Source: Rhodanobacter denitrificans
Lineage (GTDB): Bacteria; Pseudomonadota; Gammaproteobacteria; Xanthomonadales; Rhodanobacteraceae
NCBI RefSeq assembly: GCF_000230695.2
Contig: NC_020541.1
Location: forward strand, 3,286,001-3,350,000
Length of the DNA stretch: 64,000 bases
Direction: 5' to 3'
This document shows positions 1 through 64,000 of the stretch, piece by piece. The first letter of the stretch is position 1. Each line of letters begins with the position of its first letter. The translations under genes were made by a program, and so were the position numbers. The notes under the pieces were generated by a model that was given only the letters and a program-made list of their open reading frames with translations, searched no databases and was not told the origin of the DNA.

Positions 1-503
1 TCACCGGCGAGGCCGGCTCCGGCAAGAGCGAGCTGGCGCTGGAACTGATCAGCCGCGGCCACCGGCTGGTCGCCGACGACGCCACCGAGTTCACCCTGAT
101 CGCGCCGGACGTGATCGACGGCAGCTGCCCGGAACTGCTGCAGGACCTGCTTGAAGTGCGCGGGCTGGGCGTGCTCAACGTGCGCGAGATGTTCGGCCAC
201 ATGTCGGTCAAGGCCTCCAAGTACCTGCGCCTGGTGGTGCACCTGAAACCGCTGCGCGACGGCGAGCTCAACCCCGACGACGGCGGCGACGCGCTGACCC
301 GCCTCACCGGCGACATCGGCCATCGCGAGGTGTTCGACGTGAAGGTGCCGATGATCACCATCCCGGTGGCCTCCGGCCGCAACCTGGCGGTGCTGGTCGA
401 GGCCGCGGTGCGCAGCCACGCCTTGAAGAGCAAGGGCATCGACCCGGCGCAAACCTTCATCGACCGCCAGGCGCACCAGCTGCGCCGCCTGCCCCCATGG
501 TGA
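1..503 (+). CDS. hprK: HPr kinase/phosphorylase, C-terminal part (start lies before the window)
   Basis: This is the end of a bifunctional kinase/phosphorylase that adds or removes phosphate on Ser46 of HPr. Reading in frame from base 3, the P-loop [10 protein letters not shown] is visible at once. The family signature [16 protein letters not shown] follows (about bases 150-200). The frame ends with TGA at 501-503, four bases before rapZ. The target HPr, encoded downstream, keeps the Ser46 region, so the pair looks functional. The N-terminal domain is outside the window. Identity is secure from the two motifs and the gene order hprK-rapZ-EIIA-ptsH-ptsI. Confidence 0.95.
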
Positions 504-507
504 AAGC

Positions 508-1413
508 ATGAGCGACGACACCCGCCCGCCCGGCACGCTGGCCGACCCGCACGAGATCCACCTGATCGTGCTGACCGGCATGTCCGGCGGCGGCAAGACG
601 GTGGCGCTGCGCGCGCTGGAGGACCTGGAGTTCTACTGCGTCGACAACCTGCCGTCGGTACTGCTGCCGCAATTGGTCAACGCCGCCACCAGCGGCGACC
701 GCCGCGGTCGGCCGCGGCGCATCGCGGTGGGCGTGGACGTGCGCAACCGCGGCACCGATTTCGCGCACATGCCGACTGTGCTGTCGGAGCTGGCCGGCGC
801 CGGCGTGCAGGTGCACCTGATCTTCCTGGACTGCCGCGACGACGTGCTGATCAAGCGCTATTCGGAAACCCGCCGCCGCCATCCGCTGGCCACCCGCGGC
901 GTGTCGCTGGCCGACGCGATCGTCGAGGAGCGCCGGCTGCTGCGCCCGCTGATCGCGATCGCCGAGAAGGTGATCGACTCCAGCGAGCTCAACGTGCACC
1001 AGCTGCGCCGGCTGGTCGCCACCGGCTACGCGCAGGCCACCGAAGGGCTCACGCTGATGTTCCAGTCGTTCGCGTTCAGGCGCGGGCTGCCGCTGGACGC
1101 GGACTTCGTGTTCGACGCACGCTGCCTGCCGAACCCGCACTGGGAGCCGCGCCTGCGCCCGCTGTCGGGCAAGGACGCACCGGTGCGCGAGTTCCTCGAC
1201 GCCGCGCCGCTGGTCGGCGAATACTTCGCCGACACCGCACGCTGGCTGGACGCCTGGCTGCCGCGCTTCGAACAGGACGACCGCAGCTACGTGACCATCT
1301 CGATCGGTTGCACCGGCGGCCGCCATCGCTCGGTCTACCTGGTCGAGAAGCTCGCCGCGCACTACCGCAGCCATCGCGAAGGCGTGCTCACCTTCCATCG
1401 CGAGCTGGAGTGA
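508..1413 (+). CDS. rapZ: RNase adapter / nucleotide-binding protein RapZ
   Basis: A 301-residue P-loop protein, the usual length for RapZ (YvcJ/YhbJ). The N-terminal Walker A is GMSGGGKT, followed by the family run LEDLEFYCVDNLPSVLLPQL. The C-terminal half carries the conserved SIGCTGGRHRSVY segment. In enterobacteria RapZ guides RNase E to the sRNA GlmZ and so controls GlmS and amino-sugar supply. Whether that RNA circuit exists here cannot be told from the sequence. The ATG lies four bases after the hprK stop, so the two are surely cotranscribed. Confidence 0.95.
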   Translation: MSDDTRPPGTLADPHEIHLIVLTGMSGGGKTVALRALEDLEFYCVDNLPSVLLPQLVNAATSGDRRGRPRRIAVGVDVRNRGTDFAHMPTVLSELAGAGVQVHLIFLDCRDDVLIKRYSETRRRHPLATRGVSLADAIVEERRLLRPLIAIAEKVIDSSELNVHQLRRLVATGYAQATEGLTLMFQSFAFRRGLPLDADFVFDARCLPNPHWEPRLRPLSGKDAPVREFLDAAPLVGEYFADTARWLDAWLPRFEQDDRSYVTISIGCTGGRHRSVYLVEKLAAHYRSHREGVLTFHRELE

Positions 1414-1450
1414 CGATGACGACTCCTGCAAACACTTCGGGCCGCCGGCC

Positions 1451-1843
1451 ATGAGCGTCGGCGTACTGCTGATGACCCACGAGGCGGTCGGCCAGGCGCT
1501 GATCTCCGCCGCGCACCACGTGATGCCGCGGCTGCCGCTGCAGGTGGCGGCGGTGGAAATCCCGCCCGAGTCGGATCCGGACGTGATGCGCCAGCTCACC
1601 GCGCGCCACGCGCGCGAGCTCGATACCGGTGCCGGCGTACTGGTGCTGGCCGACTTGTACGGCGCCACGCCGTGCAACATCGGCCTGTCGCTGGGCGCGC
1701 TCGGCGTGCATCTTCGCTGCGTCTCCGGCCTCAACCTGCCGATGCTGCTGCGCGTACTCAACTATGCGGAAAAACCACTGGACGAACTGGCCGAGATCGC
1801 GGCCAGCGGTGGCCGCGGGGGAATCTTCATCGACCATGCCTGA
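1451..1843 (+). CDS. PTS EIIA component, mannose/fructose type (ManX-like IIA)
   Basis: A 130-residue EIIA domain of the mannose family, standing alone without IIB, IIC or IID. The phosphorylated histidine is His10 (GVLLMTHEAVGQ), as in E. coli ManX. The segment VLADLYGATPCNIG is the conserved second part of the fold. It lies between rapZ and ptsH and would accept phosphate from HPr. With no permease in the window it is more likely a regulatory phosphocarrier than part of a sugar importer; that is inference. Confidence 0.9.
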   Translation: MSVGVLLMTHEAVGQALISAAHHVMPRLPLQVAAVEIPPESDPDVMRQLTARHARELDTGAGVLVLADLYGATPCNIGLSLGALGVHLRCVSGLNLPMLLRVLNYAEKPLDELAEIAASGGRGGIFIDHA

Positions 1844-1851
1844 CTGCCATC

Positions 1852-2121
1852 ATGCTTGAAAAGGAGATCGTCATCACCAACCGGCTGGGTCTGCACGCCC
1901 GCGCCTCGGCCAAGCTGGTACAACTGGTGCAGGGTTTCAAATCCACCGTGTGGCTGCTCAGCAAGGGCCGCGAGGTCAACGCGCAAAGCATCATGGGCGT
2001 GATGATGCTGGCCGCCGGCCTTGGCAGCCCGCTGACCGTGCGCGTCGAGGGCCCCGACGAGGAGGCCGCGCTGGATGCGGTGGTCGCGCTGTTCGAGCGC
2101 AAGTTCGACGAGGGAGCATGA
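1852..2121 (+). CDS. ptsH: Phosphocarrier protein HPr
   Basis: An 89-residue HPr. It carries the EI-phosphorylated His15 (NRLGLHARAS) and the HprK target Ser46 in NAQSIMGVMML. Both sites are intact, so both control inputs of the operon can meet on this protein. The ATG at 1852 follows the EIIA stop by eight bases. The frame is open further upstream inside the EIIA gene, but those residues do not belong to HPr. Identification is unambiguous. Confidence 0.96.
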   Translation: MLEKEIVITNRLGLHARASAKLVQLVQGFKSTVWLLSKGREVNAQSIMGVMMLAAGLGSPLTVRVEGPDEEAALDAVVALFERKFDEGA

Positions 2122-2127
2122 GATGCA

Positions 2128-2247
2128 GGGAATCGGAAACAGGGAATCGGGAATCGGGAAAAGCAGGGGGCGCGCGAGCACCCCGCTTCCTGCAGGCACC
2201 GTGCTGTCCGCTTTGCCTATTCGCCGTTCCCTGCTCCCTACTCCCGC
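2128..2247. repeat. Short GGGAATCGG-type intergenic repeats between ptsH and ptsI
   Basis: The 150-base gap between ptsH and ptsI holds two copies of GGGAATCGG (2128-2136 and 2142-2150) followed by GAATCGGG (2151-2158). Pyrimidine-rich partial complements follow (TTCCCTGCTCCC, about 2228-2239). A related GGGATTCGGGATTCG run sits in the REP pair near 17.44 kb. Such gaat/gatt-rich spacer repeats are common in Xanthomonadales. They could fold into a weak hairpin that tunes ptsI expression relative to ptsH; that role is inferred. Confidence 0.55.
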
Positions 2248-2271
2248 GCCTGGTCCCCACGGAGGCCAAGC

Positions 2272-4017
2272 GTGAGACACCTCCTCACCGGCACCATCGC
2301 CGCGCACGGCATGGCGCTTGGCCGGGCACGGCTGGTGCAGCCCAGCCGCTACATCGTCGACACCCGGCCGCTGGCCGAGGAAGAGATCGAGGGCGAGCTG
2401 GCCAAGCTGCGCCAGGCGCTGGACACCGCGCGACAGGAACTGCGCGAGCTGCGCGGCAAGCTGCACGGCGCGCTGGCGCGCGAGGTCAACGAATTCATCG
2501 ACGCGCACAGCCTGCTGCTGGACGACGCCGAGCTGTTGCGCGGACTGGACGATCTGGTGCGGATCGGCCGCTACCGCCCCGGCGCCGCGCTGAAGAAGCA
2601 GCGCGACCGGCTGTCCGCAGTGTTCGAGGCGATGGACGACCCCTACCTGCGCAGCCGCAAGGAAGACGTCGAGCAGGTGATCAACCGGGTGATTTCCGCG
2701 CTGCAGCGGCAGACCAGTCCGGAGGAGCGCAAGCTGGCCGCGCGCGTGGGCGAGATCCTGATCGCCGACAGCATTGCGCCGGGCGACATGGCGCAGCTGG
2801 CCGGCAACGGCCTGCTCGGCGTGGTCGCCAGTTCCGGCAGCGCGTACTCGCACAGCGCGATCCTGGCGCGCAGCCTGGGCCTGCCGATGCTGGTCGGCAC
2901 CCGCGACGCGCTGTCCAACATCCACGACGACGACCTGATCCTGCTCGACGCCGAGCGCGGCGAAGCAGTCGTGCATCCGGCCGCGCAGGACCTGTCGCGC
3001 TACCGCTCCTGGCAGCGCGAGGCGGCGGCCGAAGGCCGGCGGCTGGCGAAGCTGGCGAATGCGCCCACGCGCACCCGCGACGGCGTCGAGATCGCCCTGC
3101 TGGCGAACGCCGAGACGCCGGCCGACGTGGCGCTGGCGCGCGCCCGCGGCGCCGACGGCGTGGGCCTGTACCGCACCGAGTTCCTGTTCCTCAAGCACAA
3201 GGGCCTGCCGTCGGAAGACGAGCAGTTCATCGCCTACCGCGATCTGGTGATGGGCATGGGCGGCCTGCCGGTGACCATCCGCACGCTGGACCTGGGCGCC
3301 GACAAGGCCGACGCCGCCGGCCTCACCCTGCGCGGCGAGGACAACCCCGCGCTCGGCGTGCGCGGCGTGCGCCTGTCGCTGCGCTACCCGGCGGTGTTCA
3401 CTACGCAGATCCGCGCGATCCTGCGCGCCGCCTGCTACGGTCCGGTGCGCGTGCTGGTGCCGATGGTGACCCAGCCGGACGAACTGATCGCGGTACGCAC
3501 GCTGTTCAAGCTGGCGCGCCAGGACCTCAAGCGCGAGGCCATCGACCTGCCGGAGAAATTGCCGCTGGGCGCGATGATCGAGGTGCCGGCGGCGGCGATC
3601 AACGTGCGCGCCCTGCTGGAGCACGCCGACTTCCTCGCCGTCGGCACCAACGACCTGGCACAGTACGTGCTCGCCGCCGACCGCGGCAACGACGCGCTGG
3701 AGAACATCTACAACCCGCTGCAGCCGGCGCTGCTGCGGCTGATCTCGCACGTGCTCACTTCCGGCCGTCGCGCGAAGAAGCCGGTCAGCCTGTGCGGCGA
3801 GATCGCCGGCGACGTGAACTTCACCGCGCTGCTGCTGCTGCTCGGGCTCGACGAATTCAGCATGCACCCGGCGCAGATCCTGCAGGTGCGCGACCGCCTC
3901 GCCACGCTCGACTACGCCCATCTGCGCCGCCACCTGCCCCGGTTGCTGCGGGCGCCTACCCACGAGCAGGCCGAGGCGATGCTGAACCAGATCGTGGACG
4001 CGGCCACCGCGCACTGA
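2272..4017 (+). CDS. ptsI: PTS enzyme I (phosphoenolpyruvate-protein phosphotransferase)
   Basis: A 581-residue enzyme I that takes phosphate from PEP and passes it to HPr. The phosphohistidine is His194 (SGSAYSHSAILARSLGLP). The PEP-binding region has GVGLYRTEFLFL, and the catalytic cysteine is Cys508 in SLCGEIAGD. The start is GTG at 2272, with GGAGG at 2261-2265 at good spacing. Length and motif order match general enzyme I rather than PtsP, as no N-terminal GAF domain is present. It closes the hprK-rapZ-EIIA-ptsH-ptsI group. Confidence 0.95.
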   Translation: MRHLLTGTIAAHGMALGRARLVQPSRYIVDTRPLAEEEIEGELAKLRQALDTARQELRELRGKLHGALAREVNEFIDAHSLLLDDAELLRGLDDLVRIGRYRPGAALKKQRDRLSAVFEAMDDPYLRSRKEDVEQVINRVISALQRQTSPEERKLAARVGEILIADSIAPGDMAQLAGNGLLGVVASSGSAYSHSAILARSLGLPMLVGTRDALSNIHDDDLILLDAERGEAVVHPAAQDLSRYRSWQREAAAEGRRLAKLANAPTRTRDGVEIALLANAETPADVALARARGADGVGLYRTEFLFLKHKGLPSEDEQFIAYRDLVMGMGGLPVTIRTLDLGADKADAAGLTLRGEDNPALGVRGVRLSLRYPAVFTTQIRAILRAACYGPVRVLVPMVTQPDELIAVRTLFKLARQDLKREAIDLPEKLPLGAMIEVPAAAINVRALLEHADFLAVGTNDLAQYVLAADRGNDALENIYNPLQPALLRLISHVLTSGRRAKKPVSLCGEIAGDVNFTALLLLLGLDEFSMHPAQILQVRDRLATLDYAHLRRHLPRLLRAPTHEQAEAMLNQIVDAATAH

Positions 4018-4187
4018 AACCCGGCCGCGCCGCCGCTTCGTCACGCATCGTTGTCCCGCGTTTTACATCCGCCGGCGCAGGCTCGCTGGTTCAGGGGCAG
4101 TCGTTGTGTGCCATGCATCGCCGCCCGGAATCGGCACGACAACTCCGCATCTCATCGAACCGATCCATGGCCATGGGGAGTGTCATC

Positions 4188-4991
4188 ATGAACAAGTCAC
4201 TTGCCGCTGCAGTTCTGGGCGTATTGCTGGGAGCAAGCCTGATGCCCGCGCCGGCGCTGGCGCAGAGCGCCTTCGACGGCACCTGGAAAATCGACCTGAA
4301 CAAGGTCGAGATGCCGAAGAAGCCGGACGTCCTGCTGCTGCAGGACGGCATGTACCACTGCAAGAGCTGCGTTCCGCCGGTCAGCGTGAAGGCCGATGGC
4401 AGCGACCAGCCGGTCAGCGGCCATCCGTACTACGACACGATGGCGGTCAGCGTCGTCGACGATCACGCGATCCACGAGATCGACAAGAAGGCCGGCAAGG
4501 TCATCGCGGACTCGACCATGACCGTGGCCGCCGACGGCAAGACGGCAAACTTCGAGTTCACCGAAAACCGCGGCGACAGCACCGCCCCGGTCACCGGCAA
4601 CGGCACCATGCTGCGCGTGGCGAAGGGGCCGGCCGGTGCGCACGCGATTTCCGGCTCGTGGCGCACCAAAAGCTACGGCAGCGTCTCGGACAACGCGCTC
4701 ACCCGCAGCTACAAGGTCGATGGCGACACACTCCACATGCATACGCCCACCGGCGAGTCGTACAGCGCGAAGATGGACGGCAGCGACACGCCCTACCAGG
4801 GCGATCCCGGCACCACCAGCGTCGCGGTGAAAAAGCTCGGCCGGCGCACCGTGCAGGAGACCGCCAAGCGCGACGGCAAGGTCATCAGCGTGGCGAAGAT
4901 GACCGTCGCCGCCGACGGCAAGAGCATGACCATCGCGGTCGACGACAAACTCCACGGCAGCCATATGTCGTTCGTGGCGATGAAGCAATGA
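4188..4991 (+). CDS. Secreted protein of unknown function with an internal repeat
   Basis: A 267-residue exported protein of no recognised family. It has a signal peptide ending in PALA-QS and then FDGTWKIDL, a start typical of small lipocalin-like or DUF-type periplasmic beta proteins. Two similar halves are visible: KVIADSTMTVAADGKT in the first and KVISVAKMTVAADGKS in the second. One CHCKSC-like pair of cysteines (YHCKSCVPP) lies near residue 45. ATG 4188 is preceded by GGGGAG at seven bases. It stands alone after ptsI with a 170-base gap. Confidence 0.75.
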   Translation: MNKSLAAAVLGVLLGASLMPAPALAQSAFDGTWKIDLNKVEMPKKPDVLLLQDGMYHCKSCVPPVSVKADGSDQPVSGHPYYDTMAVSVVDDHAIHEIDKKAGKVIADSTMTVAADGKTANFEFTENRGDSTAPVTGNGTMLRVAKGPAGAHAISGSWRTKSYGSVSDNALTRSYKVDGDTLHMHTPTGESYSAKMDGSDTPYQGDPGTTSVAVKKLGRRTVQETAKRDGKVISVAKMTVAADGKSMTIAVDDKLHGSHMSFVAMKQ

Positions 4992-5030
4992 GTCCCGGCG
5001 CGCGCAGGCCAGGGATGGCCTGCCGCCGGC

Positions 5031-5924
5031 TCAGCGGCCACGGCTCGGGTCGATCCCCTCGAGGAACGCGTCCAGCAACGCGCCGCGGTACTGGCGCCGG
5101 TGCAACAGCAGCGAGAGCTTGCGGCGCAGGTCGAGGAACGGCGTCTTCAGCGCCTTCAGCCGTCCGGTCGCCAATGCATCGGTCACCGCCACCGCCGGCA
5201 GGCAGGCGATGCCGAGGCCGGCTACCACGGCCTGCTTGATCGCCTCGATCTGATCGAGTTCCAGCACGGTTTCGCCCGGCGGCAATTGCGCCAGCACGCG
5301 TTCGCTGGTGGCGCGCGTGGCCGAGCCAGGCTCGCGCAGCACCCAGCGTGCGCCGGCGAAATCCGCGGGCTTCAGGCCGCGCCGGCGCGCCAACGGGTGT
5401 TCCGGCGGGGCGCACACCACCAGTCGGTCGTCGCGCCACGGGCGCACCTCCAGCAACGGATGCGCCACCGGACCTTCGACGCAGCCGATGTCCAGGCTGT
5501 GCTCGAGCATGGCGGCGGCGATCGTCTCGGTATTCGCCACGCGCAGGCGGATCGCCACCTGCGGATGCGCGCGCACGAAACCGCCGAGCAGCTCGCCGAC
5601 CAGGTAATTGCCCACCGTGTTGCTGGCGCCGATGCGCAGCTCGCCGGAGAGCGCCGCGCCTTCCTCACGCCCGCGGCGGCCGAATTCCGCGTGCCGCTCC
5701 AGCAGCTCCTGCGCCAGCGGCAGCAGTTCGCGGCCTCGCGCGTTCAGGCGCAGGCGGCCGCGTTCGCGGTCGAACAGCGGCGCATCCAGCTGCCGCTCCA
5801 TCTCCGCCAGCGCCATGCTGGCCGCCGGCTGAGTCAGGTGCAGGCGTTCGGCGGCGGCGCGCACGCTGCCGTGCAGCGCGATCTGCACGAACACGTCCAG
5901 CTGGCGCGGGCTGATGTTGACCAT
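5031..5924 (-). CDS. LysR-family regulator, YeiE-like, divergent to yeiH
   Basis: A 297-residue LysR protein. The N-terminal winged helix-turn-helix reads VRAAAERLHLTQPAASMALAEMERQL, followed by a substrate-binding domain. It is transcribed away from the yeiH-like gene with 100 bases between the starts. In E. coli and relatives YeiE is the neighbour regulator of yeiH, so this protein is a probable activator of the transporter. The A/T-rich gap between them contains a dyad at 5948-5965. Confidence 0.85.
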   Translation of the reverse strand: MVNISPRQLDVFVQIALHGSVRAAAERLHLTQPAASMALAEMERQLDAPLFDRERGRLRLNARGRELLPLAQELLERHAEFGRRGREEGAALSGELRIGASNTVGNYLVGELLGGFVRAHPQVAIRLRVANTETIAAAMLEHSLDIGCVEGPVAHPLLEVRPWRDDRLVVCAPPEHPLARRRGLKPADFAGARWVLREPGSATRATSERVLAQLPPGETVLELDQIEAIKQAVVAGLGIACLPAVAVTDALATGRLKALKTPFLDLRRKLSLLLHRRQYRGALLDAFLEGIDPSRGR

Positions 5925-5947
5925 CGACCGATTTTATCAGCTTGCCT

Positions 5948-5965
5948 TATACATTCGATCATATA
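5948..5965. promoter_or_regulatory. Dyad TATA-N3-TCGA-N3-TATA, candidate LysR operator
   Basis: In the A/T-rich gap between the LysR gene and yeiH an 18-base element reads TATACATTCGATCATATA. The outer TATA and central TCGA blocks are symmetric and the three-base blocks between them are not. LysR proteins usually bind dyads in exactly this divergent position. No footprint or motif count is available, so this is only a candidate. Confidence 0.4.
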
Positions 5966-6024
5966 TTCCAAATTTTCCTGATCGCCATGCGGGCGGACAA
6001 TGGCGCGATTGCCGGAGCCCACGC

Positions 6025-7047
6025 ATGAACACCTCGACCCTGCCCACTCCTTCTTCGCTGCTCAGGCAACGCACGCCCGGCCTGCTGCTGGCGCTGGCGA
6101 TCGGCCTGCTGGCGCTGTGGCTGGGGCGCCTGGCGCCGCTGATCGGCGGGCCGGTGATCGGCATCGTGCTCGGCATCCTGGTGCGCAACCTGCTGTCGCC
6201 GGGCGAACGCTTCAACCCGGGCATCGCGTTCGCCGGCAAGAAGGTGCTGCAGTGGTCGATCATCGCGCTGGGCTTCGGGCTCAGCCTCGACCAGGTGGCG
6301 AAGACCGGCCTCGAATCCTTGTCGGTGACCCTGGTGACGATGAGCGTGGCCTTTCTCGCCGCGTGGGGGCTCGGCCGCTGGCTCGGCGTGCACGACAAGC
6401 TGATGGTGCTGATCGGCGTCGGCACCGCGATCTGCGGCGGCTCGGCGATCGCCGCGGTGACGCCGATCATCAAGCCCGACGAGCACGACACCGCATTCGC
6501 GATCTCCACCATCTTCCTGTTCAACCTGGTCGCCGTGCTGCTGTTCCCGCTGCTCGGCCACCTGCTGCACCTGTCCGACCTGGGTTTCGGCCTGTGGGCC
6601 GGTACCGCGATCAACGACACCTCCTCGGTGGTCGCCGCCGGCTACAGCTACAGCCACGCCGCCGGCGACTACGCCACCATCGTCAAGCTGACCCGTGCCA
6701 CGCTGATCATCCCGGTCTGCCTGGTGCTGGCCTTCGCGGTGGCCGCGCGCGAAAAGAAGCACGGCGCCGCCGACTTCAGCCTTCGCCGCATCTTCCCGTG
6801 GTTCATCCTGTGGTTCCTGGTCGCCTCGGCCGTGCGCACCGCCGGCCTGATCCCTGTCGCGATCCAGCCCGCGCTGCACATGCTGGCCGAATTCCTGATC
6901 ATCGTGGCGCTCACCGCGATCGGCCTGTCGGCGAACCTGCGCCGAATGGTGTCCAGCGGCGCTCGGCCGATCCTGCTGGGGCTGGGCGTGTGGGCGGCGG
7001 TGTCGGTCAGCAGCCTGGCAGTGCAGTTGGTGATCGGGAGGCTTTGA
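6025..7047 (+). CDS. yeiH: YeiH-family (UPF0324) putative sulfate/anion exporter, inner membrane
   Basis: A 340-residue polytopic membrane protein with about ten hydrophobic helices. Family landmarks are GPVIGIVLGILVRN, the GVGTAICGGSAIAAVTPII segment near the middle, and AGTAINDTSSVVAAGY. These match the UPF0324/YeiH family, members of which have been linked to sulfate or sulfite-derived anion export; the substrate here is not shown. ATG 6025 has GGAG about eight bases upstream. An in-frame extension to 5914 would run through the promoter gap and is rejected. Confidence 0.85.
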   Translation: MNTSTLPTPSSLLRQRTPGLLLALAIGLLALWLGRLAPLIGGPVIGIVLGILVRNLLSPGERFNPGIAFAGKKVLQWSIIALGFGLSLDQVAKTGLESLSVTLVTMSVAFLAAWGLGRWLGVHDKLMVLIGVGTAICGGSAIAAVTPIIKPDEHDTAFAISTIFLFNLVAVLLFPLLGHLLHLSDLGFGLWAGTAINDTSSVVAAGYSYSHAAGDYATIVKLTRATLIIPVCLVLAFAVAAREKKHGAADFSLRRIFPWFILWFLVASAVRTAGLIPVAIQPALHMLAEFLIIVALTAIGLSANLRRMVSSGARPILLGLGVWAAVSVSSLAVQLVIGRL

Positions 7048-7147
7048 TGCTTCGCCGGGGATGCTGCACGCGGCGCAGCATCCCCGGAATACGTGCTGCC
7101 AGGCCGTAGGCAGCCGCCAAGCCGGATGTGCCCGACAACAACCGCGA

Positions 7148-7651
7148 CTATCGAACCTGGCGAAGACAGGTCTTCGAAGCAACCAGTTCCGTGGCGTCTG
7201 CCGCACTGCCATCGACAATTGCCGAATCCGGCAACCACCTTATGGAGTGCGGTCTTTTCAGCAGGATTCCGTCGTTGAAGCGGACGGCGGCAGGATAGGT
7301 TGACCATTCCAGCTTCGACCGGGACTGGTTGCCATCCACTTCGACACCGGCATCCGAAATCGACACTGCCACCGCGGCCCCAAAACCGGGCTTGCGTCGA
7401 AATTTCATCATGAGGCTCTGTTTGGTCGCCCAGACTCCAACCGCGGCGACCAGGCCGAGGATCATGACGAACAACCCGGCCCGCGATGCCATGGAAGTGT
7501 CGGCTCTTGCGGCAAAAGCCGTTGCGCATGCCAAGCCGATCACGCCGAACTGAACGGGCAGCCTGAATAGCCAAGGGCCTTGCCGATACTGCCGATCAAT
7601 CACGGCCCTGAAGTATTCGACATCACATCGATACTGATACCTGACTTGCAT
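7148..7651 (-). CDS. YcxB-like small membrane protein
   Basis: A 167-residue protein of unknown function. The N-terminus is RYQYRCDVEYFRAVIDRQYR. Two adjacent hydrophobic helices follow (about residues 30-47 and 59-75), then a soluble C-terminal part with SISDAGVEVDG and LEWSTYPAAVRFNDGILL. This layout (paired helices, then a domain with a W-S motif and a bulky hydrophobic strand) is that of the YcxB-like C-terminal domain proteins. It is convergent with yeiH. The assignment is by overall pattern only. Confidence 0.6.
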   Translation of the reverse strand: MQVRYQYRCDVEYFRAVIDRQYRQGPWLFRLPVQFGVIGLACATAFAARADTSMASRAGLFVMILGLVAAVGVWATKQSLMMKFRRKPGFGAAVAVSISDAGVEVDGNQSRSKLEWSTYPAAVRFNDGILLKRPHSIRWLPDSAIVDGSAADATELVASKTCLRQVR

Positions 7652-7736
7652 ACGCCCCCTTCCGACAGTCCAGGATCATCTGCCCCGACACGTATTCGGC
7701 TTCGCTACCAGCTCGGAATCGAAACCGGCAGATGGC

Positions 7737-8429
7737 TCAAGCCTTGCCCTGCTCCACCAGTGTCAACGCCACCTTGTCGCGCAGATAGACCGGCAAGGCC
7801 AGTTCCGGTGCCTGCGTATGACCCGCCTCGAACTCGCGCAGCGCCAATTCGGCAACGTGCGCGGCCTGCGGGTAGCGCAGGCCGTCGGCGGAATGCAAGG
7901 TGCCGGTGAGGCGCTGCGACAACGCAGTGGCGTAGCTGGCCCAGCCGCTGCCGACGACCTGCCAGGCGCCGGCTTCGGGCAACACCAGCGTCTCGGCGGT
8001 GCAGATGCGTTCCTCGTCCAGCGCGAGCAGACCGCCGCCGTCGTCGCGGCGGTAGCAGGCGGCGTAGATCTCGCCCATGCGCGCGTCGATCACGGCGAGG
8101 ATGGCGGTGCCCGCTTCCTCCGGCGCTTCCAGCGCCAGTGCGGCCAGCGAGGAGACAGTGATCACCGGCAGGTCCAGCGCCAGCGCCATGCCCTGCGCCA
8201 GCGAGACGGCCAGGCGCACGCCAGTGAACGCGCCGGGGCCGCGGCCCACTGCGATCGCGTCCAGCGCATGGCGGCCGATGCCGGCTTCGGCCAGCAATGC
8301 GTCGGCCATCGGCAACACCAGCTCGGTGTGCCGGCGCGGCGCGATCTCGCTGCGGGCGATCAGTTCGTCGCCGTGGATCAGGGCGACGGAGCAGGCTTCG
8401 GTGGCGGTTTCGATCGCGAGCAGGTTCAT
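7737..8429 (-). CDS. tsaB: tRNA t6A biosynthesis protein TsaB
   Basis: A 230-residue TsaB, the scaffold partner of TsaD in making N6-threonylcarbamoyladenosine at position 37 of ANN-decoding tRNAs. The N-terminus MNLLAIETATEACSVAL and the segment VGRGPGAFTGVRLAVSLAQG are diagnostic. Its start codon overlaps the stop of creD by four bases (ATGA), so translation is probably coupled. Length is normal for the family. Confidence 0.95.
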   Translation of the reverse strand: MNLLAIETATEACSVALIHGDELIARSEIAPRRHTELVLPMADALLAEAGIGRHALDAIAVGRGPGAFTGVRLAVSLAQGMALALDLPVITVSSLAALALEAPEEAGTAILAVIDARMGEIYAACYRRDDGGGLLALDEERICTAETLVLPEAGAWQVVGSGWASYATALSQRLTGTLHSADGLRYPQAAHVAELALREFEAGHTQAPELALPVYLRDKVALTLVEQGKA

Positions 8430-9781
8430 GATCGCTCCATGATAGCGGCTGGCGGCTCGGTCGGTTCGGATGACGTCGTTACGTACGCGTACCAGTCGAT
8501 GCGGCGGGTCAGGTACATCATCAGCGCAACCATCGCCAGCAGCACCAGCGCGCCGATCAGCAGCGCGTACTGCTCGGCCGCGATCAGCCCGTACAGCATC
8601 GCGTAGATCAGCCCCAGCACACCGCCCAGCAGCAGTCCGGCGCGCCGCGCACGCAACACCGCCATCGCGTAACCGCCCACCAGCACGGCCACCGCAGCGG
8701 CGGCCAGCGCGTAGGCCGGACCGAAACCGATCTGCTCGGACAGCGCCAGCAGCACCACGTAGAACGTGGCCAACGCCGCGCCCACCAGCAGGTATTGCAC
8801 CGGGTGCACGCGCAGCCGCTTGAGCACCTCGAACAGGAAGAACGCCACGAAGGTCATCGCGATGAACAGCAGCCCGTATTTCCCCGCGCGCACGTTGCGC
8901 TGATACACGTCGACCGGCTGGTACAGCTGCACGCCGAAGGTCGACGCCTGCAGCGCCGGCTGCATGTTGTCATCATCGCTCCAGTGCTGACCGTAGCTGC
9001 GGTTGAGGTCGAGCAGATGCCAGTGCGCGCTGAAGCCATGGCCGTCGATGCTGCGCGCCAGCGGCAGTGCCGCGCCGACGAAGCTGGGATCACGCCACGG
9101 CGCGCGTATCGTCACGTCGGTGCTGCGCGCCAGCGGCAGCAGTTGCAGCGCCTCGGTGCCGGCCAGCTTCAGGCCGATCTGCACGTCGATCGGCTGCTCG
9201 CCCAGCGCATCCAGGTCGATCGGCACCACCACGTTCGGCCAGCTGCCGAGCCGGTCGGCCGACGATTCGAAGCGTGCCGGCTGGCCGTTGATGCGCAGCT
9301 CAGTGACCTCCTGCAGGCCGCGCAGGTCGCCGACCGGCAGCCGCAGCTCGGCCTTGCCGCCCTGCCACATCGCATTGCTGGCGCGGCGATACTGGGCGAT
9401 GTCCTGCGCGCGGAATTGCGCACCGAGCTTCACCGTGGCGACGAACACCGGCGCCGCGTAGATGCCGTAGCTGCGCGTCTCCACCGCCATCGCCACGTCC
9501 AGCTTCAGCGCGTCGGCCAGCACGCTCTCGCTGCCCGCCTGCCAGCGCGGCGCCGCCTGCCCATCCGGCGCCACCTGGCGCAGCGTCGGCACCACCAGCA
9601 CCGGGCCACCCAGCACCTGCTGGCCGCCCCAGCCCTGCGCGATCTGCGCGATCGCCCCCTCGCGCAACTGCTGCCGCTCGCCCACCAGCTCGCGCACCTG
9701 CAGCAGCGGGATCGTCATCAGCAACGCCAGCACGCCGATGCCCAGCACCTTGGCGGTCACGCTCTGTGTCCACTTGCCCAT
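8426..9781 (-). CDS. creD: CreD-family inner membrane protein
   Basis: A 451-residue protein, the length of E. coli CreD (450). An N-terminal membrane helix (KVLGIGVLALLMTIPLLQV) is followed by a large periplasmic domain and then a cluster of five or six helices in the last third (about residues 310-440). CreD is part of the CreBC regulon in enterobacteria, but no creBC is seen here. ATG 9781 was chosen because the frame above it has no signal-like sequence. The gene is followed by tsaB with a four-base overlap. Confidence 0.88.
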   Translation of the reverse strand: MGKWTQSVTAKVLGIGVLALLMTIPLLQVRELVGERQQLREGAIAQIAQGWGGQQVLGGPVLVVPTLRQVAPDGQAAPRWQAGSESVLADALKLDVAMAVETRSYGIYAAPVFVATVKLGAQFRAQDIAQYRRASNAMWQGGKAELRLPVGDLRGLQEVTELRINGQPARFESSADRLGSWPNVVVPIDLDALGEQPIDVQIGLKLAGTEALQLLPLARSTDVTIRAPWRDPSFVGAALPLARSIDGHGFSAHWHLLDLNRSYGQHWSDDDNMQPALQASTFGVQLYQPVDVYQRNVRAGKYGLLFIAMTFVAFFLFEVLKRLRVHPVQYLLVGAALATFYVVLLALSEQIGFGPAYALAAAAVAVLVGGYAMAVLRARRAGLLLGGVLGLIYAMLYGLIAAEQYALLIGALVLLAMVALMMYLTRRIDWYAYVTTSSEPTEPPAAIMERS

Positions 9782-9941
9782 GTTCGCAGCCCTCCCTTGA
9801 TCCGGAGTGCCGATCACAGCAGCGCCCGCGGCGCGGCAGCGGGCAGGTGCGGGCGAAACGCGGGCAGCCGGGCGACCATGGCCTGTCTGCACGCCACGCA
9901 TGCCGCCACGCGGGACGGTGGAGGTTCTTGCCCGGCCCGGC

Positions 9942-10646
9942 TTATTGCCCCGCGGCGGGCCGGTTCCAGCGCTGGTCGTCGCGGGCCAGCCAGGCGAGGA
10001 AATCGGCGCGCATCGCCGCGCCAAGTTCGTGCCCGGCCGGATAGCGCTTCGTCAGGTGCTCGACGCCGAGGCGGTCGAGCCAGTCGCTGGCCCGCTGCGC
10101 CCAGCCCACCGGCAGCTTGTCGTCGTGCGTGCCATGCGCGATGTAGCCGCGCAGCGTGGACAGGCGTGGCGCGTCGGCGAGCTGCGCTTCGAGTTCCGGC
10201 AGGATCCGGCCAGCCAGCACGGCGAATGCGGCGACACGTTCGGGCGCGGTCAATGCCACGCTGGCGCTGAGGATGCCGCCCTGGCTGAAACCGGCGACGA
10301 CGGTGTGCGCCGCGTCGATGCCGTGCGCCTGCTGCAGTTGCCCGATGAAGTCGATCAATGTGCGACGGCTGGCGTCGGCCTCACTCGCCACAATCTGCGG
10401 GCCGCTGCTGCTGAAGGCGACGCGGAACCAGCCGAACGCCTGCGGCCCCAGCGCGATCGGGCCGCGCGGCAGCACCACCAGGGTGTCGCCGCCGGCCTCG
10501 GCGCCGAGCGCGGCGAGGTTGCCCTCGTTGCCGCCCACGCCGTGCAGCAGCACCAGCAGCGACGTCGGCCTGGCCGGCAGCGGTTGCAGCGTGCGGAACG
10601 CCAGCGCAAAGGCGGGATCGACCGACAATGGTGACAAGGTCTTCAT
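9942..10646 (-). CDS. Phospholipase/carboxylesterase-type alpha/beta hydrolase
   Basis: A 234-residue serine hydrolase of the carboxylesterase 2/LysoPL family. The oxyanion region LLVLLHGVGGNEGN, the nucleophile elbow GFSQGG (Ser near 120), the acid segment HGTHDDKLP and the final histidine PAGHEL form a complete catalytic set. It is the last gene of a four-gene set. Its start overlaps the stop of the dioxygenase gene by four bases (ATGA). In Bacillus a similar esterase (MhqD) sits in quinone-responsive operons together with dioxygenases. Confidence 0.88.
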   Translation of the reverse strand: MKTLSPLSVDPAFALAFRTLQPLPARPTSLLVLLHGVGGNEGNLAALGAEAGGDTLVVLPRGPIALGPQAFGWFRVAFSSSGPQIVASEADASRRTLIDFIGQLQQAHGIDAAHTVVAGFSQGGILSASVALTAPERVAAFAVLAGRILPELEAQLADAPRLSTLRGYIAHGTHDDKLPVGWAQRASDWLDRLGVEHLTKRYPAGHELGAAMRADFLAWLARDDQRWNRPAAGQ

Positions 10647-11452
10647 GCGGCAGGCTCCTGCGGGGTATGGGCCGCGTCCGGCAGGCCGAACGCGAACGAA
10701 TCCATCGACAGCACGCCGTAGCTCATGCCGCCTTCGACCAGCCGCGCCGTGTCGGTGCCGGCACTGGCGCCCACGGCCACCAGCAGCGGCAGGTAATGTT
10801 CCTCGGTCGGATGCGCGCGTTCGGCATGCGGCGCGCGGCGGCGGTAGTCGACCAGCGCGGCCACATCACGCGCGGCGACCGCAGCGCGAACCCAGTCGAC
10901 GAATTGCTGCGCGTACTGCAGGTCGCGGATGGCCTGGCGGAACTCGTACAGGTTGTGGGTGAGGCTGCCCGAACCGACCACCAGCACGCCGCGCTCGCGC
11001 AGCGGCGCCAGCGCCTGGCCCAGCCGCAACGCGCCGGCCGCATCGATGTGCTGCGGCAGCGAGACCTGGAACACCGGCACGTCGGCCTGCGGAAACAGGT
11101 AGCGCAGCGGCACCCACGCACCGTGGTCGAGGCCGCGGCGTTCGTCGAGCGCGACCTCGAAACCGGCCTGCGCGAGCAGGTTCGCGGCGTCCCGCGCCAG
11201 CGCCGGCGTGCCCGGCACGGGGTACTGCAGTTGATACAGCGGCGGCGGGAAGCCGCCGAAGTCGTGGATCGTCTCCGGTGCGGCGCTGGCGCCGACGCGC
11301 ACGCCGCGGGTCTGCCAGTGCGGCGACACGACCAGCACGGCCGTAATGCCATGCAGCGACTGGCCGATGGCACGCAGGTTCGGGCCGAGCCGGCCCGGTT
11401 CCAGCGCGAACATCGGCGAGCCGTGGGAGATGAAGATCGAGGGAGCGGTCAT
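10643..11452 (-). CDS. DODA-type extradiol ring-cleavage dioxygenase (YgiD-like)
   Basis: A 269-residue member of the 4,5-DOPA dioxygenase extradiol family. The N-terminal SIFISHGSPM carries the first metal-binding histidine. The segments VLVVSPHWQTRG and ERRGLDHGAWVPLRYLFP hold further family histidines, and GSLTHNLYEF closes the site. E. coli YgiD, of about this length, opens the ring of L-DOPA with zinc or iron. The ATG at 11452 was preferred over an upstream in-frame start because the family begins shortly before FISHGSP. Overlaps the esterase start. Confidence 0.9.
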   Translation of the reverse strand: MTAPSIFISHGSPMFALEPGRLGPNLRAIGQSLHGITAVLVVSPHWQTRGVRVGASAAPETIHDFGGFPPPLYQLQYPVPGTPALARDAANLLAQAGFEVALDERRGLDHGAWVPLRYLFPQADVPVFQVSLPQHIDAAGALRLGQALAPLRERGVLVVGSGSLTHNLYEFRQAIRDLQYAQQFVDWVRAAVAARDVAALVDYRRRAPHAERAHPTEEHYLPLLVAVGASAGTDTARLVEGGMSYGVLSMDSFAFGLPDAAHTPQEPAA

Positions 11453-11515
11453 GGCGATTCCTGAAAAGGGCAGCGGGCGCGGCTGCGCCCGCTGCATCGA
11501 ACGGCACGGTGAAAG

Positions 11516-11905
11516 TCAGGCGTTGCGGCGCTTGCTCCGCAGATGATCGAGGCTGAGCGTACCGGCACCCTGGGCGGCGAGCATCAGGAAGCCGCCGGCC
11601 ATCGCCACGTTCTTCCAGAAGTTGATGGCCTGCGCGGCGTCGCCGAGGTGGGCGTGGAACAGGGCGGCACTGGCCAGCGAGAACGCGGCGAGCGCCAGCG
11701 CGATCCAGCGCGTGAACGCCCCGGTGAGGACGGCCAGGCCGCCGCCGAGTTCCAGTGCGATCACCAGCGGCAGCAGGCTGCCCGGCACGCCGGCGGATGC
11801 CATGTACTGCTGGGTGCCAGCGTAAGCGGCGATCTTGCCCCAGCCGGAGATGATGAAGATCAGCGAGAGGCCGACGCGGCCGAACAATGTCAGTGAGGTG
11901 TTCAT
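11516..11905 (-). CDS. DoxX-family membrane protein
   Basis: A 129-residue protein with four hydrophobic helices. It starts NTSLTLFGRVGLSLIFIISGWGKI, the classic DoxX N-terminus, and contains LVIALELGGGLAVLTG in helix two. DoxX/CatD proteins are associated with membrane quinones and often pair with ring-cleaving dioxygenases (Bacillus catDE). It lies between the reductase and dioxygenase genes with gaps of 45 and 63 bases, consistent with one transcript. Confidence 0.9.
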   Translation of the reverse strand: MNTSLTLFGRVGLSLIFIISGWGKIAAYAGTQQYMASAGVPGSLLPLVIALELGGGLAVLTGAFTRWIALALAAFSLASAALFHAHLGDAAQAINFWKNVAMAGGFLMLAAQGAGTLSLDHLRSKRRNA

Positions 11906-11950
11906 GCGGATTCCTTGGAAAGTGGCGATGAGTGGTCGACGCGCGGTGCG

Positions 11951-12583
11951 TCAGGCCTTGTGGATCCAGGTCGGCGCCATCGAGGTGCCCAGGCCGGCGC
12001 CGTAGCCGAGGTAGATGTTCAGCGCGGCCAGCGGTTCGAGATAGCGCGCGTTCTTCAGCGGGCCGGCGTCGATCGCCGCGAAGCCGAGGCTTTCGATCAG
12101 CGCCTTCGCAGTCTGCTTCGCCCGTTCGCTGTCGCCGGCGAAGAACGCGGGGGCCACCTGGCCGTCGGCAAACTGCGGGCCGTCGGCCAGTACCTGCGCG
12201 AACAGCGTGTTCAACGCCTTGACCACCTCGGCTTCGGGCAAGGCCTTGGCGATCTCCTCGGCGGCCGAGGTGTCGTGGCCGAGGGTGAGGCCCATGTAGT
12301 CGGCAGTCAGCGGATTGGTGATGTCGATGACCACCTTGCCCGCCAGCGAACCCAGCGAGCGCAGCGCCGGCACCGCATCGGCGTAACCGGTGGCCACGAT
12401 GACGACATCCGAACCGGCCAGCGCGTCGGCCGGTGCCGCCGCCACCGCGCCGGGGTTGGCGGCGGCCAGCGCCTGCGCCTTGGCCGGGTCGCGTGCGGTG
12501 ATGCGCACGGCGTGGCCGGCGCGGGTGAGTTGCTTGGCAAGGGCCGAGCCCATGTTGCCGGTGCCGATCAGGGTGATGTTCAT
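11951..12583 (-). CDS. NADP-binding reductase, F420-reductase/NpdG-like fold
   Basis: A 210-residue Rossmann protein. The nucleotide loop is ITLIGTGNMGSALAKQL, and ITARDPAKA suggests NADP preference. DVVIVATGYAD and VIDITNPL follow as in coenzyme-F420:NADP oxidoreductase relatives. In bacteria without F420 these proteins usually act as NADPH-dependent reductases of unknown substrate. ATG 12583 was chosen: GGAGA lies about eight bases upstream and the longer frame adds only unrelated residues. It is the first gene of the set divergent from the LysR gene at 12708. Confidence 0.85.
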   Translation of the reverse strand: MNITLIGTGNMGSALAKQLTRAGHAVRITARDPAKAQALAAANPGAVAAAPADALAGSDVVIVATGYADAVPALRSLGSLAGKVVIDITNPLTADYMGLTLGHDTSAAEEIAKALPEAEVVKALNTLFAQVLADGPQFADGQVAPAFFAGDSERAKQTAKALIESLGFAAIDAGPLKNARYLEPLAALNIYLGYGAGLGTSMAPTWIHKA

Positions 12584-12654
12584 GGAGGTCTCCGTGGGGT
12601 GCCCGGGGCATCCGGGCATGGGGAGTACTCTATTGACCTACTGGATGTGGATAA

Positions 12655-12688
12655 ACTGTCGCTTAATTGACTGACTGTCTCGTAATTC
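12655..12688. promoter_or_regulatory. Direct repeat ACTGTCKCKTAATTS, candidate LysR binding sites
   Basis: Two near-identical 15-mers lie in the gap between the reductase gene and the divergent LysR gene: ACTGTCGCTTAATTG (12655-12669) and ACTGTCTCGTAATTC (12674-12688). Their period is 19 bases, nearly two helical turns. A TTGACC at 12633-12638 could be a -35 element on the plus strand. Position and repetition suggest a regulator site; no binding evidence is available. Confidence 0.4.
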
Positions 12689-12707
12689 GATACAAAAGGA
12701 AGGCGCC

Positions 12708-13625
12708 GTGGACAAATTCCAGGAAATGGCCAGCTTCGTCGCCGTGGTCGAGGCCGGCAGCTTCGTCGGCGCCGCGGAGGCGAGCGGCCTGTCCAAGGCG
12801 GCGGTGTCGCGCCACGTCGCCGAGCTCGAACAGCGCCTGGGTGCGCGCCTGCTGCAGCGGACTACGCGGCGGCTGTCGCTGACCGACGACGGCCAGCTGT
12901 TCTTCGCCCGCGCGAAGGAGATGCTGGCCGCGATCGACGAGGCGGAATCGGAAATCAGCTCGCGCAGCGGCGAGCCCAGCGGGCGGCTGCGGATCAATGC
13001 ACCGCTCAGCTTCGGCATCCTGCAGCTGGCTCCGCTGTGGCCGCGCTTCGCGCGGCTGTACCCGAAGGTGTCGCTGGACATCGAACTCAGCGATCGCGTC
13101 GTCGACCTGGTCGAGGAGGGTTACGACCTGGCCGTGCGCATCACCAACCTGCCCAGCTCGCAGCTGGTCAGCCGGCAACTCGCCTCGACGCGCATGATCG
13201 CCTGCGCGTCACCGCCCTACCTGGCCAGGCACGGCACGCCGCAGCACCCGCAGGAGCTGGCGCAGCACGAGGTCATCTCCTACAGCTACTTCGCCGCCGG
13301 GGACGAATGGACCTTCATCGCACCCGACGGCGGTCCCGCCGTGGTGCGCACCCACGCGCGCATCCACGCCAACAACGGCGACACCTGCCGCGCCGCCGCA
13401 CTGGAGCACCAGGGCATCATCCTGCAGCCGGACTTCATCGTCGCCGACGACCTGCGCCGCGGCGACCTGGTCGAACTGATGCCGACCTGGCGCGCGATGA
13501 CGCTCGGCATCCATGCGGTGTATCCCTCGCGCAAGCATCTGCCGATCAAGACACGGCGGCTGGTGGATTTTCTGGTGGAGGCGCTGGCGGAGCCGGGGTG
13601 GACTGTCCGCCGCGCGCCCGGTTGA
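12708..13625 (+). CDS. LysR-family regulator of the adjacent dioxygenase/DoxX set
   Basis: A 305-residue LysR protein of the DsdC/CrgA-like group. The N-terminus is MDKFQEMASFVAVVEAGSFV, with helix-turn-helix SGLSKAAVSRHVAELEQRLG. The effector domain contains GRLRINAPLSFGILQLAPLWP and ends near RRLVDFLVE. The start is GTG at 12708, with GGAAGG about seven bases upstream. Being divergent to the reductase-DoxX-dioxygenase-esterase set, it is the likely regulator. The effector is unknown, though a quinone or catechol would fit. Confidence 0.88.
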   Translation: MDKFQEMASFVAVVEAGSFVGAAEASGLSKAAVSRHVAELEQRLGARLLQRTTRRLSLTDDGQLFFARAKEMLAAIDEAESEISSRSGEPSGRLRINAPLSFGILQLAPLWPRFARLYPKVSLDIELSDRVVDLVEEGYDLAVRITNLPSSQLVSRQLASTRMIACASPPYLARHGTPQHPQELAQHEVISYSYFAAGDEWTFIAPDGGPAVVRTHARIHANNGDTCRAAALEHQGIILQPDFIVADDLRRGDLVELMPTWRAMTLGIHAVYPSRKHLPIKTRRLVDFLVEALAEPGWTVRRAPG

Positions 13626-13651
13626 GCGCGGCGCCCATGGCCCGTCCGGAC

Positions 13652-14413
13652 TCAGACGATGCCCGTGCGCATGTTGATCGGCCAGGTCACCGACCGCCTC
13701 GTTTCCGGGTCGCCCCAGCGGGTGGCCAGATCCATCACGAAACACTCGATCACTTGGCCGTGGCCTTGCTTCACGGCATGCTTCACGGCCGACCAGGTCG
13801 AGACGTAGCCGACGAGCTCGGCGAGCGACCACGCCTTGCGCATCGCCATCGCGGGCGGCGCGAACTCCGCGAAGGGAAAATCGAGGTCCGCGTAGCCACG
13901 GTCGACCCGCCGTCGCTCCGGTGGCCAGAATGGACCGATCTCGTTCCGGTAAAAATGCGCGAAGCGCTCGTCCAGTTCCTCGTCCAGCTTCGGCACGCCG
14001 TAACTGACGAGGGCCAGCACGGCGCCTGCCCGCGCGATGCGCCTGACCTCGGCGTAAAACGCGGGAAGGTCGAACCAGTGCGCGGCCTGCGCGGCCGCCA
14101 CCAGGCTCGTGCTGCGGTCGGACACCGGCAGGTGTTCGGCGGATGCCTGGGCATACCGCACGGGTTCGCTGACGGGCGCATGCGCGATCTGGTCGGCACT
14201 GGGATCGAGGCCGAGCACACTGTCGAAATGCGCGCCCAGCTGCGCCGCCAGTTGGCCGGAGCCGCCGCCGACATCGACGGCGAAACAGGTGTCGGGCGAG
14301 GCCGCCGCCAGGAAGGCGGCCAGGGCGGGTGGGTGTTCCGGGCGGAACCTCGCGTAGTGCTGCCCGCCGGCCTGGAACCAGTTGATGACGTGATCGCCTC
14401 GTTCAACGGACAT
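13652..14413 (-). CDS. Class I SAM-dependent methyltransferase
   Basis: A 253-residue methyltransferase of the UbiE/type-11 kind. Motif I is CFAVDVGGGSGQLAAQL, motif II is VLGLDPSADQI, and HLPVSDRSTSLVAAAQAAHWFD is typical of the type-11 superfamily, which also includes yeast trans-aconitate methyltransferase relatives. The substrate cannot be predicted. It is convergent with the LysR gene, with 26 bases between stops, and has no obvious operon partner. Confidence 0.85.
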   Translation of the reverse strand: MSVERGDHVINWFQAGGQHYARFRPEHPPALAAFLAAASPDTCFAVDVGGGSGQLAAQLGAHFDSVLGLDPSADQIAHAPVSEPVRYAQASAEHLPVSDRSTSLVAAAQAAHWFDLPAFYAEVRRIARAGAVLALVSYGVPKLDEELDERFAHFYRNEIGPFWPPERRRVDRGYADLDFPFAEFAPPAMAMRKAWSLAELVGYVSTWSAVKHAVKQGHGQVIECFVMDLATRWGDPETRRSVTWPINMRTGIV

Positions 14414-14476
14414 GCCTGGTCTTCCGGGTTCGTGCCTGGGTTTCCAGCGAGCATCTGCGATAACAGGGTCGATAGC

Positions 14477-14520
14477 GGAGTCAGGCTGACTTCTCGCCTG
14501 GCTAGAGTGAACTTGACTCC
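14477..14520. repeat. Imperfect inverted repeat GGAGTCA...TGACTCC
   Basis: The 147-base gap between two minus-strand genes contains an imperfect palindrome. Its ends GGAGTCA (14477-14483) and TGACTCC (14514-14520) are exact complements, with partly matching inner arms. It could be a miniature mobile repeat or a terminator-like hairpin for the gene at 14561-15346. No U-tract follows, so a repeat is preferred. Confidence 0.4.
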
Positions 14521-14560
14521 GTTCCTGACCCGGATCTTGCTGCCGTTCCTCGGGTTTGGC

Positions 14561-15346
14561 TCAGGGCATTGCCGCCTTCGTGGCCGCGTTACCCCGCTCC
14601 ATGCCCAGCCTGGAGGCCAGCCATGCGGCCTGCCGCTCGCCTTCCGGCAACGCGCGGATGGCGACCAGGACGCCTTCCAGTTCGGACAAGTGCGCGATGC
14701 GGCGCCACAACCGGAAGTATTCCTTGAACTCGTGGGTCTGCTCGCCGCGCAGGCACAAAGCGGCGAAGTGGTCGTGGAGGCGTCTGCGCTGCCCCGCATC
14801 AAGCGTCGCGTGCTTCAAAGCGCTGGCCAGCCGCGCGTGCAGGTAGCCGGCATACGAACCGATGTAGTGAACCTCGATATAGCGGATGGCCAGTTCCGCA
14901 CAAGCCGCATCACCGGCCCGGACGCCTTCGGCCAGTCGACGCACGGTCCCGCGGTAGTGCAGCCAACCCTTCCGTTCGGGAATCGAGTAAGGGCCTTCGA
15001 TCTCGACCGGCACCGGGATGTCCAGCGCGAAGCCACCACCGAGCCGCGCATGCTCGGCCACGATCTGCTCGGCGCGCCAACCGAGCGGGACGCCATGGTA
15101 GAGATACCGCGGAACGTTGGTGCCATGGTAGGTGGACACGGTGTCGGCTTCCTGTTGCATGACAGGGGCAACAACTAGAACGCAGTCGACGTGCGCCGGC
15201 AAGGTGTCCTGTCGAAAACCGGGGCGGAGGGAGTTGACCGCCGTGCCGGCAATGCATCGTGCCACCTCCTTGTGCGCCTTCAGCCATTGAAGCAAGATCG
15301 ACGAAGGTTCCTCTACAACCCCGTCAGGCGTCGGCGGAGGCTTCAT
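14561..15346 (-). CDS. Conserved-looking protein of unknown function
   Basis: A 261-residue soluble protein I do not recognise. It starts MKPPPTPDGVVEEPSSILLQ and contains CVLVVAPVMQQEADTVSTYH, LGGGFALDIPVPVEIEG, and a helical C-terminal half ending EFKEYFRLWRRIAHLSELEG. The frame is open upstream to 15556, but that part is antisense to a better-supported plus-strand gene. The ATG at 15346 overlaps the divergent ATG at 15345 by two bases. No strong ribosome site is seen, so the start is uncertain. Confidence 0.55.
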   Translation of the reverse strand: MKPPPTPDGVVEEPSSILLQWLKAHKEVARCIAGTAVNSLRPGFRQDTLPAHVDCVLVVAPVMQQEADTVSTYHGTNVPRYLYHGVPLGWRAEQIVAEHARLGGGFALDIPVPVEIEGPYSIPERKGWLHYRGTVRRLAEGVRAGDAACAELAIRYIEVHYIGSYAGYLHARLASALKHATLDAGQRRRLHDHFAALCLRGEQTHEFKEYFRLWRRIAHLSELEGVLVAIRALPEGERQAAWLASRLGMERGNAATKAAMP

Positions 15347-15695
15347 GGCAAAGACGTACCTGTTCTTGAAGCCCAGTGAGCTGCCGCTCTCCGCGAGCGA
15401 TCTGAGCGCAGAGTCGGTTTCGCCTATCGGCGCCGAGGAAGTTGCAACCTGCCTGAAGCAAGCCCTGCCTTCGTTGGCTTGGTCTTCTCCCACCGAGGCA
15501 TCCGGCGAAACGGAGAACGGCTGGGTTGAATTTTCCCAGCCTGGCGAGGGATCCACGCGCTCGCTTGCCCTGCGCTGCTCTCTCCGCTCGGACTACTCGT
15601 CGCTCGTGCAGAGCCTATGCGACCGGTTCGGTTGGGTGGCGTTTGATCAGACCCCCATGATGTTCCAGCCACACCGCATACCGACGGCAGTGTAG
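15345..15695 (+). CDS. Small protein of unknown function
   Basis: A 116-residue acidic protein with no motif I recognise. It begins AKTYLFLKPSELPLSASDL and ends in a part that looks folded, with DYSSLVQSLCDRFGWVAFD. GGCGGAGG ends four bases before the ATG, which supports this start. It is divergent from the gene at 14561-15346, the two start codons sharing bases (CATG). It ends eight bases before the stop of the RcnR-like gene on the other strand. Confidence 0.55.
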   Translation: MAKTYLFLKPSELPLSASDLSAESVSPIGAEEVATCLKQALPSLAWSSPTEASGETENGWVEFSQPGEGSTRSLALRCSLRSDYSSLVQSLCDRFGWVAFDQTPMMFQPHRIPTAV

Positions 15696-15703
15696 AGCAC
15701 CCG

Positions 15704-15973
15704 CTACTTGAGGTAGCTCCTCAGCACGGCGAGCACCGGCAGCAGCTCGTCCTGCTGTTTCGCGTTGCCGTTCCCGGCCACGTGGGCGCGCAGGTGGCCT
15801 TCCATCACCTGCAGGATCAGGCCGTTGACTGCGCCGCGCACGGCGGCGAGCTGCTGCAGCACCGCGCCGCACTCCTCGTCGCCCTCGATGGCACGTTCGA
15901 GCGAGGCCAGCTGGCCGCCGATGCGGCGCACGCGGGCAACCAGTTTCCGGCGGTTTTCCTGCACGTGGGACAT
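15704..15973 (-). CDS. RcnR/FrmR/DmeR-type metal-sensing repressor
   Basis: An 89-residue all-helical repressor of the CsoR-RcnR-FrmR family. It carries the full RcnR nickel/cobalt ligand set: His3, Cys35, His60 and His64 (MSHVQENRR; EECGAVLQQL; MEGHLRAHV). It sits back-to-back with a DmeF-like pump gene and a perfect palindrome lies between them. The expected behaviour is repression in the apo state and release on Co(II) or Ni(II). FrmR-like formaldehyde sensing is less likely because the neighbour is a metal pump. ATG 15973 was chosen because the upstream frame reads through the operator. Confidence 0.9.
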   Translation of the reverse strand: MSHVQENRRKLVARVRRIGGQLASLERAIEGDEECGAVLQQLAAVRGAVNGLILQVMEGHLRAHVAGNGNAKQQDELLPVLAVLRSYLK

Positions 15974-15987
15974 GGCGGCGGCCCGTC

Positions 15988-16016
15988 GGTCGTATACTAC
16001 GGGGTAGTATACGACC
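15988..16016. promoter_or_regulatory. Perfect 13-3-13 palindromic operator of the metal-efflux pair
   Basis: Between the repressor and pump genes the half-site GGTCGTATACTAC is followed by GGG and then by its exact complement, giving 29 bases of perfect dyad. The centre TAC-GGGG-TAG flanked by ATA/TAT is the G-tract type of site bound by RcnR/FrmR-family tetramers. A TATACT inside it could serve as a -10 element, so bound repressor would block polymerase on both sides. Confidence 0.85.
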
Positions 16017-16028
16017 CGAGAACGCACC

Positions 16029-16982
16029 ATGCCCGCTCCCGACATCGCCCCGTTCATCCACAGCCACCAGTTCAACCACGCCGACGCGAAGGCGGAGCGC
16101 AACACCCGGCACGTGGTGTTCATCACGGCGGCGATGATGGTGGTGGAGATCGTGGGCGGCTACTGGCTGAACTCGATGGCCCTGCTGGCCGACGGCTGGC
16201 ACATGAGCTCGCATGCGCTGGCAATGGGGCTGTCCGTCATGGCCTACGTGCTGGCCCGGCGCTACGCGAAGGACGGCCGCTTCGCCTTCGGCACCTGGAA
16301 GATCGAAATCCTCGGCGGCTACAGCAGCGCCCTGCTGCTGGCCGTGGTCGCCGCACTGATGATGGTGCAGTCGCTGGAACGGCTGTTCGTGCCCGCGGCG
16401 ATCCAGTACGACGACGCCATCCTGATCGCGGTGCTCGGCCTGGGCGTCAACCTGCTGTGCGCATGGCTGCTGAAGGGGGAACACCCCCACGAGCACGGGC
16501 ACGCGCATGGACCCGATCACGGGCATGCCCATGGGCACGGGCATGCCGGCCACCGTCACCACGACGTGAACCTGCGCGCGGCCTACCTGCACGTCATCGC
16601 GGACGCGGCCACCTCGGTGCTCGCCATCGTCGCGCTGGTCGGCGGCAAGCTTTACGGCGCGGCGTGGCTCGATCCGGCGATGGGCATCGTGGGTTCGGTG
16701 CTGGTGGCGCGCTGGGCCTGGGGGCTGCTGCGCGAATCCGGCCGGATCCTGCTGGACGCCGAGATGGACCAGCCGGTGGTGGAGGAAATCCGCGACGTGG
16801 TGCGGCAGCGCTTCACCACGGCGGCGGTCAGCGACCTGCACGTCTGGCGCGTCGGCCGCGACAGCTACGCCTGCATCCTCGGACTGGTCGCCAGCTCGGC
16901 CATCCGCGCGGAGGATGTCCGCCGGGAGTTGGCCATCCACGAAGAGCTGGTGCACGTGACGGTCGAGGTCGCGGTGGCTTGA
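16029..16982 (+). CDS. dmeF: CDF-family Co/Ni/Zn efflux transporter, DmeF-like
   Basis: A 317-residue cation diffusion facilitator with six helices. The N-terminus has the histidine motif FIHSHQFNHAD, typical of DmeF. The first metal site is ALLADGWHMSSHALAMG. The loop before helix five is very His-rich (alternating His and Gly, about residues 154-178), and VIADAATSVLAIVAL supplies the second half-site. A cytoplasmic C-terminal domain ends the protein. It exchanges metal for protons at the inner membrane. Control by the divergent repressor through the palindrome is strongly suggested. Confidence 0.92.
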   Translation: MPAPDIAPFIHSHQFNHADAKAERNTRHVVFITAAMMVVEIVGGYWLNSMALLADGWHMSSHALAMGLSVMAYVLARRYAKDGRFAFGTWKIEILGGYSSALLLAVVAALMMVQSLERLFVPAAIQYDDAILIAVLGLGVNLLCAWLLKGEHPHEHGHAHGPDHGHAHGHGHAGHRHHDVNLRAAYLHVIADAATSVLAIVALVGGKLYGAAWLDPAMGIVGSVLVARWAWGLLRESGRILLDAEMDQPVVEEIRDVVRQRFTTAAVSDLHVWRVGRDSYACILGLVASSAIRAEDVRRELAIHEELVHVTVEVAVA

Positions 16983-17012
16983 GCCAGCCTCACGACCGGC
17001 GAAATCGCGTCG

Positions 17013-17381
17013 CTACGCCGGCGGCTGCCACAGCTCGATGCGCGTGCCTTCCGGGTCGGTGACCCAGCCGAAGCAGCCGAACTCGCTTTGCTCGACGCGT
17101 TCGTCCACTTTGGCGCCAGCGGTGCGCAACTGCGCCAGCAGCGCGTCGAGATCGTCGACGCGGAAGTTGATCATGTACGGCTGCGCGCTGGGGCCGAAGT
17201 AGCCGGTGTCGGCGGCGAACGGCGACCACAGCATGTAGCCGGGGCGTTGTTCGTTTTCGTCGAAACGGGCGCCGCCCCATTCCTCGGCGGCGAGGCCGAG
17301 GTGTTTCGCGTACCACGCCGACAGTGCAGCGGGGTCGCGTGACTTGAAGAAGATGCCGCCCAGTCCGGTGACCTTGGCCAT
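17013..17381 (-). CDS. Glyoxalase/bleomycin-resistance family protein
   Basis: A 122-residue vicinal oxygen chelate protein. It shows the paired beta-alpha-beta pattern: VTGLGGIFFKSRDPAALSAWYAKHLGL in the first half, and INFRVDDLDALLAQLRTAGAKV with GWVTDPEGTRIELWQP in the second. The closing Glu of RIELWQ is the usual metal ligand position. The substrate is unknown. The stop is convergent with dmeF, 30 bases away. Confidence 0.85.
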   Translation of the reverse strand: MAKVTGLGGIFFKSRDPAALSAWYAKHLGLAAEEWGGARFDENEQRPGYMLWSPFAADTGYFGPSAQPYMINFRVDDLDALLAQLRTAGAKVDERVEQSEFGCFGWVTDPEGTRIELWQPPA

Positions 17382-17407
17382 GGTTGCCTCGCGCTTGTTG
17401 GATGGCA

Positions 17408-17490
17408 GGAGCCCGCTCGCGGGCGATGCTTTGAAAGCTGGGATTCGGGATTCGCAAGATCAGCAGCATCGCCCGCGAGCGGGCTCCTAC
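17408..17490. repeat. REP pair (RAYT-type) with 23-base inverted arms
   Basis: Two oppositely oriented copies of a REP element. The arm 17408-17430 is the exact complement of 17465-17487, and each contains the hairpin GCCCGC-TC-GCGGGC. The minus-strand copy is headed by the tetranucleotide GTAG (complement of 17487-17490), the hallmark of REPs mobilised by RAYT transposases. That GTAG supplies the TAG stop of the helicase gene. The loop contains GGGATTCGGGATTCG. Confidence 0.85.
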
Positions 17491-19421
17491 GCATCATCGA
17501 AGAAGGCTTGCACGTCCGCCAGCTCGCGGGTGCGCGGCATCGGCGGCACGCTGGCGAGGAACAGCTTGCCGTAACCCTTGCCGGTGAGGCGCGGGTCGCA
17601 CAGCACCAGCACGCCGCGGTCGTGCACGCTGCGGATCAGGCGGCCGGCGCCCTGCTTCAGCGCGATCACCGCGCTGGGCACCTGCCAGCCCATGAACGGG
17701 TTGATGCCGGATTGTTCCAGCGCGGCGAGGCGCGCCATCAGCACCGGATCGTCGGGCGCGGCGAACGGCAGCTTGTCGATCACCACCACGCTGAGCGCCT
17801 CGCCGACCACATCGACACCTTCCCAGAAACTGGCCGCACCGAGCAGCACGCCGTGGCCGCTGGCGCGGAACTCCTCCAGCAGCCGCGGCCGCGGCGCGCT
17901 GCCCTGCACGAACAGCGGCCACGGCGCCTTGTCCTGCAGCAACTCGGCGGCGCGGCGCAGCGCGCGGTGCGAGGTGAACAACAGGAAGGCGCGGCCGCGG
18001 GAGGCGTGCAGCACCGGCAGCACCGCCTCGATCACCCGCTCGGTGTAGTCGCGCGCGTTCGGATCGGGCAATCCCGACGGCAGGTAGCACAGCGCCTGGC
18101 GGGCGTAGTCGAACGGACTGTCCAGGCAGAGCGTCCGCGGCTCGTCGAGGCCGAGCTGGCGCGCGAAATGATCGAAGTTGCCGGCCACCGACAGCGTGGC
18201 CGAGGTGTGGATCCACGCCGCCTGGGTGCGCTCGCGCAGGCCGCGCATCGGCGCGGCCAGGTCCAGCGGCGTGGCGTACAGCGCGAAGCCGCGCGGGAAG
18301 GTTTCGTACCAGCGCACGTCCTGGTCGCCGTGCGTTTCGACGACGCGCTGCAGCCGCTCGGCGAACAGTTCGGCGCGCTCGTGCAGGTTGGCAAGGCCGC
18401 GCGAGCGCTCGGCCTGCGAGGCAAGCAGTTCGGCCAGCGTCGCCAGCAGTTCGCCCAGCTCGTGCAGCGCGGCACGCACCTCGGCGCGATCCTCCAGCAG
18501 CGCGAACGCACCACGCGAGGGCAACGGATCCATTGCCAGGCGCAGCTTGCGCAGCGCGTTCTGCAGCGCTTCGACCGGTTCCAGCAGCAACCCGATCGCG
18601 CCGGTGACGCCGCTGCATTCGGTCAGCGTGTCCTGCGCCATGTCGGTGAGTTGGCGCGCGCTGACGCTCTGCGAGAAGAACTGGCCGGCCAGTTCGGGAA
18701 TCTGGTGCGCCTCGTCGAGGATGAAGGCGGCCGCGCCCGGAAGAATCTCGCCAAAGCCCTCCTGCTTCAGCGCGAGGTCGGCGAACAGCAGGTGATGGTT
18801 GACCACCACCACGTCCGCCTCCATCGCCTCGCGGCGCGCCTTGAACACGTGGCAGTCGTCGTAGAACGGGCACTCCACGCCGAGGCAGTTTTCCGCGGTG
18901 GAGGTGACGCGCGGCCACAGCGGCGATTCTTCCGGTACCTCGGCCAGCTCCATGCGATCGCCGCGGCGGGTGCGTGCGGACCACGCACGGATCGTCGCCA
19001 GCTGCGCCGCCTGCGCGCGATCGAGGCTGGCGCCCTCGCGCACGGTCTGCTCGAGCCGGTACAGGCACAGGTAATTCGCGCGGCCTTTCAGCAGCGCCGT
19101 CTTCAGGCGTGCGCCGAGCACCGAGCGCACCTTCGGCAGGTCGCGGAAGTAGAGCTGGTCCTGCAGCGCCTTGGTGCCGGTGGAGATGATCACCCGCTCC
19201 CCTGACCGCAGCGCCGGCACCAGGTAGGCGTAGGTCTTGCCGGTGCCGGTGCCGGCCTCGGCGACCAGCGTGTCGCGCCCGACGATCGCCTGCTGCACCG
19301 CCCGCGCCATTACCTGCTGGGCAAGCCGCGGCGCGAAGTCCGGCAGTTCGCGCGCGAACGGGCCGTCGGCACCGAGCAGGGCGCCGGCGTCGTCGGACTC
19401 GGTCTCGTCGAGGTCATGCAT
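17487..19421 (-). CDS. yoaA: YoaA/DinG-type Fe-S DNA helicase (XPD-like)
   Basis: A 644-residue superfamily 2 helicase, closer in length to YoaA (636) than to DinG (716). Walker A is AEAGTGTGKTYAYL and the DEAH box is FILDEAHQI. The iron-sulfur cluster cysteines lie in YLCLYRLEQ and in AENCLGVECPFYDDCHVFK. Motif VI is near QGAGRLIRSVHDRG. These enzymes unwind 5'-3' and act in replication-fork repair. ATG 19421 gives the usual N-terminus; longer frames cover the divergent peroxiredoxin gene. The TAG stop is provided by a REP element. Confidence 0.92.
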   Translation of the reverse strand: MHDLDETESDDAGALLGADGPFARELPDFAPRLAQQVMARAVQQAIVGRDTLVAEAGTGTGKTYAYLVPALRSGERVIISTGTKALQDQLYFRDLPKVRSVLGARLKTALLKGRANYLCLYRLEQTVREGASLDRAQAAQLATIRAWSARTRRGDRMELAEVPEESPLWPRVTSTAENCLGVECPFYDDCHVFKARREAMEADVVVVNHHLLFADLALKQEGFGEILPGAAAFILDEAHQIPELAGQFFSQSVSARQLTDMAQDTLTECSGVTGAIGLLLEPVEALQNALRKLRLAMDPLPSRGAFALLEDRAEVRAALHELGELLATLAELLASQAERSRGLANLHERAELFAERLQRVVETHGDQDVRWYETFPRGFALYATPLDLAAPMRGLRERTQAAWIHTSATLSVAGNFDHFARQLGLDEPRTLCLDSPFDYARQALCYLPSGLPDPNARDYTERVIEAVLPVLHASRGRAFLLFTSHRALRRAAELLQDKAPWPLFVQGSAPRPRLLEEFRASGHGVLLGAASFWEGVDVVGEALSVVVIDKLPFAAPDDPVLMARLAALEQSGINPFMGWQVPSAVIALKQGAGRLIRSVHDRGVLVLCDPRLTGKGYGKLFLASVPPMPRTRELADVQAFFDDA

Positions 19422-19533
19422 CGGCCAAGTATGGCGGAGCGGCCACGTGCGACAAAGCGGCGGCGGGAACCCCGACCGGTGTCGGCACATCCATTCGTCG
19501 ACACCGCGCCCGCGCCCACCAAGGAGAACCGAC

Positions 19534-20082
19534 GTGAGACTGTTCGCACCCGAGCCGGCACCCGCGCTCGACCTGGTCGACATCCACGGCCAGCCGATCA
19601 TGACCAGCAGCCGCGGCCGCCTCACCCTGCTGTCGTTCTTCCGCGACGCCGCCTGCCCGTTCTGCAATTTCCGCATCTACGAGTTGACCAATCGGTACGC
19701 GGAACTGGCCGCGCGCGGACTGGACATCGTCGCCGTGTTCAGCGCCGCGCAGGCGGACGTGCTGCGCTTTGCCGGGCACCGGCCGCGCCCGTTCCAGATT
19801 GCCGCCGACCCCACCTCGAGCGCGCACGAGCTCTACGGCATCGAGCGCTCGCTGTGGCGCAAGCTGAAGGCAGTCGTGACGCGCGTGCCGACCCTGTGGA
19901 AGGGCATGCGCCTGGTCGGCCTGGCCGGCCTCAACACCGGCAACCTGATGCCGGCCGACTTCCTGATCGACGAGCGCGGCTGCATCGTGCAGGCGTACTA
20001 CGGCCACGATGCTGGCGACCGCATCCCGCTGGAACGGGTCGAGCAGTTCCTCGCCCGCCCCCGCACCAGGCACGCAGCGTAA
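19534..20082 (+). CDS. AhpC/TSA-family peroxiredoxin-like protein
   Basis: A 182-residue thioredoxin-fold protein. It begins with APEPAPALDLVDIHGQPIMTS and has LTLLSFFRDAACPFCNFRIYEL, in which CPFC is a dithiol site rather than the single peroxidatic Cys of typical peroxiredoxins. VVAVFSAAQ-type and NTGNLMPADFLIDERG segments match the redoxin family. The start is GTG 19534, with AAGGAG at 19521-19526. It is divergent from the helicase gene. Confidence 0.82.
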   Translation: MRLFAPEPAPALDLVDIHGQPIMTSSRGRLTLLSFFRDAACPFCNFRIYELTNRYAELAARGLDIVAVFSAAQADVLRFAGHRPRPFQIAADPTSSAHELYGIERSLWRKLKAVVTRVPTLWKGMRLVGLAGLNTGNLMPADFLIDERGCIVQAYYGHDAGDRIPLERVEQFLARPRTRHAA

Positions 20083-20154
20083 GCGCTTCCGGCGGCCACT
20101 GGCGGCCGCCGCGTGCATGCGCCACCATGCCGGCACCACCAGGGGAGAAGTGCC

Positions 20155-20544
20155 GTGACGACTGAACTGTGCATGCTGATGTGGAGCGTGGTGCTGGGAC
20201 TGGTGCAGGTCGCGCTTGCCGCCACCTGCACGGTCGGCCAGCGCGGACTGGGCTGGACCGCCAGTCCCCGCGACGAAGCCAAGCCGCCGCTCAGCGGCAT
20301 CGGCGGCCGCCTGCAGCGCGCCAGCGCGAATTTCCTGGAAACCTTCCCGTTCTTCGTCGCCGTGGTGCTCGCCGCGCATCTGCTGCAGCGCCACGACCAC
20401 CTCACCGTGCTGGGCGCGCAGCTCTACTTCTGGGCGCGCGTGGCCTACGTGCCGGCCTATGCCGCCGGCATCCCGTACCTGCGCACGCTGATCTGGGCGG
20501 CGAGCATCGTGGGTATCGTGCTGGTACTGGCGGCGACCTTCTGA
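20155..20544 (+). CDS. MAPEG-family membrane protein
   Basis: A 129-residue integral membrane protein with four helices. The stretch RLQRASANFLETFPFFVAVV is the MAPEG signature (glutathione-binding Asn/Glu region), and RVAYVPAYAAGIPYLRT lies in the later helices. Eukaryotic relatives are microsomal glutathione transferases; bacterial MAPEG functions are mostly unproven. The start is GTG at 20155, chosen because AGGGGAG sits seven bases upstream. The earlier in-frame ATG at 20116 has no such site. Confidence 0.85.
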   Translation: MTTELCMLMWSVVLGLVQVALAATCTVGQRGLGWTASPRDEAKPPLSGIGGRLQRASANFLETFPFFVAVVLAAHLLQRHDHLTVLGAQLYFWARVAYVPAYAAGIPYLRTLIWAASIVGIVLVLAATF

Positions 20545-20581
20545 CACCCGCGGACCGCGCTGCGGCCTGCCCGCCGCTCGC

Positions 20582-21115
20582 TCAGTAGCGCGGCACGCCC
20601 GCCTTGTGGCACTGCGTCACCCACTTGCGCGCGGTGGCGGCGCCGTTCGCATCGCGCGCCTGCAGGCGCATCTCCACCACGGTCTGCCAGTTGCGCGCGC
20701 ACAGCGGGCCGAGTCTGGGGCCGAGCGACCACGATTTGTGCGCCAGCTTCTCGGCGACGGAGAAATCCTTCAGGTGCACCGCCACCTCGGCGCGTTCCTG
20801 CAGCAGGTCGGGCGAATCCGGGTTGAGCCTCAGCGCCTGGTCCAGCGTGGCCGCGGCATCGGCGTACTTGCCGACCTGCTCGTCGCGGCGGGCGGCATCC
20901 TGCAGCGCGCTGATGCCGGGGTCGCGCAGCGGGTTCACGTCGATGACGGATTTTTCGCGCTCGCCGGCGGCACGGATCGCGGCCACCGGGTCGTAGCTCG
21001 GCGGCGACGGGCGCGTGTCCGGCGGCGGCGTGGTGGCGAGCATGCCGCAGCCGGCCAGCAGGCTCGTCGCCAGCAGCAGCGGTGCCAGGAAGGAACGTTG
21101 GCTCGGGTACGGCAT
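20582..21115 (-). CDS. TPR-containing outer-membrane-type lipoprotein
   Basis: A 177-residue lipoprotein. The signal peptide ends in the lipobox LLAGC, a Pro-rich linker follows, and then one or two tetratricopeptide-like helices (YADAAATLDQALRLNPDSPD). Its ATG lies two bases downstream of the mrcB stop, so it is translated from the same transcript. A small TPR lipoprotein next to PBP1b suggests a role in cell-wall synthesis, perhaps like LpoB/CpoB partners, but no such family signature is visible. Confidence 0.75.
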   Translation of the reverse strand: MPYPSQRSFLAPLLLATSLLAGCGMLATTPPPDTRPSPPSYDPVAAIRAAGEREKSVIDVNPLRDPGISALQDAARRDEQVGKYADAAATLDQALRLNPDSPDLLQERAEVAVHLKDFSVAEKLAHKSWSLGPRLGPLCARNWQTVVEMRLQARDANGAATARKWVTQCHKAGVPRY

Positions 21116-21117
21116 GA

Positions 21118-23451
21118 TCAGTTTCCGCTCGGTACGTCGGGCACGGCGGTGGCCGCGCCGGTGGAAGGTGGATTATCGCCGCCACCGAACAGGCTTTGCC
21201 AGAAGCAGCCCTCGGTGTCGGCCGACACGGTGCCGGCAATCACCGGCACCTGCTGCGCGCCTTCGCATTGCGGCTCGGTGCGCCTGCCGCTGGACGGGTT
21301 GATCCAGGCCATCTCCAGTCCGTCGCCCGGCGCGGCCGACAACGGCCGGCTCGGCAGCTTGGCGAACAGGTCGCGCCACGCGCGCAGGCCGCCGCTGGCG
21401 CCGAACAGGGTGGTCGGCTTGTTGTCGTCGCGGCCCATCCAGAACACCGCCAGGTGCTCGCCGGTGAAGCCGGCGAACCAGCTGTCGCGCATGTCGTTGC
21501 TGGTGCCGGTCTTGCCGGCGGCGTGCAGCGAGGCCAGCGCGGAATTGCCGAGCGCGCTGGCGGTGCCGTACTCGGCCACCTGCTGCATCGCCCAGGTGGT
21601 CAGCCGCACCGCCTCCTGGTATTCGCCGGGCCCGCCCTGCACCTGGTAGCGCTTGATCGTGCGGCCGTTGCCGTCGAGCACGCCGCGCACCGCCACCAGC
21701 GGCAGCGCATGGCCATCGGCGGCGAGGTACTGGTACAGCTGGGTCAGCTGCAACGGCGCCAGGTCGAGCGCACCGATCAGCAGCGACGGGCTGGGGTTGA
21801 TGTCGCCGATGCCGAACGATTTCAGGAACGCCTGGATCCGCGGCAGCCCCACCTGCAGCCCGAGATGGATGGTGGCCAGGTTCCACGAGTGCGCCAGCGC
21901 GTCGACCATGATCAGCGGGTCGTGGCTGCGATGGTCGTCGTTCTGCGGCGTCCAGTAGCTGCCGTCCGGCTGGCGCAGGCTGACCGGGCTGTCGTCCATC
22001 AGGCTGGCCAGGTTCCAGCGCCCGGGCTGGGTCAGCGCCACCAGGTAGACAAACGGCTTGATCGTCGAGCCGATCGGCCGGCGCGCGTCCAGGGCGCGAT
22101 TGAAGCCCTGCTCACCCGGCGTCTTGCTGCCGACCACGGCCAGCACGCTGCCGCTGTGTGCATCGGTCACCACCGCAGCCGCCTGCACGCCTTCGCCGCG
22201 CTTGCCGAGACCCTTCAGCGAGCTGGTGATCGCCTGCTCGGTGTACAGCTGGGCGGCCGGGTCGAGCGTGGTGAAGATCGACAGGTTGCCCTCGCGCAGC
22301 GCCTGCTCGTCGAAGTCGGCGGTGATCTGCTTGCGCACCAGGTCCATGAAGGCGGGGAAGCGGTTGTGCGGCAGCTGGCCGTTCTTGACGATGTCCAGCG
22401 GCGCGGCCTGCGCGGCATTGAGCTGCGTGGCGCTGATCAGCTGGGTCTCGAAGAATTCCTGCAGCACCAGGTTGCGCCGGGTCAGCGCGCGCTGCGGCGA
22501 GCGGCGCGGGTCGTAGTAGCTCGGCCCCTTCACCATGCCCACCAGCAGCGCGATCTCCTGCGGCCGCAGGTCTTCCAGCCGGCGCCCGAAGTAGAACTCC
22601 GACGCCGCCGCGAAACCGTGCACCGCCTGGCCGCCCTGCTGGCCGAGGAACACGTCGTTGACGTAGGCCTCGAGGATGCGCCCCTTGCTGTAATGCGCCT
22701 CCAGCAGCAACGACATCAGCGCCTCGTTGATCTTGCGCGTGAGGTTCTGGTCGCGGCTGAGGAACAGGTTGCGCACCAGCTGCTGGGTCAGCGTGGAGCC
22801 GCCCTGCACGGTGTGCCCGGCACGCAGGTTGGCGAACGCAGCGCGCGCGATCGCGCTCAGGTCGATGCCGATGTGGTGGTTGAAGTCGCGATCCTCGACC
22901 GCCTGCAGGCCGCTGACCAGCAGCGGCGGCACGTCGGCCAGGCGCACGAAGCGGCGTTCCTCCTGGCTGGCGCCGTACAGCGTGGCGATGCGTGCCGGGT
23001 CCAGGTGGGCCAGCTCGATCGGCTTGCCGCTGGTCGCGTCCTGCACCGACCGCACCGTGCCCTGGCCCAGCGTGACGCGGATGCGCTTGGGCAGCTCGCC
23101 GCCGTCCGGACCGGCGTAGCCGCGCGAGGCGATGGTGTAGCGCGCGCCCTGCTTCACCCAGCTGCCGGCGACCTGGCCCTTGCCGTCGTTGCTGTAGCCG
23201 GCGAAGGTCAGTTCCAGTTCCAGCGCCGCGTTCGTCATCGGCGTGCCGGCCGCCAGCGGCAGCGGCCGCGCGTAGACCCGGGTGGGGATGGCGAACACCA
23301 GCTCGTTGAAGCGGTCCTGCACCCGCTTGTTCAGCACCAGCGTGTACGGCAGCACGAAGCCGAACAGCAGGCCCATGCCGATCCAGAACGGGATGCGCAA
23401 CCACGGCCAGCTGCGGCGCGCCAAGGCGCGAGTACGGGTCAAGAAGGCCAA
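21118..23451 (-). CDS. mrcB: Penicillin-binding protein 1B (bifunctional class A PBP)
   Basis: A 777-residue class A PBP with an N-terminal membrane anchor (about residues 18-40) and a UB2H-like domain. The GT51 glycosyltransferase has VEDRDFNHHIGID and QGGSTLTQQLVRNLF. The transpeptidase has SxxK as GSTIKPFVY, SWN in AHSWNLATIHLG, and KTGTS. It polymerises lipid II and cross-links peptides on the periplasmic side. The only start at the frame opening is TTG (23451) with a poor ribosome site, so the N-terminus is uncertain by a few residues. Followed by the TPR lipoprotein gene. Confidence 0.93.
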   Translation of the reverse strand: MAFLTRTRALARRSWPWLRIPFWIGMGLLFGFVLPYTLVLNKRVQDRFNELVFAIPTRVYARPLPLAAGTPMTNAALELELTFAGYSNDGKGQVAGSWVKQGARYTIASRGYAGPDGGELPKRIRVTLGQGTVRSVQDATSGKPIELAHLDPARIATLYGASQEERRFVRLADVPPLLVSGLQAVEDRDFNHHIGIDLSAIARAAFANLRAGHTVQGGSTLTQQLVRNLFLSRDQNLTRKINEALMSLLLEAHYSKGRILEAYVNDVFLGQQGGQAVHGFAAASEFYFGRRLEDLRPQEIALLVGMVKGPSYYDPRRSPQRALTRRNLVLQEFFETQLISATQLNAAQAAPLDIVKNGQLPHNRFPAFMDLVRKQITADFDEQALREGNLSIFTTLDPAAQLYTEQAITSSLKGLGKRGEGVQAAAVVTDAHSGSVLAVVGSKTPGEQGFNRALDARRPIGSTIKPFVYLVALTQPGRWNLASLMDDSPVSLRQPDGSYWTPQNDDHRSHDPLIMVDALAHSWNLATIHLGLQVGLPRIQAFLKSFGIGDINPSPSLLIGALDLAPLQLTQLYQYLAADGHALPLVAVRGVLDGNGRTIKRYQVQGGPGEYQEAVRLTTWAMQQVAEYGTASALGNSALASLHAAGKTGTSNDMRDSWFAGFTGEHLAVFWMGRDDNKPTTLFGASGGLRAWRDLFAKLPSRPLSAAPGDGLEMAWINPSSGRRTEPQCEGAQQVPVIAGTVSADTEGCFWQSLFGGGDNPPSTGAATAVPDVPSGN

Positions 23452-23572
23452 CGCGGGGGAATCCGGCTATCGAGTGGTTCGATCATAGGGCCTGCTACCC
23501 CGCGGGCATATGAACGCAGCGGGCGGTTTCGTGGCCGAACGCGGGCAATCAAGGTATTGGAGAACCCGCAGC

Positions 23573-23666
23573 AGCGCACCCTGTGCGCGAGGCTCTTGGC
23601 CCCGTTCGACACCGGAACATCGCGCGCGACCGAAGGAAGGCCCTGGTGGACAGGGTGCGCTCCTAC
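23573..23666. repeat. REP pair with 12-base inverted arms and GTAG head
   Basis: AGCGCACCCTGT at 23573-23584 is the exact complement of 23650-23661. The first copy folds on itself (GCGCAC-CCT-GTGCGC). The minus-strand copy is preceded by GTAG (complement of 23663-23666), and this provides the TAG stop of the epimerase gene. The arrangement is the same as at 17.4-17.5 kb. The rest of the 211-base gap upstream of mrcB shows no other gene. Confidence 0.8.
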
Positions 23667-24502
23667 GCAGGCGGCTGCCACATCGCGGCGTCGGGGCGGA
23701 ACGGGCGCGGACGCATGCCGAGCAGGCGCTGCAGCTCGCCGTTGTCGGCGACCAGGTCGCTGTCCAGCCGGCTCAGCGGACCGCGCAGCGGCGGCAGCGC
23801 GCGCTGGCCCAGCCGCAGCAGCCAGGCCGGCAGCGGCAACGGCACGGTGGCCCGCGGCAGGCTGCGGCGCACCCGCGCGAACATCTCGCCGGAACGCAGC
23901 CGCTCGCCGCCGCCGATCGGCAGGATGCGCCCGGCCGCCGCCGGGCACTCCAGCGCGGCCAGCACCGCCTGCGCGATGTCGTCCGCGTGCACCGGCTGGC
24001 GCAGGCCGCGCCCGGACGGCAACGGAAACAGCCGCAGCCGCATCGCGCGGCGGGCGATCGGGGTGAGGCTCTTGTCCAGCCCGGCACCGTAGACCAGGGT
24101 GGGCCGCAGCACGGTCCAGGCGCAGCCGTGGCGCTCGCAGGCGGCCGCCAGCGCCGCCTCGCCGTCGCGCAGCCGGCGCGCCAGGGCGCGCTCGGCCGGT
24201 ACGCCGGAATCGCGCTTGCTCTCGGCGCTCATCGAGCTGGTCGCGACCACCCGCGGCGCGTCGGCCAGAGTCGCCTGCGCCAGCCAGTCGGCCAGCCCCT
24301 GCAGCGGGCCGAAGCTGATGATCGCCGACAGCTCCGGCAACCTCGGCATGCGGTCGGGCAACGTGCCCTGCAGCCAGGTCACCCCGGCCTGCGCGGGCCG
24401 TGGCTGCCGGCTCAGCGCGAGCACCGCCTCGCCGCTGGCGAGCAGGCGCGGCAACAGGAAGTGGCCGATCTGGCTGCTGCCGCCGAACACCAGTACCGTC
24501 AT
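23663..24502 (-). CDS. NAD-dependent epimerase/dehydratase family protein (extended SDR)
   Basis: A 279-residue Rossmann protein with TVLVFGGSSQIGHFLLPRLL at the N-terminus and LSRQPRP just after strand two. The usual SDR catalytic tyrosine region is not clearly YxxxK; TLVYGAGLD is the nearest equivalent. This resembles the atypical SDRs next to SoxX/complex I-type assembly genes, and the substrate is unknown. ATG 24502 lies eight bases after the stop of the TPR gene and has GGGTGAG upstream. Its TAG stop comes from a REP head. Confidence 0.78.
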   Translation of the reverse strand: MTVLVFGGSSQIGHFLLPRLLASGEAVLALSRQPRPAQAGVTWLQGTLPDRMPRLPELSAIISFGPLQGLADWLAQATLADAPRVVATSSMSAESKRDSGVPAERALARRLRDGEAALAAACERHGCAWTVLRPTLVYGAGLDKSLTPIARRAMRLRLFPLPSGRGLRQPVHADDIAQAVLAALECPAAAGRILPIGGGERLRSGEMFARVRRSLPRATVPLPLPAWLLRLGQRALPPLRGPLSRLDSDLVADNGELQRLLGMRPRPFRPDAAMWQPPA

Positions 24503-24509
24503 GCCGCGC

Positions 24510-26198
24510 TCACCCGCCACCTTGCAGGCGGGCGGCCAGGTCGAGCACGCGCGGGTTGGAAGGGGACAGCTTGCGCGCGCGTTCCAGCGACTGGCTGGCG
24601 CCGATGCGGTCGCCGCGCGCCAGCTGCTGCTCGGCCTGGTCCAGCCACGCGCCGGCCAGCCGGTTGCCCAGCGCGCCCAGCGCGGCGTCGCCCGGCGCCA
24701 GCTCGGCCAGGTTGGCCAGCATGTCGCCGGCCTTGCCCAGGTTGCCGGCGGCGAGCGCCCGGTCGAACTGCTGCTCGACCTGGCGGGGCAAGGCCTGCAG
24801 GCCCTGCAGTGCCGCCGCGCTGTTGCCGTCGATCGCCAGCGCGCTGCGGTAGAGGTCGTAGGCGCAGTCGCCGGGCGGCATCATGATGTCGCCGTTGTTG
24901 GTGGCCGTCTGCGCGCGCAGCACCAGCTGCGCCACCGCCGCGCTCTGCTGTGGCGTCACGCTGGGCGGGGCGACCGGCATCGATGCGTTGTCCGCGCCGG
25001 CGGGTGCAGCCGGCGCCGCCGGCGTCCGCTCCAGCCGCGCGCGTGCGGCGGCAAGATCGGCCGATTTCGGCGCCAGCGCGGCTGCCTGGTCGAGCAGCTT
25101 CGCCGCCTGTGCGGCGTCGCCGTCATCGAGCGCGGCGCTCGCCTGCACGGTCAGCGCCTGCGCCACCTTGCCGAGGCCGGCGTGCGCCTGCGCGTTGTCC
25201 GGGTCGAGCTTGAGCGCGGCCTGGAAGTGGACCAGCGCGGTGTCGTCGCCATCGCCGGCGATGCGGCCGGCGCGCAGCGCGTCCTGGCCGGCTTTCAGCG
25301 CCGCCTCCAGTGCGCTGCTGTCCTGCCGGCGCGCCTGCGCCTGCAGCGCGCGCAGCGCCGGCAGCGCGCCGTTGTTCGGCTGCAGCGCGGCCAGCTGCTC
25401 GATGCGCGCATCGGCCGTGGCGGCGTCCTTCGCGTCCAGCGCCGCGCGCGCCTGTACCGCCAGCGCGTAGCCGACCTGGTCCAGTCCGTGCGCGGCCACC
25501 GCATTGTCGGGATCGGCGCGCAGCACGCGCTGGTACAGCGCGCCGGCCCCGTCGGGGCCATCCAGCTTGCCGGCGGCCAGCGCCTGCTGCGCCTGGTCGA
25601 CCAGGTCCACCGTGTGCACCTGCGCGGCGCGGGCGGCAGCGATCGCACGATCGAGCCGGTCGATGTCGCTGCCGCCGCCGAGCAGTTCGCGGGCGACCGT
25701 GGCCTGCTGCGCGGCCTGCGCCAGCTGGCCAGCCTGCAGTGCGGCGTCGGCCTGTGCCAGCATGGCCTGGCCGACCTGGCGCAGGCCGTCGCGGGCGCGG
25801 TCGTTGTCCGGTTCCAGCGCCACCGCAGCCTGGAACAGCTCGCGTGCGCTGCTGCCGTCCTGGCCGTCCAGACGGCCATCCTGCAAGGCCTGCTGCGCCT
25901 GCGCCAGCACCGTGTTGAAATCGGTGCGCGGCAGCATGCCGCGCAGGCGATTCTGGTTGAGCCAGAGCCCACCGGCCAGCGCGAGCACCAGCAGCAAGAG
26001 CAGGACAAGCCAGCCGCGGCGGCGCTTGCGCCGCGGCGCGGCGGTCGCCCGGCCATGCGGACGGCGCGGCTCGACCGCGATCTGCGGCAGGCCGTCCGCG
26101 GCCGGCGCGGGCGGGGCATCCAGCCGATCGAGGTCGCCCAGGGTGGGCTCGGTGCGAACCGGTGGATGTGCGTCGTGCTGGTCTCGGCGTCCGCTCAT
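24510..26198 (-). CDS. Single-pass membrane protein with many TPR-like repeats
   Basis: A 562-residue protein. A Pro/Arg-rich cytoplasmic N-terminus (about 60 residues) is followed by a stretch RRRKR and one membrane helix (GWLVLLLLLVLALAGGLWL). The rest is almost pure alpha-helical Ala-rich repeats with LxPDNxxAxxGL units, such as AALKLDPDNAQAHAGLGKVA, typical of tetratricopeptide repeats. It probably scaffolds an envelope complex; the partner is unknown. It lies between relA and the epimerase gene. Coiled-coil-like Ala/Gln content makes homology beyond TPR hard to judge. Confidence 0.75.
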   Translation of the reverse strand: MSGRRDQHDAHPPVRTEPTLGDLDRLDAPPAPAADGLPQIAVEPRRPHGRATAAPRRKRRRGWLVLLLLLVLALAGGLWLNQNRLRGMLPRTDFNTVLAQAQQALQDGRLDGQDGSSARELFQAAVALEPDNDRARDGLRQVGQAMLAQADAALQAGQLAQAAQQATVARELLGGGSDIDRLDRAIAAARAAQVHTVDLVDQAQQALAAGKLDGPDGAGALYQRVLRADPDNAVAAHGLDQVGYALAVQARAALDAKDAATADARIEQLAALQPNNGALPALRALQAQARRQDSSALEAALKAGQDALRAGRIAGDGDDTALVHFQAALKLDPDNAQAHAGLGKVAQALTVQASAALDDGDAAQAAKLLDQAAALAPKSADLAAARARLERTPAAPAAPAGADNASMPVAPPSVTPQQSAAVAQLVLRAQTATNNGDIMMPPGDCAYDLYRSALAIDGNSAAALQGLQALPRQVEQQFDRALAAGNLGKAGDMLANLAELAPGDAALGALGNRLAGAWLDQAEQQLARGDRIGASQSLERARKLSPSNPRVLDLAARLQGGG

Positions 26199-26284
26199 GG
26201 TCCATGGCTGTGAAGGCTGTCGCTGCAGCTTAGCATCGGGCCGCCAGCCGCCGTTCCGCCCGCCGGCCGGCATTGCGCGGTCAT

Positions 26285-28417
26285 TCAGCCGGTACCGACC
26301 CGGCGCACGTCGAGCACGTTCGGCAGCGCCAGCAGCTTGCCGAGCAGGGTCGACAGCTGTTCGAAATCGCGCACGCGCAGGGTGAAGCGCATCTCCACCT
26401 CGCCGGTGTGCACGAACAGCCGGCTGGACGAGGCGATGATGTGGGTGCCGGCGTTGCTGACCACGCTGGTGACGTCCTTCTGCAGGCCCTTGCGGTCGTA
26501 GCCGCGCAGCTCGATGTCGACCTCGTAGGCCTGTGCCGTGGCGCTGCCCCAGCTCACTTCGATCACCCGGTCCGGATCGCGCCGGGCCAGCCGCGCCAGG
26601 CTGCCGCAGTCGGCGCGATGCACCGACACGCCGCGGCCCTTGGTGACGAAGCCGCGCACCGGGTCGCCGGGCAGCGGCTGGCAGCAGCGCGCCAGCGTGG
26701 TCAGCAGGTTGCCGATGCCTTCGATGCGCAGCGCGCTGTGGTCGAGCGTGGCATGGCGCGAGGCCACCGGCGCACTCGACTGGGTGACCACAGGCTCCGC
26801 CGGCTGCGCCGCTTCCTGCAGCACGCGGGCGATCTGGCCGGGAGTGACCTCGCCCAGCGCCAGCGCCACCAGCAACTCGTCGTGGTTCTTCAGGTGGAAG
26901 TGCGCCGGCAGTTTGCCCACGTCGGCGTTCGACAGCGCCAGGCGCTTCAGTTCGCGCTCGAACATGCCGCGACCGACCGCGAGGTTGGCGTCGTGGGCGA
27001 TCTTGCGGAACCACGCGCGCACCTTCTCTTTCGCCCGCGCCGTGTTGAGGTAGCCGTGGTGCGGCGACAGCCAGTCGCGGCTGGGCTCGGCCAGCTTGCC
27101 GGTGAGGATCTCCACGCGGTCGCCGCTCTGCGGCTGGAAGGTCAGCGGCACGATGCGGCCGTTGACCTTGGCGCCGCGGCAGCGGTGGCCGACCTCGGTG
27201 TGCACCAGATAGGCGAAGTCCAGCACGGTGGCGCCGCGCGCCAGGTCGAACACCTCGCCCTTCGGGGTGAGCAGGTAGACGCGGTCTTCCAGCAGCTCGG
27301 TCTGCAGCTCGGCGGCAAGCGCGCTGTCGTCCTCGCCGCGCGGCTCCAGCAGCTTGCGCATCCAGGCGATCTTCGCCTCGAACTCGGCGTCGGCGCTGCC
27401 GCCTTCCTTGTAGCGCCAGTGCGCGGCCACGCCCAATTCGTTCGCCCGGTGCATGGCGTGGGTGCGGATCTGCACTTCCAGGGTCTTGCCCTGCGGCCCG
27501 ATCACCGCGGTGTGCAGCGACTGGTAGCCGTTCGCCTTGGGCCGCGCGATGTAATCGTCGAACTCGCCCGGCAGGTGCGGCCACAGCGCGTGCACCACGC
27601 CCAGCGCGGCGTAGCAGTCGGTGATGTTGTCCACCAGCACGCGCACCGCGCGGATGTCGTACAGGTCGGAGAAGTCCAGCGACTTGCGCTGCATCTTCTT
27701 CCAGATCGAATAGATGTGCTTGGGTCGCCCGGCCAGCTCGGCCTGGATGCCGGCCGCCTCAAGCGCACGCTGCAGCTCGGCCAGCGAGTCGCGGATGAAT
27801 GCCTCGCGGTCGGCGCGGCGCTCGTCGAGCAGGTTGGCGATGCGCCGGTAGGTGTCCGGCTGCAGGTAGCGGAACGCCAGGTCTTCCAGCTCCCACTTCA
27901 GCTGCCAGATGCCGAGCCGGTTCGCCAGCGGCGCATGGATGTCGCGGGTGAGCCGGGCCAGCGCCTGCCGCTCGCCTTCAGGCAGCGCCGGTGCCGCGCG
28001 CATGCGCGCCAGCTGCCGCGCCAGCAGCACGAACACCACGCGCAGGTCACGCACGATCGCCAGCAGCAGCCGTCGCAGGCCCTCGGCCGCGCCCTGCGGC
28101 GGCCGCTGCGCATGCAGCGCCCACACCCGCTCGGCCGCCTGCTGCCCGTCGACCAGGCGCTGCAGTTCGGCCGGCAACGCCGCGCGGCGCTCCGCCCACA
28201 GCGCGGGATCGATCCGGGCCAGCTCGAACCACAGCGCGGCCGCCTGGGTCTGCGCGTCGCAGCCGAGCATGCTGAGCAGCTCCAGCACGTCGGCGCAGCC
28301 GGCCTGGTCCACTGCGCGGGTGGCGCAGGCCTCCAGCGCGTCGGCCAGCAGCGGCGGCAACGCGCCGGCGCGTTCGCGCCAGCGGGACAGAGGGGGCGGT
28401 TCGACGATCGGGGCCAT
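26285..28417 (-). CDS. relA: (p)ppGpp synthetase I RelA
   Basis: A 710-residue RelA/SpoT-type protein. The synthetase core has YSIWKKMQRK, DLYDIRAVRVLVD and ARPKANGYQSLHTAVIGPQG. TGS (VYLLTPKGEVFDL) and ACT domains (VEMRFTLRVRDFEQLSTLL) follow. The N-terminal hydrolase region lacks an HD motif (RDLRVVFVLLARQLARMR in its place), so it should be a monofunctional ribosome-associated synthetase as in E. coli RelA. A SpoT copy is expected elsewhere. Confidence 0.94.
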   Translation of the reverse strand: MAPIVEPPPLSRWRERAGALPPLLADALEACATRAVDQAGCADVLELLSMLGCDAQTQAAALWFELARIDPALWAERRAALPAELQRLVDGQQAAERVWALHAQRPPQGAAEGLRRLLLAIVRDLRVVFVLLARQLARMRAAPALPEGERQALARLTRDIHAPLANRLGIWQLKWELEDLAFRYLQPDTYRRIANLLDERRADREAFIRDSLAELQRALEAAGIQAELAGRPKHIYSIWKKMQRKSLDFSDLYDIRAVRVLVDNITDCYAALGVVHALWPHLPGEFDDYIARPKANGYQSLHTAVIGPQGKTLEVQIRTHAMHRANELGVAAHWRYKEGGSADAEFEAKIAWMRKLLEPRGEDDSALAAELQTELLEDRVYLLTPKGEVFDLARGATVLDFAYLVHTEVGHRCRGAKVNGRIVPLTFQPQSGDRVEILTGKLAEPSRDWLSPHHGYLNTARAKEKVRAWFRKIAHDANLAVGRGMFERELKRLALSNADVGKLPAHFHLKNHDELLVALALGEVTPGQIARVLQEAAQPAEPVVTQSSAPVASRHATLDHSALRIEGIGNLLTTLARCCQPLPGDPVRGFVTKGRGVSVHRADCGSLARLARRDPDRVIEVSWGSATAQAYEVDIELRGYDRKGLQKDVTSVVSNAGTHIIASSSRLFVHTGEVEMRFTLRVRDFEQLSTLLGKLLALPNVLDVRRVGTG

Positions 28418-28567
28418 GGGCAGTCAGCTCGGGTCTTGCCCTGCCATGGTAGCCGCTGCCGGGGCGTGCCGGCCGCGCTGCGCGCGAATCGCCGCGTGCC
28501 CCTTGGCGGCAGGCCAGCCTGCCGCGCAGAATCAGCGCTTCCGTTCCGTTGCCCCGAGGATGCACCC

Positions 28568-29047
28568 ATGTCGATCCGCCCCCACCACCTGACCTTGCCG
28601 CTGCTGCTGGCGCTGTCGCTGGGCTGCCTGTCCGCGCAGGCGCAGCAGGCCAACGGCCTGCAACAGCGCATGAGCGCCGCCGAATTCAAGGCCGCCGGGC
28701 TGGACAAGCTGTCGACGCAGGAGTTGCAGAACCTCGACGACTGGCTGCGCCAGCACGGCAAGACCACTACCAAGATGGTCGACACCAGCGGCCAGCCGGT
28801 GTTCTACGAACCGAAGCAGAAGCGCAGCAAGTTCAACGCCCGCCTGGTCGGCCATTTCAGCGGCTGGCACGGCCACGACGAATTCACCCTGGACAATGGC
28901 CAGTCGTGGAAGCAGATCGGCTCGGATGCGCCCGTCTGCATGAGCGCCGACAACCCGGCAGTCAAGGTCAAGCCGTCGCTGTTCGACAGCTGGCTGATGT
29001 ACGTGGACGGCTGCAACGGCAGCGTGCACGTGCGGCGGACGCGCTGA
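28568..29047 (+). CDS. Secreted protein of unknown function
   Basis: A 159-residue exported protein. The signal peptide ends in LSAQA-QQ. The N-terminal part has AEFKAAGLDKLSTQELQNLDDWL, a helical motif common to small periplasmic Xanthomonadales proteins. The C-terminal part has FNARLVGHFSGWHGHDEFTL and two cysteines (APVCMSAD, YVDGCNGS) that could pair, and looks like a small beta domain. GAGG lies about nine bases before the ATG. It is convergent with hrpA (21 bases between stops). No function is assigned. Confidence 0.75.
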   Translation: MSIRPHHLTLPLLLALSLGCLSAQAQQANGLQQRMSAAEFKAAGLDKLSTQELQNLDDWLRQHGKTTTKMVDTSGQPVFYEPKQKRSKFNARLVGHFSGWHGHDEFTLDNGQSWKQIGSDAPVCMSADNPAVKVKPSLFDSWLMYVDGCNGSVHVRRTR

Positions 29048-29067
29048 GCGGCCGAAATCACCCGCTC

Positions 29068-32000
29068 TCAACCCAGCGCCGCCAGTGCCTTCGCCAACCG
29101 TTTCGGCGACACCGGCTCGGCGGTCTTCAGCTCCTGCGCGAACAGCGATACGCGCCACTCCTCGATCAGCCAGCGCAGCTCGGCCAGCGCCGCGGGATCG
29201 GTGCCGACCGCGCGCTGCTGCAGGTACGCGCGCCAGTACGGCAGCACCTGCAGCAGGCGCTGCTGGTCCTTCGCCGGGTCCTGGCGCAGCCGCTCGCCGC
29301 GCAGGCGCATCGCTTTCAGGTAACGCGGGTAATGCGCCAGCCTCGCCAGCGGCAGGTCGCGCAGGAAACCGGGCACGAGCAGTGCGTCGAACTGTTCGCG
29401 CAGGTCGTCGTAGCTGGCGCGGGCGAAGCCCAGCAGCGGCGGCTCCAGCCACGGTTTCAGCTCGGCCTGCGCTTCGACCACCGGTTCTGCCAGCTTCAGC
29501 CGCTCGACGCCGGCGCCGAACAGTTCGCGCGCGCACTGCGTGCGCAGCGCCTCGAACGCGCCGGCGCTGCGCACGTCCAGTTCATGGCGTCCCAGCAGGT
29601 CGGCGAAGCCGCCTTCGAGCAGGTCCTCGCGCAGGCTGTCCACGCCGCCCAGCGGCGCGTACTTCAAGGCCAATGCGTTGCCGATCGGCAATCGCCGGCG
29701 CGCCTGCTTCGCCTCGGCGGCCAGCGCGTTGCGCAGCAGGCGCACCACGCCGCCGGCATGCGCCGCGCGCGCCTCGTCGGCGCGCTCGAACACGCGCAGC
29801 GCCACCGTCTCGCCGAGGTCGACCAGCGCAGGGAACGCGGCGAGGCCGCCATCGGAACGCACCTGTGCGGGGATCGCCTCGAAATCCCAGTGAGCCACGT
29901 CCTCGCGGGTCAGCTCGATGTCGGTCTTGCGCGAGAACGCCTCGCGCGCCTGGCCTTCCCACTGGCCACGCAAGGCGGCGAGGTCGCGGCCGCTGGCCAG
30001 GGTCTTGCCGCGCTCGTCGTGCAGGCGATAACGCATCAGGAAGTGTGGCGACAGTTCGACGCCGGCGAATTCGCCGGCAGTGATGTCGACGCCGGTGGTG
30101 CGTTTCAGGAACGCAGCCAGCGCCTTCGCCAGCGGCTCGTCGCGCGGCGATTCGGCTTCGACGAAGGCGCGCGCGAAATCCGGCGCCGGCACGAAGTTGC
30201 GGCGCAAGGCTTTCGGCAGGCCGCGGATCAACTCGGCCACCTTGTCGGCGAGCAGGCCAGGCACCAGCCATTCGCAGCGGGCGGACGGCAGCGCGTTCAA
30301 CATCGCCAGCGGCAGCTGCAGGGTGACGCCGTCGGCTTCGTCGCCGGGGACGAAGCGGTATTCGAGTTTGTACCTCTGCGGTGGAATCTCCAGCACCGCG
30401 GGGAACGCCTTCGCATCCAGCCCGGTGCCGCCGGCCAGCACGTCGTCCAGCGACCAGCGCAGCGCCGCCTGTTCGGCCGGGCGGGCCTTGCGATACCACG
30501 CGTCCAGCGCGCGACTGCTGGCGATGTCTTGCGGCAGCTTGCCCTCGAAGAACGCGACCAGCTGGTCCTCGTGGCGGATCAGACCCTCGCGGCGCTGCTT
30601 CGCCTCGATGCCCAGCGCCTCTTCCAGCACGCGCTGGTTGGCGCGCACGAAATCCGCCTTGGTGTCGATGTCGCCGCGTACCAGCGCCTCGCGCAGGAAG
30701 ATCGCATGGGCCAGCGCCGGGTCCTGCGCCTGGAACGTGACCGGCCGCTTCTCCACCAGCACCAGCCCGAACAGGCTGACCTGCTCGTACGCCACCACGC
30801 AGCCGCGCTTCCTCGACCAGTGCGGGTCGCGGCAATGCGTGCGCAGCAGATGCGCTGCCTGCTGCTCGATCCACGAGGGCTCGACCCGCGCATTCATCAT
30901 GCCCCATACGCGCCCGCCCACGTCGAGGATCTGCGCGCTGAAGACCCAGTTCGGCGGCGCCTTGGCCAGCGCCGAACCGGGGAAGACCTGGAACTTGCGT
31001 TCGCGCGTGCTCTGGTAGATACCCTTCTCGTCCTTGCGGCCGACCTGGGTGGGCAGGCCGGCGAGCAGGGAGCGATGGATGGATTCGTAAAGGCGATCGG
31101 CATCGCTCTCGCTCCCTCCCCTGCTCGCCCCACGGGGACTTCCTTCGGTCGCAGAGGAGGGCTGGGCTGGGGTTCGCTTTTGATCCTGTGCCGCGACGCG
31201 AAGAGCTTTACCCCCTCCCAACCTCCCCCTGCCAGCAGGGGGAGGAGCAGAACGTGCTTCGTCACGAGCGGGAATCTGCGCTTCCAGCTTCCACCCCAGT
31301 TCCTCCACCACCAGCAGCAGCTGCCGGTGCAGCTCGCGCCACTCGCGCATGCGCATGAAGCTGAGGAAGTGCCGCGCGCACCAGTCGCGCAGTTTCGACT
31401 GGGTCAGTTCCTCGTGCGCGTCGTGATAGGCGCGCCACAGGTTCAGCACGCCGACGAAATCGGACTTCGGATCGGCGAACACGGCATGCGCGGCGTCGGC
31501 CTGCTGGCGCGCATCGCCGGGGCGCTCGCGCGGATCCTGGATGCTGAGGAAGGAGACGATGGTGAGCAGCTCGCGCAAGGCGTGCAGCTGCTCGCCCTCG
31601 ACCAGCATGCGCGCCAGCTGCACGTCGATCGGCAGCCGCGCTAGCGTGCGGCCGATCGCGGTGAGTTGGCGCGTCTCGTCGATCGCGGAAATCTCGCTGA
31701 GCCGGCGGAAGCCGTCGGCGACCACGCGCGGGTCGGGCGCCTCCAGGAACGGGAACTCGTCGACCTCGCCCAGCTTCAGCGCCAGCATGCGCAGGATCAC
31801 GTTGGCCAGCGACGAGCGCAGCAATTCCGGATCGGTGAACGCGGCGCGGCCGGCGAAATCGGCTTCGTCGTACAGTCGGTAGCAGACGCCCGGCCCCACC
31901 CGACCGCAACGGCCCTTGCGCTGATCGGCCGCCGCCTGCGAGATCGGCTCCACGTGCAGCCGCTCGAGCTGGCTGCGCTGGCTGTAGCGCTTCACCCGCG

Positions 32001-33138
32001 CCGTGCCGGTATCGATCACGTAGCGGATGCGCGGCACGGTCAGCGAGGTTTCGGCCACGTTGGTGGCCAGCACCACGCGGCGCTTCACGCCGGGCTTGAA
32101 CACACGGTCCTGGTCGCCGGCGGAGAGCCGCGCGTACAGCGGCATGATCTCGGTCTCGCGGTATTGCCGGCGCGACAGCAACTGGTGCGCGTCGCGGATC
32201 TCGCGCTCGCCGGGCAGGAAGATCAGCACGTCGCCGCGCGGATCGTCGTGGGTGATTTCGTCGAGCACCGCAGCGATGTGTTCGGCACTGCCCTGCTGCA
32301 TGTCCTTGCTGCGGCCCTGCCGCGCGGCGATCTCGTCCAGCGAGCGCCAGCGCAGCTCGACCGGGTACGCGCGCCCCTCCACTTCCACCACCGGCGCGCC
32401 GTCGAAGTGTTCGGCAAAGCGCGCCGTATCGATCGTCGCCGAGGTGACGATGATCTTGAGGTCGGGACGCCTTGCAGCGAGCCGCTTCAGATAACCGAGC
32501 AGGAAGTCGATGTTGAGGCTGCGCTCGTGTGCCTCGTCGATGATCAGGGTGTCATAGGTGCTCAGCCACGGGTCGCCCTGGGTCTCGGCGAGCAGGATGC
32601 CGTCGGTCATGAACTTCACCAGGCTGCGCTCGGAGACCTGGTCGTTGAAGCGCACCTGGAAACCCACGATGTCGCCGACCTGTGTGCCCAGCTCCTCCGC
32701 CACGCGGCGCGCCACCGAGCGTGCGGCCAGCCGGCGCGGCTGGGTACAGCCGATCATGCCGGCCTCGCCGCGGCCGGCGGCCAGGCACAGCTTGGGCAGC
32801 TGGGTGGTCTTGCCCGAACCGGTCTCGCCGGCGATCACCACCACCTGGTGTTCGCGGATCAGCCTGGCGATGTCCTCGCCGCGCGCGCTGATCGGCAGCG
32901 ATGCGTCCAGCCGGATCGGCGGTTTGGCCGCGGCGCGGGCGCGGCGTTTGGCCGCCGAGCGCTCGATATCCGCGCGCAGTGACGCCAGCTTGTTCTCGTC
33001 GGGGCGACGCGACAGCCCACGCCAGCGACCCAGCAGGCGACCGAAGTCGCGGCTGCACACCGTCTCCAGTTGCCGGCGCAGCTCGCGCAGGCCGGGGTCG
33101 GCGGCGGGATCGGAGGTGGGCGGGCGGGTGTCGTTCAT
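29068..33138 (-). CDS. hrpA: ATP-dependent RNA helicase HrpA (DEAH box)
   Basis: A 1356-residue DEAH helicase. Walker A is GETGSGKTT (residues 104-112), the DEAH box is at 201-204, SAT follows in VTSATID, and QRKGRCGRVGPG is motif VI. HA2, OB-fold and the long HrpA-specific C-terminal region (DUF3418) follow. In E. coli it resolves stalled or collided ribosomes on mRNA. Residues about 625-678 form a low-complexity Pro/Gly/Arg-rich insert encoded by an intergenic-type repeat that happens to stay in frame. ATG 33138 is preferred to the upstream in-frame start. Confidence 0.94.
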   Translation of the reverse strand: MNDTRPPTSDPAADPGLRELRRQLETVCSRDFGRLLGRWRGLSRRPDENKLASLRADIERSAAKRRARAAAKPPIRLDASLPISARGEDIARLIREHQVVVIAGETGSGKTTQLPKLCLAAGRGEAGMIGCTQPRRLAARSVARRVAEELGTQVGDIVGFQVRFNDQVSERSLVKFMTDGILLAETQGDPWLSTYDTLIIDEAHERSLNIDFLLGYLKRLAARRPDLKIIVTSATIDTARFAEHFDGAPVVEVEGRAYPVELRWRSLDEIAARQGRSKDMQQGSAEHIAAVLDEITHDDPRGDVLIFLPGEREIRDAHQLLSRRQYRETEIMPLYARLSAGDQDRVFKPGVKRRVVLATNVAETSLTVPRIRYVIDTGTARVKRYSQRSQLERLHVEPISQAAADQRKGRCGRVGPGVCYRLYDEADFAGRAAFTDPELLRSSLANVILRMLALKLGEVDEFPFLEAPDPRVVADGFRRLSEISAIDETRQLTAIGRTLARLPIDVQLARMLVEGEQLHALRELLTIVSFLSIQDPRERPGDARQQADAAHAVFADPKSDFVGVLNLWRAYHDAHEELTQSKLRDWCARHFLSFMRMREWRELHRQLLLVVEELGWKLEAQIPARDEARSAPPPAGRGRLGGGKALRVAAQDQKRTPAQPSSATEGSPRGASRGGSESDADRLYESIHRSLLAGLPTQVGRKDEKGIYQSTRERKFQVFPGSALAKAPPNWVFSAQILDVGGRVWGMMNARVEPSWIEQQAAHLLRTHCRDPHWSRKRGCVVAYEQVSLFGLVLVEKRPVTFQAQDPALAHAIFLREALVRGDIDTKADFVRANQRVLEEALGIEAKQRREGLIRHEDQLVAFFEGKLPQDIASSRALDAWYRKARPAEQAALRWSLDDVLAGGTGLDAKAFPAVLEIPPQRYKLEYRFVPGDEADGVTLQLPLAMLNALPSARCEWLVPGLLADKVAELIRGLPKALRRNFVPAPDFARAFVEAESPRDEPLAKALAAFLKRTTGVDITAGEFAGVELSPHFLMRYRLHDERGKTLASGRDLAALRGQWEGQAREAFSRKTDIELTREDVAHWDFEAIPAQVRSDGGLAAFPALVDLGETVALRVFERADEARAAHAGGVVRLLRNALAAEAKQARRRLPIGNALALKYAPLGGVDSLREDLLEGGFADLLGRHELDVRSAGAFEALRTQCARELFGAGVERLKLAEPVVEAQAELKPWLEPPLLGFARASYDDLREQFDALLVPGFLRDLPLARLAHYPRYLKAMRLRGERLRQDPAKDQQRLLQVLPYWRAYLQQRAVGTDPAALAELRWLIEEWRVSLFAQELKTAEPVSPKRLAKALAALG
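31110..31250. repeat. Intergenic-type hairpin repeat lying in frame inside hrpA
   Basis: The segment has CTCCCTCCCCTGCTCGCCCC, then AGGAGGGCTGGGCTGGGG, then a perfect hairpin of 11-base arms (CCTCCCCCTGC, 31222-31232, against 31235-31245). Sequences of the same style (C/T-rich arm, short loop, G/A-rich arm, then GGGCTGGGG) occur in non-coding positions at 61941-61963 and 62370-62390. Here the repeat is translated as part of a linker in HrpA without breaking the frame. Confidence 0.65.
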
Positions 33139-33274
33139 TGGACCGCGAATGATAGCTGCTGGCGGCTCGCCGACCCGATAGCCGCAGACTATCGGGAACA
33201 TCCGAAGGATTCATTTCACCACCGCCGCACCACCCGTTACCTTAGTTCTATCAACTCACAGGAAGGAGCACGAC

Positions 33275-33742
33275 ATGGCCATTTCCATCGGTATCGCCAG
33301 GAAAGATCGCGAAGCGGTCGCCAAGCACCTGTCCCGGCTGCTGGCCGACACCTACTCGCTGTACCTGAAGACGCACAGCTTCCACTGGAACGTCACCGGC
33401 CCGCAGTTCAACAGCCTGCACGCCATGTTCCAGACCCAGTACAACGCACTGTGGCTGGCCGCCGACGAGGTGGCCGAGCGCATCCGCACGCTGGACGTGT
33501 TCGCGCCCGGCTCCTACAGCCAGTTCGCCAAGCTCAGCGCGATCAAGGAAGAAGCCGGCGTGCCGGAGTGGAAGGCAATGGTGGGCCAGCTGGTCGAAGG
33601 CCACGAGATCGCCGCCGCCACCGCGCGCGACGCGCTCAAGGCCGCCAATGCGGCCGGCGACGACGGCACCGCCGACATGGTCACCGGGCGCCTGAAGGAA
33701 CATGAAAAGACCGCCTGGATGCTGCGCTCGCTGCTGAAGTAA
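33275..33742 (+). CDS. dps: Dps-family ferritin-like DNA-protection protein
   Basis: A 155-residue Dps. The ferroxidase site at the dimer interface is visible as KTHSFHWNVTG and MFQTQYNALWLAADEVAERI. It oxidises and stores iron as a dodecamer and protects DNA during peroxide stress or starvation. GGAAGGAG lies seven bases before the ATG. The 136-base gap upstream is A/T-richer than average and probably holds the promoter. A strong terminator follows. Confidence 0.95.
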   Translation: MAISIGIARKDREAVAKHLSRLLADTYSLYLKTHSFHWNVTGPQFNSLHAMFQTQYNALWLAADEVAERIRTLDVFAPGSYSQFAKLSAIKEEAGVPEWKAMVGQLVEGHEIAAATARDALKAANAAGDDGTADMVTGRLKEHEKTAWMLRSLLK

Positions 33743-33761
33743 GCAGACCCATCAAACGCAT

Positions 33762-33800
33762 GAAGAAACGGCACTGCCGCGAAAGCAGTGCCGTTTCTTC
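33762..33800. terminator. Strong bidirectional terminator between dps and the M16 gene
   Basis: GAAGAAACGGCACTGC (33762-33777), a seven-base loop, and the exact complement at 33785-33800 give a 16-pair stem. The plus strand ends GTTTCTTC, and the minus strand is likewise U-rich at its 3' side. It lies between the convergent dps and M16-peptidase genes and can serve both. Confidence 0.9.
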
Positions 33801-33835
33801 ACAGGCAATGCCAGGTTACCAAGTCACTCAGCCTC

Positions 33836-36502
33836 TTATCCCTTCGGCGCCGCCCCCTTCACTGCCGTGACGAACGCATCCGGCCGGATGTGTTTCGCAT
33901 ACGCCTGCTGCACGTCCTTCGCGGTGAGCTGGAGATAGTGCTGGCCGGCAATCGTCATCGCGTCGAGCGGCTTGTCCTCGACCGACAGGGTCAGCAACTG
34001 GCCGCCGATCGCGCCGAAGCTGGATTCGCCCAGCGGGATCTGCCGTAGCAGGATGCCCTTGGCGCGCTTGAGCTCGCTGTCGGTGACCGGCGTTTGCTGC
34101 ATCTGTTTCAGATCCTGCACCACGATGGCGCTGGCGGCAGCGACCCTGTCCGGATCGGCACCGAACGACACCGTATAGGTGCTGCGATGCTTGTCCAGAT
34201 CGAACCTGGTGCCCACGGTGTAGACCAGCCCACGGGTATCGCGCAGGTCGTGATAGAGCCGCGACGCGTAGAAGCCGCCGCCGAGCACCTGATTGCCAAT
34301 GTTCAGGGCGAACCGTGCCGGATCGTTCCGGGTCACGTCGATGGTCTGCGCCATCTGCACGCTGTCCTGACTGGCACTGGTATCAGGCACGTTGAACTGG
34401 CTGGGCTTGTTCGCCGGCACCGCGGCGTAATCGACATCCGGTTTCGGGCCGTCGGCTTTCCACGCGCCGAACGCCTGTTCCACAACCTGTTTCGCCTGCG
34501 CCGGATCGACCTTGCCGACGACGACGATGGTGGTCATGTCGGGGCGGAAGGTCTGCCTGTAGTAATGCTTCACCCGAAACATCGTCAACCGCATCACGCC
34601 CTTGGGCGTGGGGTAACGAAGCTGCGGGTCATTCGGCGGCAACAGCGCCATGCCCAGGCCCAGTTGGGTGAGGAAGGCCGGCGACTGCAGCTGCCCCGCC
34701 ACGATGCGGGCCGTCTGCCGCTGTACCACCGAAAAAGCCTGCGGCAGCAGCGCCGGATGCAGTTCATTGTCAGCCAGCAGCGCGATGCCTTCGGCGAAAT
34801 GCACGGACGGTACCGCGAGCGAAAAATTGCTGCCGGCCGACTCGTGTGCACTGATCGCATCCAGTGCCTGCTGCAACTGCAGCCGGTTCATGCTGGCGGT
34901 GCCATAAGGAAACATGCCGTCGAGCAACTGAGCCAGGCCTTCGTCGTCCTTGCCAGCTTGCAGATCCTGGTTGGTCTTGATCTTGCCGAACACCTCCACT
35001 GTGTCGCTGATCGACTCGGGCTGCACGATCAGCTTGATGCCGTTGGACAGCGTGGTCGACACCGGACTGAGGGTGGAGCGTGGCAGCTCAAGCTTGGCGA
35101 ACGCCTGGGCAGCCCAATCAGGTAAGGTCACCGGCTTGTCGGGGCTGGACGCGAAACTCTCCGCACCGCCGAAACCCTTGCCGGCGACCGGCTTGCCCGA
35201 GCTTTCCGGAGTGAGGATCGCGGTCACCGCGTGCGCTGGGTCGAACGTGGCCCTGGCCAGCGCATTCACCGCCGCCGGCGTCACCGCCTCGATCGCCTGC
35301 TTCATCGCGTCGGGCGAGTCCAGTCCCTGGAACGCCAGCGCCTGTGACCACGCGTTGGCCAGTCCGTCGACCGAGTTCTTCTTGAACTCCAGTTCGGCGA
35401 TCGCCTTGCGCTTGGCCGCTTTGACCAGCGCCGGATCGATGCCCTTGGCAGCCGCTTCGGCCAGGATCGACTGCATCTTCGCCAACACAGGCTGCGGGTT
35501 GCCGCCCTTCGGGAAAATGCCCACGGCCATGCCGAAACCCGCCTGCGGCATCAGGTTGGCGCCAAACGTGCCGAACAGCGCGGTGCCGTCCATGCCCATG
35601 CCGAACAAGGCGGCTCGCTGCGAAGCCAGCGCACTGCCCAGCACCAGTCCGGCGGCGTAATCCTTCGACTGCGTCCCGGGCATGCGGTAGCCAAGATAGA
35701 CCGAGCCATACGGGCTGTCGGTGGGCAGCGTGATCGTCTTCGCCTGCACCGGCTTGAACGCAAATGCCGGCCGCGCCGGCAACGTCCCGCGCCCGATGTC
35801 GCCGAATTCGCTCTTCACCTTCGCCAGCGTAGCGGCCGGATCGACGTCGCCGGCAATCACCAGGATCGCGTTGTTCGGCGCATACCAGGTGTCGTGGAAC
35901 GACTTCAGCATCGCCGCCGTGGTCTTCTCGAACGACGCGCGCGTGCCCAGCGCCGAATGCGCATACGGCGTGCCTTCAAACAACTGCGCCTGCAGCTGTT
36001 CGTAAAATTTGTAGGCCGGATTGGACAGGTCGCGCGACACCTCCTGCTCGATCGCGCCACGCTCCTTCGCCCATGCCGCCTCGTCCATGTCCACGCCGCG
36101 CATGCGCAGGCTCTGTACATGCAGCGCAACGTCCAGATCCTGCGACGGCGCGACGAAGTAATACTGGGTCACGCCCTGCGTGGTATCGGCATTGAACGCA
36201 CCGCCCATGTTCGCCGCGATCGCCGCCAGCTGATCCTTCGACAGCCCCGGGCTGCCGCGAAACATCATGTGCTCCACCGCATGCGCCGTACCCGGAAACG
36301 CCGCTGGCACCTCATCCGAACCGGCCAGGTAATTCATCTCCGTGGTGATCACGGGAGCCAGCGCGTCGCGCACGATCACCACGCGCAGGCCGTTGTCGAG
36401 GGTGGCGCGGGTGACGTCCGCGTCGTTGGTCTTCGCCATCGCGGCCGAGGCCACCAGGGCCAGGGAAATCGCGGCGGCCAGTTGTACTACTCGTTGCTTC
36501 AT
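33836..36502 (-). CDS. Periplasmic M16-family zinc protease (pitrilysin type, two-domain)
   Basis: An 888-residue M16 protein with a signal peptide (cleavage near AMA-KT, residue 23). The inverted zinc motif HxxEH is HAVEH at 74-78, and the distal Glu lies in GAIEQEVSRDL. A second, inactive M16 half with the usual FRPDMTTIVVVGKVDPAQ segment follows. Family members degrade peptides up to a few kDa in the periplasm. It is the last gene before the accessory island. ATG 36502 is chosen at the start of the basic signal-peptide region. Confidence 0.9.
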   Translation of the reverse strand: MKQRVVQLAAAISLALVASAAMAKTNDADVTRATLDNGLRVVIVRDALAPVITTEMNYLAGSDEVPAAFPGTAHAVEHMMFRGSPGLSKDQLAAIAANMGGAFNADTTQGVTQYYFVAPSQDLDVALHVQSLRMRGVDMDEAAWAKERGAIEQEVSRDLSNPAYKFYEQLQAQLFEGTPYAHSALGTRASFEKTTAAMLKSFHDTWYAPNNAILVIAGDVDPAATLAKVKSEFGDIGRGTLPARPAFAFKPVQAKTITLPTDSPYGSVYLGYRMPGTQSKDYAAGLVLGSALASQRAALFGMGMDGTALFGTFGANLMPQAGFGMAVGIFPKGGNPQPVLAKMQSILAEAAAKGIDPALVKAAKRKAIAELEFKKNSVDGLANAWSQALAFQGLDSPDAMKQAIEAVTPAAVNALARATFDPAHAVTAILTPESSGKPVAGKGFGGAESFASSPDKPVTLPDWAAQAFAKLELPRSTLSPVSTTLSNGIKLIVQPESISDTVEVFGKIKTNQDLQAGKDDEGLAQLLDGMFPYGTASMNRLQLQQALDAISAHESAGSNFSLAVPSVHFAEGIALLADNELHPALLPQAFSVVQRQTARIVAGQLQSPAFLTQLGLGMALLPPNDPQLRYPTPKGVMRLTMFRVKHYYRQTFRPDMTTIVVVGKVDPAQAKQVVEQAFGAWKADGPKPDVDYAAVPANKPSQFNVPDTSASQDSVQMAQTIDVTRNDPARFALNIGNQVLGGGFYASRLYHDLRDTRGLVYTVGTRFDLDKHRSTYTVSFGADPDRVAAASAIVVQDLKQMQQTPVTDSELKRAKGILLRQIPLGESSFGAIGGQLLTLSVEDKPLDAMTIAGQHYLQLTAKDVQQAYAKHIRPDAFVTAVKGAAPKG

Positions 36503-36844
36503 CGGTGTTGTCCATGTTTGGTTTTGCGGGAAAACGGACGCGGAGTTCACGCCCCCGGGGTGAAACTGCCGACGACCTACGGAACCAGTCGGCGACGAAT
36601 GGAAAAAGTGCGGTATCAGCCCTGCGCTTCATCTCCTATGCGCGAACGCCAGGCTCGCGCCGCGGCAAGAAGCGGCTCGCTTGAAACGCAATACAAAAGG
36701 GACATCCTCAGTAAACCCAGCGCCTCGTGGCCAACCAGAGCGACAAAGCCACATTTTCGGCAAGTGGGGGTCGAAAATTGAAGACACGGCAACGATCAAC
36801 AGACAGCCCCAACATCTGGCATACCGATGGCTTAGACAGCCTAC
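36503..36844. other. 342-base gap at the right edge of the M16 gene, no gene seen
   Basis: No coding region, RNA gene or mobile-element remnant is supported. It should hold the promoter of the M16 gene. A weak stem, ATTTTCG (36753-36759) against CGAAAAT (36772-36778), lies about 70-90 bases downstream of the SelO-like gene stop and could be its terminator. Base composition changes across this gap from the GC-rich core to the more mixed island. Confidence 0.5.
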
Positions 36845-38578
36845 TCACTTGAGGTTGGTCACAAGATCGCAGCACACCACTCCAAGAAAGTCGGGAGCCG
36901 ACGCATCGGCGAACACAATGCCGTCTTCGTCGAGGGTGAAAATCTCCCGACTTTTCTCAGTTGCATGGGACGATTCGTTCGATTCGGCCTTCCATTCCGC
37001 GATGGCGAAAAGTGCGCCGGTATCGATCCGACGAAATAGTGCGTAACCAGCCACCGCATTACGGGCAAAACCGACGGGTAGGGCGTCACTAGGCTCGATC
37101 TTGCCATCACGGCGGTTGCGGCACACGATGTCGGCGACAAGTCGGTCCAAGCTCTCTTGATTCAAGAGGTCACCTTTAAGCTGACGTTCGAGAATGTCGT
37201 AGAGATTCTGCTTTATGCGCTCGCGATAGAGCATCGGCCGGCTCGCGCTGCGCAATCGGGAACGCTCTCGACACAGCGAAGATCCATAATGGCCGCCGAT
37301 CTCAAGACGTTGGAAACGGTGCACAAGCTCATCGCAAAGCGACTTCCATTGCGCCGGCGCGTGTTCAGACCAGAATCGGTCGATATCCCAAGCAATACGC
37401 GGAACCGGGGTACCGTCGAAAATGGTGAAGTGTTCCCGACGATAGTGCGTCAGCGCTCGATTCAACAGCGCCGGCAAGGACGGGTCCAGCCGGAGTGCCT
37501 GCTCAGCCTGCGTCGCTGACCATCCGATGAGGCGCAGCAGCTCGCGGAACAAGATGTGTCGGTAACGCTGCACCACAACCGACGCCATGTGATCGATGGC
37601 TTCTTTGCTCGCCAAGCTCGCATCAACGTAACGGCCCAGCAATTTCGCGTGAGATGTCAGCGCCTGCATGAGCGTAAGCAGTTCATCGCCAGTCGTCGCG
37701 GCACCCCACGTGAGGCTAATCCGCGCCAAGGATGGGACCGCTGTCATACCGCCGAAATCCAATAGCCGGCCATTCAAGGCAATATTGGACGTGGAGTCGC
37801 CACCATGAGGCAGCCGGTGGATAAATGCATACGCCAGTTGCTCGGCCCACGTCAGCCATAAATGTTCGTAAATGGTCGATAACGCGTTCTGACCCCACCG
37901 CTCAATCGCCACGCGAAATGCGTGCTCGACACGCTGCGCGTCTGCATACCCATCGGCAGGATCATCGCTAATGTACGCTCGGGCGCGTTCAAAATGAGCG
38001 GGACGCAGGAATGCAGGCCGAACCAAGAGACAACGTCGCTCGGGATAGGCCCCGCTTTCTAACTTCCATACTTGAACCAGCCCCGTGTCGATGACCGCTA
38101 GCACGGGAACGGTGCCACCCGGGAACTCCGCTCCCGCCAACTCCGAAAATATGACCTCGCGGACGCACTCCTCCAGATAAGCCCCTCCGGATGCATGTGC
38201 ATCGTCGGTCAGCGCACTGACCAACGGAGTGCGACCAATCCCCTTCACGTGATAACTGTTCACAACGGCCGCACGGCCGCTGCCGCCGTTGTGACCAATC
38301 CCTGGGCCGCCGTAGCGATCGGCCACGCCAGTAATGGCGTCGCCCCCCCCTTCTCCATCGGGTGAGATGGCATAGGCGCATGCACACAGCAGATGGGCAC
38401 GGTAGGCAGCAAGCGTGCCACCGCATGCAGCAAAGGCAGGATCATCGCCCATTGCGCGTTGATTGACCCACACCACGCGCGCTTCAGGCAAACGACTCAT
38501 TGAAACCGGTATGTGACCTCGCTGCGCATCGAAAAAGAGATGGGTGTCATTCGGGGAAAGCATGCTCAGATCTCGCAT
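36845..38578 (-). CDS. SelO-like kinase-fold protein with altered catalytic loop; probable tailoring enzyme of the bacteriocin cluster
   Basis: A 577-residue protein aligning by eye with SelO/YdiU protein AMPylases. LPEARVVWVNQ matches LNNARLIWHN, and HVKGIGRTPL matches HLKGAGLTPY (Lys112). CVREVIFSELA supplies the helix-C Glu141. LLVRPAFLRPAHFE matches MRVAPSHLRFGHFE. The loop HGGDSTSN-X8-LLDFGG (258-276) matches HGVMNTDN-X8-LDYGP with exact spacing. The catalytic-loop Asp is Ser264, while Asn265 and the metal-binding Asp274 remain. About 250 C-terminal residues are unassigned. ATG 38578 has GGAGG at seven bases and overlaps the HlyC-like gene by 13 bases. Confidence 0.7.
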   Translation of the reverse strand: MRDLSMLSPNDTHLFFDAQRGHIPVSMSRLPEARVVWVNQRAMGDDPAFAACGGTLAAYRAHLLCACAYAISPDGEGGGDAITGVADRYGGPGIGHNGGSGRAAVVNSYHVKGIGRTPLVSALTDDAHASGGAYLEECVREVIFSELAGAEFPGGTVPVLAVIDTGLVQVWKLESGAYPERRCLLVRPAFLRPAHFERARAYISDDPADGYADAQRVEHAFRVAIERWGQNALSTIYEHLWLTWAEQLAYAFIHRLPHGGDSTSNIALNGRLLDFGGMTAVPSLARISLTWGAATTGDELLTLMQALTSHAKLLGRYVDASLASKEAIDHMASVVVQRYRHILFRELLRLIGWSATQAEQALRLDPSLPALLNRALTHYRREHFTIFDGTPVPRIAWDIDRFWSEHAPAQWKSLCDELVHRFQRLEIGGHYGSSLCRERSRLRSASRPMLYRERIKQNLYDILERQLKGDLLNQESLDRLVADIVCRNRRDGKIEPSDALPVGFARNAVAGYALFRRIDTGALFAIAEWKAESNESSHATEKSREIFTLDEDGIVFADASAPDFLGVVCCDLVTNLK

Positions 38579-39651
38579 GCAAATGCCTCCGAGCGCATCG
38601 CACCCGATACGGTAAAATCGCAAACCTCAGCGTCCAGAGCGGCCAACGACAACCGTCTGCGCGACGACATCAGCGGCCGCATTTCTGTCCCACACTCGGG
38701 ATAAACCCACCAATCGCCTTGCGCGAACGCGGAAAGCTTGTTCCGCAAGATATCGACGCCACCTCGCACGGCCACGGCATCGCCTAGCAAAGCATCCCTC
38801 CCGTCCCTCCATTCAGATAGCTCAAGCTCATGCAACGGCACGGCCGAGATAAGTTCGGCCGATTCGCGCCACAACCAGCTGTAAAAGGCGAGTGGGACAC
38901 CATCCGGCGCGCACAGCAGGCGGTACTGCCTTGTACCCAGCGCATGACGAATCCGGCCAAGAACGGCCGACAATGGCATGCCCGCATAACGCGGCAATTG
39001 CGCAAATAATTCGAGAATCAATCCACAATGGATCGATCTTTCAAGTCCAGCCTTCGCCGAAGAAAGCAGCGGCCAACCCTGATCGCTCCGCAGCCACGCG
39101 GCTTCGTAGACATGGTCGGCCCGCGATTGGTGTCGCAGCAACGCGGCGCTGTCGCGCCAATTGATTCGCTTCGCGATCCGCCGTCCTCGCTTGTAACGAA
39201 AATATGCAAGGGTGTCACAATCGGGCGGCAGCATGTCGTACAGCGCGGCCAAGACGTTGGGTAGTTCGCCCAAGCCAGCGCGAAAATCGAGTATCCAGAT
39301 TTTACCTTCGCCGGAAAGCCGATCCGCGCTCAAAACATCCGGTCCAAACCTCAGCATGTCACTTTCCGACAAGGCAGGCACCCTCGTCCACCATACATAA
39401 CCGCAATTACGTCCGAAACGATCGAAGTGGAGTGCGAGTTGGTGCAACTCGATGGCGCGAATAAGGCGCTGGTAATGCCAGCCAAGACAACGCGAAGCCA
39501 TCGTAGGATGCTCGGCGAGTAGGTTGAACGCCAAACCAAGCATTGCCCCTTTCTCGTTTTGCAGCGGCTCGGCCAAATGAGTCAAGGACAGCATCTGTGT
39601 AATGGTCAACATGCGATCAGGCTCTTGGCAAAAGAGGGAGTGATGATTCAC
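38566..39651 (-). CDS. Tandem HlyC-like acyltransferase (MchD/MceI-type), probable peptide-tailoring enzyme
   Basis: A 361-residue protein with two HlyC-like halves. Half one: GAMLGLAFNLLAEHP, AIELHQLALHFDRFGRNCGY, then WILDFRAGLG, which matches WFIDWIAPFG with the conserved Asp (Asp122). Half two: GLILELFAQLPRYAG, RQYRLLCAPDGVPLAFYSWL and LLGDAVAVRGG (Asp291). The HlyC catalytic His after SP appears replaced (Met51 and Tyr222). HlyC enzymes acylate protoxin lysines; the microcin relatives MceI/MchD attach siderophores with a partner protein. GTG 39651 overlaps the glycosyltransferase stop (GTGA); ATG 39612 is the alternative. Confidence 0.72.
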   Translation of the reverse strand: MNHHSLFCQEPDRMLTITQMLSLTHLAEPLQNEKGAMLGLAFNLLAEHPTMASRCLGWHYQRLIRAIELHQLALHFDRFGRNCGYVWWTRVPALSESDMLRFGPDVLSADRLSGEGKIWILDFRAGLGELPNVLAALYDMLPPDCDTLAYFRYKRGRRIAKRINWRDSAALLRHQSRADHVYEAAWLRSDQGWPLLSSAKAGLERSIHCGLILELFAQLPRYAGMPLSAVLGRIRHALGTRQYRLLCAPDGVPLAFYSWLWRESAELISAVPLHELELSEWRDGRDALLGDAVAVRGGVDILRNKLSAFAQGDWWVYPECGTEMRPLMSSRRRLSLAALDAEVCDFTVSGAMRSEAFACEI

Positions 39652-40832
39652 GACGCAATGCAGGCAGGCGCGACAAGATCCAGGTAAGTCGTGTGAATTG
39701 CCGCCGCCGCATGGCACCACGACCACGACGCTACCTCTTGCTGCGCCAATAGTGCCTGCTGCGCGGCCTCTTCCGGCCGCGTCAGACAGCGCACGATAGC
39801 ATCGGCCAGTGCGGTACTGTCGGCGGCATTGACGCATTGCACGTGCCTAACCATTTCGCTCACTCCGCAAGCATTAGATAGCACTACAGGAACGCCGGAG
39901 CGAATGGCTTCCAAGGCACCAATCCCAAAGGGTTCGGATAGGGATGGCATGACGTAAACCGCACTTTGTGCGAGTAAATCCTCGACGCCTTTGGCGTCTA
40001 GGAATCCTGGAAAATCCACCCGGTCCTTGAGGTCGCGAGCAAAACACAAAGTTTTCATCATGGCCAACCGATCACCTTCCCCCGCCATGACAAAGCGTGT
40101 GTCCGGCAAACGACGGGCAACCTGGTGTGCCGCCTCGATGAAATTGGACGGACCTTTTTGCCAAGTCACTCTACCGATGAACGACACCACGCGATCCTTC
40201 TTCGATCGGAGCGGCGATCTCCACGGATGATGATCGGCCGCGTTGTGAATCACTTTCACTTTCTCTGGTGCAATGCCGTAACGCTCGATGATAAGTCGGC
40301 GTGTACGCCCGCTGACGGCCAGTACACGATCGGCCGCGATCAGACCGCGACGTTCAATGTCGTCAATCGCTGGATGCATGCGCTCTCCCGCTCGTTCCAC
40401 TTCGGTGGAATGGACATGCGCCACCAAGGGACAGCCCAGCCGCTCCTTTGCACGAATGGCCGCAGGAAACGTGAGCCAATCGTGCGCATGCACCAGGTCG
40501 GGAGTGGCACCGAGCACGCTCATCACGTTGTCGATATGTCTGGCGTAGTTCAGCGCAGCGCGCACTGACTCACCTTGGTAGGCTCCTTTGTCGATCGACA
40601 AGGTCGACGCCTTCAACCTGCCATCAGGTTGCCCACGCGTCCATGGCTCGATATCACACGCCGCAATGAGGCGGCTCTTGCCAGATCGCTCGCCGCCCCA
40701 TAGCCTCGGCAGGATAAAACTGATGGAAATGCCTTCCAGCGCGCTCAGGCCCTCCAGCAACCCTTGGCAGGCCACCCCCAGACCGCCAGTGATTCGCGGG
40801 GGTAGCTCCCAACCCAACATGAGCACGTTCAT
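39648..40832 (-). CDS. GT-B glycosyltransferase (GT4, glycogen-synthase-like)
   Basis: A 394-residue glycosyltransferase. The N-terminus MNVLMLGWELPPRITGGLG is the acceptor-domain start seen in GT4/GT5 glucan synthases. VHAHDWLTFPAAI follows, and the nucleotide-sugar domain has VVSFIGRVTWQKGPSNFI and the E-X7-E motif in EPFGIGALEAIRSG. It would transfer a sugar with retention of configuration. ATG 40832 overlaps the GH13 stop by four bases (ATGA) and has AAGGGG upstream. Its place between a GH13 enzyme and an acyltransferase suggests a role in making a sugar moiety for the peptide or for a carrier molecule; that is inference. Confidence 0.85.
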   Translation of the reverse strand: MNVLMLGWELPPRITGGLGVACQGLLEGLSALEGISISFILPRLWGGERSGKSRLIAACDIEPWTRGQPDGRLKASTLSIDKGAYQGESVRAALNYARHIDNVMSVLGATPDLVHAHDWLTFPAAIRAKERLGCPLVAHVHSTEVERAGERMHPAIDDIERRGLIAADRVLAVSGRTRRLIIERYGIAPEKVKVIHNAADHHPWRSPLRSKKDRVVSFIGRVTWQKGPSNFIEAAHQVARRLPDTRFVMAGEGDRLAMMKTLCFARDLKDRVDFPGFLDAKGVEDLLAQSAVYVMPSLSEPFGIGALEAIRSGVPVVLSNACGVSEMVRHVQCVNAADSTALADAIVRCLTRPEEAAQQALLAQQEVASWSWCHAAAAIHTTYLDLVAPACIAS

Positions 40833-42436
40833 GGAAGACCCCTTCCCCGACAATCCATATCTGGGTACCAAGCCGAACCGTCGTCGGTTTCCAGTAGCAC
40901 GAAGCCATCAGCATTCAGCGACACCCGACCATCTTTAACGACACCGCGCCAGCCACCATAGGCGTCGCGCACCTGTTGCCCATCGGCGAACATCTCACCG
41001 ACCGGCAGCGACAGATATCCATCGACCGCCATCGCTACCAACACCCTATCCCCCGTCGTGTCGAGTCTTGCAAACACGTAAGGGCAATCAAACAACTTAA
41101 GGTGAACACCATTCGCGACGGCGGGATGTCTTGTTCGAAAGCGCGAAAGCTTGCGCCAGTGCATGAGCAATTGCGCATCAGTCGCGCCCCAATTCATCGG
41201 CGAACGCGCCGCTTGGGCAGGATCCTGCTCGTTCGGAGCCCCCGGCAACCGACCCGTTTCATCACCGTAAAACAGGAGCACGCCACCGGGAGCGAGCATC
41301 AATGCTGCACTGCCTTCTCTGATCTTTCGCCGATCGAGCAGATGCGTATCGTGCGAGGAAACGTAGGAAACGAAGCTTAGATCGGAATGCTCGTGCAATT
41401 GCGCCGCGTAGTCCTCGTACAGCGCATCCAGATGTATACCGCGCTCAATGTCCTCCTGAAATGAGAAATTGAGCAGGCTGTCAAATCCGCAATCGAAGTA
41501 GCTGCTCCGCTCTACGCCATGGCCAAAGACTTCGCCGAGCAACCAGAAGTGCGGCGTCGCGCCGGAGCGATCGCGCTGCTGTTCCCACCACTCCCGCTTC
41601 GCCTGCACGCAGGCGTGCTTGAGCTGCGCCCACGTTTCCGGTTCCACATGCCTAGCCGAGTCGCAACGAAATCCGTCAAAACCATATTCACGCACCCAGT
41701 CGGAAAGCCATTTGACGAGATAGCCACGCACGGTGGTATCGGGCATATCCATAGCCCTGGTATCAGCTTTGTTCCTCAGGAATATAGGCAGAGATACGAA
41801 GCGCTCGTCTTCTGTTTTGAAGTCCGGAAGACCGTGTAGCAACATGGTGTAGTCGTCGCAGCCGCCCGGCGAATAACCTGGCAAGTCACAGCGAACCCAA
41901 TCAGGTCCCCACCAATCGTTGAACGATGAACTGGATCGATTCATATAGTCGTAAAAATTCTTCGGCTCAGCCGCTTCCCATCCGGGATCCCAGCCACTGA
42001 TTCCGACATTTCGGAATGTGGAAGGCTCCGGATAACCTGGATGATTCAGCACCACATCGAGCAGCACGCGTATACCGACGGCATGCGCACAATCGACCAG
42101 ATCGCGCAGATCGGCTTCGTTACCGAAGCGCCTATCCATGACCGTGTAATCGAGCGTGAAATACCCGTGATAGGCATAGTGACAAAAATCCTTCCCTGCG
42201 CTCGGAACCCAACCAGCGATCTGCTCAAAAATGGGCGATATTAAAATCGTATTCACCCCGAGGTCGGTGAACCAGCGATCCCGAATCTTCCGCGTTACAC
42301 CATCGATAGTTCCGCCGTAAAATGCACCCATATCACAATCGTCAAGCACAGCCGACGCCGCGTTGCGCGACATCTTCATTCCACTCCTACAGAATCTATC
42401 GATAATGACGTGATAGATGATCGGTTGAACTCGCAT
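40829..42436 (-). CDS. GH13-family alpha-glucan enzyme (amylase-like)
   Basis: A 535-residue cytoplasmic GH13 enzyme with no signal peptide. Catalytic residues are complete: region I DVVLNH, nucleophile Asp259 in GFDGFRCDSARH, acid/base Glu302 in LLGEVFG, and Asp363 in VSSHDTHLLD. The start IIYHVIIDRF and AFYGGTIDGVTRKI match maltodextrin-acting members. It heads the tailoring group and overlaps the glycosyltransferase start. The ATG at 42436 lacks a clear ribosome site; the frame is open to a TTG at 42493. It could prepare a malto-oligosaccharide or act as a transglycosylase; neither is shown. Confidence 0.85.
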   Translation of the reverse strand: MRVQPIIYHVIIDRFCRSGMKMSRNAASAVLDDCDMGAFYGGTIDGVTRKIRDRWFTDLGVNTILISPIFEQIAGWVPSAGKDFCHYAYHGYFTLDYTVMDRRFGNEADLRDLVDCAHAVGIRVLLDVVLNHPGYPEPSTFRNVGISGWDPGWEAAEPKNFYDYMNRSSSSFNDWWGPDWVRCDLPGYSPGGCDDYTMLLHGLPDFKTEDERFVSLPIFLRNKADTRAMDMPDTTVRGYLVKWLSDWVREYGFDGFRCDSARHVEPETWAQLKHACVQAKREWWEQQRDRSGATPHFWLLGEVFGHGVERSSYFDCGFDSLLNFSFQEDIERGIHLDALYEDYAAQLHEHSDLSFVSYVSSHDTHLLDRRKIREGSAALMLAPGGVLLFYGDETGRLPGAPNEQDPAQAARSPMNWGATDAQLLMHWRKLSRFRTRHPAVANGVHLKLFDCPYVFARLDTTGDRVLVAMAVDGYLSLPVGEMFADGQQVRDAYGGWRGVVKDGRVSLNADGFVLLETDDGSAWYPDMDCRGRGLP

Positions 42437-42617
42437 ATTCGGTATATATCGCTCTATAAATATCTTAAAATTGCGTATCCGCCCTTCAAGCAACCATTCG
42501 GCGAACGGCGGGCATGCGAATGCCCTCCCTCCGCATCAGGCCCCGTGATAGCGGATCAAAGTCAGGAACCGAGCAGCATCAGGCATCATTGCTGCCGTAC
42601 ATCCATCGAACGTGCGG
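42437..42617. promoter_or_regulatory. A/T-rich gap upstream of the GH13 gene, possible promoter
   Basis: This 181-base gap between the candidate immunity gene and the GH13 gene is strongly A/T-rich near the GH13 start. It reads, on the minus strand, TTGAAG followed about 20 bases later by TATTTATAG. That could be a promoter for the four tailoring genes, separate from the exporter/peptide transcript. The spacing is not ideal, so the call is tentative. Confidence 0.35.
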
Positions 42618-43007
42618 TCACCGCTTGCTGTAGATGAACATATAGTTGACTAAGCCTGTTCCTGAAATTAGTGGAGCGATGAACATCAGATCCCAGCTTA
42701 CGTCCGCGCTTCCGCCGCACGCGAAGTAGATTGCGTAAATAAGGAGGTTTAAGAACGGCACTAAATGTAATATTGCTAAAGTGATCGGCCATTCGATTTC
42801 TGAAATTTCCGCCGGAGGGTATTTAGCACCTCCCCTCAGCAGCTTGTAAGCGATGCCGGTCGCAAAAACAAGCATCGAATAGGTGAAAAATTGCTCGAAC
42901 TGCTGTGCTCGGAAACTATGCAGCAAAAGCAGTCCTGCGATCCATGTTCCAAGGTTTACATAAAAAGAAATGACAACAAGCAGTTTGTGCTTTATCACTT
43001 TTTGCAT
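42618..43007 (-). CDS. Small four-helix membrane protein, candidate bacteriocin immunity protein
   Basis: A 129-residue hydrophobic protein with four predicted membrane helices (about residues 8-28, 38-56, 71-93, 104-124) and basic ends (MQKVIKHK, YSKR). No family is recognised. It lies directly downstream of the precursor-peptide gene, behind an intrinsic terminator. This is the classic place for an immunity protein of a membrane-active class II bacteriocin or microcin. It is markedly A/T-rich. The ribosome site is weak (GAG seven bases upstream). Confidence 0.6.
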   Translation of the reverse strand: MQKVIKHKLLVVISFYVNLGTWIAGLLLLHSFRAQQFEQFFTYSMLVFATGIAYKLLRGGAKYPPAEISEIEWPITLAILHLVPFLNLLIYAIYFACGGSADVSWDLMFIAPLISGTGLVNYMFIYSKR

Positions 43008-43025
43008 TTTCGTACTCGAATAAAA

Positions 43026-43052
43026 ATCCGCAGGAGATCAACTCCTGCGGAT
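43026..43052 (-). terminator. Intrinsic terminator/attenuator after the peptide gene
   Basis: On the minus strand ATCCGCAGGAG, a five-base loop and CTCCTGCGGAT form a perfect 11-pair stem, followed directly by a run of T (TTTTTATTCG). It starts 17 bases after the precursor stop. It should end most transcripts there, giving high peptide mRNA and a lower level of the downstream membrane-protein gene. Confidence 0.9.
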
Positions 43053-43068
43053 AGACTACCGGCATCGA

Positions 43069-43332
43069 TCAGCTGGTGAGCTGGTCACCGATGTATCCAC
43101 CAACGGCACCACCGACCAGCATGCCATAGGTTTCACCAATCGCGTATCCAATCAACGCACCGGGCAGAGCGCCCACTCCGCCGAACATAGCGCCGATCCC
43201 GGCACCGATCGCCGCACCAGCCGAGCCACCACCCACTTCGCCCGCGACGCCGCCAACGACCGTTCCGACGGCGGCACCACCTGCACTGCTGCCGCTCACC
43301 GCATCAATTTCATGCACGGACAAAATTTCCAT
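43069..43332 (-). CDS. Bacteriocin precursor with double-glycine-type leader (colicin V/class II microcin-like)
   Basis: An 87-residue precursor. The leader MEILSVHEIDAVSGS fits the LSxxElxxVsGG rule: Gly14-Ser15 at -2/-1, and Val12, Ile9 and Leu4 at -4, -7 and -12. The predicted 72-residue core is Gly/Ala-rich with glycine zippers (GAAIGAGIGAMFGGVGA), has no Cys, is slightly acidic and ends in QLTS. The second ATG (43332) was chosen because GGAG lies six bases upstream; the first (43344) would add MELK and has none. It lies 21 bases after the C39-ABC exporter gene and before a terminator. Confidence 0.85.
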   Translation of the reverse strand: MEILSVHEIDAVSGSSAGGAAVGTVVGGVAGEVGGGSAGAAIGAGIGAMFGGVGALPGALIGYAIGETYGMLVGGAVGGYIGDQLTS

Positions 43333-43353
43333 CTTTAACTCCATTTGGTTGTT

Positions 43354-45546
43354 TCACAAAGCTCCCCTTTGCATGGGATCAACCGCAGCCATATTTTGAT
43401 GGTCAGCGATTAATTCGGTTCTCCCTGCATCCACGAGAATCACCTTGGGGATGCTGGAGATAGTTTCTGGACGATGCGCGATAACTAGGCGAGTCATTTT
43501 CATGCGCTGGATCGCGGCATTGACGCGATGCTCATTGTCGATGTCAAGATGACTGGTGGCCTCATCCAGCACCAGCAATTTGGGGCGGCGATACAGCGCC
43601 CGCGCCAGGATCACCCGCTGCTTCTGACCACCAGACAGAGATGATCCCATGTCGCCCACCAAGCTCTGGTAGCCCATCGGCATCGCCGCAATATCAGCGT
43701 GTATCGCAGCCATTCGGGCAGCCGCCTCCACCTTAACTGGCGTGGCTTGGCAATCAAAGAAACTGATGTTATCGAGGATAGAGCCAGCAAAGAGTTGGTC
43801 ATCCTGCATCACCGCTCCGACCTGCTGGCGGTAGGTATCCAACCCCAGATTGCGGATATCGGTGCCCCCGAACTTCACCGCCCCCTCAGTCGGCTCAAGC
43901 AATCCAAGCACGATCTTCGCCAGCGTACTCTTGCCGCAGCCGCTGGGACCGACGATTGCCACCGACTCGCCTGCATCAATACGCAAATTGCAGTCCTTCA
44001 GAATCCACGGCTCGCCTTCCGCGTAGCGGAAGCTAACACTGCACAGTTCGATACTGGCCTCGGGGGTCGGGCCATTCCACGTCGCACCGGCCATCTTCTC
44101 CGGCGCGGTCAGCGCGATATCCGCCACTCGCTCTGCATGCAGCTTCAGCATGCGGAAATCCACCCACTTGTCGATCAGGCCGGCGGCGCGACTGCAGAAC
44201 TGGTCGGCGTAAGCGATGAAGGCAATCAGCATGCCGGCGGAAAATGCGTTCTTCAGCGCCAACGTGGCGGCGATCCAGATCATTACTACACGACCTATAC
44301 CGAACATCAGTTGGTTACTGAGAGTAAAGGCGATGCCCAGGCGCTGGATGCCGATGATGCAGTTGGCGGTGCACACCGTCGCATTGGCATAACGCGACAG
44401 CCGCTCATCCTGCTTGTTGGCCAGCTTGATCGGCATCGCGCCGCGAATGGACTCCAGCAACTCGCTCTGCTGACGCGCCGCGTAGACGATCTGCTCTTCG
44501 TTGGCGCGCCGCAGCGGGTTGAAGAACGCCCAGCGGATCAATCCGTACGCAACGAACAAACTCACCACCAACACGGTGAGCCAGATGCTGTAGAACGCCA
44601 TCACAACGAGGGTGACCGTTGACATCAGACCATCCAGCAGCGAGCCGATGAACTGCGTGGTCAGGGTCTGCTGGATGGTCTGGATCGAGCCAAAACGCGA
44701 CACCACATCGCCCACATGCCGCTTTTCAAACCAGTCCAGCGGCAGTCGCATCAGGTGACCGAACAAATTGCTCGCCCATTGCACGTTGAGTGTGGCGCCC
44801 AGCCATGTAACAGCCCACGAACGTGCCGCCGTGACCAGCGCCGAAAACACGGCTATGCCGATGAAACCCAAGCCGAGCAAACTCAGCAGATCGTGATCGG
44901 CCGAGACCATGACCTGATCCAGCACCCATTGCAGATAGAAAGGTGCCGCCAGCGCGAACACTTCCAGCGCCAATGCCAGCAACAGGATCTGCAGCAGCGC
45001 CGGTACCAGCCCGCGCACGCGGCCGGTGAGTGCGCGCATGGAAACGGCCTGACGCGCATGCACGGGTTCGAAGCTGGCCGACGGGCTCAGTTCCAGCGCC
45101 ACGCCAGTGAAGTGTTCAGAGACTTCACGACGACTCAGCTTGCGGATGCCGCGTGCCGGGTCATGGATGACGATGCGGCGCTTGCCGACGTGTTTGAGCA
45201 CCACAAAATGGTTGAGATCCCAGTGCAGCAGGCATGGTGCCTTGAGCTTGGCCAGATCGTCCATGTCCAGCTTGAGCGGGCGACAGGCAAAGCCGAGCTG
45301 GCCTGCCATCGCCATCACTCGCGCCAGAGTGACGCCCTTCAGCGAGGTGGAAAATTTGCGGCGCAGTCCGGCCAGGTCGACATCGTGGCCGTGATAGCTG
45401 GCCACCATCGCCAGGCATGCCAGACCGCATTCGGCCGCCTCGGTCTGCAACATCATCGGCAGGCTGCGCGACCAACCGAATTGCAGCGCTGCGCGATAGC
45501 CGCGCACGGGCTTGCGGGCTCGCCCACGCTGGATACCATCAGCCAC
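43354..45546 (-). CDS. C39-peptidase ABC exporter (PCAT, CvaB/MchF-like)
   Basis: A 730-residue exporter. An N-terminal C39 protease (Gln34, Cys40 in QTEAAECGLACLAM; His in DLNHFVVLKHV; Asp in IHDPARG) cuts double-glycine leaders. Six membrane helices follow, then an ATPase with GPSGCGKST, LSGGQKQR and VLDEATSHLD. It couples leader removal to export with a HlyD-type adaptor and a TolC-like channel (not in the window). GTG 45546 has GGAGG eight bases upstream and overlaps the adaptor gene by eight bases; a GTG at 45555 is the alternative. Confidence 0.94.
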   Translation of the reverse strand: MADGIQRGRARKPVRGYRAALQFGWSRSLPMMLQTEAAECGLACLAMVASYHGHDVDLAGLRRKFSTSLKGVTLARVMAMAGQLGFACRPLKLDMDDLAKLKAPCLLHWDLNHFVVLKHVGKRRIVIHDPARGIRKLSRREVSEHFTGVALELSPSASFEPVHARQAVSMRALTGRVRGLVPALLQILLLALALEVFALAAPFYLQWVLDQVMVSADHDLLSLLGLGFIGIAVFSALVTAARSWAVTWLGATLNVQWASNLFGHLMRLPLDWFEKRHVGDVVSRFGSIQTIQQTLTTQFIGSLLDGLMSTVTLVVMAFYSIWLTVLVVSLFVAYGLIRWAFFNPLRRANEEQIVYAARQQSELLESIRGAMPIKLANKQDERLSRYANATVCTANCIIGIQRLGIAFTLSNQLMFGIGRVVMIWIAATLALKNAFSAGMLIAFIAYADQFCSRAAGLIDKWVDFRMLKLHAERVADIALTAPEKMAGATWNGPTPEASIELCSVSFRYAEGEPWILKDCNLRIDAGESVAIVGPSGCGKSTLAKIVLGLLEPTEGAVKFGGTDIRNLGLDTYRQQVGAVMQDDQLFAGSILDNISFFDCQATPVKVEAAARMAAIHADIAAMPMGYQSLVGDMGSSLSGGQKQRVILARALYRRPKLLVLDEATSHLDIDNEHRVNAAIQRMKMTRLVIAHRPETISSIPKVILVDAGRTELIADHQNMAAVDPMQRGAL

Positions 45547-46816
45547 GGGCGGCACCTCCCGCCAGGTGATGCACCATGCCGTAGAGCGGCTCGAACACCC
45601 ACTCGATCAGGCGGCGACGCTCCATCAGGATGTCGGCCTCCAGCGCCATGCCGGGTTTCACCGGCTCCTGCCTGCCATAGGCCAGCACCTGCTGGCTGTC
45701 CAGCTTCACCTGGATGCGATACAGCGGCTCCTTTGCCTGTTGTCCCACCAGCGCGCCGATCTCGGATGGCGAGAGCGCGCTGCGCGATATGTCGGTCACC
45801 CGCCCGTACTGCTGCCCGAACTTCTGGTATGGGAACGCCTGATAGCGCAGCACCACCCGACTGCCCGCCTCGATGAAACCGATGGCCCGGCTGGGCACCA
45901 ACAACTGCGCTTGCAGGACAGAGCCGGAAGGCAGGATGGACAGCAACGGCTGCCCCGCGCTTACCATCTGGCCTTGCTTCAGCAGCACGGTGGAAACCAC
46001 GCCATCGCGAGGCGCGCGCAGCACGACCGCGCGCTGCATTTCGTTCTGCGCCATGGACTGGGTCAGCGAGGCAAGTTGCCGCTCGGTGTCGTTGCGCTTG
46101 CTCACATCATCCAACGGCAGCTGGGCCAGCTGTTGCCGGGTGGCGTCGAGTTGTTGTTGGGCATCGAGCTGTTGGCGTACGAGCGCCTTGTATTGCGCCT
46201 GCGCGTCCAACACGGTTGTTTCCTGCTGCTGGATCTGCACCGCCGAGACATAGCCTTTGGCGGCAAGCGGCTGTATCCGCGCCAGCAACTGCTGGTTGCT
46301 GATCACCTGTTTTTGCTGGATCGCCAGCTGCCCGGCGATCTGGGTCAGTTGCGAATGCAGCAGCGCGGCTTTGGCACGGAATGCATCGGCCTGCTGCTCC
46401 GACAATTGCTTCTGATTGAGCAGATCGGCCTTCAGGCGAGAACGCTGGATATCCAGTTGCTGCCCGACCAGTGCATGGGTGTCGCCCAGTGCTGCGCTGT
46501 CCTGTTCGCTGGAGAGCTTGAGCAACACGTCGCCTGCCTTGACGACCTGACCATCGTGTACCTCTACGCGGGCAACCGTACCGGCACTGGGCGCAGCGAT
46601 ATTGAGCAGCCCCGCGCTTGGCACCAGCTGCCCGGTGACGGTTTCGCGGCGGGTGTAATGACCGAAGAAGAGGAACAGCAGGATGGCTGCAGCCAGCGCC
46701 AGCGCCAATGCGGTAAGCAGCCAGCGTGACAGCGGCGCGGCCACAATGATCGAGCCAAGCCATTCCCCACGCCGCGCATCCACGACTTCCTGTCTGAACA
46801 ACGGTATCCCTACCAC
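45539..46816 (-). CDS. HlyD/CvaA-type membrane fusion protein
   Basis: A 425-residue periplasmic adaptor. It has one N-terminal membrane helix (about residues 30-52), lipoyl-type halves around GTVARVEVHDGQVVKAGDVLL and VLRAPRDGVVSTVLLKQGQMV, a long Gln-rich coiled coil between them, and a C-terminal beta domain. It bridges the C39-ABC exporter and the outer-membrane channel. The start is GTG 46816 with GGGGAG six bases upstream. It is the first gene of the exporter-peptide transcript, and its promoter must lie in the 101-base gap shared with the divergent regulator. Confidence 0.92.
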   Translation of the reverse strand: MVGIPLFRQEVVDARRGEWLGSIIVAAPLSRWLLTALALALAAAILLFLFFGHYTRRETVTGQLVPSAGLLNIAAPSAGTVARVEVHDGQVVKAGDVLLKLSSEQDSAALGDTHALVGQQLDIQRSRLKADLLNQKQLSEQQADAFRAKAALLHSQLTQIAGQLAIQQKQVISNQQLLARIQPLAAKGYVSAVQIQQQETTVLDAQAQYKALVRQQLDAQQQLDATRQQLAQLPLDDVSKRNDTERQLASLTQSMAQNEMQRAVVLRAPRDGVVSTVLLKQGQMVSAGQPLLSILPSGSVLQAQLLVPSRAIGFIEAGSRVVLRYQAFPYQKFGQQYGRVTDISRSALSPSEIGALVGQQAKEPLYRIQVKLDSQQVLAYGRQEPVKPGMALEADILMERRRLIEWVFEPLYGMVHHLAGGAARG

Positions 46817-46880
46817 AAGCTACTCCCCAGTCGCTTGACGATCTCTGCGCCGGGTTAAGATGCCGGGGCAGACGGCTTTA

Positions 46881-46895
46881 TACTCAGACTGAGTA
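46881..46895. promoter_or_regulatory. Perfect palindrome TACTCAG-A-CTGAGTA, candidate operator of the bacteriocin cluster
   Basis: A 7-1-7 perfect dyad in the gap between the divergent regulator and adaptor genes, 23 bases before the regulator ATG and 65 bases before the adaptor start. It is flanked by A/T-rich blocks (CTTTA before, GATAAATC after). A Cro-like homodimer is a natural ligand, so the regulator would control both itself and the cluster. Confidence 0.7.
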
Positions 46896-46917
46896 GATAA
46901 ATCAACAGGGTGAGGAT

Positions 46918-47331
46918 ATGCAGGCAACCCTCGAATTGTTCGAACGATACAAATTACGCATCGGCGCACACGCCGACAGTGCAGGCGCGGCGGCGCTCGG
47001 CGTGAAAAGCCAAACCGTAAGCAATTGGCGCACGCGCGGCAGTCAGGCCGAGCCGTGGCTGATCGAGAAGATGTGCAACGCGCTCGGCATTGATACCGCC
47101 GAGTGGTTACTGCGGGTGCAGATGGAGCAGGCACCCAGCGCCTCGAACAAGCTGGTATGGCGCCGTGTCGGGGAACGACTGGGTTACAAGGTCGCTGGCA
47201 TCGGCGTGGTGCTGGTTTCCAGCGTCACCTCCCTTGAAGGATGCTTCACGCAGTCAGCGGTCGTCCTCGCTGAGCCGTTGATGCAGGCTGTGCGATTGTT
47301 TGCCCAGTTGGCGGAAGGGCTGCCTGGCTGA
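46918..47331 (+). CDS. Cro/C1-like HTH regulator (DUF3693-like) with hydrophobic tail
   Basis: A 137-residue protein. The N-terminal helix-turn-helix DSAGAAALGVKSQTVSNWRT resembles phage-type regulators of the DUF3693 group, with ALGIDTAEWLLRVQMEQ after it. The C-terminal part has one hydrophobic stretch (VAGIGVVLVSSVTSLEG) that could be a membrane anchor and then an amphipathic end. GTGAGG lies just before the ATG. It is divergent to the exporter operon, with a palindrome between them. A membrane-tethered regulator would be unusual; the hydrophobic segment could instead be a dimer core. Confidence 0.72.
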   Translation: MQATLELFERYKLRIGAHADSAGAAALGVKSQTVSNWRTRGSQAEPWLIEKMCNALGIDTAEWLLRVQMEQAPSASNKLVWRRVGERLGYKVAGIGVVLVSSVTSLEGCFTQSAVVLAEPLMQAVRLFAQLAEGLPG

Positions 47332-47517
47332 GCTTGTGGTGGCAGAGCAGCTTTCTCCGCGAAAACCGAAGCGTGCAGAATCCGCATGCCCGCAAATCAC
47401 CTCGCGGCTGACCTTGCGCTGACCGCGCCCGACCATCTTTATTGAGCCCGATGCCATGGATTGGTTAAGCTCCTAGAGCTCTACCGCCTGTTGCGCAGGC
47501 TTCCTCCGGGGATTTTT

Positions 47518-50139
47518 TTGAGCGCCACCGCAGCAAACCACAACAGCCGGTATCCGCTGCTCACGGCGATCGTGCTCGCCCTGATCGTGGCCGCGATGAA
47601 CATCGGGCTGTGGTGGTGGGGCAACTACCCGCGCGGGCCGGAGGATTGGCACGGCAAGGTCGGCGGCTATGCGCTGTCGGTGTTCCAGCGCTACCAGAGC
47701 CCGTTCAAGCTGGATTACCCCAGCGACGAGGAGATCGCCGCCGACCTCAAGCTGCTGCACCGGTACACGGACCACATCCGTACCTACACGATGCAGCAGA
47801 ACCCGCAGCTGTATCGGTTGGCGCAGAAGGAAGGCCTGAAGGTGATGGCCGGCGCCGAGATCGACAAACGCCTGGACAACAACGAGCGCGAGCTCGACCT
47901 GCTGATCGCCAAGGCGCGTGCCTACCCGGACACCGTCACCCGGGTCATCGTGGGCAACGAGGTGCTGTTCCGCAACGACCTCGCGCCCGAGCAGATGATG
48001 GCCTACCTGGACCGCGTGCGTGCCGCCGTGCACCAGCCGGTGTCGATCGCCGAGCCGGACTACATCTGGCTGAAGTACCCCGAGCTGGCCGAGCACGTGG
48101 ACTTCATCACCATCCACCTGTTCCCGTTCTGGAACGGCGTGCCGGTCAGCGGTCCCTCCGGCAACCCCCATCCGGCGCTGGACCAGGCGCTCGGCGCCTA
48201 CCAGCAGATCCGCCAGCGCTACCCGGACAAGCCGGTGGTGGTCGGCGAAATCGGCTGGCCGTCGAACGGCGACCGCCACGAGTACGCCGACCCGTCGGTT
48301 TCCAACGAGGCGATCTTCATCCGCGACTGGATGAACGCGGCCAAGACTGCGCACATCGACTACTACCTGCTCGAAGCGTTCGACCAGCCGTGGAAGGAAA
48401 ACCTCGGCGAAGGCCGCACCGGCGCGTACTGGGGCATGTTCAACGCCGATCGCCAGCTGAAGTTCCCGCTGACCGGCCCGGTGGTCGAGGACACCTCGTG
48501 GCCGTGGAAGGCGATCGCGGCGAGCCTGTTGGCGCTGCTGCCGATGATCTTCTTCGCGCGCCGTTTCAGCCGCTTCAAGCTGATGGGGCGGTTCTTCTTC
48601 GCCGCGCTGATCCAGCTGGCCTGCGGGCTGATCGTGTGGTCGGCCACGTTGCCGTTCAACTTCTACCTGAGCTGGGTCGACTGGACCATGCTCACGCTGC
48701 TGTTCCCGGCGCAGATCGCGATCCTCGCGATCCTGCTGATCAACGGCTTCGAGTTCACCGAGGTGCTGTGGCGGCGCGACTGGATCCGCCATGCCGGCAT
48801 GCTGACGCCCGATCCGCCCGAGAAGCAGCCATTCGTGTCGATCCATCTGGCCTGCTACAACGAGCCGCCGGAGATGGTGATCGTCACGCTCGATTCGCTG
48901 GCCGCGCTGGACTACGCGAACTTCGAAGTGCTGGTGATCGACAACAACACCAAGGACCCGGCGGTGTGGCAGCCGGTGCAGGAATACTGCGAGAAGCTCG
49001 GCAAGCGCTTCCGCTTCTTCCACCTGGCGCCGTGGCCGGGCTTCAAGGCCGGCGCGCTGAACTTCGGCCTGAAGGAAACCGACCCACAGGCCGACGTGGT
49101 GGCGGTGATCGACGCCGACTACGAGGTGCGCGCCGACTGGCTGGCCACCCTCACCGGCCATTTCCACGACCCGAAAGTGGCCGTGGTGCAGTGCCCGCAG
49201 GCGCACCGCGAGTTCGAGCACAACCGCTTCCGCCGCATGACCGCGTGGGAGTACGACGGCTTCTTCCGCATCGGCATGCACCACAGGAACGAGCGCAACG
49301 CGATCATCCAGCACGGCACCATGACGATGGTGAGGCGCAGCGCGCTGGAAGGTACCGGCGGCTGGTCGGAGTGGACCATCTGCGAGGACGCCGAACTCGG
49401 CCTGCGCCTGATGCATGCCGGCTACGAGCTGGTCTACGTCGACGAGCTGATGGGCAAGGGCCTCACCCCGGCCGACTTCAAGGCGTACAAGAGCCAGCGC
49501 TATCGCTGGGCGTTCGGCGCCATGCAGATCCTCAAGGGCCGCTGGCGGTGGATGACGCAGAAGGGTCCGCTCTCGGCCGGCCAGCGCTTCCACTTCCTCA
49601 CCGGCTGGTTCAGCTGGTTCGCCGACGCGCTGCATTTGATCTTCACTCTGATGGCGCTGTTCTGGACCGCCGGCATGGTGGCCTTCCCGCAGTACTTCAG
49701 CCTGCCGATGCAGCTGTTCCTGATCCCGGTGATCGGCTTCTTCTTCGCCAAGGCGATCTTCGGCATCGTGCTGTACCGTGCCCGCGTACCCTGTGGCTGG
49801 TACGACACGCTGATGGCCTCGCTGGCCAGCATGGGCCTCAGCCATGCCATCGCCCGCGGCATCCTGCACGGCCTCACCCGCGAGAAGACCTCGTTCGTGG
49901 TCACCGCCAAGAGCCGGCGCCTGGGCGGCAGCAACTTCGCCGCGTTCGCGCCGGTACGCGAGGAGCTGCTGATGGCGGTCGCGCTGATGCTGTGCATCGT
50001 CGGCATGGCGCTGGGCTACGGCACGCGCTACATCGAGGGCACCTTGTGGATGTTCATCCTCGCCGCGCAGTCGATCCCGTACGTCTCGGCGGTGATCGGC
50101 GCATGGATCGCGCACAAGTCAGGCGACAAGGCCGGCTGA
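47518..50139 (+). CDS. ndvB: NdvB-like beta-glucan synthase: GH17-like domain fused to membrane GT2
   Basis: An 873-residue inner-membrane enzyme. Helix one is followed by a periplasmic GH17 glucanosyl domain (VIVGNEVLFRNDLAPEQMMAYL, the Glu of VVGEIGWPSNGDRHEY). Two or three helices follow, then a processive GT2 domain with VIDADYEV, TICEDAELGLRLMHAG and QRYRWAFGAMQI, and further helices. This is the layout of cyclic beta-1,3(1,6)-glucan synthases (Bradyrhizobium NdvB, Pseudomonas PA1163). The start is uncertain: TTG 47518 has GGGGA five bases upstream, and the frame is open to a TTG at 47461. Confidence 0.87.
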   Translation: MSATAANHNSRYPLLTAIVLALIVAAMNIGLWWWGNYPRGPEDWHGKVGGYALSVFQRYQSPFKLDYPSDEEIAADLKLLHRYTDHIRTYTMQQNPQLYRLAQKEGLKVMAGAEIDKRLDNNERELDLLIAKARAYPDTVTRVIVGNEVLFRNDLAPEQMMAYLDRVRAAVHQPVSIAEPDYIWLKYPELAEHVDFITIHLFPFWNGVPVSGPSGNPHPALDQALGAYQQIRQRYPDKPVVVGEIGWPSNGDRHEYADPSVSNEAIFIRDWMNAAKTAHIDYYLLEAFDQPWKENLGEGRTGAYWGMFNADRQLKFPLTGPVVEDTSWPWKAIAASLLALLPMIFFARRFSRFKLMGRFFFAALIQLACGLIVWSATLPFNFYLSWVDWTMLTLLFPAQIAILAILLINGFEFTEVLWRRDWIRHAGMLTPDPPEKQPFVSIHLACYNEPPEMVIVTLDSLAALDYANFEVLVIDNNTKDPAVWQPVQEYCEKLGKRFRFFHLAPWPGFKAGALNFGLKETDPQADVVAVIDADYEVRADWLATLTGHFHDPKVAVVQCPQAHREFEHNRFRRMTAWEYDGFFRIGMHHRNERNAIIQHGTMTMVRRSALEGTGGWSEWTICEDAELGLRLMHAGYELVYVDELMGKGLTPADFKAYKSQRYRWAFGAMQILKGRWRWMTQKGPLSAGQRFHFLTGWFSWFADALHLIFTLMALFWTAGMVAFPQYFSLPMQLFLIPVIGFFFAKAIFGIVLYRARVPCGWYDTLMASLASMGLSHAIARGILHGLTREKTSFVVTAKSRRLGGSNFAAFAPVREELLMAVALMLCIVGMALGYGTRYIEGTLWMFILAAQSIPYVSAVIGAWIAHKSGDKAG

Positions 50140-50297
50140 TGCCGCCCGTCGGGACGGCCGTGGCCGCCCCGGCGAAGCCGCCCCTGGCCCTTCGACTCCG
50201 ATGCCGCGGCAACCGGCCCGCGTTCATGCCAAGCCGACCTCGATCTGGCTAAGCTGCCCTCCCCCCGTGAAGATGCCCCGAGGATGGAACCCCACGT

Positions 50298-52070
50298 ATG
50301 CGCCGTCCGCGCCGACGCCCGAGCTTCCTGCTGCCGCTGTTGCTGCTGGCATCGCAGGCCCATGCCGGGGTGCAACTGGTGGTGGACGGCGTCGCCGATC
50401 CGCTGAAGGCCGCGGTGATCGCCGGCGTGGAGCTGTCGCAATACGCTGGTCGTGACGTCAGCGATGCGCAGGCCAAACGCCTGTATGAACGCGCGCCCGG
50501 CCAGGTGAAGTCCGCGCTGCAGCCGTACGGCTACTACGACGCCAGCGTCACCGGCGAGCTGCAGCCGATCGGCAGGGACTGGCGGGTGACCCTGCACGTG
50601 CAACCGGGCGAGCCGGTCAAGGTCACCGCCGTCGACGTGCAACTGGACCCGGAAGCGGCCGCACTGGCCCCGATCCGCCAGGCGAAGCGCGCGCTCGAAC
50701 GCCTCAAGGACAAGCCGCTGAACCATGGCACCTACGACGCGGCGCGCGACGCGCTCGGCGCGCAGCTCACCGCCAGCGGCTTCCTCGACGCCCGCCTGCT
50801 CACCCACCGGGTCGAAGTCACCCGTGCCAACCACAGCGCGGCGATCAAGCTGGCGTGGCAGGCCGGCCCGCGTTACCGCTACGGCCGGGTGCACTTCGAC
50901 GGTTCGCAGTTCGAGGACGGCTTCCTCGACCGCTACGTGCCGTTCAAATCCGGCGACTACTTTTCGCAGAGCCAGTTGCTGGAGCTGCAGCAGGCGCTGA
51001 ACGGTGCGGACTATTTCGCGGTGGTCAACGTGCTGCCGGACGTGGACGCGGCGAAGGGCGGCGTGGTCGACGTCACCGTGCAGCTGGCGCCGGCCAAGCG
51101 CACGATCTATACCGGCGGCCCGTTCATCGGCACCGACACCGGCTTCGGCGTGCGCGGCGGGATGGAGCGGCGCTGGGTCAACCGACGCGGGCACAAGTGG
51201 AAGAACGAGCTGGTGGTCGCGCAGAAGCTGAAGACGCTGTCCACGCTGTACTCGATCCCGCTGCCCGGCGACAACCAGCGCAGCTACAACGTCGGCGCGA
51301 ATTTCCGCGACGCGAACACCGCCACCTCGCAATCGCGCACGCTGGAACTGGTCGGCAACGAGACCCGCCAATGGCACGGCTGGACCCGCACGCTGGGCGT
51401 GCATGCGCTGTCCGGCACGTTCACCGTGGGCAAGCGCGGCAGCGAGCCGGACAACGCGCCCGGCATCGAGCACGGGCGAAGCACGCTGGTGTTCGGCGAG
51501 GCCGCGCTGACGCGCAAGCAGGCCGACAACCCCGATTTCGTGCGGCGCGGCTGGCTGCTCAGCGTGGCCGCACGCAGCACCGCCGGCAACCTGCTGTCCG
51601 ACGCCAGCTTCAGCCAGGTCACCGCCGACGCGAAATGGATCCGCGCGCTCGGCACGCGCAGCCGCAACCGGCTGATCCTGCGCGGCAGCGCCGGCATGAC
51701 CTGGACCAACGACTTCGCCGCGCTGCCGCCGCAACTGCGCTTCTTCGCCGGCGGCGACCGCTCGGTGCGCGGCTACGGCTACCAGTCGATCGGCCCGCGC
51801 AACAGCACCGACCGCGTCATCGGCGGCCGCCACCTGCTGGTCGCCAGCACCGAGCTCGAGCATTACTTCACGCGCAACTGGGGCATGGCTGCCTTCGTCG
51901 ACGCCGGCAACGCATTCAGCGGCACCGACTACCGGCCGAAGCTCGGCGCCGGCCTCGGCCTGCGCTGGCGCTCGCCGGTGGGCATGATCCGCGTCGACCT
52001 GGGCACGCCGATCCACGACGATCGCGCGCACGGCATCCAGCTGCACCTGGTGATCGGACCGGATCTGTGA
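50298..52070 (+). CDS. tamA: Outer-membrane translocation/assembly protein TamA
   Basis: A 590-residue Omp85 protein. A signal peptide (cleavage near AHA-GV) is followed by three POTRA domains (to about residue 265) and a 16-strand barrel. Barrel landmarks are FFAGGDRSVRGYGYQSIGPR (the VRGF/Y motif) and the end IQLHLVIGPDL. With TamB it moves lipids or autotransporter parts to the outer membrane. GAGGATGG lies about 15 bases upstream of the ATG. The next gene is tamB after a hairpin-rich gap. Confidence 0.93.
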   Translation: MRRPRRRPSFLLPLLLLASQAHAGVQLVVDGVADPLKAAVIAGVELSQYAGRDVSDAQAKRLYERAPGQVKSALQPYGYYDASVTGELQPIGRDWRVTLHVQPGEPVKVTAVDVQLDPEAAALAPIRQAKRALERLKDKPLNHGTYDAARDALGAQLTASGFLDARLLTHRVEVTRANHSAAIKLAWQAGPRYRYGRVHFDGSQFEDGFLDRYVPFKSGDYFSQSQLLELQQALNGADYFAVVNVLPDVDAAKGGVVDVTVQLAPAKRTIYTGGPFIGTDTGFGVRGGMERRWVNRRGHKWKNELVVAQKLKTLSTLYSIPLPGDNQRSYNVGANFRDANTATSQSRTLELVGNETRQWHGWTRTLGVHALSGTFTVGKRGSEPDNAPGIEHGRSTLVFGEAALTRKQADNPDFVRRGWLLSVAARSTAGNLLSDASFSQVTADAKWIRALGTRSRNRLILRGSAGMTWTNDFAALPPQLRFFAGGDRSVRGYGYQSIGPRNSTDRVIGGRHLLVASTELEHYFTRNWGMAAFVDAGNAFSGTDYRPKLGAGLGLRWRSPVGMIRVDLGTPIHDDRAHGIQLHLVIGPDL

Positions 52071-52099
52071 GCGGTTGCCGCAGGCGGCTGCTCACAGGC

Positions 52100-52177
52100 G
52101 ATCCACGGATGGATCGCACGCGCATCGACCACGACGTGGTCGATGCGGCGGAGCCGGGTCCGTGCAACGGACTCGGC
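52100..52177. repeat. Three consecutive hairpins in the tamA-tamB gap
   Basis: Directly after tamA come three stems in a row. The first is CGATCCA/TGGATCG (52100-52117). The second is a perfect 13-1-13 palindrome starting CGCATCGACCACG (52121-52147). The third has arms GCCGGGTCCGT/ACGGACTCGGC (52153-52177, one G-T pair). A fourth, terminator-like stem follows at 52181-52210. The set fills the 212-base gap and looks like a composite mobile intergenic repeat, or an RNA structure regulating tamB. Confidence 0.75.
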
Positions 52178-52180
52178 GAG

Positions 52181-52210
52181 TTGCAAAAGGGCAGGACTGC
52201 CCTTTTGCAA
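52181..52210 (+). terminator. Terminator-like hairpin before tamB
   Basis: TTGCAAAAGGGCAG (52181-52194) and its exact complement (52197-52210) are separated by two bases and followed by TTTTGAG. A stem of up to 14 pairs with a T-rich flank could attenuate read-through from tamA into tamB, which starts 72 bases later. It is the last of four hairpins in the gap. Confidence 0.65.
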
Positions 52211-52282
52211 TTTTGAGTAAAAGGCTGGGTCCCGAAAAGCAAAAAGCGCAACGACTGAGGAAAAACGGAAGGCATCGGACTC

Positions 52283-55200
52283 ATGAAGTGGTTCAAGCGC
52301 ATCGCCATCGCATTCGGCGCACTGCTGCTGCTCGTGGCGGCGGCACTGTGGTGGCTGCTCGGCACCGGTGCGGGCCTGCGCTTCGCGCTGACGCGGGCGC
52401 AGGCGGCCACCGACGGCGCGCTGCATGTGCAACAGGCGCAGGGCCGCCTGCTCGGCCCGCTCGACCTGGCCGGCATCCGCTACGACGACGGCAAGGGCAC
52501 CGTGGCGACCGTGGCGAAGGCGCATCTGAACCTGCGTTTCTGGCCCTTGCTGGCCAAACGCCTGCATGTGCTCGCGCTGGACGTCGATGGCGTCGAGGTG
52601 GCCCTGCCCAAGTCCGCACCGGACAACACCTCCCGCTCCGGCAGCTTCTCGCTGCGGCCGCCGATCGACCTGATCCTCGACCGCGTGCACCTGGGCTCGC
52701 TGAAGCTGACGCAGGACGGCCAGCCGCTGTTCGCCTCCCATCGGCTCGACCTGGCCGGCAGCTGGACCGAGCGCGGCATCGAGCTGCGCCAGCTCGTGCT
52801 GCTGGCGCCTGACGGCCACGCCAATCTCGACGGCAGGCTGACGATCGGCACGCGTTACCAGGGCAACGGCAAGGCTGTCTTCGCCTGGAAAATCGGCGAC
52901 ACCAGCTATGCCGGCAGCCTCGGCGCGCGCAGCGACGGCAAGCGGGCGCAGCTCGACCTCAGGCTCACCGCGCCGGCCGTGGCCCGACTGCAGGTGGACC
53001 TGATTCAGTCCGGCGACTACGCCTGGACCGGCCAGCTCGACGCGCCGCGCTTCGACCCGGAACCGCTGCTTGGCGACAGTCCGCTGAAGGCGCTGGCGAT
53101 TGCCGTGCAAGGCCACGGCGACCGTCACGGCGGCACGCTCGACGGCCGGCTCGATCTCAACGACTACCCGTTGCTGCTGCAGCCGCTGCGTGCGCAGTTC
53201 AGCCCCGACTTCGCCACGCTGACCCTGCAGCAGCTCACGCTCGGTTCGCCGCGGATCAAGGGCAGCGTGGAAGCCAGCGGTACCGTGCAGCTGGCCGCCA
53301 AGCCGCTCAGCGCCGCACTGGATATCCGCTGGAACGACCTGCTGCTGCCGGCGGACCTGGCCGGCCAGGCGCTGGCCAGCCGCGGTGCGCTCAAGGCCAG
53401 CGGCAACGCCGACGCGTACCACGCCGAAGGCGACGTCGACATCGGCCCGCCGGGCAAGCTCGCGAAGCTGGCGCTGAACCTGGACGGCACCGCGCAGCTG
53501 ATCACCCTGCACACGCTGCAACTGAAACAGGCACAAGGCGGCCTGCAGGCGCACGGCACGCTGGCGCTGCAGCCCGATCTGGCCTGGCAGGCCGAAGCAA
53601 GCGCCGACCAACTCGACCCCGGCCAGTTGTTCGCCGGCTGGGGCGGCGCCCTGGATTTCGACATCGCCAGCAGCGGCAGCCTGCCCACGAACAGCACCCG
53701 CGGCCCGGACGCCACGCTGGAGATCCGCCGGCTGGCGGGCAAGCTGCGCGGGCGCGCGGTCAGCGGCCACGGCAAGCTGCACCTGTCGTCCAAAGAAGTA
53801 GTCGACGGCCAGCTCGATCTCGCTTCGGGCGGCAGCACGGTGAAGCTGGATGCCCGCCCGGGCGCCAGCAACGATGCCGACCTGCAGCTGGCGATCGCCT
53901 CGCTGGGCGACTGGCTGCCGGATGCGAGCGGCCGTCTGGACGGCCATTTCAACCTCCATGGCATGTGGCCGAAGCTCGGCATCAACGGCCAGCTGCACGG
54001 GCATTCGCTGGCCTGGCGGCAGCAGAAGGCCGACACGCTGCAGCTGATCGTGGGCATTCCCGACATCAGCCACCCGGCCGGCAAGCTGGATCTGCAAACC
54101 GGCAACGTGTACCTGCAGGGCCTGCTGTTCCAGCATCTCGACCTGCTGGCCGAAGGCAGCCAGGGCGACCATCAATTGCGTGTGGATGCCCGCGGCACCC
54201 AGCTCTCCGGCAGGCTCGCCCTGCACGGCGCACTGAAGGGCCCGGCCTGGAACGGTACGCTGTCCACGCTCAACCTCGAACCGCAGGGCATGCCCGGCTG
54301 GCGCCTGCTGCAGCCCGCGCAGCTGAGCTACCACGACGGCGCGATGAGCCTGTCCGAGCTGTGCCTGAGCGCCGGCGATCCGCAACTGTGCGTGGCCGCG
54401 ACACAGGACAAGCCGGGCAACCTCGACGCCAGCTACCGGCTGCAGGCGCTGCCGCTGGCGCTGCTGCTGAACGCCACCGGCAACGCCGACCTGCCGATGC
54501 GCGCCGATGGCGTCATCGAGGGCAGCGGCAAGATCCGCCGCGGCGCCGCCGGCGCGCTCAGCGGCAACGCCTCGCTCAGCTCCGCGCAGGGCAGCGTCAG
54601 CTACACCGACCGCGCCGACCAACCGTTGCTGCGCTACGACCAGCTGCGCGTGGACGCCGACCTCGCGCCGGCCGGCCAGCGCATCGCCGTGCACGGCGGG
54701 CTCGACGACGGCGGCCGCATCGATGGCCAGGTCACGATCAGGGGCGCGCAGCAGACGCTGGGTGGCCAGCTCGACCTGCGCCTGAACAAGCTCGCCTTCG
54801 TCGAGCTGTTCAGCAGCGAGGTGGCCAGCGTCAAGGGCGACGCCGACGGCAACTTCCGTTTCGCGGGCACGCTGAAGCAGCCTGCGCTCAGCGGCCAGGC
54901 GAACGTGCACGGCTTCGCCGCCGAGGTGCCGTCGGCCGGACTCAAGCTGAGCCAGGGCCAGCTCACGGTCAGCACCACCGACGCGCGGCAGTTCCTGATC
55001 CACGGCAGCGTGCAATCGGGCAAGGGCCGCGTGGCGATCGACGGCAACGCCGGCCTCGGCGCCGACGCCCGGACCATCCTCACGCTCAAGGGCAGCCAGT
55101 TCACCGCCGCCGACATCCCCGCCGCCAGGGTGGTGATCTCGCCCGACCTGACCGTGAAGCAGGACGCCGACGGCATCGACATCGGCGGCGCGCTCGGCAT

Positions 55201-56041
55201 CGACAGCGCCGACGTGAACGCCGAGAAATTGCCCGGCGCCGGCGCCACCCGGATCTCGCCCGACGTGGTGGTGGTCGATGAGAAGCAGCAGCAACAGGCC
55301 GCCAGCAAGGTGCCGATCCGTGCCCTGGTCAAGGTGGATCTCGGCCGCAAGACGCACGTCGTCGGCATGGGTCTGGACGGCCGCGTCAGCGGCATGCTCA
55401 CGGTGGTCGAGCGCCCCGGCCGCGCCACCACGGGCCAGGGCCAGCTTGCGGTCGACGGCACCTACAAGGCCTACGGCCAGAACCTGCAGATCCAGCGCGG
55501 CCAGCTGCTGTTCGCCAGCACGCCGATCGACAACCCGGGCCTGAACCTCCGCGCGGTGCGCAAGCTCAACCCGAACGCCACCATCGACGAAGGCCAGGAA
55601 GTGGGCCTGCTGGTCTCCGGCACCGCGCAGCGGCCGATCCTCAGCGTGTTCTCCAACCCGGTGATGGAGCAGTCCGACGCGCTGTCCTACCTGGTCACCG
55701 GCAAGCCGCTGTCGCAGGTGAAGGGCGGCGAAGGCGACATGGTGGGAGCCGCCGCGCAGGCGCTCGGCTCCGCCGCCGGCGACCTGCTGGCCAGGAGCAT
55801 CGGCGCGCGGATGGGCGTGGACGACATCGGCGTGTCCAGCAACGCGGCGCTGGGTGGCAGCTCGGCGTTCACCGTGGGCAAGTACCTGTCGCCGCGGCTG
55901 TACCTCAGCTACGGCGTGGGCCTGTTCGAGCCCGGCGAGGTGATCACCCTGCGCTACCGCCTCAGCCAGCGCTGGAACTTCGAGGCGCAGCAGGCCACCG
56001 AGTCCAGTCGCGCCAGCTTCAACTACCGCATCGAGAAGTAG
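52283..56041 (+). CDS. tamB: Translocation/assembly module protein TamB
   Basis: A 1252-residue AsmA-like bridge protein. It has an N-terminal inner-membrane helix (IAIAFGALLLLVAAALWWLL), a very long repetitive beta-taco body rich in Leu-x-Leu strands, and the C-terminal DUF490/TamB domain with QIQRGQLLFASTPIDNPGLN, PVMEQSDALSYLVTGKPLSQ and YLSPRLYLSYGVGLFEPGEV. The C-terminus contacts TamA in the outer membrane. Length is typical for the family. It probably forms a lipid conduit between membranes. Confidence 0.94.
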   Translation: MKWFKRIAIAFGALLLLVAAALWWLLGTGAGLRFALTRAQAATDGALHVQQAQGRLLGPLDLAGIRYDDGKGTVATVAKAHLNLRFWPLLAKRLHVLALDVDGVEVALPKSAPDNTSRSGSFSLRPPIDLILDRVHLGSLKLTQDGQPLFASHRLDLAGSWTERGIELRQLVLLAPDGHANLDGRLTIGTRYQGNGKAVFAWKIGDTSYAGSLGARSDGKRAQLDLRLTAPAVARLQVDLIQSGDYAWTGQLDAPRFDPEPLLGDSPLKALAIAVQGHGDRHGGTLDGRLDLNDYPLLLQPLRAQFSPDFATLTLQQLTLGSPRIKGSVEASGTVQLAAKPLSAALDIRWNDLLLPADLAGQALASRGALKASGNADAYHAEGDVDIGPPGKLAKLALNLDGTAQLITLHTLQLKQAQGGLQAHGTLALQPDLAWQAEASADQLDPGQLFAGWGGALDFDIASSGSLPTNSTRGPDATLEIRRLAGKLRGRAVSGHGKLHLSSKEVVDGQLDLASGGSTVKLDARPGASNDADLQLAIASLGDWLPDASGRLDGHFNLHGMWPKLGINGQLHGHSLAWRQQKADTLQLIVGIPDISHPAGKLDLQTGNVYLQGLLFQHLDLLAEGSQGDHQLRVDARGTQLSGRLALHGALKGPAWNGTLSTLNLEPQGMPGWRLLQPAQLSYHDGAMSLSELCLSAGDPQLCVAATQDKPGNLDASYRLQALPLALLLNATGNADLPMRADGVIEGSGKIRRGAAGALSGNASLSSAQGSVSYTDRADQPLLRYDQLRVDADLAPAGQRIAVHGGLDDGGRIDGQVTIRGAQQTLGGQLDLRLNKLAFVELFSSEVASVKGDADGNFRFAGTLKQPALSGQANVHGFAAEVPSAGLKLSQGQLTVSTTDARQFLIHGSVQSGKGRVAIDGNAGLGADARTILTLKGSQFTAADIPAARVVISPDLTVKQDADGIDIGGALGIDSADVNAEKLPGAGATRISPDVVVVDEKQQQQAASKVPIRALVKVDLGRKTHVVGMGLDGRVSGMLTVVERPGRATTGQGQLAVDGTYKAYGQNLQIQRGQLLFASTPIDNPGLNLRAVRKLNPNATIDEGQEVGLLVSGTAQRPILSVFSNPVMEQSDALSYLVTGKPLSQVKGGEGDMVGAAAQALGSAAGDLLARSIGARMGVDDIGVSSNAALGGSSAFTVGKYLSPRLYLSYGVGLFEPGEVITLRYRLSQRWNFEAQQATESSRASFNYRIEK

Positions 56042-56145
56042 CCGTCGCACGCCTCGCTGGCCCGCCCCGGCGTAGTCCATAGGTCATGCCCACAAGACCG
56101 CCGCGGCGGACTATCGTGGACGTTTCCAAAGACCGGGGAACGACC

Positions 56146-58197
56146 ATGCAACGCATCCGATGGGTACTGGCGGCGGCGATCCTGTGCAGCCCCGCGGCAT
56201 GGGCGGCGACACCGGCCAGCGGGCCTTCCGGCATCGACCTGGCCGGGATCGATCACGGCGTGAAGCCGGGCGACGACTTCTTCCGCTACGCCAATGGCGG
56301 CTGGCTGATGACGGCGCAGATTCCCGCCGACCGCTCCAGTACCGGCACCTTCCTCAAGGTGTTCGAGCAGGCCGAGAAGAACACCGCCGAGCTGATCAGC
56401 GACGCCGGTGCCGGCCATCCCGCCGCCGGCAGCAACGCGCGCAGGATCGCCGACTACTACGCCGCCTGGATGGACACCGCCACCATCGAGCAGCATGGCC
56501 TGGCGCCGCTCAAGCCGGAGCTGGCGCAGATCGGCGCGATCGCCTCGCGCGCGGATCTCGCCCGCGTGCTGGGCAGCCGCCTGCGTGCGGACGTCGACCC
56601 GGTCAACGCCACCCATTTCCACACCCAGAACCTGTTCGGCCTGTTCGTGACGCAGGGGCTGGAAGATCCCTCGCACAACATCGCCTACCTGCTGCAGGGC
56701 GGCCTGGGCATGCCCAGCCGCGACTACTACCTGTCCAGCGACCCCCACATGCTGGCAACGCGCGGCAAGTACCTGACCTACATCGGCGCCCTGCTGGAAC
56801 AGGCCGGCACCGCCGACGCGGCGGCCAAGGCAAAAACCGTCCTCGACCTGGAGACGAAGATCGCAAAGGCGCAGACGGACCTGCTCGACAGCCAGGACAT
56901 CCACAAGGCCAACAACCTCTGGCGCATGGCCGACTTCGCGCGGAAGGCGCCGGGCCTCGACTGGGCCAGCTACTTCAAGGCCGCCGGCCTGGACGGCCAG
57001 CAGCAGATCGACACCTGGCAGCCGAATGCGGTGACCGGCCTGTCGGCACTGGTCGCCAGCGAGCCGCTGCAGGCGTGGAAGGACCTGCTGCTCTTCCACA
57101 CCATCAACCAGAGCGCCGGCCTGCTGCCGAAGGCCTATGCCGACCTCAGCTTCGACTTCTACGGCCGCACCCTGCAGGGCACGCCGCAGCAACAACCGCG
57201 CTGGAAGCGCGCGGTCGGCGCCACCAGCGGCGACCTCGGCGACGCGGTGGGCCAGCTCTACGTCAAGCACTACTTCCCGGCGTCGTCGAAGGCAGAAATC
57301 GAGCAGTTGGTGAAGAACCTGATCGCCGCGTTCAACGACCGCATCGATACCCTGAGCTGGATGACCCCGGCCACACGCGAAAAGGCCAAGGCCAAGCTCG
57401 CCACCTTGCGCGTCGGCGTGGGCTACCCGGATACCTGGCGCGACTACGGTTCCCTGCAGATCCGTGCCGACGACGCGCTCGGCAACCACCTGCGTGCGGA
57501 AAAATTCGAGTACGAACACCAGCGTGCCAAGCTCGGCCAGCGTGTCGACAAGGGTGAATGGTGGATGACCCCGCAGACCGTCAACGCGGTGAACCTGCCG
57601 CTGCAAAACGCGCTGAACTTCCCCGCCGCGATCCTGCAGCCGCCGTTCTTCGACCCGCATGCCGATGCCGCCGCCAACTACGGTGCGATCGGCTCGGTGA
57701 TCGGCCATGAGATCAGCCACAGCTTCGACAACATGGGCGCGGAGTTCGATGCCGAAGGCCGCCTCGCGAACTGGTGGACGCCGGAAGACCTGGCCCACTT
57801 CAAGGCCGCCGGCCAGCAGCTGGCGAAGCAGTTCGACCAGTACGAGGCGCTGCCCGGCCTGCACGTCAACGGCGAGCAGACGCTGGGCGAGAACATCGCC
57901 GACGTCTCCGGCCTGACCATCGCCTACCTCGCCTATCACAAATCGCTCGGCGGCAAGCCGGCGCCGGTGATCGACGGCCTCGACGGCGACCAGCGCTTCT
58001 TCCTCGCCTACGGCCAGGCCTGGCGTTCGAAGATCCGCGACGCCGCCCAGCGCCAGCGCCTCGCCACCGACGTGCACGCCCCCGCCGACTTCCGCGCGCA
58101 GACCGTGCGCAACCTGGATCCGTGGTATCCCGCGTTCGGCGTGAAGCCGGGCGAGAAGCTGTATCTGGCGCCGAAGGATCGGGTGAAGATCTGGTAG
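56146..58197 (+). CDS. M13-family (neprilysin/PepO-like) zinc endopeptidase, exported
   Basis: A 683-residue M13 protease. The signal peptide ends WAATPA. The N-terminal domain opens DHGVKPGDDFFRYANGGWL, the usual M13 start. Catalytic motifs are the NAxY-like NALNFPAAILQPPFFD, HExxH as HEISH (521-525) and ENIADVSGL (third zinc ligand Glu). The family C-terminal end VKIW is kept. It cuts small peptides in the periplasm. ATG 56146 with GGGGA upstream marks the signal-peptide start. Confidence 0.93.
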   Translation: MQRIRWVLAAAILCSPAAWAATPASGPSGIDLAGIDHGVKPGDDFFRYANGGWLMTAQIPADRSSTGTFLKVFEQAEKNTAELISDAGAGHPAAGSNARRIADYYAAWMDTATIEQHGLAPLKPELAQIGAIASRADLARVLGSRLRADVDPVNATHFHTQNLFGLFVTQGLEDPSHNIAYLLQGGLGMPSRDYYLSSDPHMLATRGKYLTYIGALLEQAGTADAAAKAKTVLDLETKIAKAQTDLLDSQDIHKANNLWRMADFARKAPGLDWASYFKAAGLDGQQQIDTWQPNAVTGLSALVASEPLQAWKDLLLFHTINQSAGLLPKAYADLSFDFYGRTLQGTPQQQPRWKRAVGATSGDLGDAVGQLYVKHYFPASSKAEIEQLVKNLIAAFNDRIDTLSWMTPATREKAKAKLATLRVGVGYPDTWRDYGSLQIRADDALGNHLRAEKFEYEHQRAKLGQRVDKGEWWMTPQTVNAVNLPLQNALNFPAAILQPPFFDPHADAAANYGAIGSVIGHEISHSFDNMGAEFDAEGRLANWWTPEDLAHFKAAGQQLAKQFDQYEALPGLHVNGEQTLGENIADVSGLTIAYLAYHKSLGGKPAPVIDGLDGDQRFFLAYGQAWRSKIRDAAQRQRLATDVHAPADFRAQTVRNLDPWYPAFGVKPGEKLYLAPKDRVKIW

Positions 58198-58299
58198 GCG
58201 TTTCCAGCCGCTGAAAACGAAGGGCCGCATGCAAGTGCGGCCCTTTTGCGTGGCGCGCGGACAGTGGCGGCCACCGGCGGCTTCGCCGGAGGCCGAAAC

Positions 58300-58710
58300 C
58301 TACTTCTTCCTGGCAGTGTTGGCCGCCACCGCCGCTCGGATCAGTTGCCTGAACGCCGCCTCGTCGATCCTGTCCCTTTCGCGCAGGTCGATCGCCCGAC
58401 GCGTATTGCCATCGAGGCTGGCGTTGAACAGCTTCTTCGGATCCTTGATCGAGGCGCCGCGGGCAAAGGTGAGCTTCACCTTGTCCTTGTACGACTCCCC
58501 GGTGCAGACGATGCCGTCATGTGACCAGACCGGCGTGCCTCCCGATGTGGGCTTGGCCCATTTCCATTCCTCGCGGATATCCGGGTCGGCCTCGCGGATC
58601 AGCTGGCGGACGTGCGCGAGCACCTCGCCCCGCCAATCGCCGAGCTCGTCGATCCGCGCGGTGATATGGGCGGAAGCATCCTCACCATCGGGTTTGCCTG
58701 CTGACTTCAT
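58300..58710 (-). CDS. DUF1801-family small protein
   Basis: A 136-residue protein with the DUF1801 pattern: DELGDWRGEVLAHVRQLIREADPDIREEWKWAKP, then GTPVWSHDGIVCTGESYKDKVKLTFARGA. This YdhG/YdeI-like fold has no settled biochemical role; relatives have been linked to iron or stress. GGAGG is six bases before ATG 58710. It is convergent with the M13 gene. Confidence 0.82.
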   Translation of the reverse strand: MKSAGKPDGEDASAHITARIDELGDWRGEVLAHVRQLIREADPDIREEWKWAKPTSGGTPVWSHDGIVCTGESYKDKVKLTFARGASIKDPKKLFNASLDGNTRRAIDLRERDRIDEAAFRQLIRAAVAANTARKK

Positions 58711-58842
58711 GCATCCTCCGACACTCGTTTCACGTACCGGCCGCACGCCGGCCGGACAAGCATAACTTGGCCCCGGCAGTGCGTTGCGTCCGCGCCGTGC
58801 CGCGGCGCGGCATTCGCCATACCCCATTCCCCGGGGCCCGTC

Positions 58843-59032
58843 ATGAAACCGAAGATCACCATCATCGGCAACTCCGCCGGCGTCATCCTGCCGCGCGAAC
58901 TGCCGGGCTGCCTGCGCCTCGAAAAAGACGACGAGCTGTTCGCGCTGGAAACCCCGACGGCCTCCTGCCCGCCACCTACGGCCCACCCCGGCCTGGCAGG
59001 CGGAAGTGGCCGAGGAAGTCAGAGGTGGGTGA
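58843..59032 (+). pseudogene. Broken MazE/AbrB-type antitoxin gene
   Basis: The frame starts MKPKITIIGNSAGVILPREL and LRLEKDDELFALETP, a textbook MazE/AbrB swapped-hairpin antitoxin N-terminus. After that the frame is lost: ETPDGLLPATYGP continues in a second frame, and the expected tail AEVAEEVRGG then stop is in a third (59000-59032). At least two small deletions or insertions are needed to join them. No toxin gene follows. A sequencing error is possible but would have to occur twice. Confidence 0.65.
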
Positions 59033-59168
59033 CACCAACCCTCCCCTCGCTTCCACTTGTGGGCAAGGCCGACGGCTCAACGCTGGAAGCAGGAAATTGC
59101 GCACCAGATATGCCCCTGCAGTTGCGGGCAGTTGACGATGTGATCGACGAACCATCCTCGCAAGCGAT

Positions 59169-60542
59169 TCAGTCGTGCGGAGTTCCCTCGATACCCAAAC
59201 CATCGATGCCGGCAACGCCGGTCGCCTCAAACCCGGCCAGCGCACTGAACTGCCGCCCGCGTTCGGCATAGTCCCTGAACTGGTCGAAGCTGGGTGCGCC
59301 GGGTGACAGCAGGATCACGCCATGCGCAAGCGTGCGCGCCCTGGCCGCCTCGACCGCACTTGCGAGATCATTCACAAGCAAGACCGGACAAGCAACCGCA
59401 GCCGCGCGCAAGGCCGCTTCGATGCGGCCGCCATTGGCGCCCATGCAGACGATCGCGTGCGCCGGTGCGGTGCGCATCGCCTCGACGAACGGTGTCCAGT
59501 CCAGCCCGCGATCATGGCCGCCGACCAGCACGGTCACCGCGCGGCCATGCAGGCTTTCCAATGCGGCCAGCGTGGCCAGCGGCGTAGTGCTGATCGAGTC
59601 GTTGACCCAGTGCCAGCCCTCGTGTTCGCCCAGCGGCTGCAGGCGGTGCGGCAGCGGGCGGAACGTCGCCAATGCCGGCGCGGCGGCGAGCGCGTCCATG
59701 CCGACCGCTTCCAGCGCGGCCAGCGCAGCGCAGGCGTTGAGCGCGTTGTGCAGGCCGGGCGCCGCCAGTGCGGCGCTGTCGAACACCGCCTGCCCGCCGC
59801 GGCGGATTGCGCCATCACACACGTGCCAGCCTTCCGGCGTGCCGAACACGAGGCGCCGCGGATGCGCGGCGGTGCGCTCCAGCAGGCCCGGCTGCAGGCC
59901 GTTGACCAGCAGCATGCGCGATACGTCGGCCAGCTTCAGCTTGTCGGCCACGTAGCGCTCGCGCGAGCCGTGCCAGTCGAGGTGTTCCTCGTACAGGCTG
60001 GTGACCACGCCCAGTTCCAGCGGGCCCGCTTCACCGGTCTGGAAGCTGGACAGTTCGATCACCCACAGGTCCGCCGACTGGCCGAGCAGTTCCAGCAGCG
60101 GCAGCCCGATGTTGCCGGCCAGCGCGGTGCGCACGCCAAGCGCGCGCGCCAGGTGCGCGATCAGCGCGCTGGTGGTGCTCTTGCCCTTGGTGCCGGTGAC
60201 GGCGATCACGCGCGCGTCGGGATTCTCGCCGAACCACAGCGCGGTGCCGGAGGTGAGCCGGGTGCCCTGCGCCCGCGCGGCCAGCAACGCCGGCTTGTAG
60301 GCCGAGATGCCGGGCGACTTCACCACCACGTCGAAGCGACCCAGCGTGGCGGCATCCGGTTCGCCGGCGACGATGTGCAACGCCGCGTCGAACGCGCGCG
60401 CCGCGTCGACTTCGGCAGCGCTGCAGAACAAGGTCAGCGGTTGTGACGGCAGGCGCTCGCGCAGCGCCTTGAGCACCGCGCGGCCCTCGCGGCCGAAACC
60501 CCAGATCGCCACGCGGCGATCGCGAAGCTCGTCGAAGCGCAT
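59169..60542 (-). CDS. murD2: UDP-MurNAc-L-Ala:L-Glu ligase MurD2
   Basis: A 457-residue Mur ligase. It has the MurD N-terminal loop VAIWGFGREGRAVLKAL, the ATP loop VTGTKGKSTTSALIAHL, VIELSSFQ and EEHLDWHGSRERYVADK. In Xanthomonas this variant adds L-Glu rather than D-Glu to UDP-MurNAc-L-Ala, and MurL then inverts the residue. Its ATG shares one base with the murL stop (TGATG), so both are made together. Being next to murL is the main reason for calling it MurD2 and not MurD. Confidence 0.92.
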   Translation of the reverse strand: MRFDELRDRRVAIWGFGREGRAVLKALRERLPSQPLTLFCSAAEVDAARAFDAALHIVAGEPDAATLGRFDVVVKSPGISAYKPALLAARAQGTRLTSGTALWFGENPDARVIAVTGTKGKSTTSALIAHLARALGVRTALAGNIGLPLLELLGQSADLWVIELSSFQTGEAGPLELGVVTSLYEEHLDWHGSRERYVADKLKLADVSRMLLVNGLQPGLLERTAAHPRRLVFGTPEGWHVCDGAIRRGGQAVFDSAALAAPGLHNALNACAALAALEAVGMDALAAAPALATFRPLPHRLQPLGEHEGWHWVNDSISTTPLATLAALESLHGRAVTVLVGGHDRGLDWTPFVEAMRTAPAHAIVCMGANGGRIEAALRAAAVACPVLLVNDLASAVEAARARTLAHGVILLSPGAPSFDQFRDYAERGRQFSALAGFEATGVAGIDGLGIEGTPHD

Positions 60543-61915
60543 CAACCGATCGCCGCCAGCGCCGCCTGAAGGCGTGCCGGCACGCGGTGCTCCGGCGAGG
60601 GTTCCAGCCACGGCTCCAGCGCCAGCTGCGTTGCGTCGAGCTGCGGCAGGATTTCGCTGCGGAAGCGCTCGACCAGCGCATCTTCCTGCCACTCCGGCCG
60701 CTGGCTCAGCGCGTACATCGCCGCGCGCGCCTCGGCACCCTCGCCCACGCACTCGAACGGCTTGTGGTCCTGGTATTCCAGCAGCGCGTCGAAGCCGGCG
60801 GCCTGGTTCTCGTCATCCAGCAGGTTGCGGCCGAAGATCGCCAGCAGCCGCGGCTTGGGCAGGAACGGCGCCAGTGCGAGGAACACGAAGTGGCACTTCG
60901 GGCACTGCCCGCACCAGCGGTCCACCGGCTTCGGGCCGAGCAGCTTGAAGTTGCGGTTGCAGCTGGAGAACACGTCGAAATACGGCGTCAACTTCGCGAA
61001 CGCGCGGGTGATCGCCAGCTCCGAGTACGGCCGCAGCAGCGAGCAGTAGTCGAGGTCGGCGGCCACGTGGGTATGCAGCCAGTCGCCGAGCAGCGTCTCG
61101 AACGCGAGGCTCTTGCTCCACTGGTGGTTCACCTGCTGGCCGTCGTACTCCAGCGTGGCGGCCGAGGCGGAACGCTCGTTGGCGAACGTAATCGAATCGT
61201 AGCCGTACAGGATCGCCGCCACGGCGAGGATCGCCGAGTTCACCGCGGTCACCGGGATGTGTCCGTTCCATGCACCCAGCCGGTTCAGTTCGAACAGGCC
61301 CGGCGCCAGTTCGCGCTGGATGTTCAACGTGGGCAGCCCGGTGCGTTCGGCGCAGGCCGCGATCAGGGCGGAATTGCCGACCCATACGGCGGTCGCCTCG
61401 CCACTGATCGCCTTGATCGCCTCCACCGCGACCAGCGAATCCTTGCCGCCGCCGATCGGCACCAGTGTGCGTTTTGGCAAATCCAGCGCGCCGACCGCGG
61501 GCGCGCTGCCACCACGCGAACGTTCCGTTCCTGTTCCCGCGCCAAGGCGCGGGAACGCAATGCGACCACGCAGATCCAGCCCGTTGCGGTAGGCGAACTC
61601 GGCCAAGCCATGCAGGTACAACTGGTCCAGCAGCTCGGCGGTGCCGTCGTCGAGCGGGCCATCGGCCAGCTCGATCTTCGGCGGCACGCCGGCCTTGTAA
61701 TAGCTGACGCCGGCAACCAGGTGCAGCAGCTTCAGTGCCGCGTCGAACGCCGCGCGCCGCTCGGTGGGCACCGCCGGCGCCTGCGGAAAGCGGATCGTCT
61801 CGACCAGTTCCTCGCCCTCGTCGAACGCATACGCCAGTTCGGCCACGCCATCGGCGTAGCTCGCGCGGGTGAAACGGAACACGCGGGTCAGGCGCGGTTG
61901 CACGGTTATCGTCAT
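60542..61915 (-). CDS. murL: UDP-MurNAc-L-Ala-L-Glu epimerase MurL
   Basis: A 457-residue protein whose key feature is an ATP-pyrophosphatase-like loop, VPIGGGKDSLVAVEAI. A cysteine pair CGQCPKC and the surrounding ESC-like SSCNRNFKLLG lie in the last third. MurL uses ATP to activate the glutamate carboxylate and inverts the alpha carbon, replacing glutamate racemase MurI. It overlaps the DUF559 gene upstream by four bases and murD2 downstream by one. Confidence 0.92.
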   Translation of the reverse strand: MTITVQPRLTRVFRFTRASYADGVAELAYAFDEGEELVETIRFPQAPAVPTERRAAFDAALKLLHLVAGVSYYKAGVPPKIELADGPLDDGTAELLDQLYLHGLAEFAYRNGLDLRGRIAFPRLGAGTGTERSRGGSAPAVGALDLPKRTLVPIGGGKDSLVAVEAIKAISGEATAVWVGNSALIAACAERTGLPTLNIQRELAPGLFELNRLGAWNGHIPVTAVNSAILAVAAILYGYDSITFANERSASAATLEYDGQQVNHQWSKSLAFETLLGDWLHTHVAADLDYCSLLRPYSELAITRAFAKLTPYFDVFSSCNRNFKLLGPKPVDRWCGQCPKCHFVFLALAPFLPKPRLLAIFGRNLLDDENQAAGFDALLEYQDHKPFECVGEGAEARAAMYALSQRPEWQEDALVERFRSEILPQLDATQLALEPWLEPSPEHRVPARLQAALAAIG

Positions 61916-62316
61916 TCTTCACTCTCTGCCGCGACGTGCCCCCTCTCCCCTGCGGGGAGAGGGCTGGGGTAAGGGGCCGGGCTGGCGACGACCTCCAGAA
62001 TCACCCCGAGCACGCCTTCGATATTCATCAGCGCCTCATTGTTCCAGAAACGCAGCACGCGGTATCCCTTGGCTTGCAGATACCGGGTGCGGCGCTCGTC
62101 GTACCCGACCTGTTCCGCATGCTGGCCGCCATCCAGTTCAACGATCAGCATGGCCTCACTGCAAACAAAATCAACGATGTAATGATCGATCTCATGTTGG
62201 CAGCGGAATTTGTGGCCATTCAACTTCCGGTTGCGCAAATGGAACCAAAGCTTCTGCTCGGCATCGGTCATGGCTTGGCGCAGACCACGTGCCCGGTCGA
62301 CGTTCTGGCGTTTCAC
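61912..62316 (-). CDS. DUF559 (Vsr-like endonuclease fold) protein
   Basis: A 134-residue protein with the DUF559 core: AMTDAEQKLWFHLRNRKLNG, IVDFVCSEAMLIVELDGGQH (the D-E-x-D nuclease-like residues) and RVLRFWNNEAL. These relate to very-short-patch repair nucleases; the target is unknown. The start is GTG 62316. The last 25 residues (PYPSPLPAGERGH) are encoded by a hairpin repeat at 61941-61963. This has probably been added to the reading frame, since the family usually ends earlier. Overlaps murL by four bases. Confidence 0.82.
   Translation of the reverse strand: MKRQNVDRARGLRQAMTDAEQKLWFHLRNRKLNGHKFRCQHEIDHYIVDFVCSEAMLIVELDGGQHAEQVGYDERRTRYLQAKGYRVLRFWNNEALMNIEGVLGVILEVVASPAPYPSPLPAGERGHVAAESEE
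61941..61963. repeat. Hairpin repeat CCCTCTCCCC-TGC-GGGGAGAGGG at the 3' end of the DUF559 gene
   Basis: Ten-base perfect arms with a TGC loop, followed by CTGGGGTAAGGGG. The same style of element lies at 62370-62390 and, in frame, inside hrpA at 31110-31250. Here it is translated as the tail of the DUF559 protein and ends 26 bases before the murL start. It may also act on the mRNA as a hairpin. Confidence 0.65.
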
Positions 62317-62369
62317 CCTGAAAAGCTCCTTTGTTGCTGGTCCGCCGCGGCGTGACCCCTCACCTCAAT

Positions 62370-62390
62370 CCTCTCCCCAAAGGGGAGAGG
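62370..62390. terminator. Hairpin repeat between lysAC and the DUF559 gene
   Basis: CCTCTCCCC, an AAA loop and GGGGAGAGG form a nine-pair stem in the 85-base gap downstream of lysAC. There is no clear T-run on either side, so termination may be partial; it is one of a family of similar repeats in this window. Confidence 0.5.
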
Positions 62391-62401
62391 AGGCAGAAAC
62401 C

Positions 62402-64000
62402 TCAGTCGATGATGACTTCGTCGGCCTCGTCACGCAGGTTGTAGTGCGAGGACATCACCTTGCCGTAGGCACCGGCCTGCGCGATCAGGATCACGTCGCC
62501 CTCGGCCGCCTCGGGCAATCGGCGGTCGGTGCCGAGCACGTCGCCGGACTCACAGATCGGGCCGACCACCTGGTACAGCGCGGTGGCCGGTTCACCGAGC
62601 CGGCTCAGGTTGACGATCTTGTGCCAGGCATCGTACAGCGCGGGGCGGATCAGGCTGTTCATGCCGGTGTCCACGCCGAGATAGCGGAAGCCGCCCTTGT
62701 CCTTCAGCTGGGTCACCCGCGTCAGCAGCACGCCGGCGTCGGCGACCAGGTAGCGGCCCGGCTCCATCCACAACTGGTACTGCGGATAGGCCGCCTTGAC
62801 CTCGCGCAGCGCACGGTCGAGCGCGGCGATGCCCAGCGACGCCTCGCCCGGGTGCGCCGGCACGCCGAGGCCGCCGCCGATGTTGAGGAACACCACGCTG
62901 GCGATGCGCTCGGCCAGGCTGGCCAGCTGCGCATACACCTCGCCCCAATGCGCGACGTCGAGCACGCCCGAGCCAAGATGCGCGTGCAGGCCGCGCACGG
63001 CCACGCCATGCGCATCGGCCAGCTGCAGGAATGTCGGCAACTGATCCAGCGGCAGGCCGAACTTGCTGGCGCTGCCGCCGGTACGCACCTTTTCGTGATG
63101 ACCCAGGCCGCGGCCCAGGTCGACCCGCAACACGATCTCGCGACCGCGGAACAGCTCGCCCCAGTGCTGCAGCGGATGCAGCGCGTCCAGCGTGACGCTG
63201 GCGCGGGTGGCAAGCGCCCGGACGTAGTCCCTGCGCGGCGCGAAGTTCGGCGTGAACAGCAGCGGCACCGACGCCGGCACCACCGCACTGACCGCTTCCA
63301 GCTCGCCCGGTGACACGCACTCGAACGCGAAGCCCTCCGCCGCCAGCGTGCGCAGGATGGCCGGGTGGGTGTTCGCCTTCACCGCGTAGTGCAGCCGGTC
63401 CACCGCCGCCAGCGACTTCAGTTCGTGTGCCTGCTGGCGCACCGTGGGCAGGTGGTAGACATAGCGCGGCGTGGCCGCCGCGGCCAGTTCCAGCAGGCGC
63501 GGCCGCTGCGCGACGCGCCACCATGCCGGCACGGCGGGAACGATGTCGCCGCCGCCATACAGCATCTGCCAGCTCGGACCGAACAGCACGCTGTCGTCGG
63601 TGCGCAGCGCGCCGGCGCCGATCAGCAGGTCGTGCAGATGCGGCAGCAGCGCATCGACCACTTCCTCGTCCACCACGAAGGTGAGGTTGAGGTTGTTCGA
63701 CGACTGCGAGATCAGGTGCACGCGCAGCTGGCCGAACTCGGCCAGCACGCCGGACAAGGTGTGCAGCAGCGAGCGCATGCCGCGGCCGACCAGGGTGATC
63801 GCCGCGCACGGCGCGATCACCTTGACCCGGCACACCTTGGCCAGGTCCGAGGCCAGCGCGGCGATCGCGTCGGAGTCGAGCAGGTTCTCGGTGGGATCGA
63901 GCGACACGGTAACGTTGGTCTCGGCCGAACCGATCAGGTCCACCGACAGGCCGTGCGTCTTGAAATGCGCGAACACGTCGGCGAGGAAACCGACCTGCTG
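62402..64000 (-). CDS. Bifunctional aspartate kinase/diaminopimelate decarboxylase (C-terminal part; start beyond the window)
   Basis: This is the end of a fused LysC-LysA protein, a Xanthomonadales trait. The first visible part is aspartokinase ACT domain (VDLIGSAETNVTVSLDPTEN, then CAAITLVGRG). From about base 63560 down follows a PLP-dependent decarboxylase with LHYAVKANTHP (PLP lysine), HLGSGV, NIGGGLGVP, MEPGRYLVADAG and GPICESGDVLG. One polypeptide would thus start and finish the lysine/DAP pathway. The frame is open through base 64000; the kinase domain lies outside the window. Confidence 0.93.
   Translation of the reverse strand, partial: QQVGFLADVFAHFKTHGLSVDLIGSAETNVTVSLDPTENLLDSDAIAALASDLAKVCRVKVIAPCAAITLVGRGMRSLLHTLSGVLAEFGQLRVHLISQSSNNLNLTFVVDEEVVDALLPHLHDLLIGAGALRTDDSVLFGPSWQMLYGGGDIVPAVPAWWRVAQRPRLLELAAAATPRYVYHLPTVRQQAHELKSLAAVDRLHYAVKANTHPAILRTLAAEGFAFECVSPGELEAVSAVVPASVPLLFTPNFAPRRDYVRALATRASVTLDALHPLQHWGELFRGREIVLRVDLGRGLGHHEKVRTGGSASKFGLPLDQLPTFLQLADAHGVAVRGLHAHLGSGVLDVAHWGEVYAQLASLAERIASVVFLNIGGGLGVPAHPGEASLGIAALDRALREVKAAYPQYQLWMEPGRYLVADAGVLLTRVTQLKDKGGFRYLGVDTGMNSLIRPALYDAWHKIVNLSRLGEPATALYQVVGPICESGDVLGTDRRLPEAAEGDVILIAQAGAYGKVMSSHYNLRDEADEVIID

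Follow-up and report, generated by a model that had tools for sequence, protein, structure and literature searches.

Known Relatives of the Ligase Pair

Class IIb microcins carry a Gly/Ser-rich C-terminal motif of about eight residues (PMC10233263), their known chemistry places a glucosylated group on the carboxylate of the C-terminal Ser (PMC7680869), and the linkage of the glucosylated group is performed by MceIJ/MchCD (PMC7472721). The natural peptides studied so far with an MchC/MchD-type ligase pair carry siderophores. In 2012, MchC was published as a branch of the SelO family with neighbouring HlyC genes, and Xanthomonas, Vibrio and Cellvibrio were named in the MchC section of that paper (PMC3281104). 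These SelO-family relatives outside the Enterobacteriaceae have in common with the locus analyzed here a SelO-like protein with an adjoining HlyC gene. The same section makes no mention of GH13 or glycosyltransferase genes, and the string "glycos" is absent from the main text. The sequence-only reading of this DNA had left it open whether relatives were already described: the MchC/SelO branch with an HlyC neighbour was, and for the form with GH13 and a GT4 glycosyltransferase no description was found in the literature. The recurrence of the GH13 and GT4 pair with SelO/HlyC is what is new here.

Gene Organization of the Cluster

The window, a stretch of 64,000 nt of Rhodanobacter denitrificans (GCF_000230695.2, NC_020541.1, 3,286,001-3,350,000, forward strand), contained the cluster at positions 36845..47331. 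The ORF calls in the cluster and in its sister loci were mechanical. The cluster comprised the following features:

46918..47331, plus strand: divergent HTH regulator, 137 aa (Phage_CI_repr HTH, a CI-repressor-like match of 23.3 bits, only slightly above the cut-off of 22)
45539..46816, minus strand: HlyD-type adaptor, 425 aa (HlyD_3 9e-23; type_I_hlyD 1.1e-46, under its curated cut-off)
43354..45555, minus strand: C39 peptidase-ABC exporter, 733 aa (Peptidase_C39 2.5e-37, ABC_tran 9.8e-34, ABC_membrane 7.1e-33)
43069..43344, minus strand: precursor, 19-residue double-glycine-type leader plus 72-residue core (sequence, Gly-zipper matches, leader scan)
43026..43052, minus strand: intrinsic terminator, 3' of the precursor gene (11-pair stem and T-run)
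42618..43007, minus strand: small membrane protein, 129 aa (three hydrophobic segments; no family match)
40829..42493, minus strand: GH13 protein, MalS-like, with an alternative start at ATG 42436 (Alpha-amylase 3.2e-24; structure 8im8 4.4e-106)
39648..40871, minus strand: GT4 glycosyltransferase, 407 aa (Glycos_transf_1 5.3e-34; structure 6tvp 1.6e-18)
38566..39612 (listed ORF to 39837), minus strand: two-domain HlyC-like protein of MchD/MceI type (HlyC 6.5e-11, two stretches)
36845..38578 (listed ORF to 38623), minus strand: SelO-like protein of MchC/MceJ type (tblastn to plasmid MchC-annotated genes; profile to SelO structures)

All nine genes named in the sequence-only reading were present and real, in the order given there. 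The terminator that it had placed after the precursor gene was likewise found. Terminator-like sites as a class were in slight excess in the region (14 against a shuffle mean of 10.7, sd 3.4), and the sigma-70 scan gave fewer promoter-like sites than expected (2 against 5.1 in shuffles). In the window, neither Rfam matches at gathering score nor tRNAs were detected. A reading of the locus as a defence system was dropped, since PADLOC gave one GlgB-type match only, to the GH13 gene.

Recurrence of the Module

Forty-eight distinct SelO-like loci were viewed in context, and all of them contained an HlyC gene. GH13 was present in six, each of which also held GT4, a C39 exporter and HlyD (the GT4 of L101 lies on stretch L116 and was counted with L101), and the gene order differed among the six. 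The neighbourhood search thus found the four lower genes (GH13, GT4, HlyC and SelO) together again in other genomes, as had been proposed, and their joint recurrence indicated more than chance. Five of the six GH13 loci formed one fully supported SelO clade with HlyC doubled and the sixth belonged to another ligase lineage, so the independent recurrences with SelO/HlyC number only two. HlyC was doubled in none of the 42 loci without GH13, against 5/6 with it, the five falling within one clade; a Fisher comparison of these counts, uncorrected for kinship, was given no weight. A glycosyltransferase was found by five narrow local profiles in 15/48 SelO loci (L101 counted) and in none of the remaining 33. 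Since most SelO/HlyC loci lacked GH13 or a glycosyltransferase, in many of them the pair must couple some other group. In two further SelO loci, SelO and HlyC shared a stretch with genes for GT4 and GT2, and L108 adds a sugar dehydratase.

Among 74 genomes around Duganella radicis, seven GH13 matches reached 642-987 bits and all others stayed at or below 238 bits; a match of some strength was present in 62 of these genomes, mostly weaker and to other GH13 genes. All seven strong relatives belonged to peptide natural-product clusters, SelO/HlyC accompanying five of them and NRPS genes the other two (L130 and L131, where no SelO or HlyC match was found). Chance co-location was regarded as unlikely, given the six recurrences and the confinement of strong GH13 relatives to such clusters. 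The possibility that the homologues occur mostly away from C39 exporters did not hold for SelO, with C39 or HlyD at no fewer than 33 of the 48 loci, the short length of some contigs making this a minimum. Two of the seven strong GH13 relatives stood outside SelO/HlyC, in NRPS clusters.

The closest congener carried the same exporter without the module, and the cargo at the exporter site differed between congeners. The tandem-HlyC query matched 2 of 233 genomes in its own family, the second one weakly (20.7 bits). The class-wide search at E 1e-10 matched 1 of 369 genomes, its own; here, as in several of the genome searches, the best 3-4 candidates per genome were scored.

Ligase Pair and Sugar Enzymes

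Judged from sequence, the SelO-like and HlyC-like proteins are a pair of the MchC/MchD type. The HlyC-like protein matched PF02794 in two stretches (42.7 bits, curated cut-off 25), two domains were also resolved by a local profile, and the profile of its relatives reached ApxC (2.5e-15). Its likelier start is ATG 39612, downstream of the GT4 stop, the listed ORF start being too early. Of the HlyC-type His and Asp, the Asp column was retained in the window protein and the Duganella proteins, in each of their two domains; the His of the ApxC SPLH stretch was not retained in the HlyC-like profile, nor in an annotated Pantoea protein adjoining MchC. The SelO-like protein scored 19.1 bits with PF02696, under the curated cut-off of 22.8, and a profile of 17 relatives reached SelO/YdiU structures (1.9e-9). 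Several of its plasmid relatives found by tblastn carry the annotation "MchC protein". The ATP-site-type residues Lys112, Glu141 and Asp274 were invariant across 23 SelO-like rows and Asn265 was kept in at least 90%. The branch of the window protein was separate from the enterobacterial MchC branch. These matches support the MchC/MchD-type pair first recognized from the letters of the DNA.

The closest solved structure to GT4 was the alpha-maltose-1-phosphate synthase 6tvp, and those to GH13 were MalS-type maltohexaose-forming amylases, with 8im8 at the top. The alignment begins at 8im8 residue 190, the N-terminal ~190 residues of MalS being missing in GH13, and GH13 is apparently cytoplasmic. 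The GH13 catalytic triad was retained in 6/6 GH13 loci, and the GT4 E-x7-E motif in the five of the six that were readable; L100 was counted by its GT4 profile match. The GH13 proteins may merely hydrolyse, which would count against a glucan-building role.

Precursor and Adjoining Genes

The precursor consisted of a 19-residue leader of the double-glycine type, MELKMEILSVHEIDAVSGS, and a Gly-rich core with Gly-zipper matches, of 72 residues provided that cleavage comes after the GS pair. It contained no Cys. As in class IIb microcins, the leader peptide adjoined a C39 ABC exporter and an HlyD adaptor; the Gly/Ser-rich C-terminal tail of those microcins was absent from the precursor, which ended in GGYIGDQLTS. 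The terminal Ser had been taken as a clue to the attachment site. At the other five GH13 loci the candidate precursors ended differently, in G at L039, in R at L099 and L101, in F and W at L100, and in F at L104 (no more than a candidate), and the Ser was rejected as evidence of attachment. These candidates varied widely in length and sequence; because sequences and C-termini vary among the six loci, they point to no particular linkage site. The 129-aa small membrane protein is a candidate immunity protein.

Proposed Pathway and Alternative Explanations

As the best explanation, we predict that the GH13-GT4-HlyC-SelO module builds a short alpha-glucan, which would likely be attached covalently to the leader-bearing Gly-rich peptide before C39/HlyD export; we put this at about even odds (roughly 0.5). 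Each step was drawn from homology and context. GT4, resembling maltose-1-phosphate synthase, would draw on a nucleotide sugar to make or extend a chain of glucosyl units, and GH13 would bring this chain to a defined length by trimming or transfer. The SelO-like protein may activate the peptide with ATP, perhaps as an adenylate, and the two-domain HlyC-like protein would perform the final transfer joining sugar and peptide, on the model of MceI/MceJ, which in microcin E492 place a glucosylated siderophore onto the C-terminal carboxylate. Leader removal and export of the conjugate would then fall to the C39 exporter. The exported peptide is likely antibacterial, and the sugar may be the uptake tag of a bacteriocin-like peptide. 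Counted in favour of the glucan reading were the closest structures of GT4 and GH13, the retained catalytic residues, the recurrence in 6/48 loci with two separate SelO lineages, the seven strong GH13 relatives among the 74 genomes, the two further SelO loci with GT4 and GT2, the conserved ATP-site-type residues, the missing condensation domain and the known chemistry of the pair; counted against it were the presence of GH13 without SelO/HlyC (L130, L131), the loci without GH13 (42/48) or without a glycosyltransferase by the five profiles (33/48), the absence of the ApxC SPLH His from the HlyC-like profile, the unconserved precursor C-termini and the small number of independent recurrences.

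That the pair attaches a glycosylated siderophore produced elsewhere in the genome, as in an unusual siderophore microcin, was very improbable. The MchC/MchD-type pair, C39 exporter, double-glycine leader and C-terminal Ser would all agree with it, but the NRPS condensation domain (PF00668) was not found in the complete genome, with controls positive in 4/14 genomes, and an NRPS-made siderophore was rejected on this basis; the EntB query, run without a positive control, also gave no match. The cluster's two sugar enzymes were GT4 and GH13, and neither an IroB-type glycosyltransferase, already noted as missing at the locus, nor a Fes/IroD-type esterase was found in it. Because the condensation domain and the Gly/Ser tail are absent and the SelO branch lies apart from the enterobacterial one, the cluster is not, as far as tested, a siderophore microcin. 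Its description as an analogous but distinct system was upheld by an MchC/MchD-type pair standing with maltose-1-phosphate synthase-like and MalS-like glucan enzymes in a genome without the condensation domain. It also seems unlikely that GH13 and GT4 are carbohydrate-storage genes here by accident, with the peptide modified, if at all, by SelO/HlyC alone: both families mostly serve glycogen and maltodextrin metabolism, and most GH13 matches in the 62 of 74 genomes were weaker and to other genes, yet the set recurs in 6/48 loci with changed gene order and the strong relatives among the 74 genomes lie only in peptide natural-product clusters.

HlyC proteins proper are fatty acyl transferases. 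Two separate modifications might be considered, in which GT4, aided by GH13, glycosylates core side chains directly, roughly as in glycocins, and SelO/HlyC adds a fatty acyl group, AMP or another group. The SelO/HlyC loci without GH13 and the GH13 form without SelO/HlyC in two NRPS clusters would suit this explanation. It is nonetheless doubtful, since the only studied members of the pair attach a glucosylated group to a peptide, the precursor has no Cys, unlike glycocins, and the doubled HlyC tracks GH13, though within one clade. Three features are in keeping with bacteriocin loci: C39 export, the small membrane protein adjoining the precursor, and the differing cargo of congeners at the exporter site. 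They make it quite improbable that the modified exported peptide is instead a signal, surface or matrix peptide and no bacteriocin; the Gly-zipper core and the wide divergence of the sister candidate precursors are the points that such a peptide would explain.

If the alpha-glucan reading is true, a starch-like sugar would add a new type to the tags found on secreted peptides, the ligase pair would serve more generally to couple glycans to peptides, and the module would offer a genetically encoded route to sugar-tagged peptides. One shared sugar cassette would link ribosomal and non-ribosomal peptide clusters. The separate roles of MceI/MceJ-type proteins, a long-open question, would become directly testable, because the sugar partner could be made by two enzymes. 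A wider and tentative extension, to which we give a modest chance, is that a peptide with a malto-oligosaccharide enters its targets via maltodextrin uptake, as siderophore microcins do via iron receptors, and that MchC/MchD-type pairs are a general system joining diverse glycans to exported peptides, of which siderophore microcins are one special case.

Comparison with Known Systems

The cluster shared with the class IIb siderophore microcins (MccE492, MccH47, MccM) the double-glycine leader, C39/HlyD export, MchC- and MchD-type proteins, and a glycosyltransferase and hydrolase within the cluster. It differed in that GT4 and GH13 replace the siderophore enzymes, HlyC is doubled, the Gly/Ser tail is absent, the SelO branch is separate and no NRPS condensation domain was found in the genome. 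The Vibrio/Photobacterium plasmid clusters (L021, L022) likewise had HlyC, a SelO-like protein, HlyD, a C39 exporter, a small double-glycine ORF and a glycosyltransferase; however, this was GT2 and not GT4, HlyC was single, GH13 was absent and a radical SAM gene was present. The NRPS/PKS clusters L131/L134 and L130/L133 contained full-length GH13 relatives (722 and 783 bits), with GT4 adjoining GH13 in L131, but are non-ribosomal assembly lines. In glycocins a dedicated glycosyltransferase acts on a precursor with Cys bridges, from which the Cys-free precursor of the window differs. Synthetic maltotriose conjugates, chemist-made and not bacterially made peptides, share with the proposed product a malto-oligosaccharide as uptake tag for Gram-negative cells (PMC6311466).

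Organization of the cluster and its chromosomal site

The sequence-only reading had listed nine genes at 36845..47331 (regulator, HlyD, C39-ABC exporter, precursor, small membrane protein, GH13, GT-B, tandem HlyC-like and SelO-like), and all of them were present, with the expected families; the GT-B gene is a GT4 and the membrane protein has 129 aa. The lower four genes were tightly packed: the GH13 and GT4 ORFs overlapped, HlyC followed GT4, and HlyC, which likely starts at ATG 39612, overlapped SelO. The GC content was 49–61% across 37,000–44,999, compared with 63–71% at 30,000–35,999 and 47,000–51,999.

The cluster's location, flanked by an M16 peptidase gene and a glucan-synthase gene (36551–47460), was compared with the corresponding site in six congeners (L075–L080). 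Three of them (L076, L077, and L079) had a cluster-free site, and L078 and L080 carried other inserts with exporter genes. In L075, the congener with the highest M16 identity (89%), the site contained HlyD (85%) and C39 (83%) together with three small double-glycine ORFs; tailoring enzymes were absent. These differences indicated that the enzyme module behaves like a cassette behind a pre-existing exporter; the pattern fits either gain or loss.

The SelO/HlyC pair

The window SelO-like protein matched 21 plasmid records, several of which were annotated as MchC protein or SelO-family. A profile of 17 SelO-like relatives reached SelO/YdiU structures (1.9e-9), and the HlyC profile reached ApxC (2.5e-15). 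Lys112, Glu141, and Asp274 were invariant in 23 SelO-like rows and Asn265 was kept in at least 90%; all four align with SelO-type ATP-site residues. Both domains of the HlyC proteins from the window and from Duganella kept the HlyC Asp column, and the His of the ApxC SPLH stretch was not conserved in the HlyC-like profile.

With the best three or four candidates per genome scored and the query's own genome counted, SelO-like genes were found in 15 of 398 genomes of the order and 1 of 369 class-wide (E 1e-10). Around Duganella radicis, with that central genome counted, they were found in 12/74 (genus) and, again among the best three or four candidates per genome, in 4/294 (family) and 3/399 (order). 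A search of genome contigs yielded 16 loci. After removal of five duplicates from the 53 loci examined, 48 remained for context analysis. HlyC was found at all 48 (weakest match 4e-7, L112), within 200 bp in 45, and a C39 or HlyD gene at no fewer than 33, a lower bound as some contigs were short. Five narrow local profiles matched a glycosyltransferase at 14 loci (15 counting L101, whose GT4 sits on L116) and at none of the other 33.

GH13 occurred at six of the 48 loci (window, L039, L099, L100, L101, and L104), all with a C39 exporter, HlyD, and GT4. Two HlyC domains were present at five of these six loci, fused in four and encoded by adjacent genes in the fifth; the remaining 42 loci showed no such doubling. 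L099 (7995–13370) and L101 (8391–13820) each carried two copies of both the SelO-like and the two-domain HlyC gene, and the copies were split between two branches of the GH13-associated clade. Mutually related proteins lay near the candidate precursor in L039 (3613–4650), L099 (4750–5874; TraB/PrgY/GumN-like by Pfam), and L101 (15891–17012). Radical SAM genes accompanied the pair in L021, L022, and L113 (with GT2) and in L104 (with GH13/GT4). L108 (9625–19780) and L112 (3151–10650) had GT4, GT2-type, and DUF6492 genes between or beside SelO and HlyC, and L108 also had a dTDP-glucose-dehydratase-like gene and a hexapeptide transferase. Each of these two stretches forms a larger glycan operon that contains this type of ligase.

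Sugar enzymes

Among solved structures, GT4 was nearest to alpha-maltose-1-phosphate synthase (1.6e-18), and GH13 to MalS and to amylases that produce maltohexaose (at 4e-106 or weaker). GH13 is probably cytoplasmic, because its alignment begins at MalS residue 190 and none of three GH13 proteins inspected shows an N-terminal hydrophobic segment. The GH13 catalytic triad was intact at all six loci, as was the GT E-x7-E motif at the five read in frame.

GH13 matches at E 1e-60 occurred in 62 of 74 Duganella-group genomes; seven relatives scored 642–987 bits and the remainder 238 bits or less. Five of the seven belonged to the group's SelO/HlyC loci, and two lay in NRPS clusters. In genome G1105, the full-length relative (L131) had GT4 beside it and lay with genes for an NRPS, a MacB-type exporter, and a phosphopantetheinyl transferase; a PKS-like gene was located upstream (L134). 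In G1194, it directly followed an adenylation-carrier module (L130) and adjoined a four-module NRPS gene (L133). In the genomes sampled here, the GH13 form is therefore a component of peptide natural-product clusters, whether or not SelO/HlyC is present.

Relation to siderophore microcins

In a tree of 50 SelO proteins, seven GH13-associated proteins from five loci formed a 100/100 clade. L104 was placed elsewhere, and the distribution of GH13 accordingly requires two changes on the tree. The enterobacterial MchC proteins formed a third group, which places the window SelO-like gene outside the siderophore-microcin branch. No condensation domain was detected in the complete R. denitrificans genome (a single 4.2-Mb contig), in a search whose positive controls, in other genomes, matched; an EntB query, run without a positive control, gave no match; and the precursor had no Gly/Ser tail.

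No GH13/GT4-coupled MchC/MchD cluster was found described in the titles, abstracts, and passages covered, drawn mainly from open-access papers; the class IIb study in eLife 2024 deals, in the passages available, with Enterobacteriaceae only (PMC11634061). A 2012 paper already described MchC as a remote branch of SelO and noted neighboring HlyC genes in Vibrio and Xanthomonas as well (PMC3281104). In MccE492, a glucosylated group is attached at the C-terminal Ser carboxylate (PMC7680869), a link made by MceIJ/MchCD, whose exact functions are called unknown (PMC7472721). Here, in a simple model, an alpha-glucan made by GT4 and GH13 would take the place of the siderophore; the SelO-like and HlyC-like proteins would attach this glucan to the peptide, and maturation and export would fall to the C39 exporter. 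Against this glucan-joining model, 42 of 48 SelO/HlyC pairs lack GH13, no conserved linkage site is seen, and the GH13 association occurs in only two separate SelO lineages. By analogy, a glucan tag could be workable for uptake, because Gram-negative cells take up synthetic maltotriose conjugates via the maltose pathway (PMC6311466).
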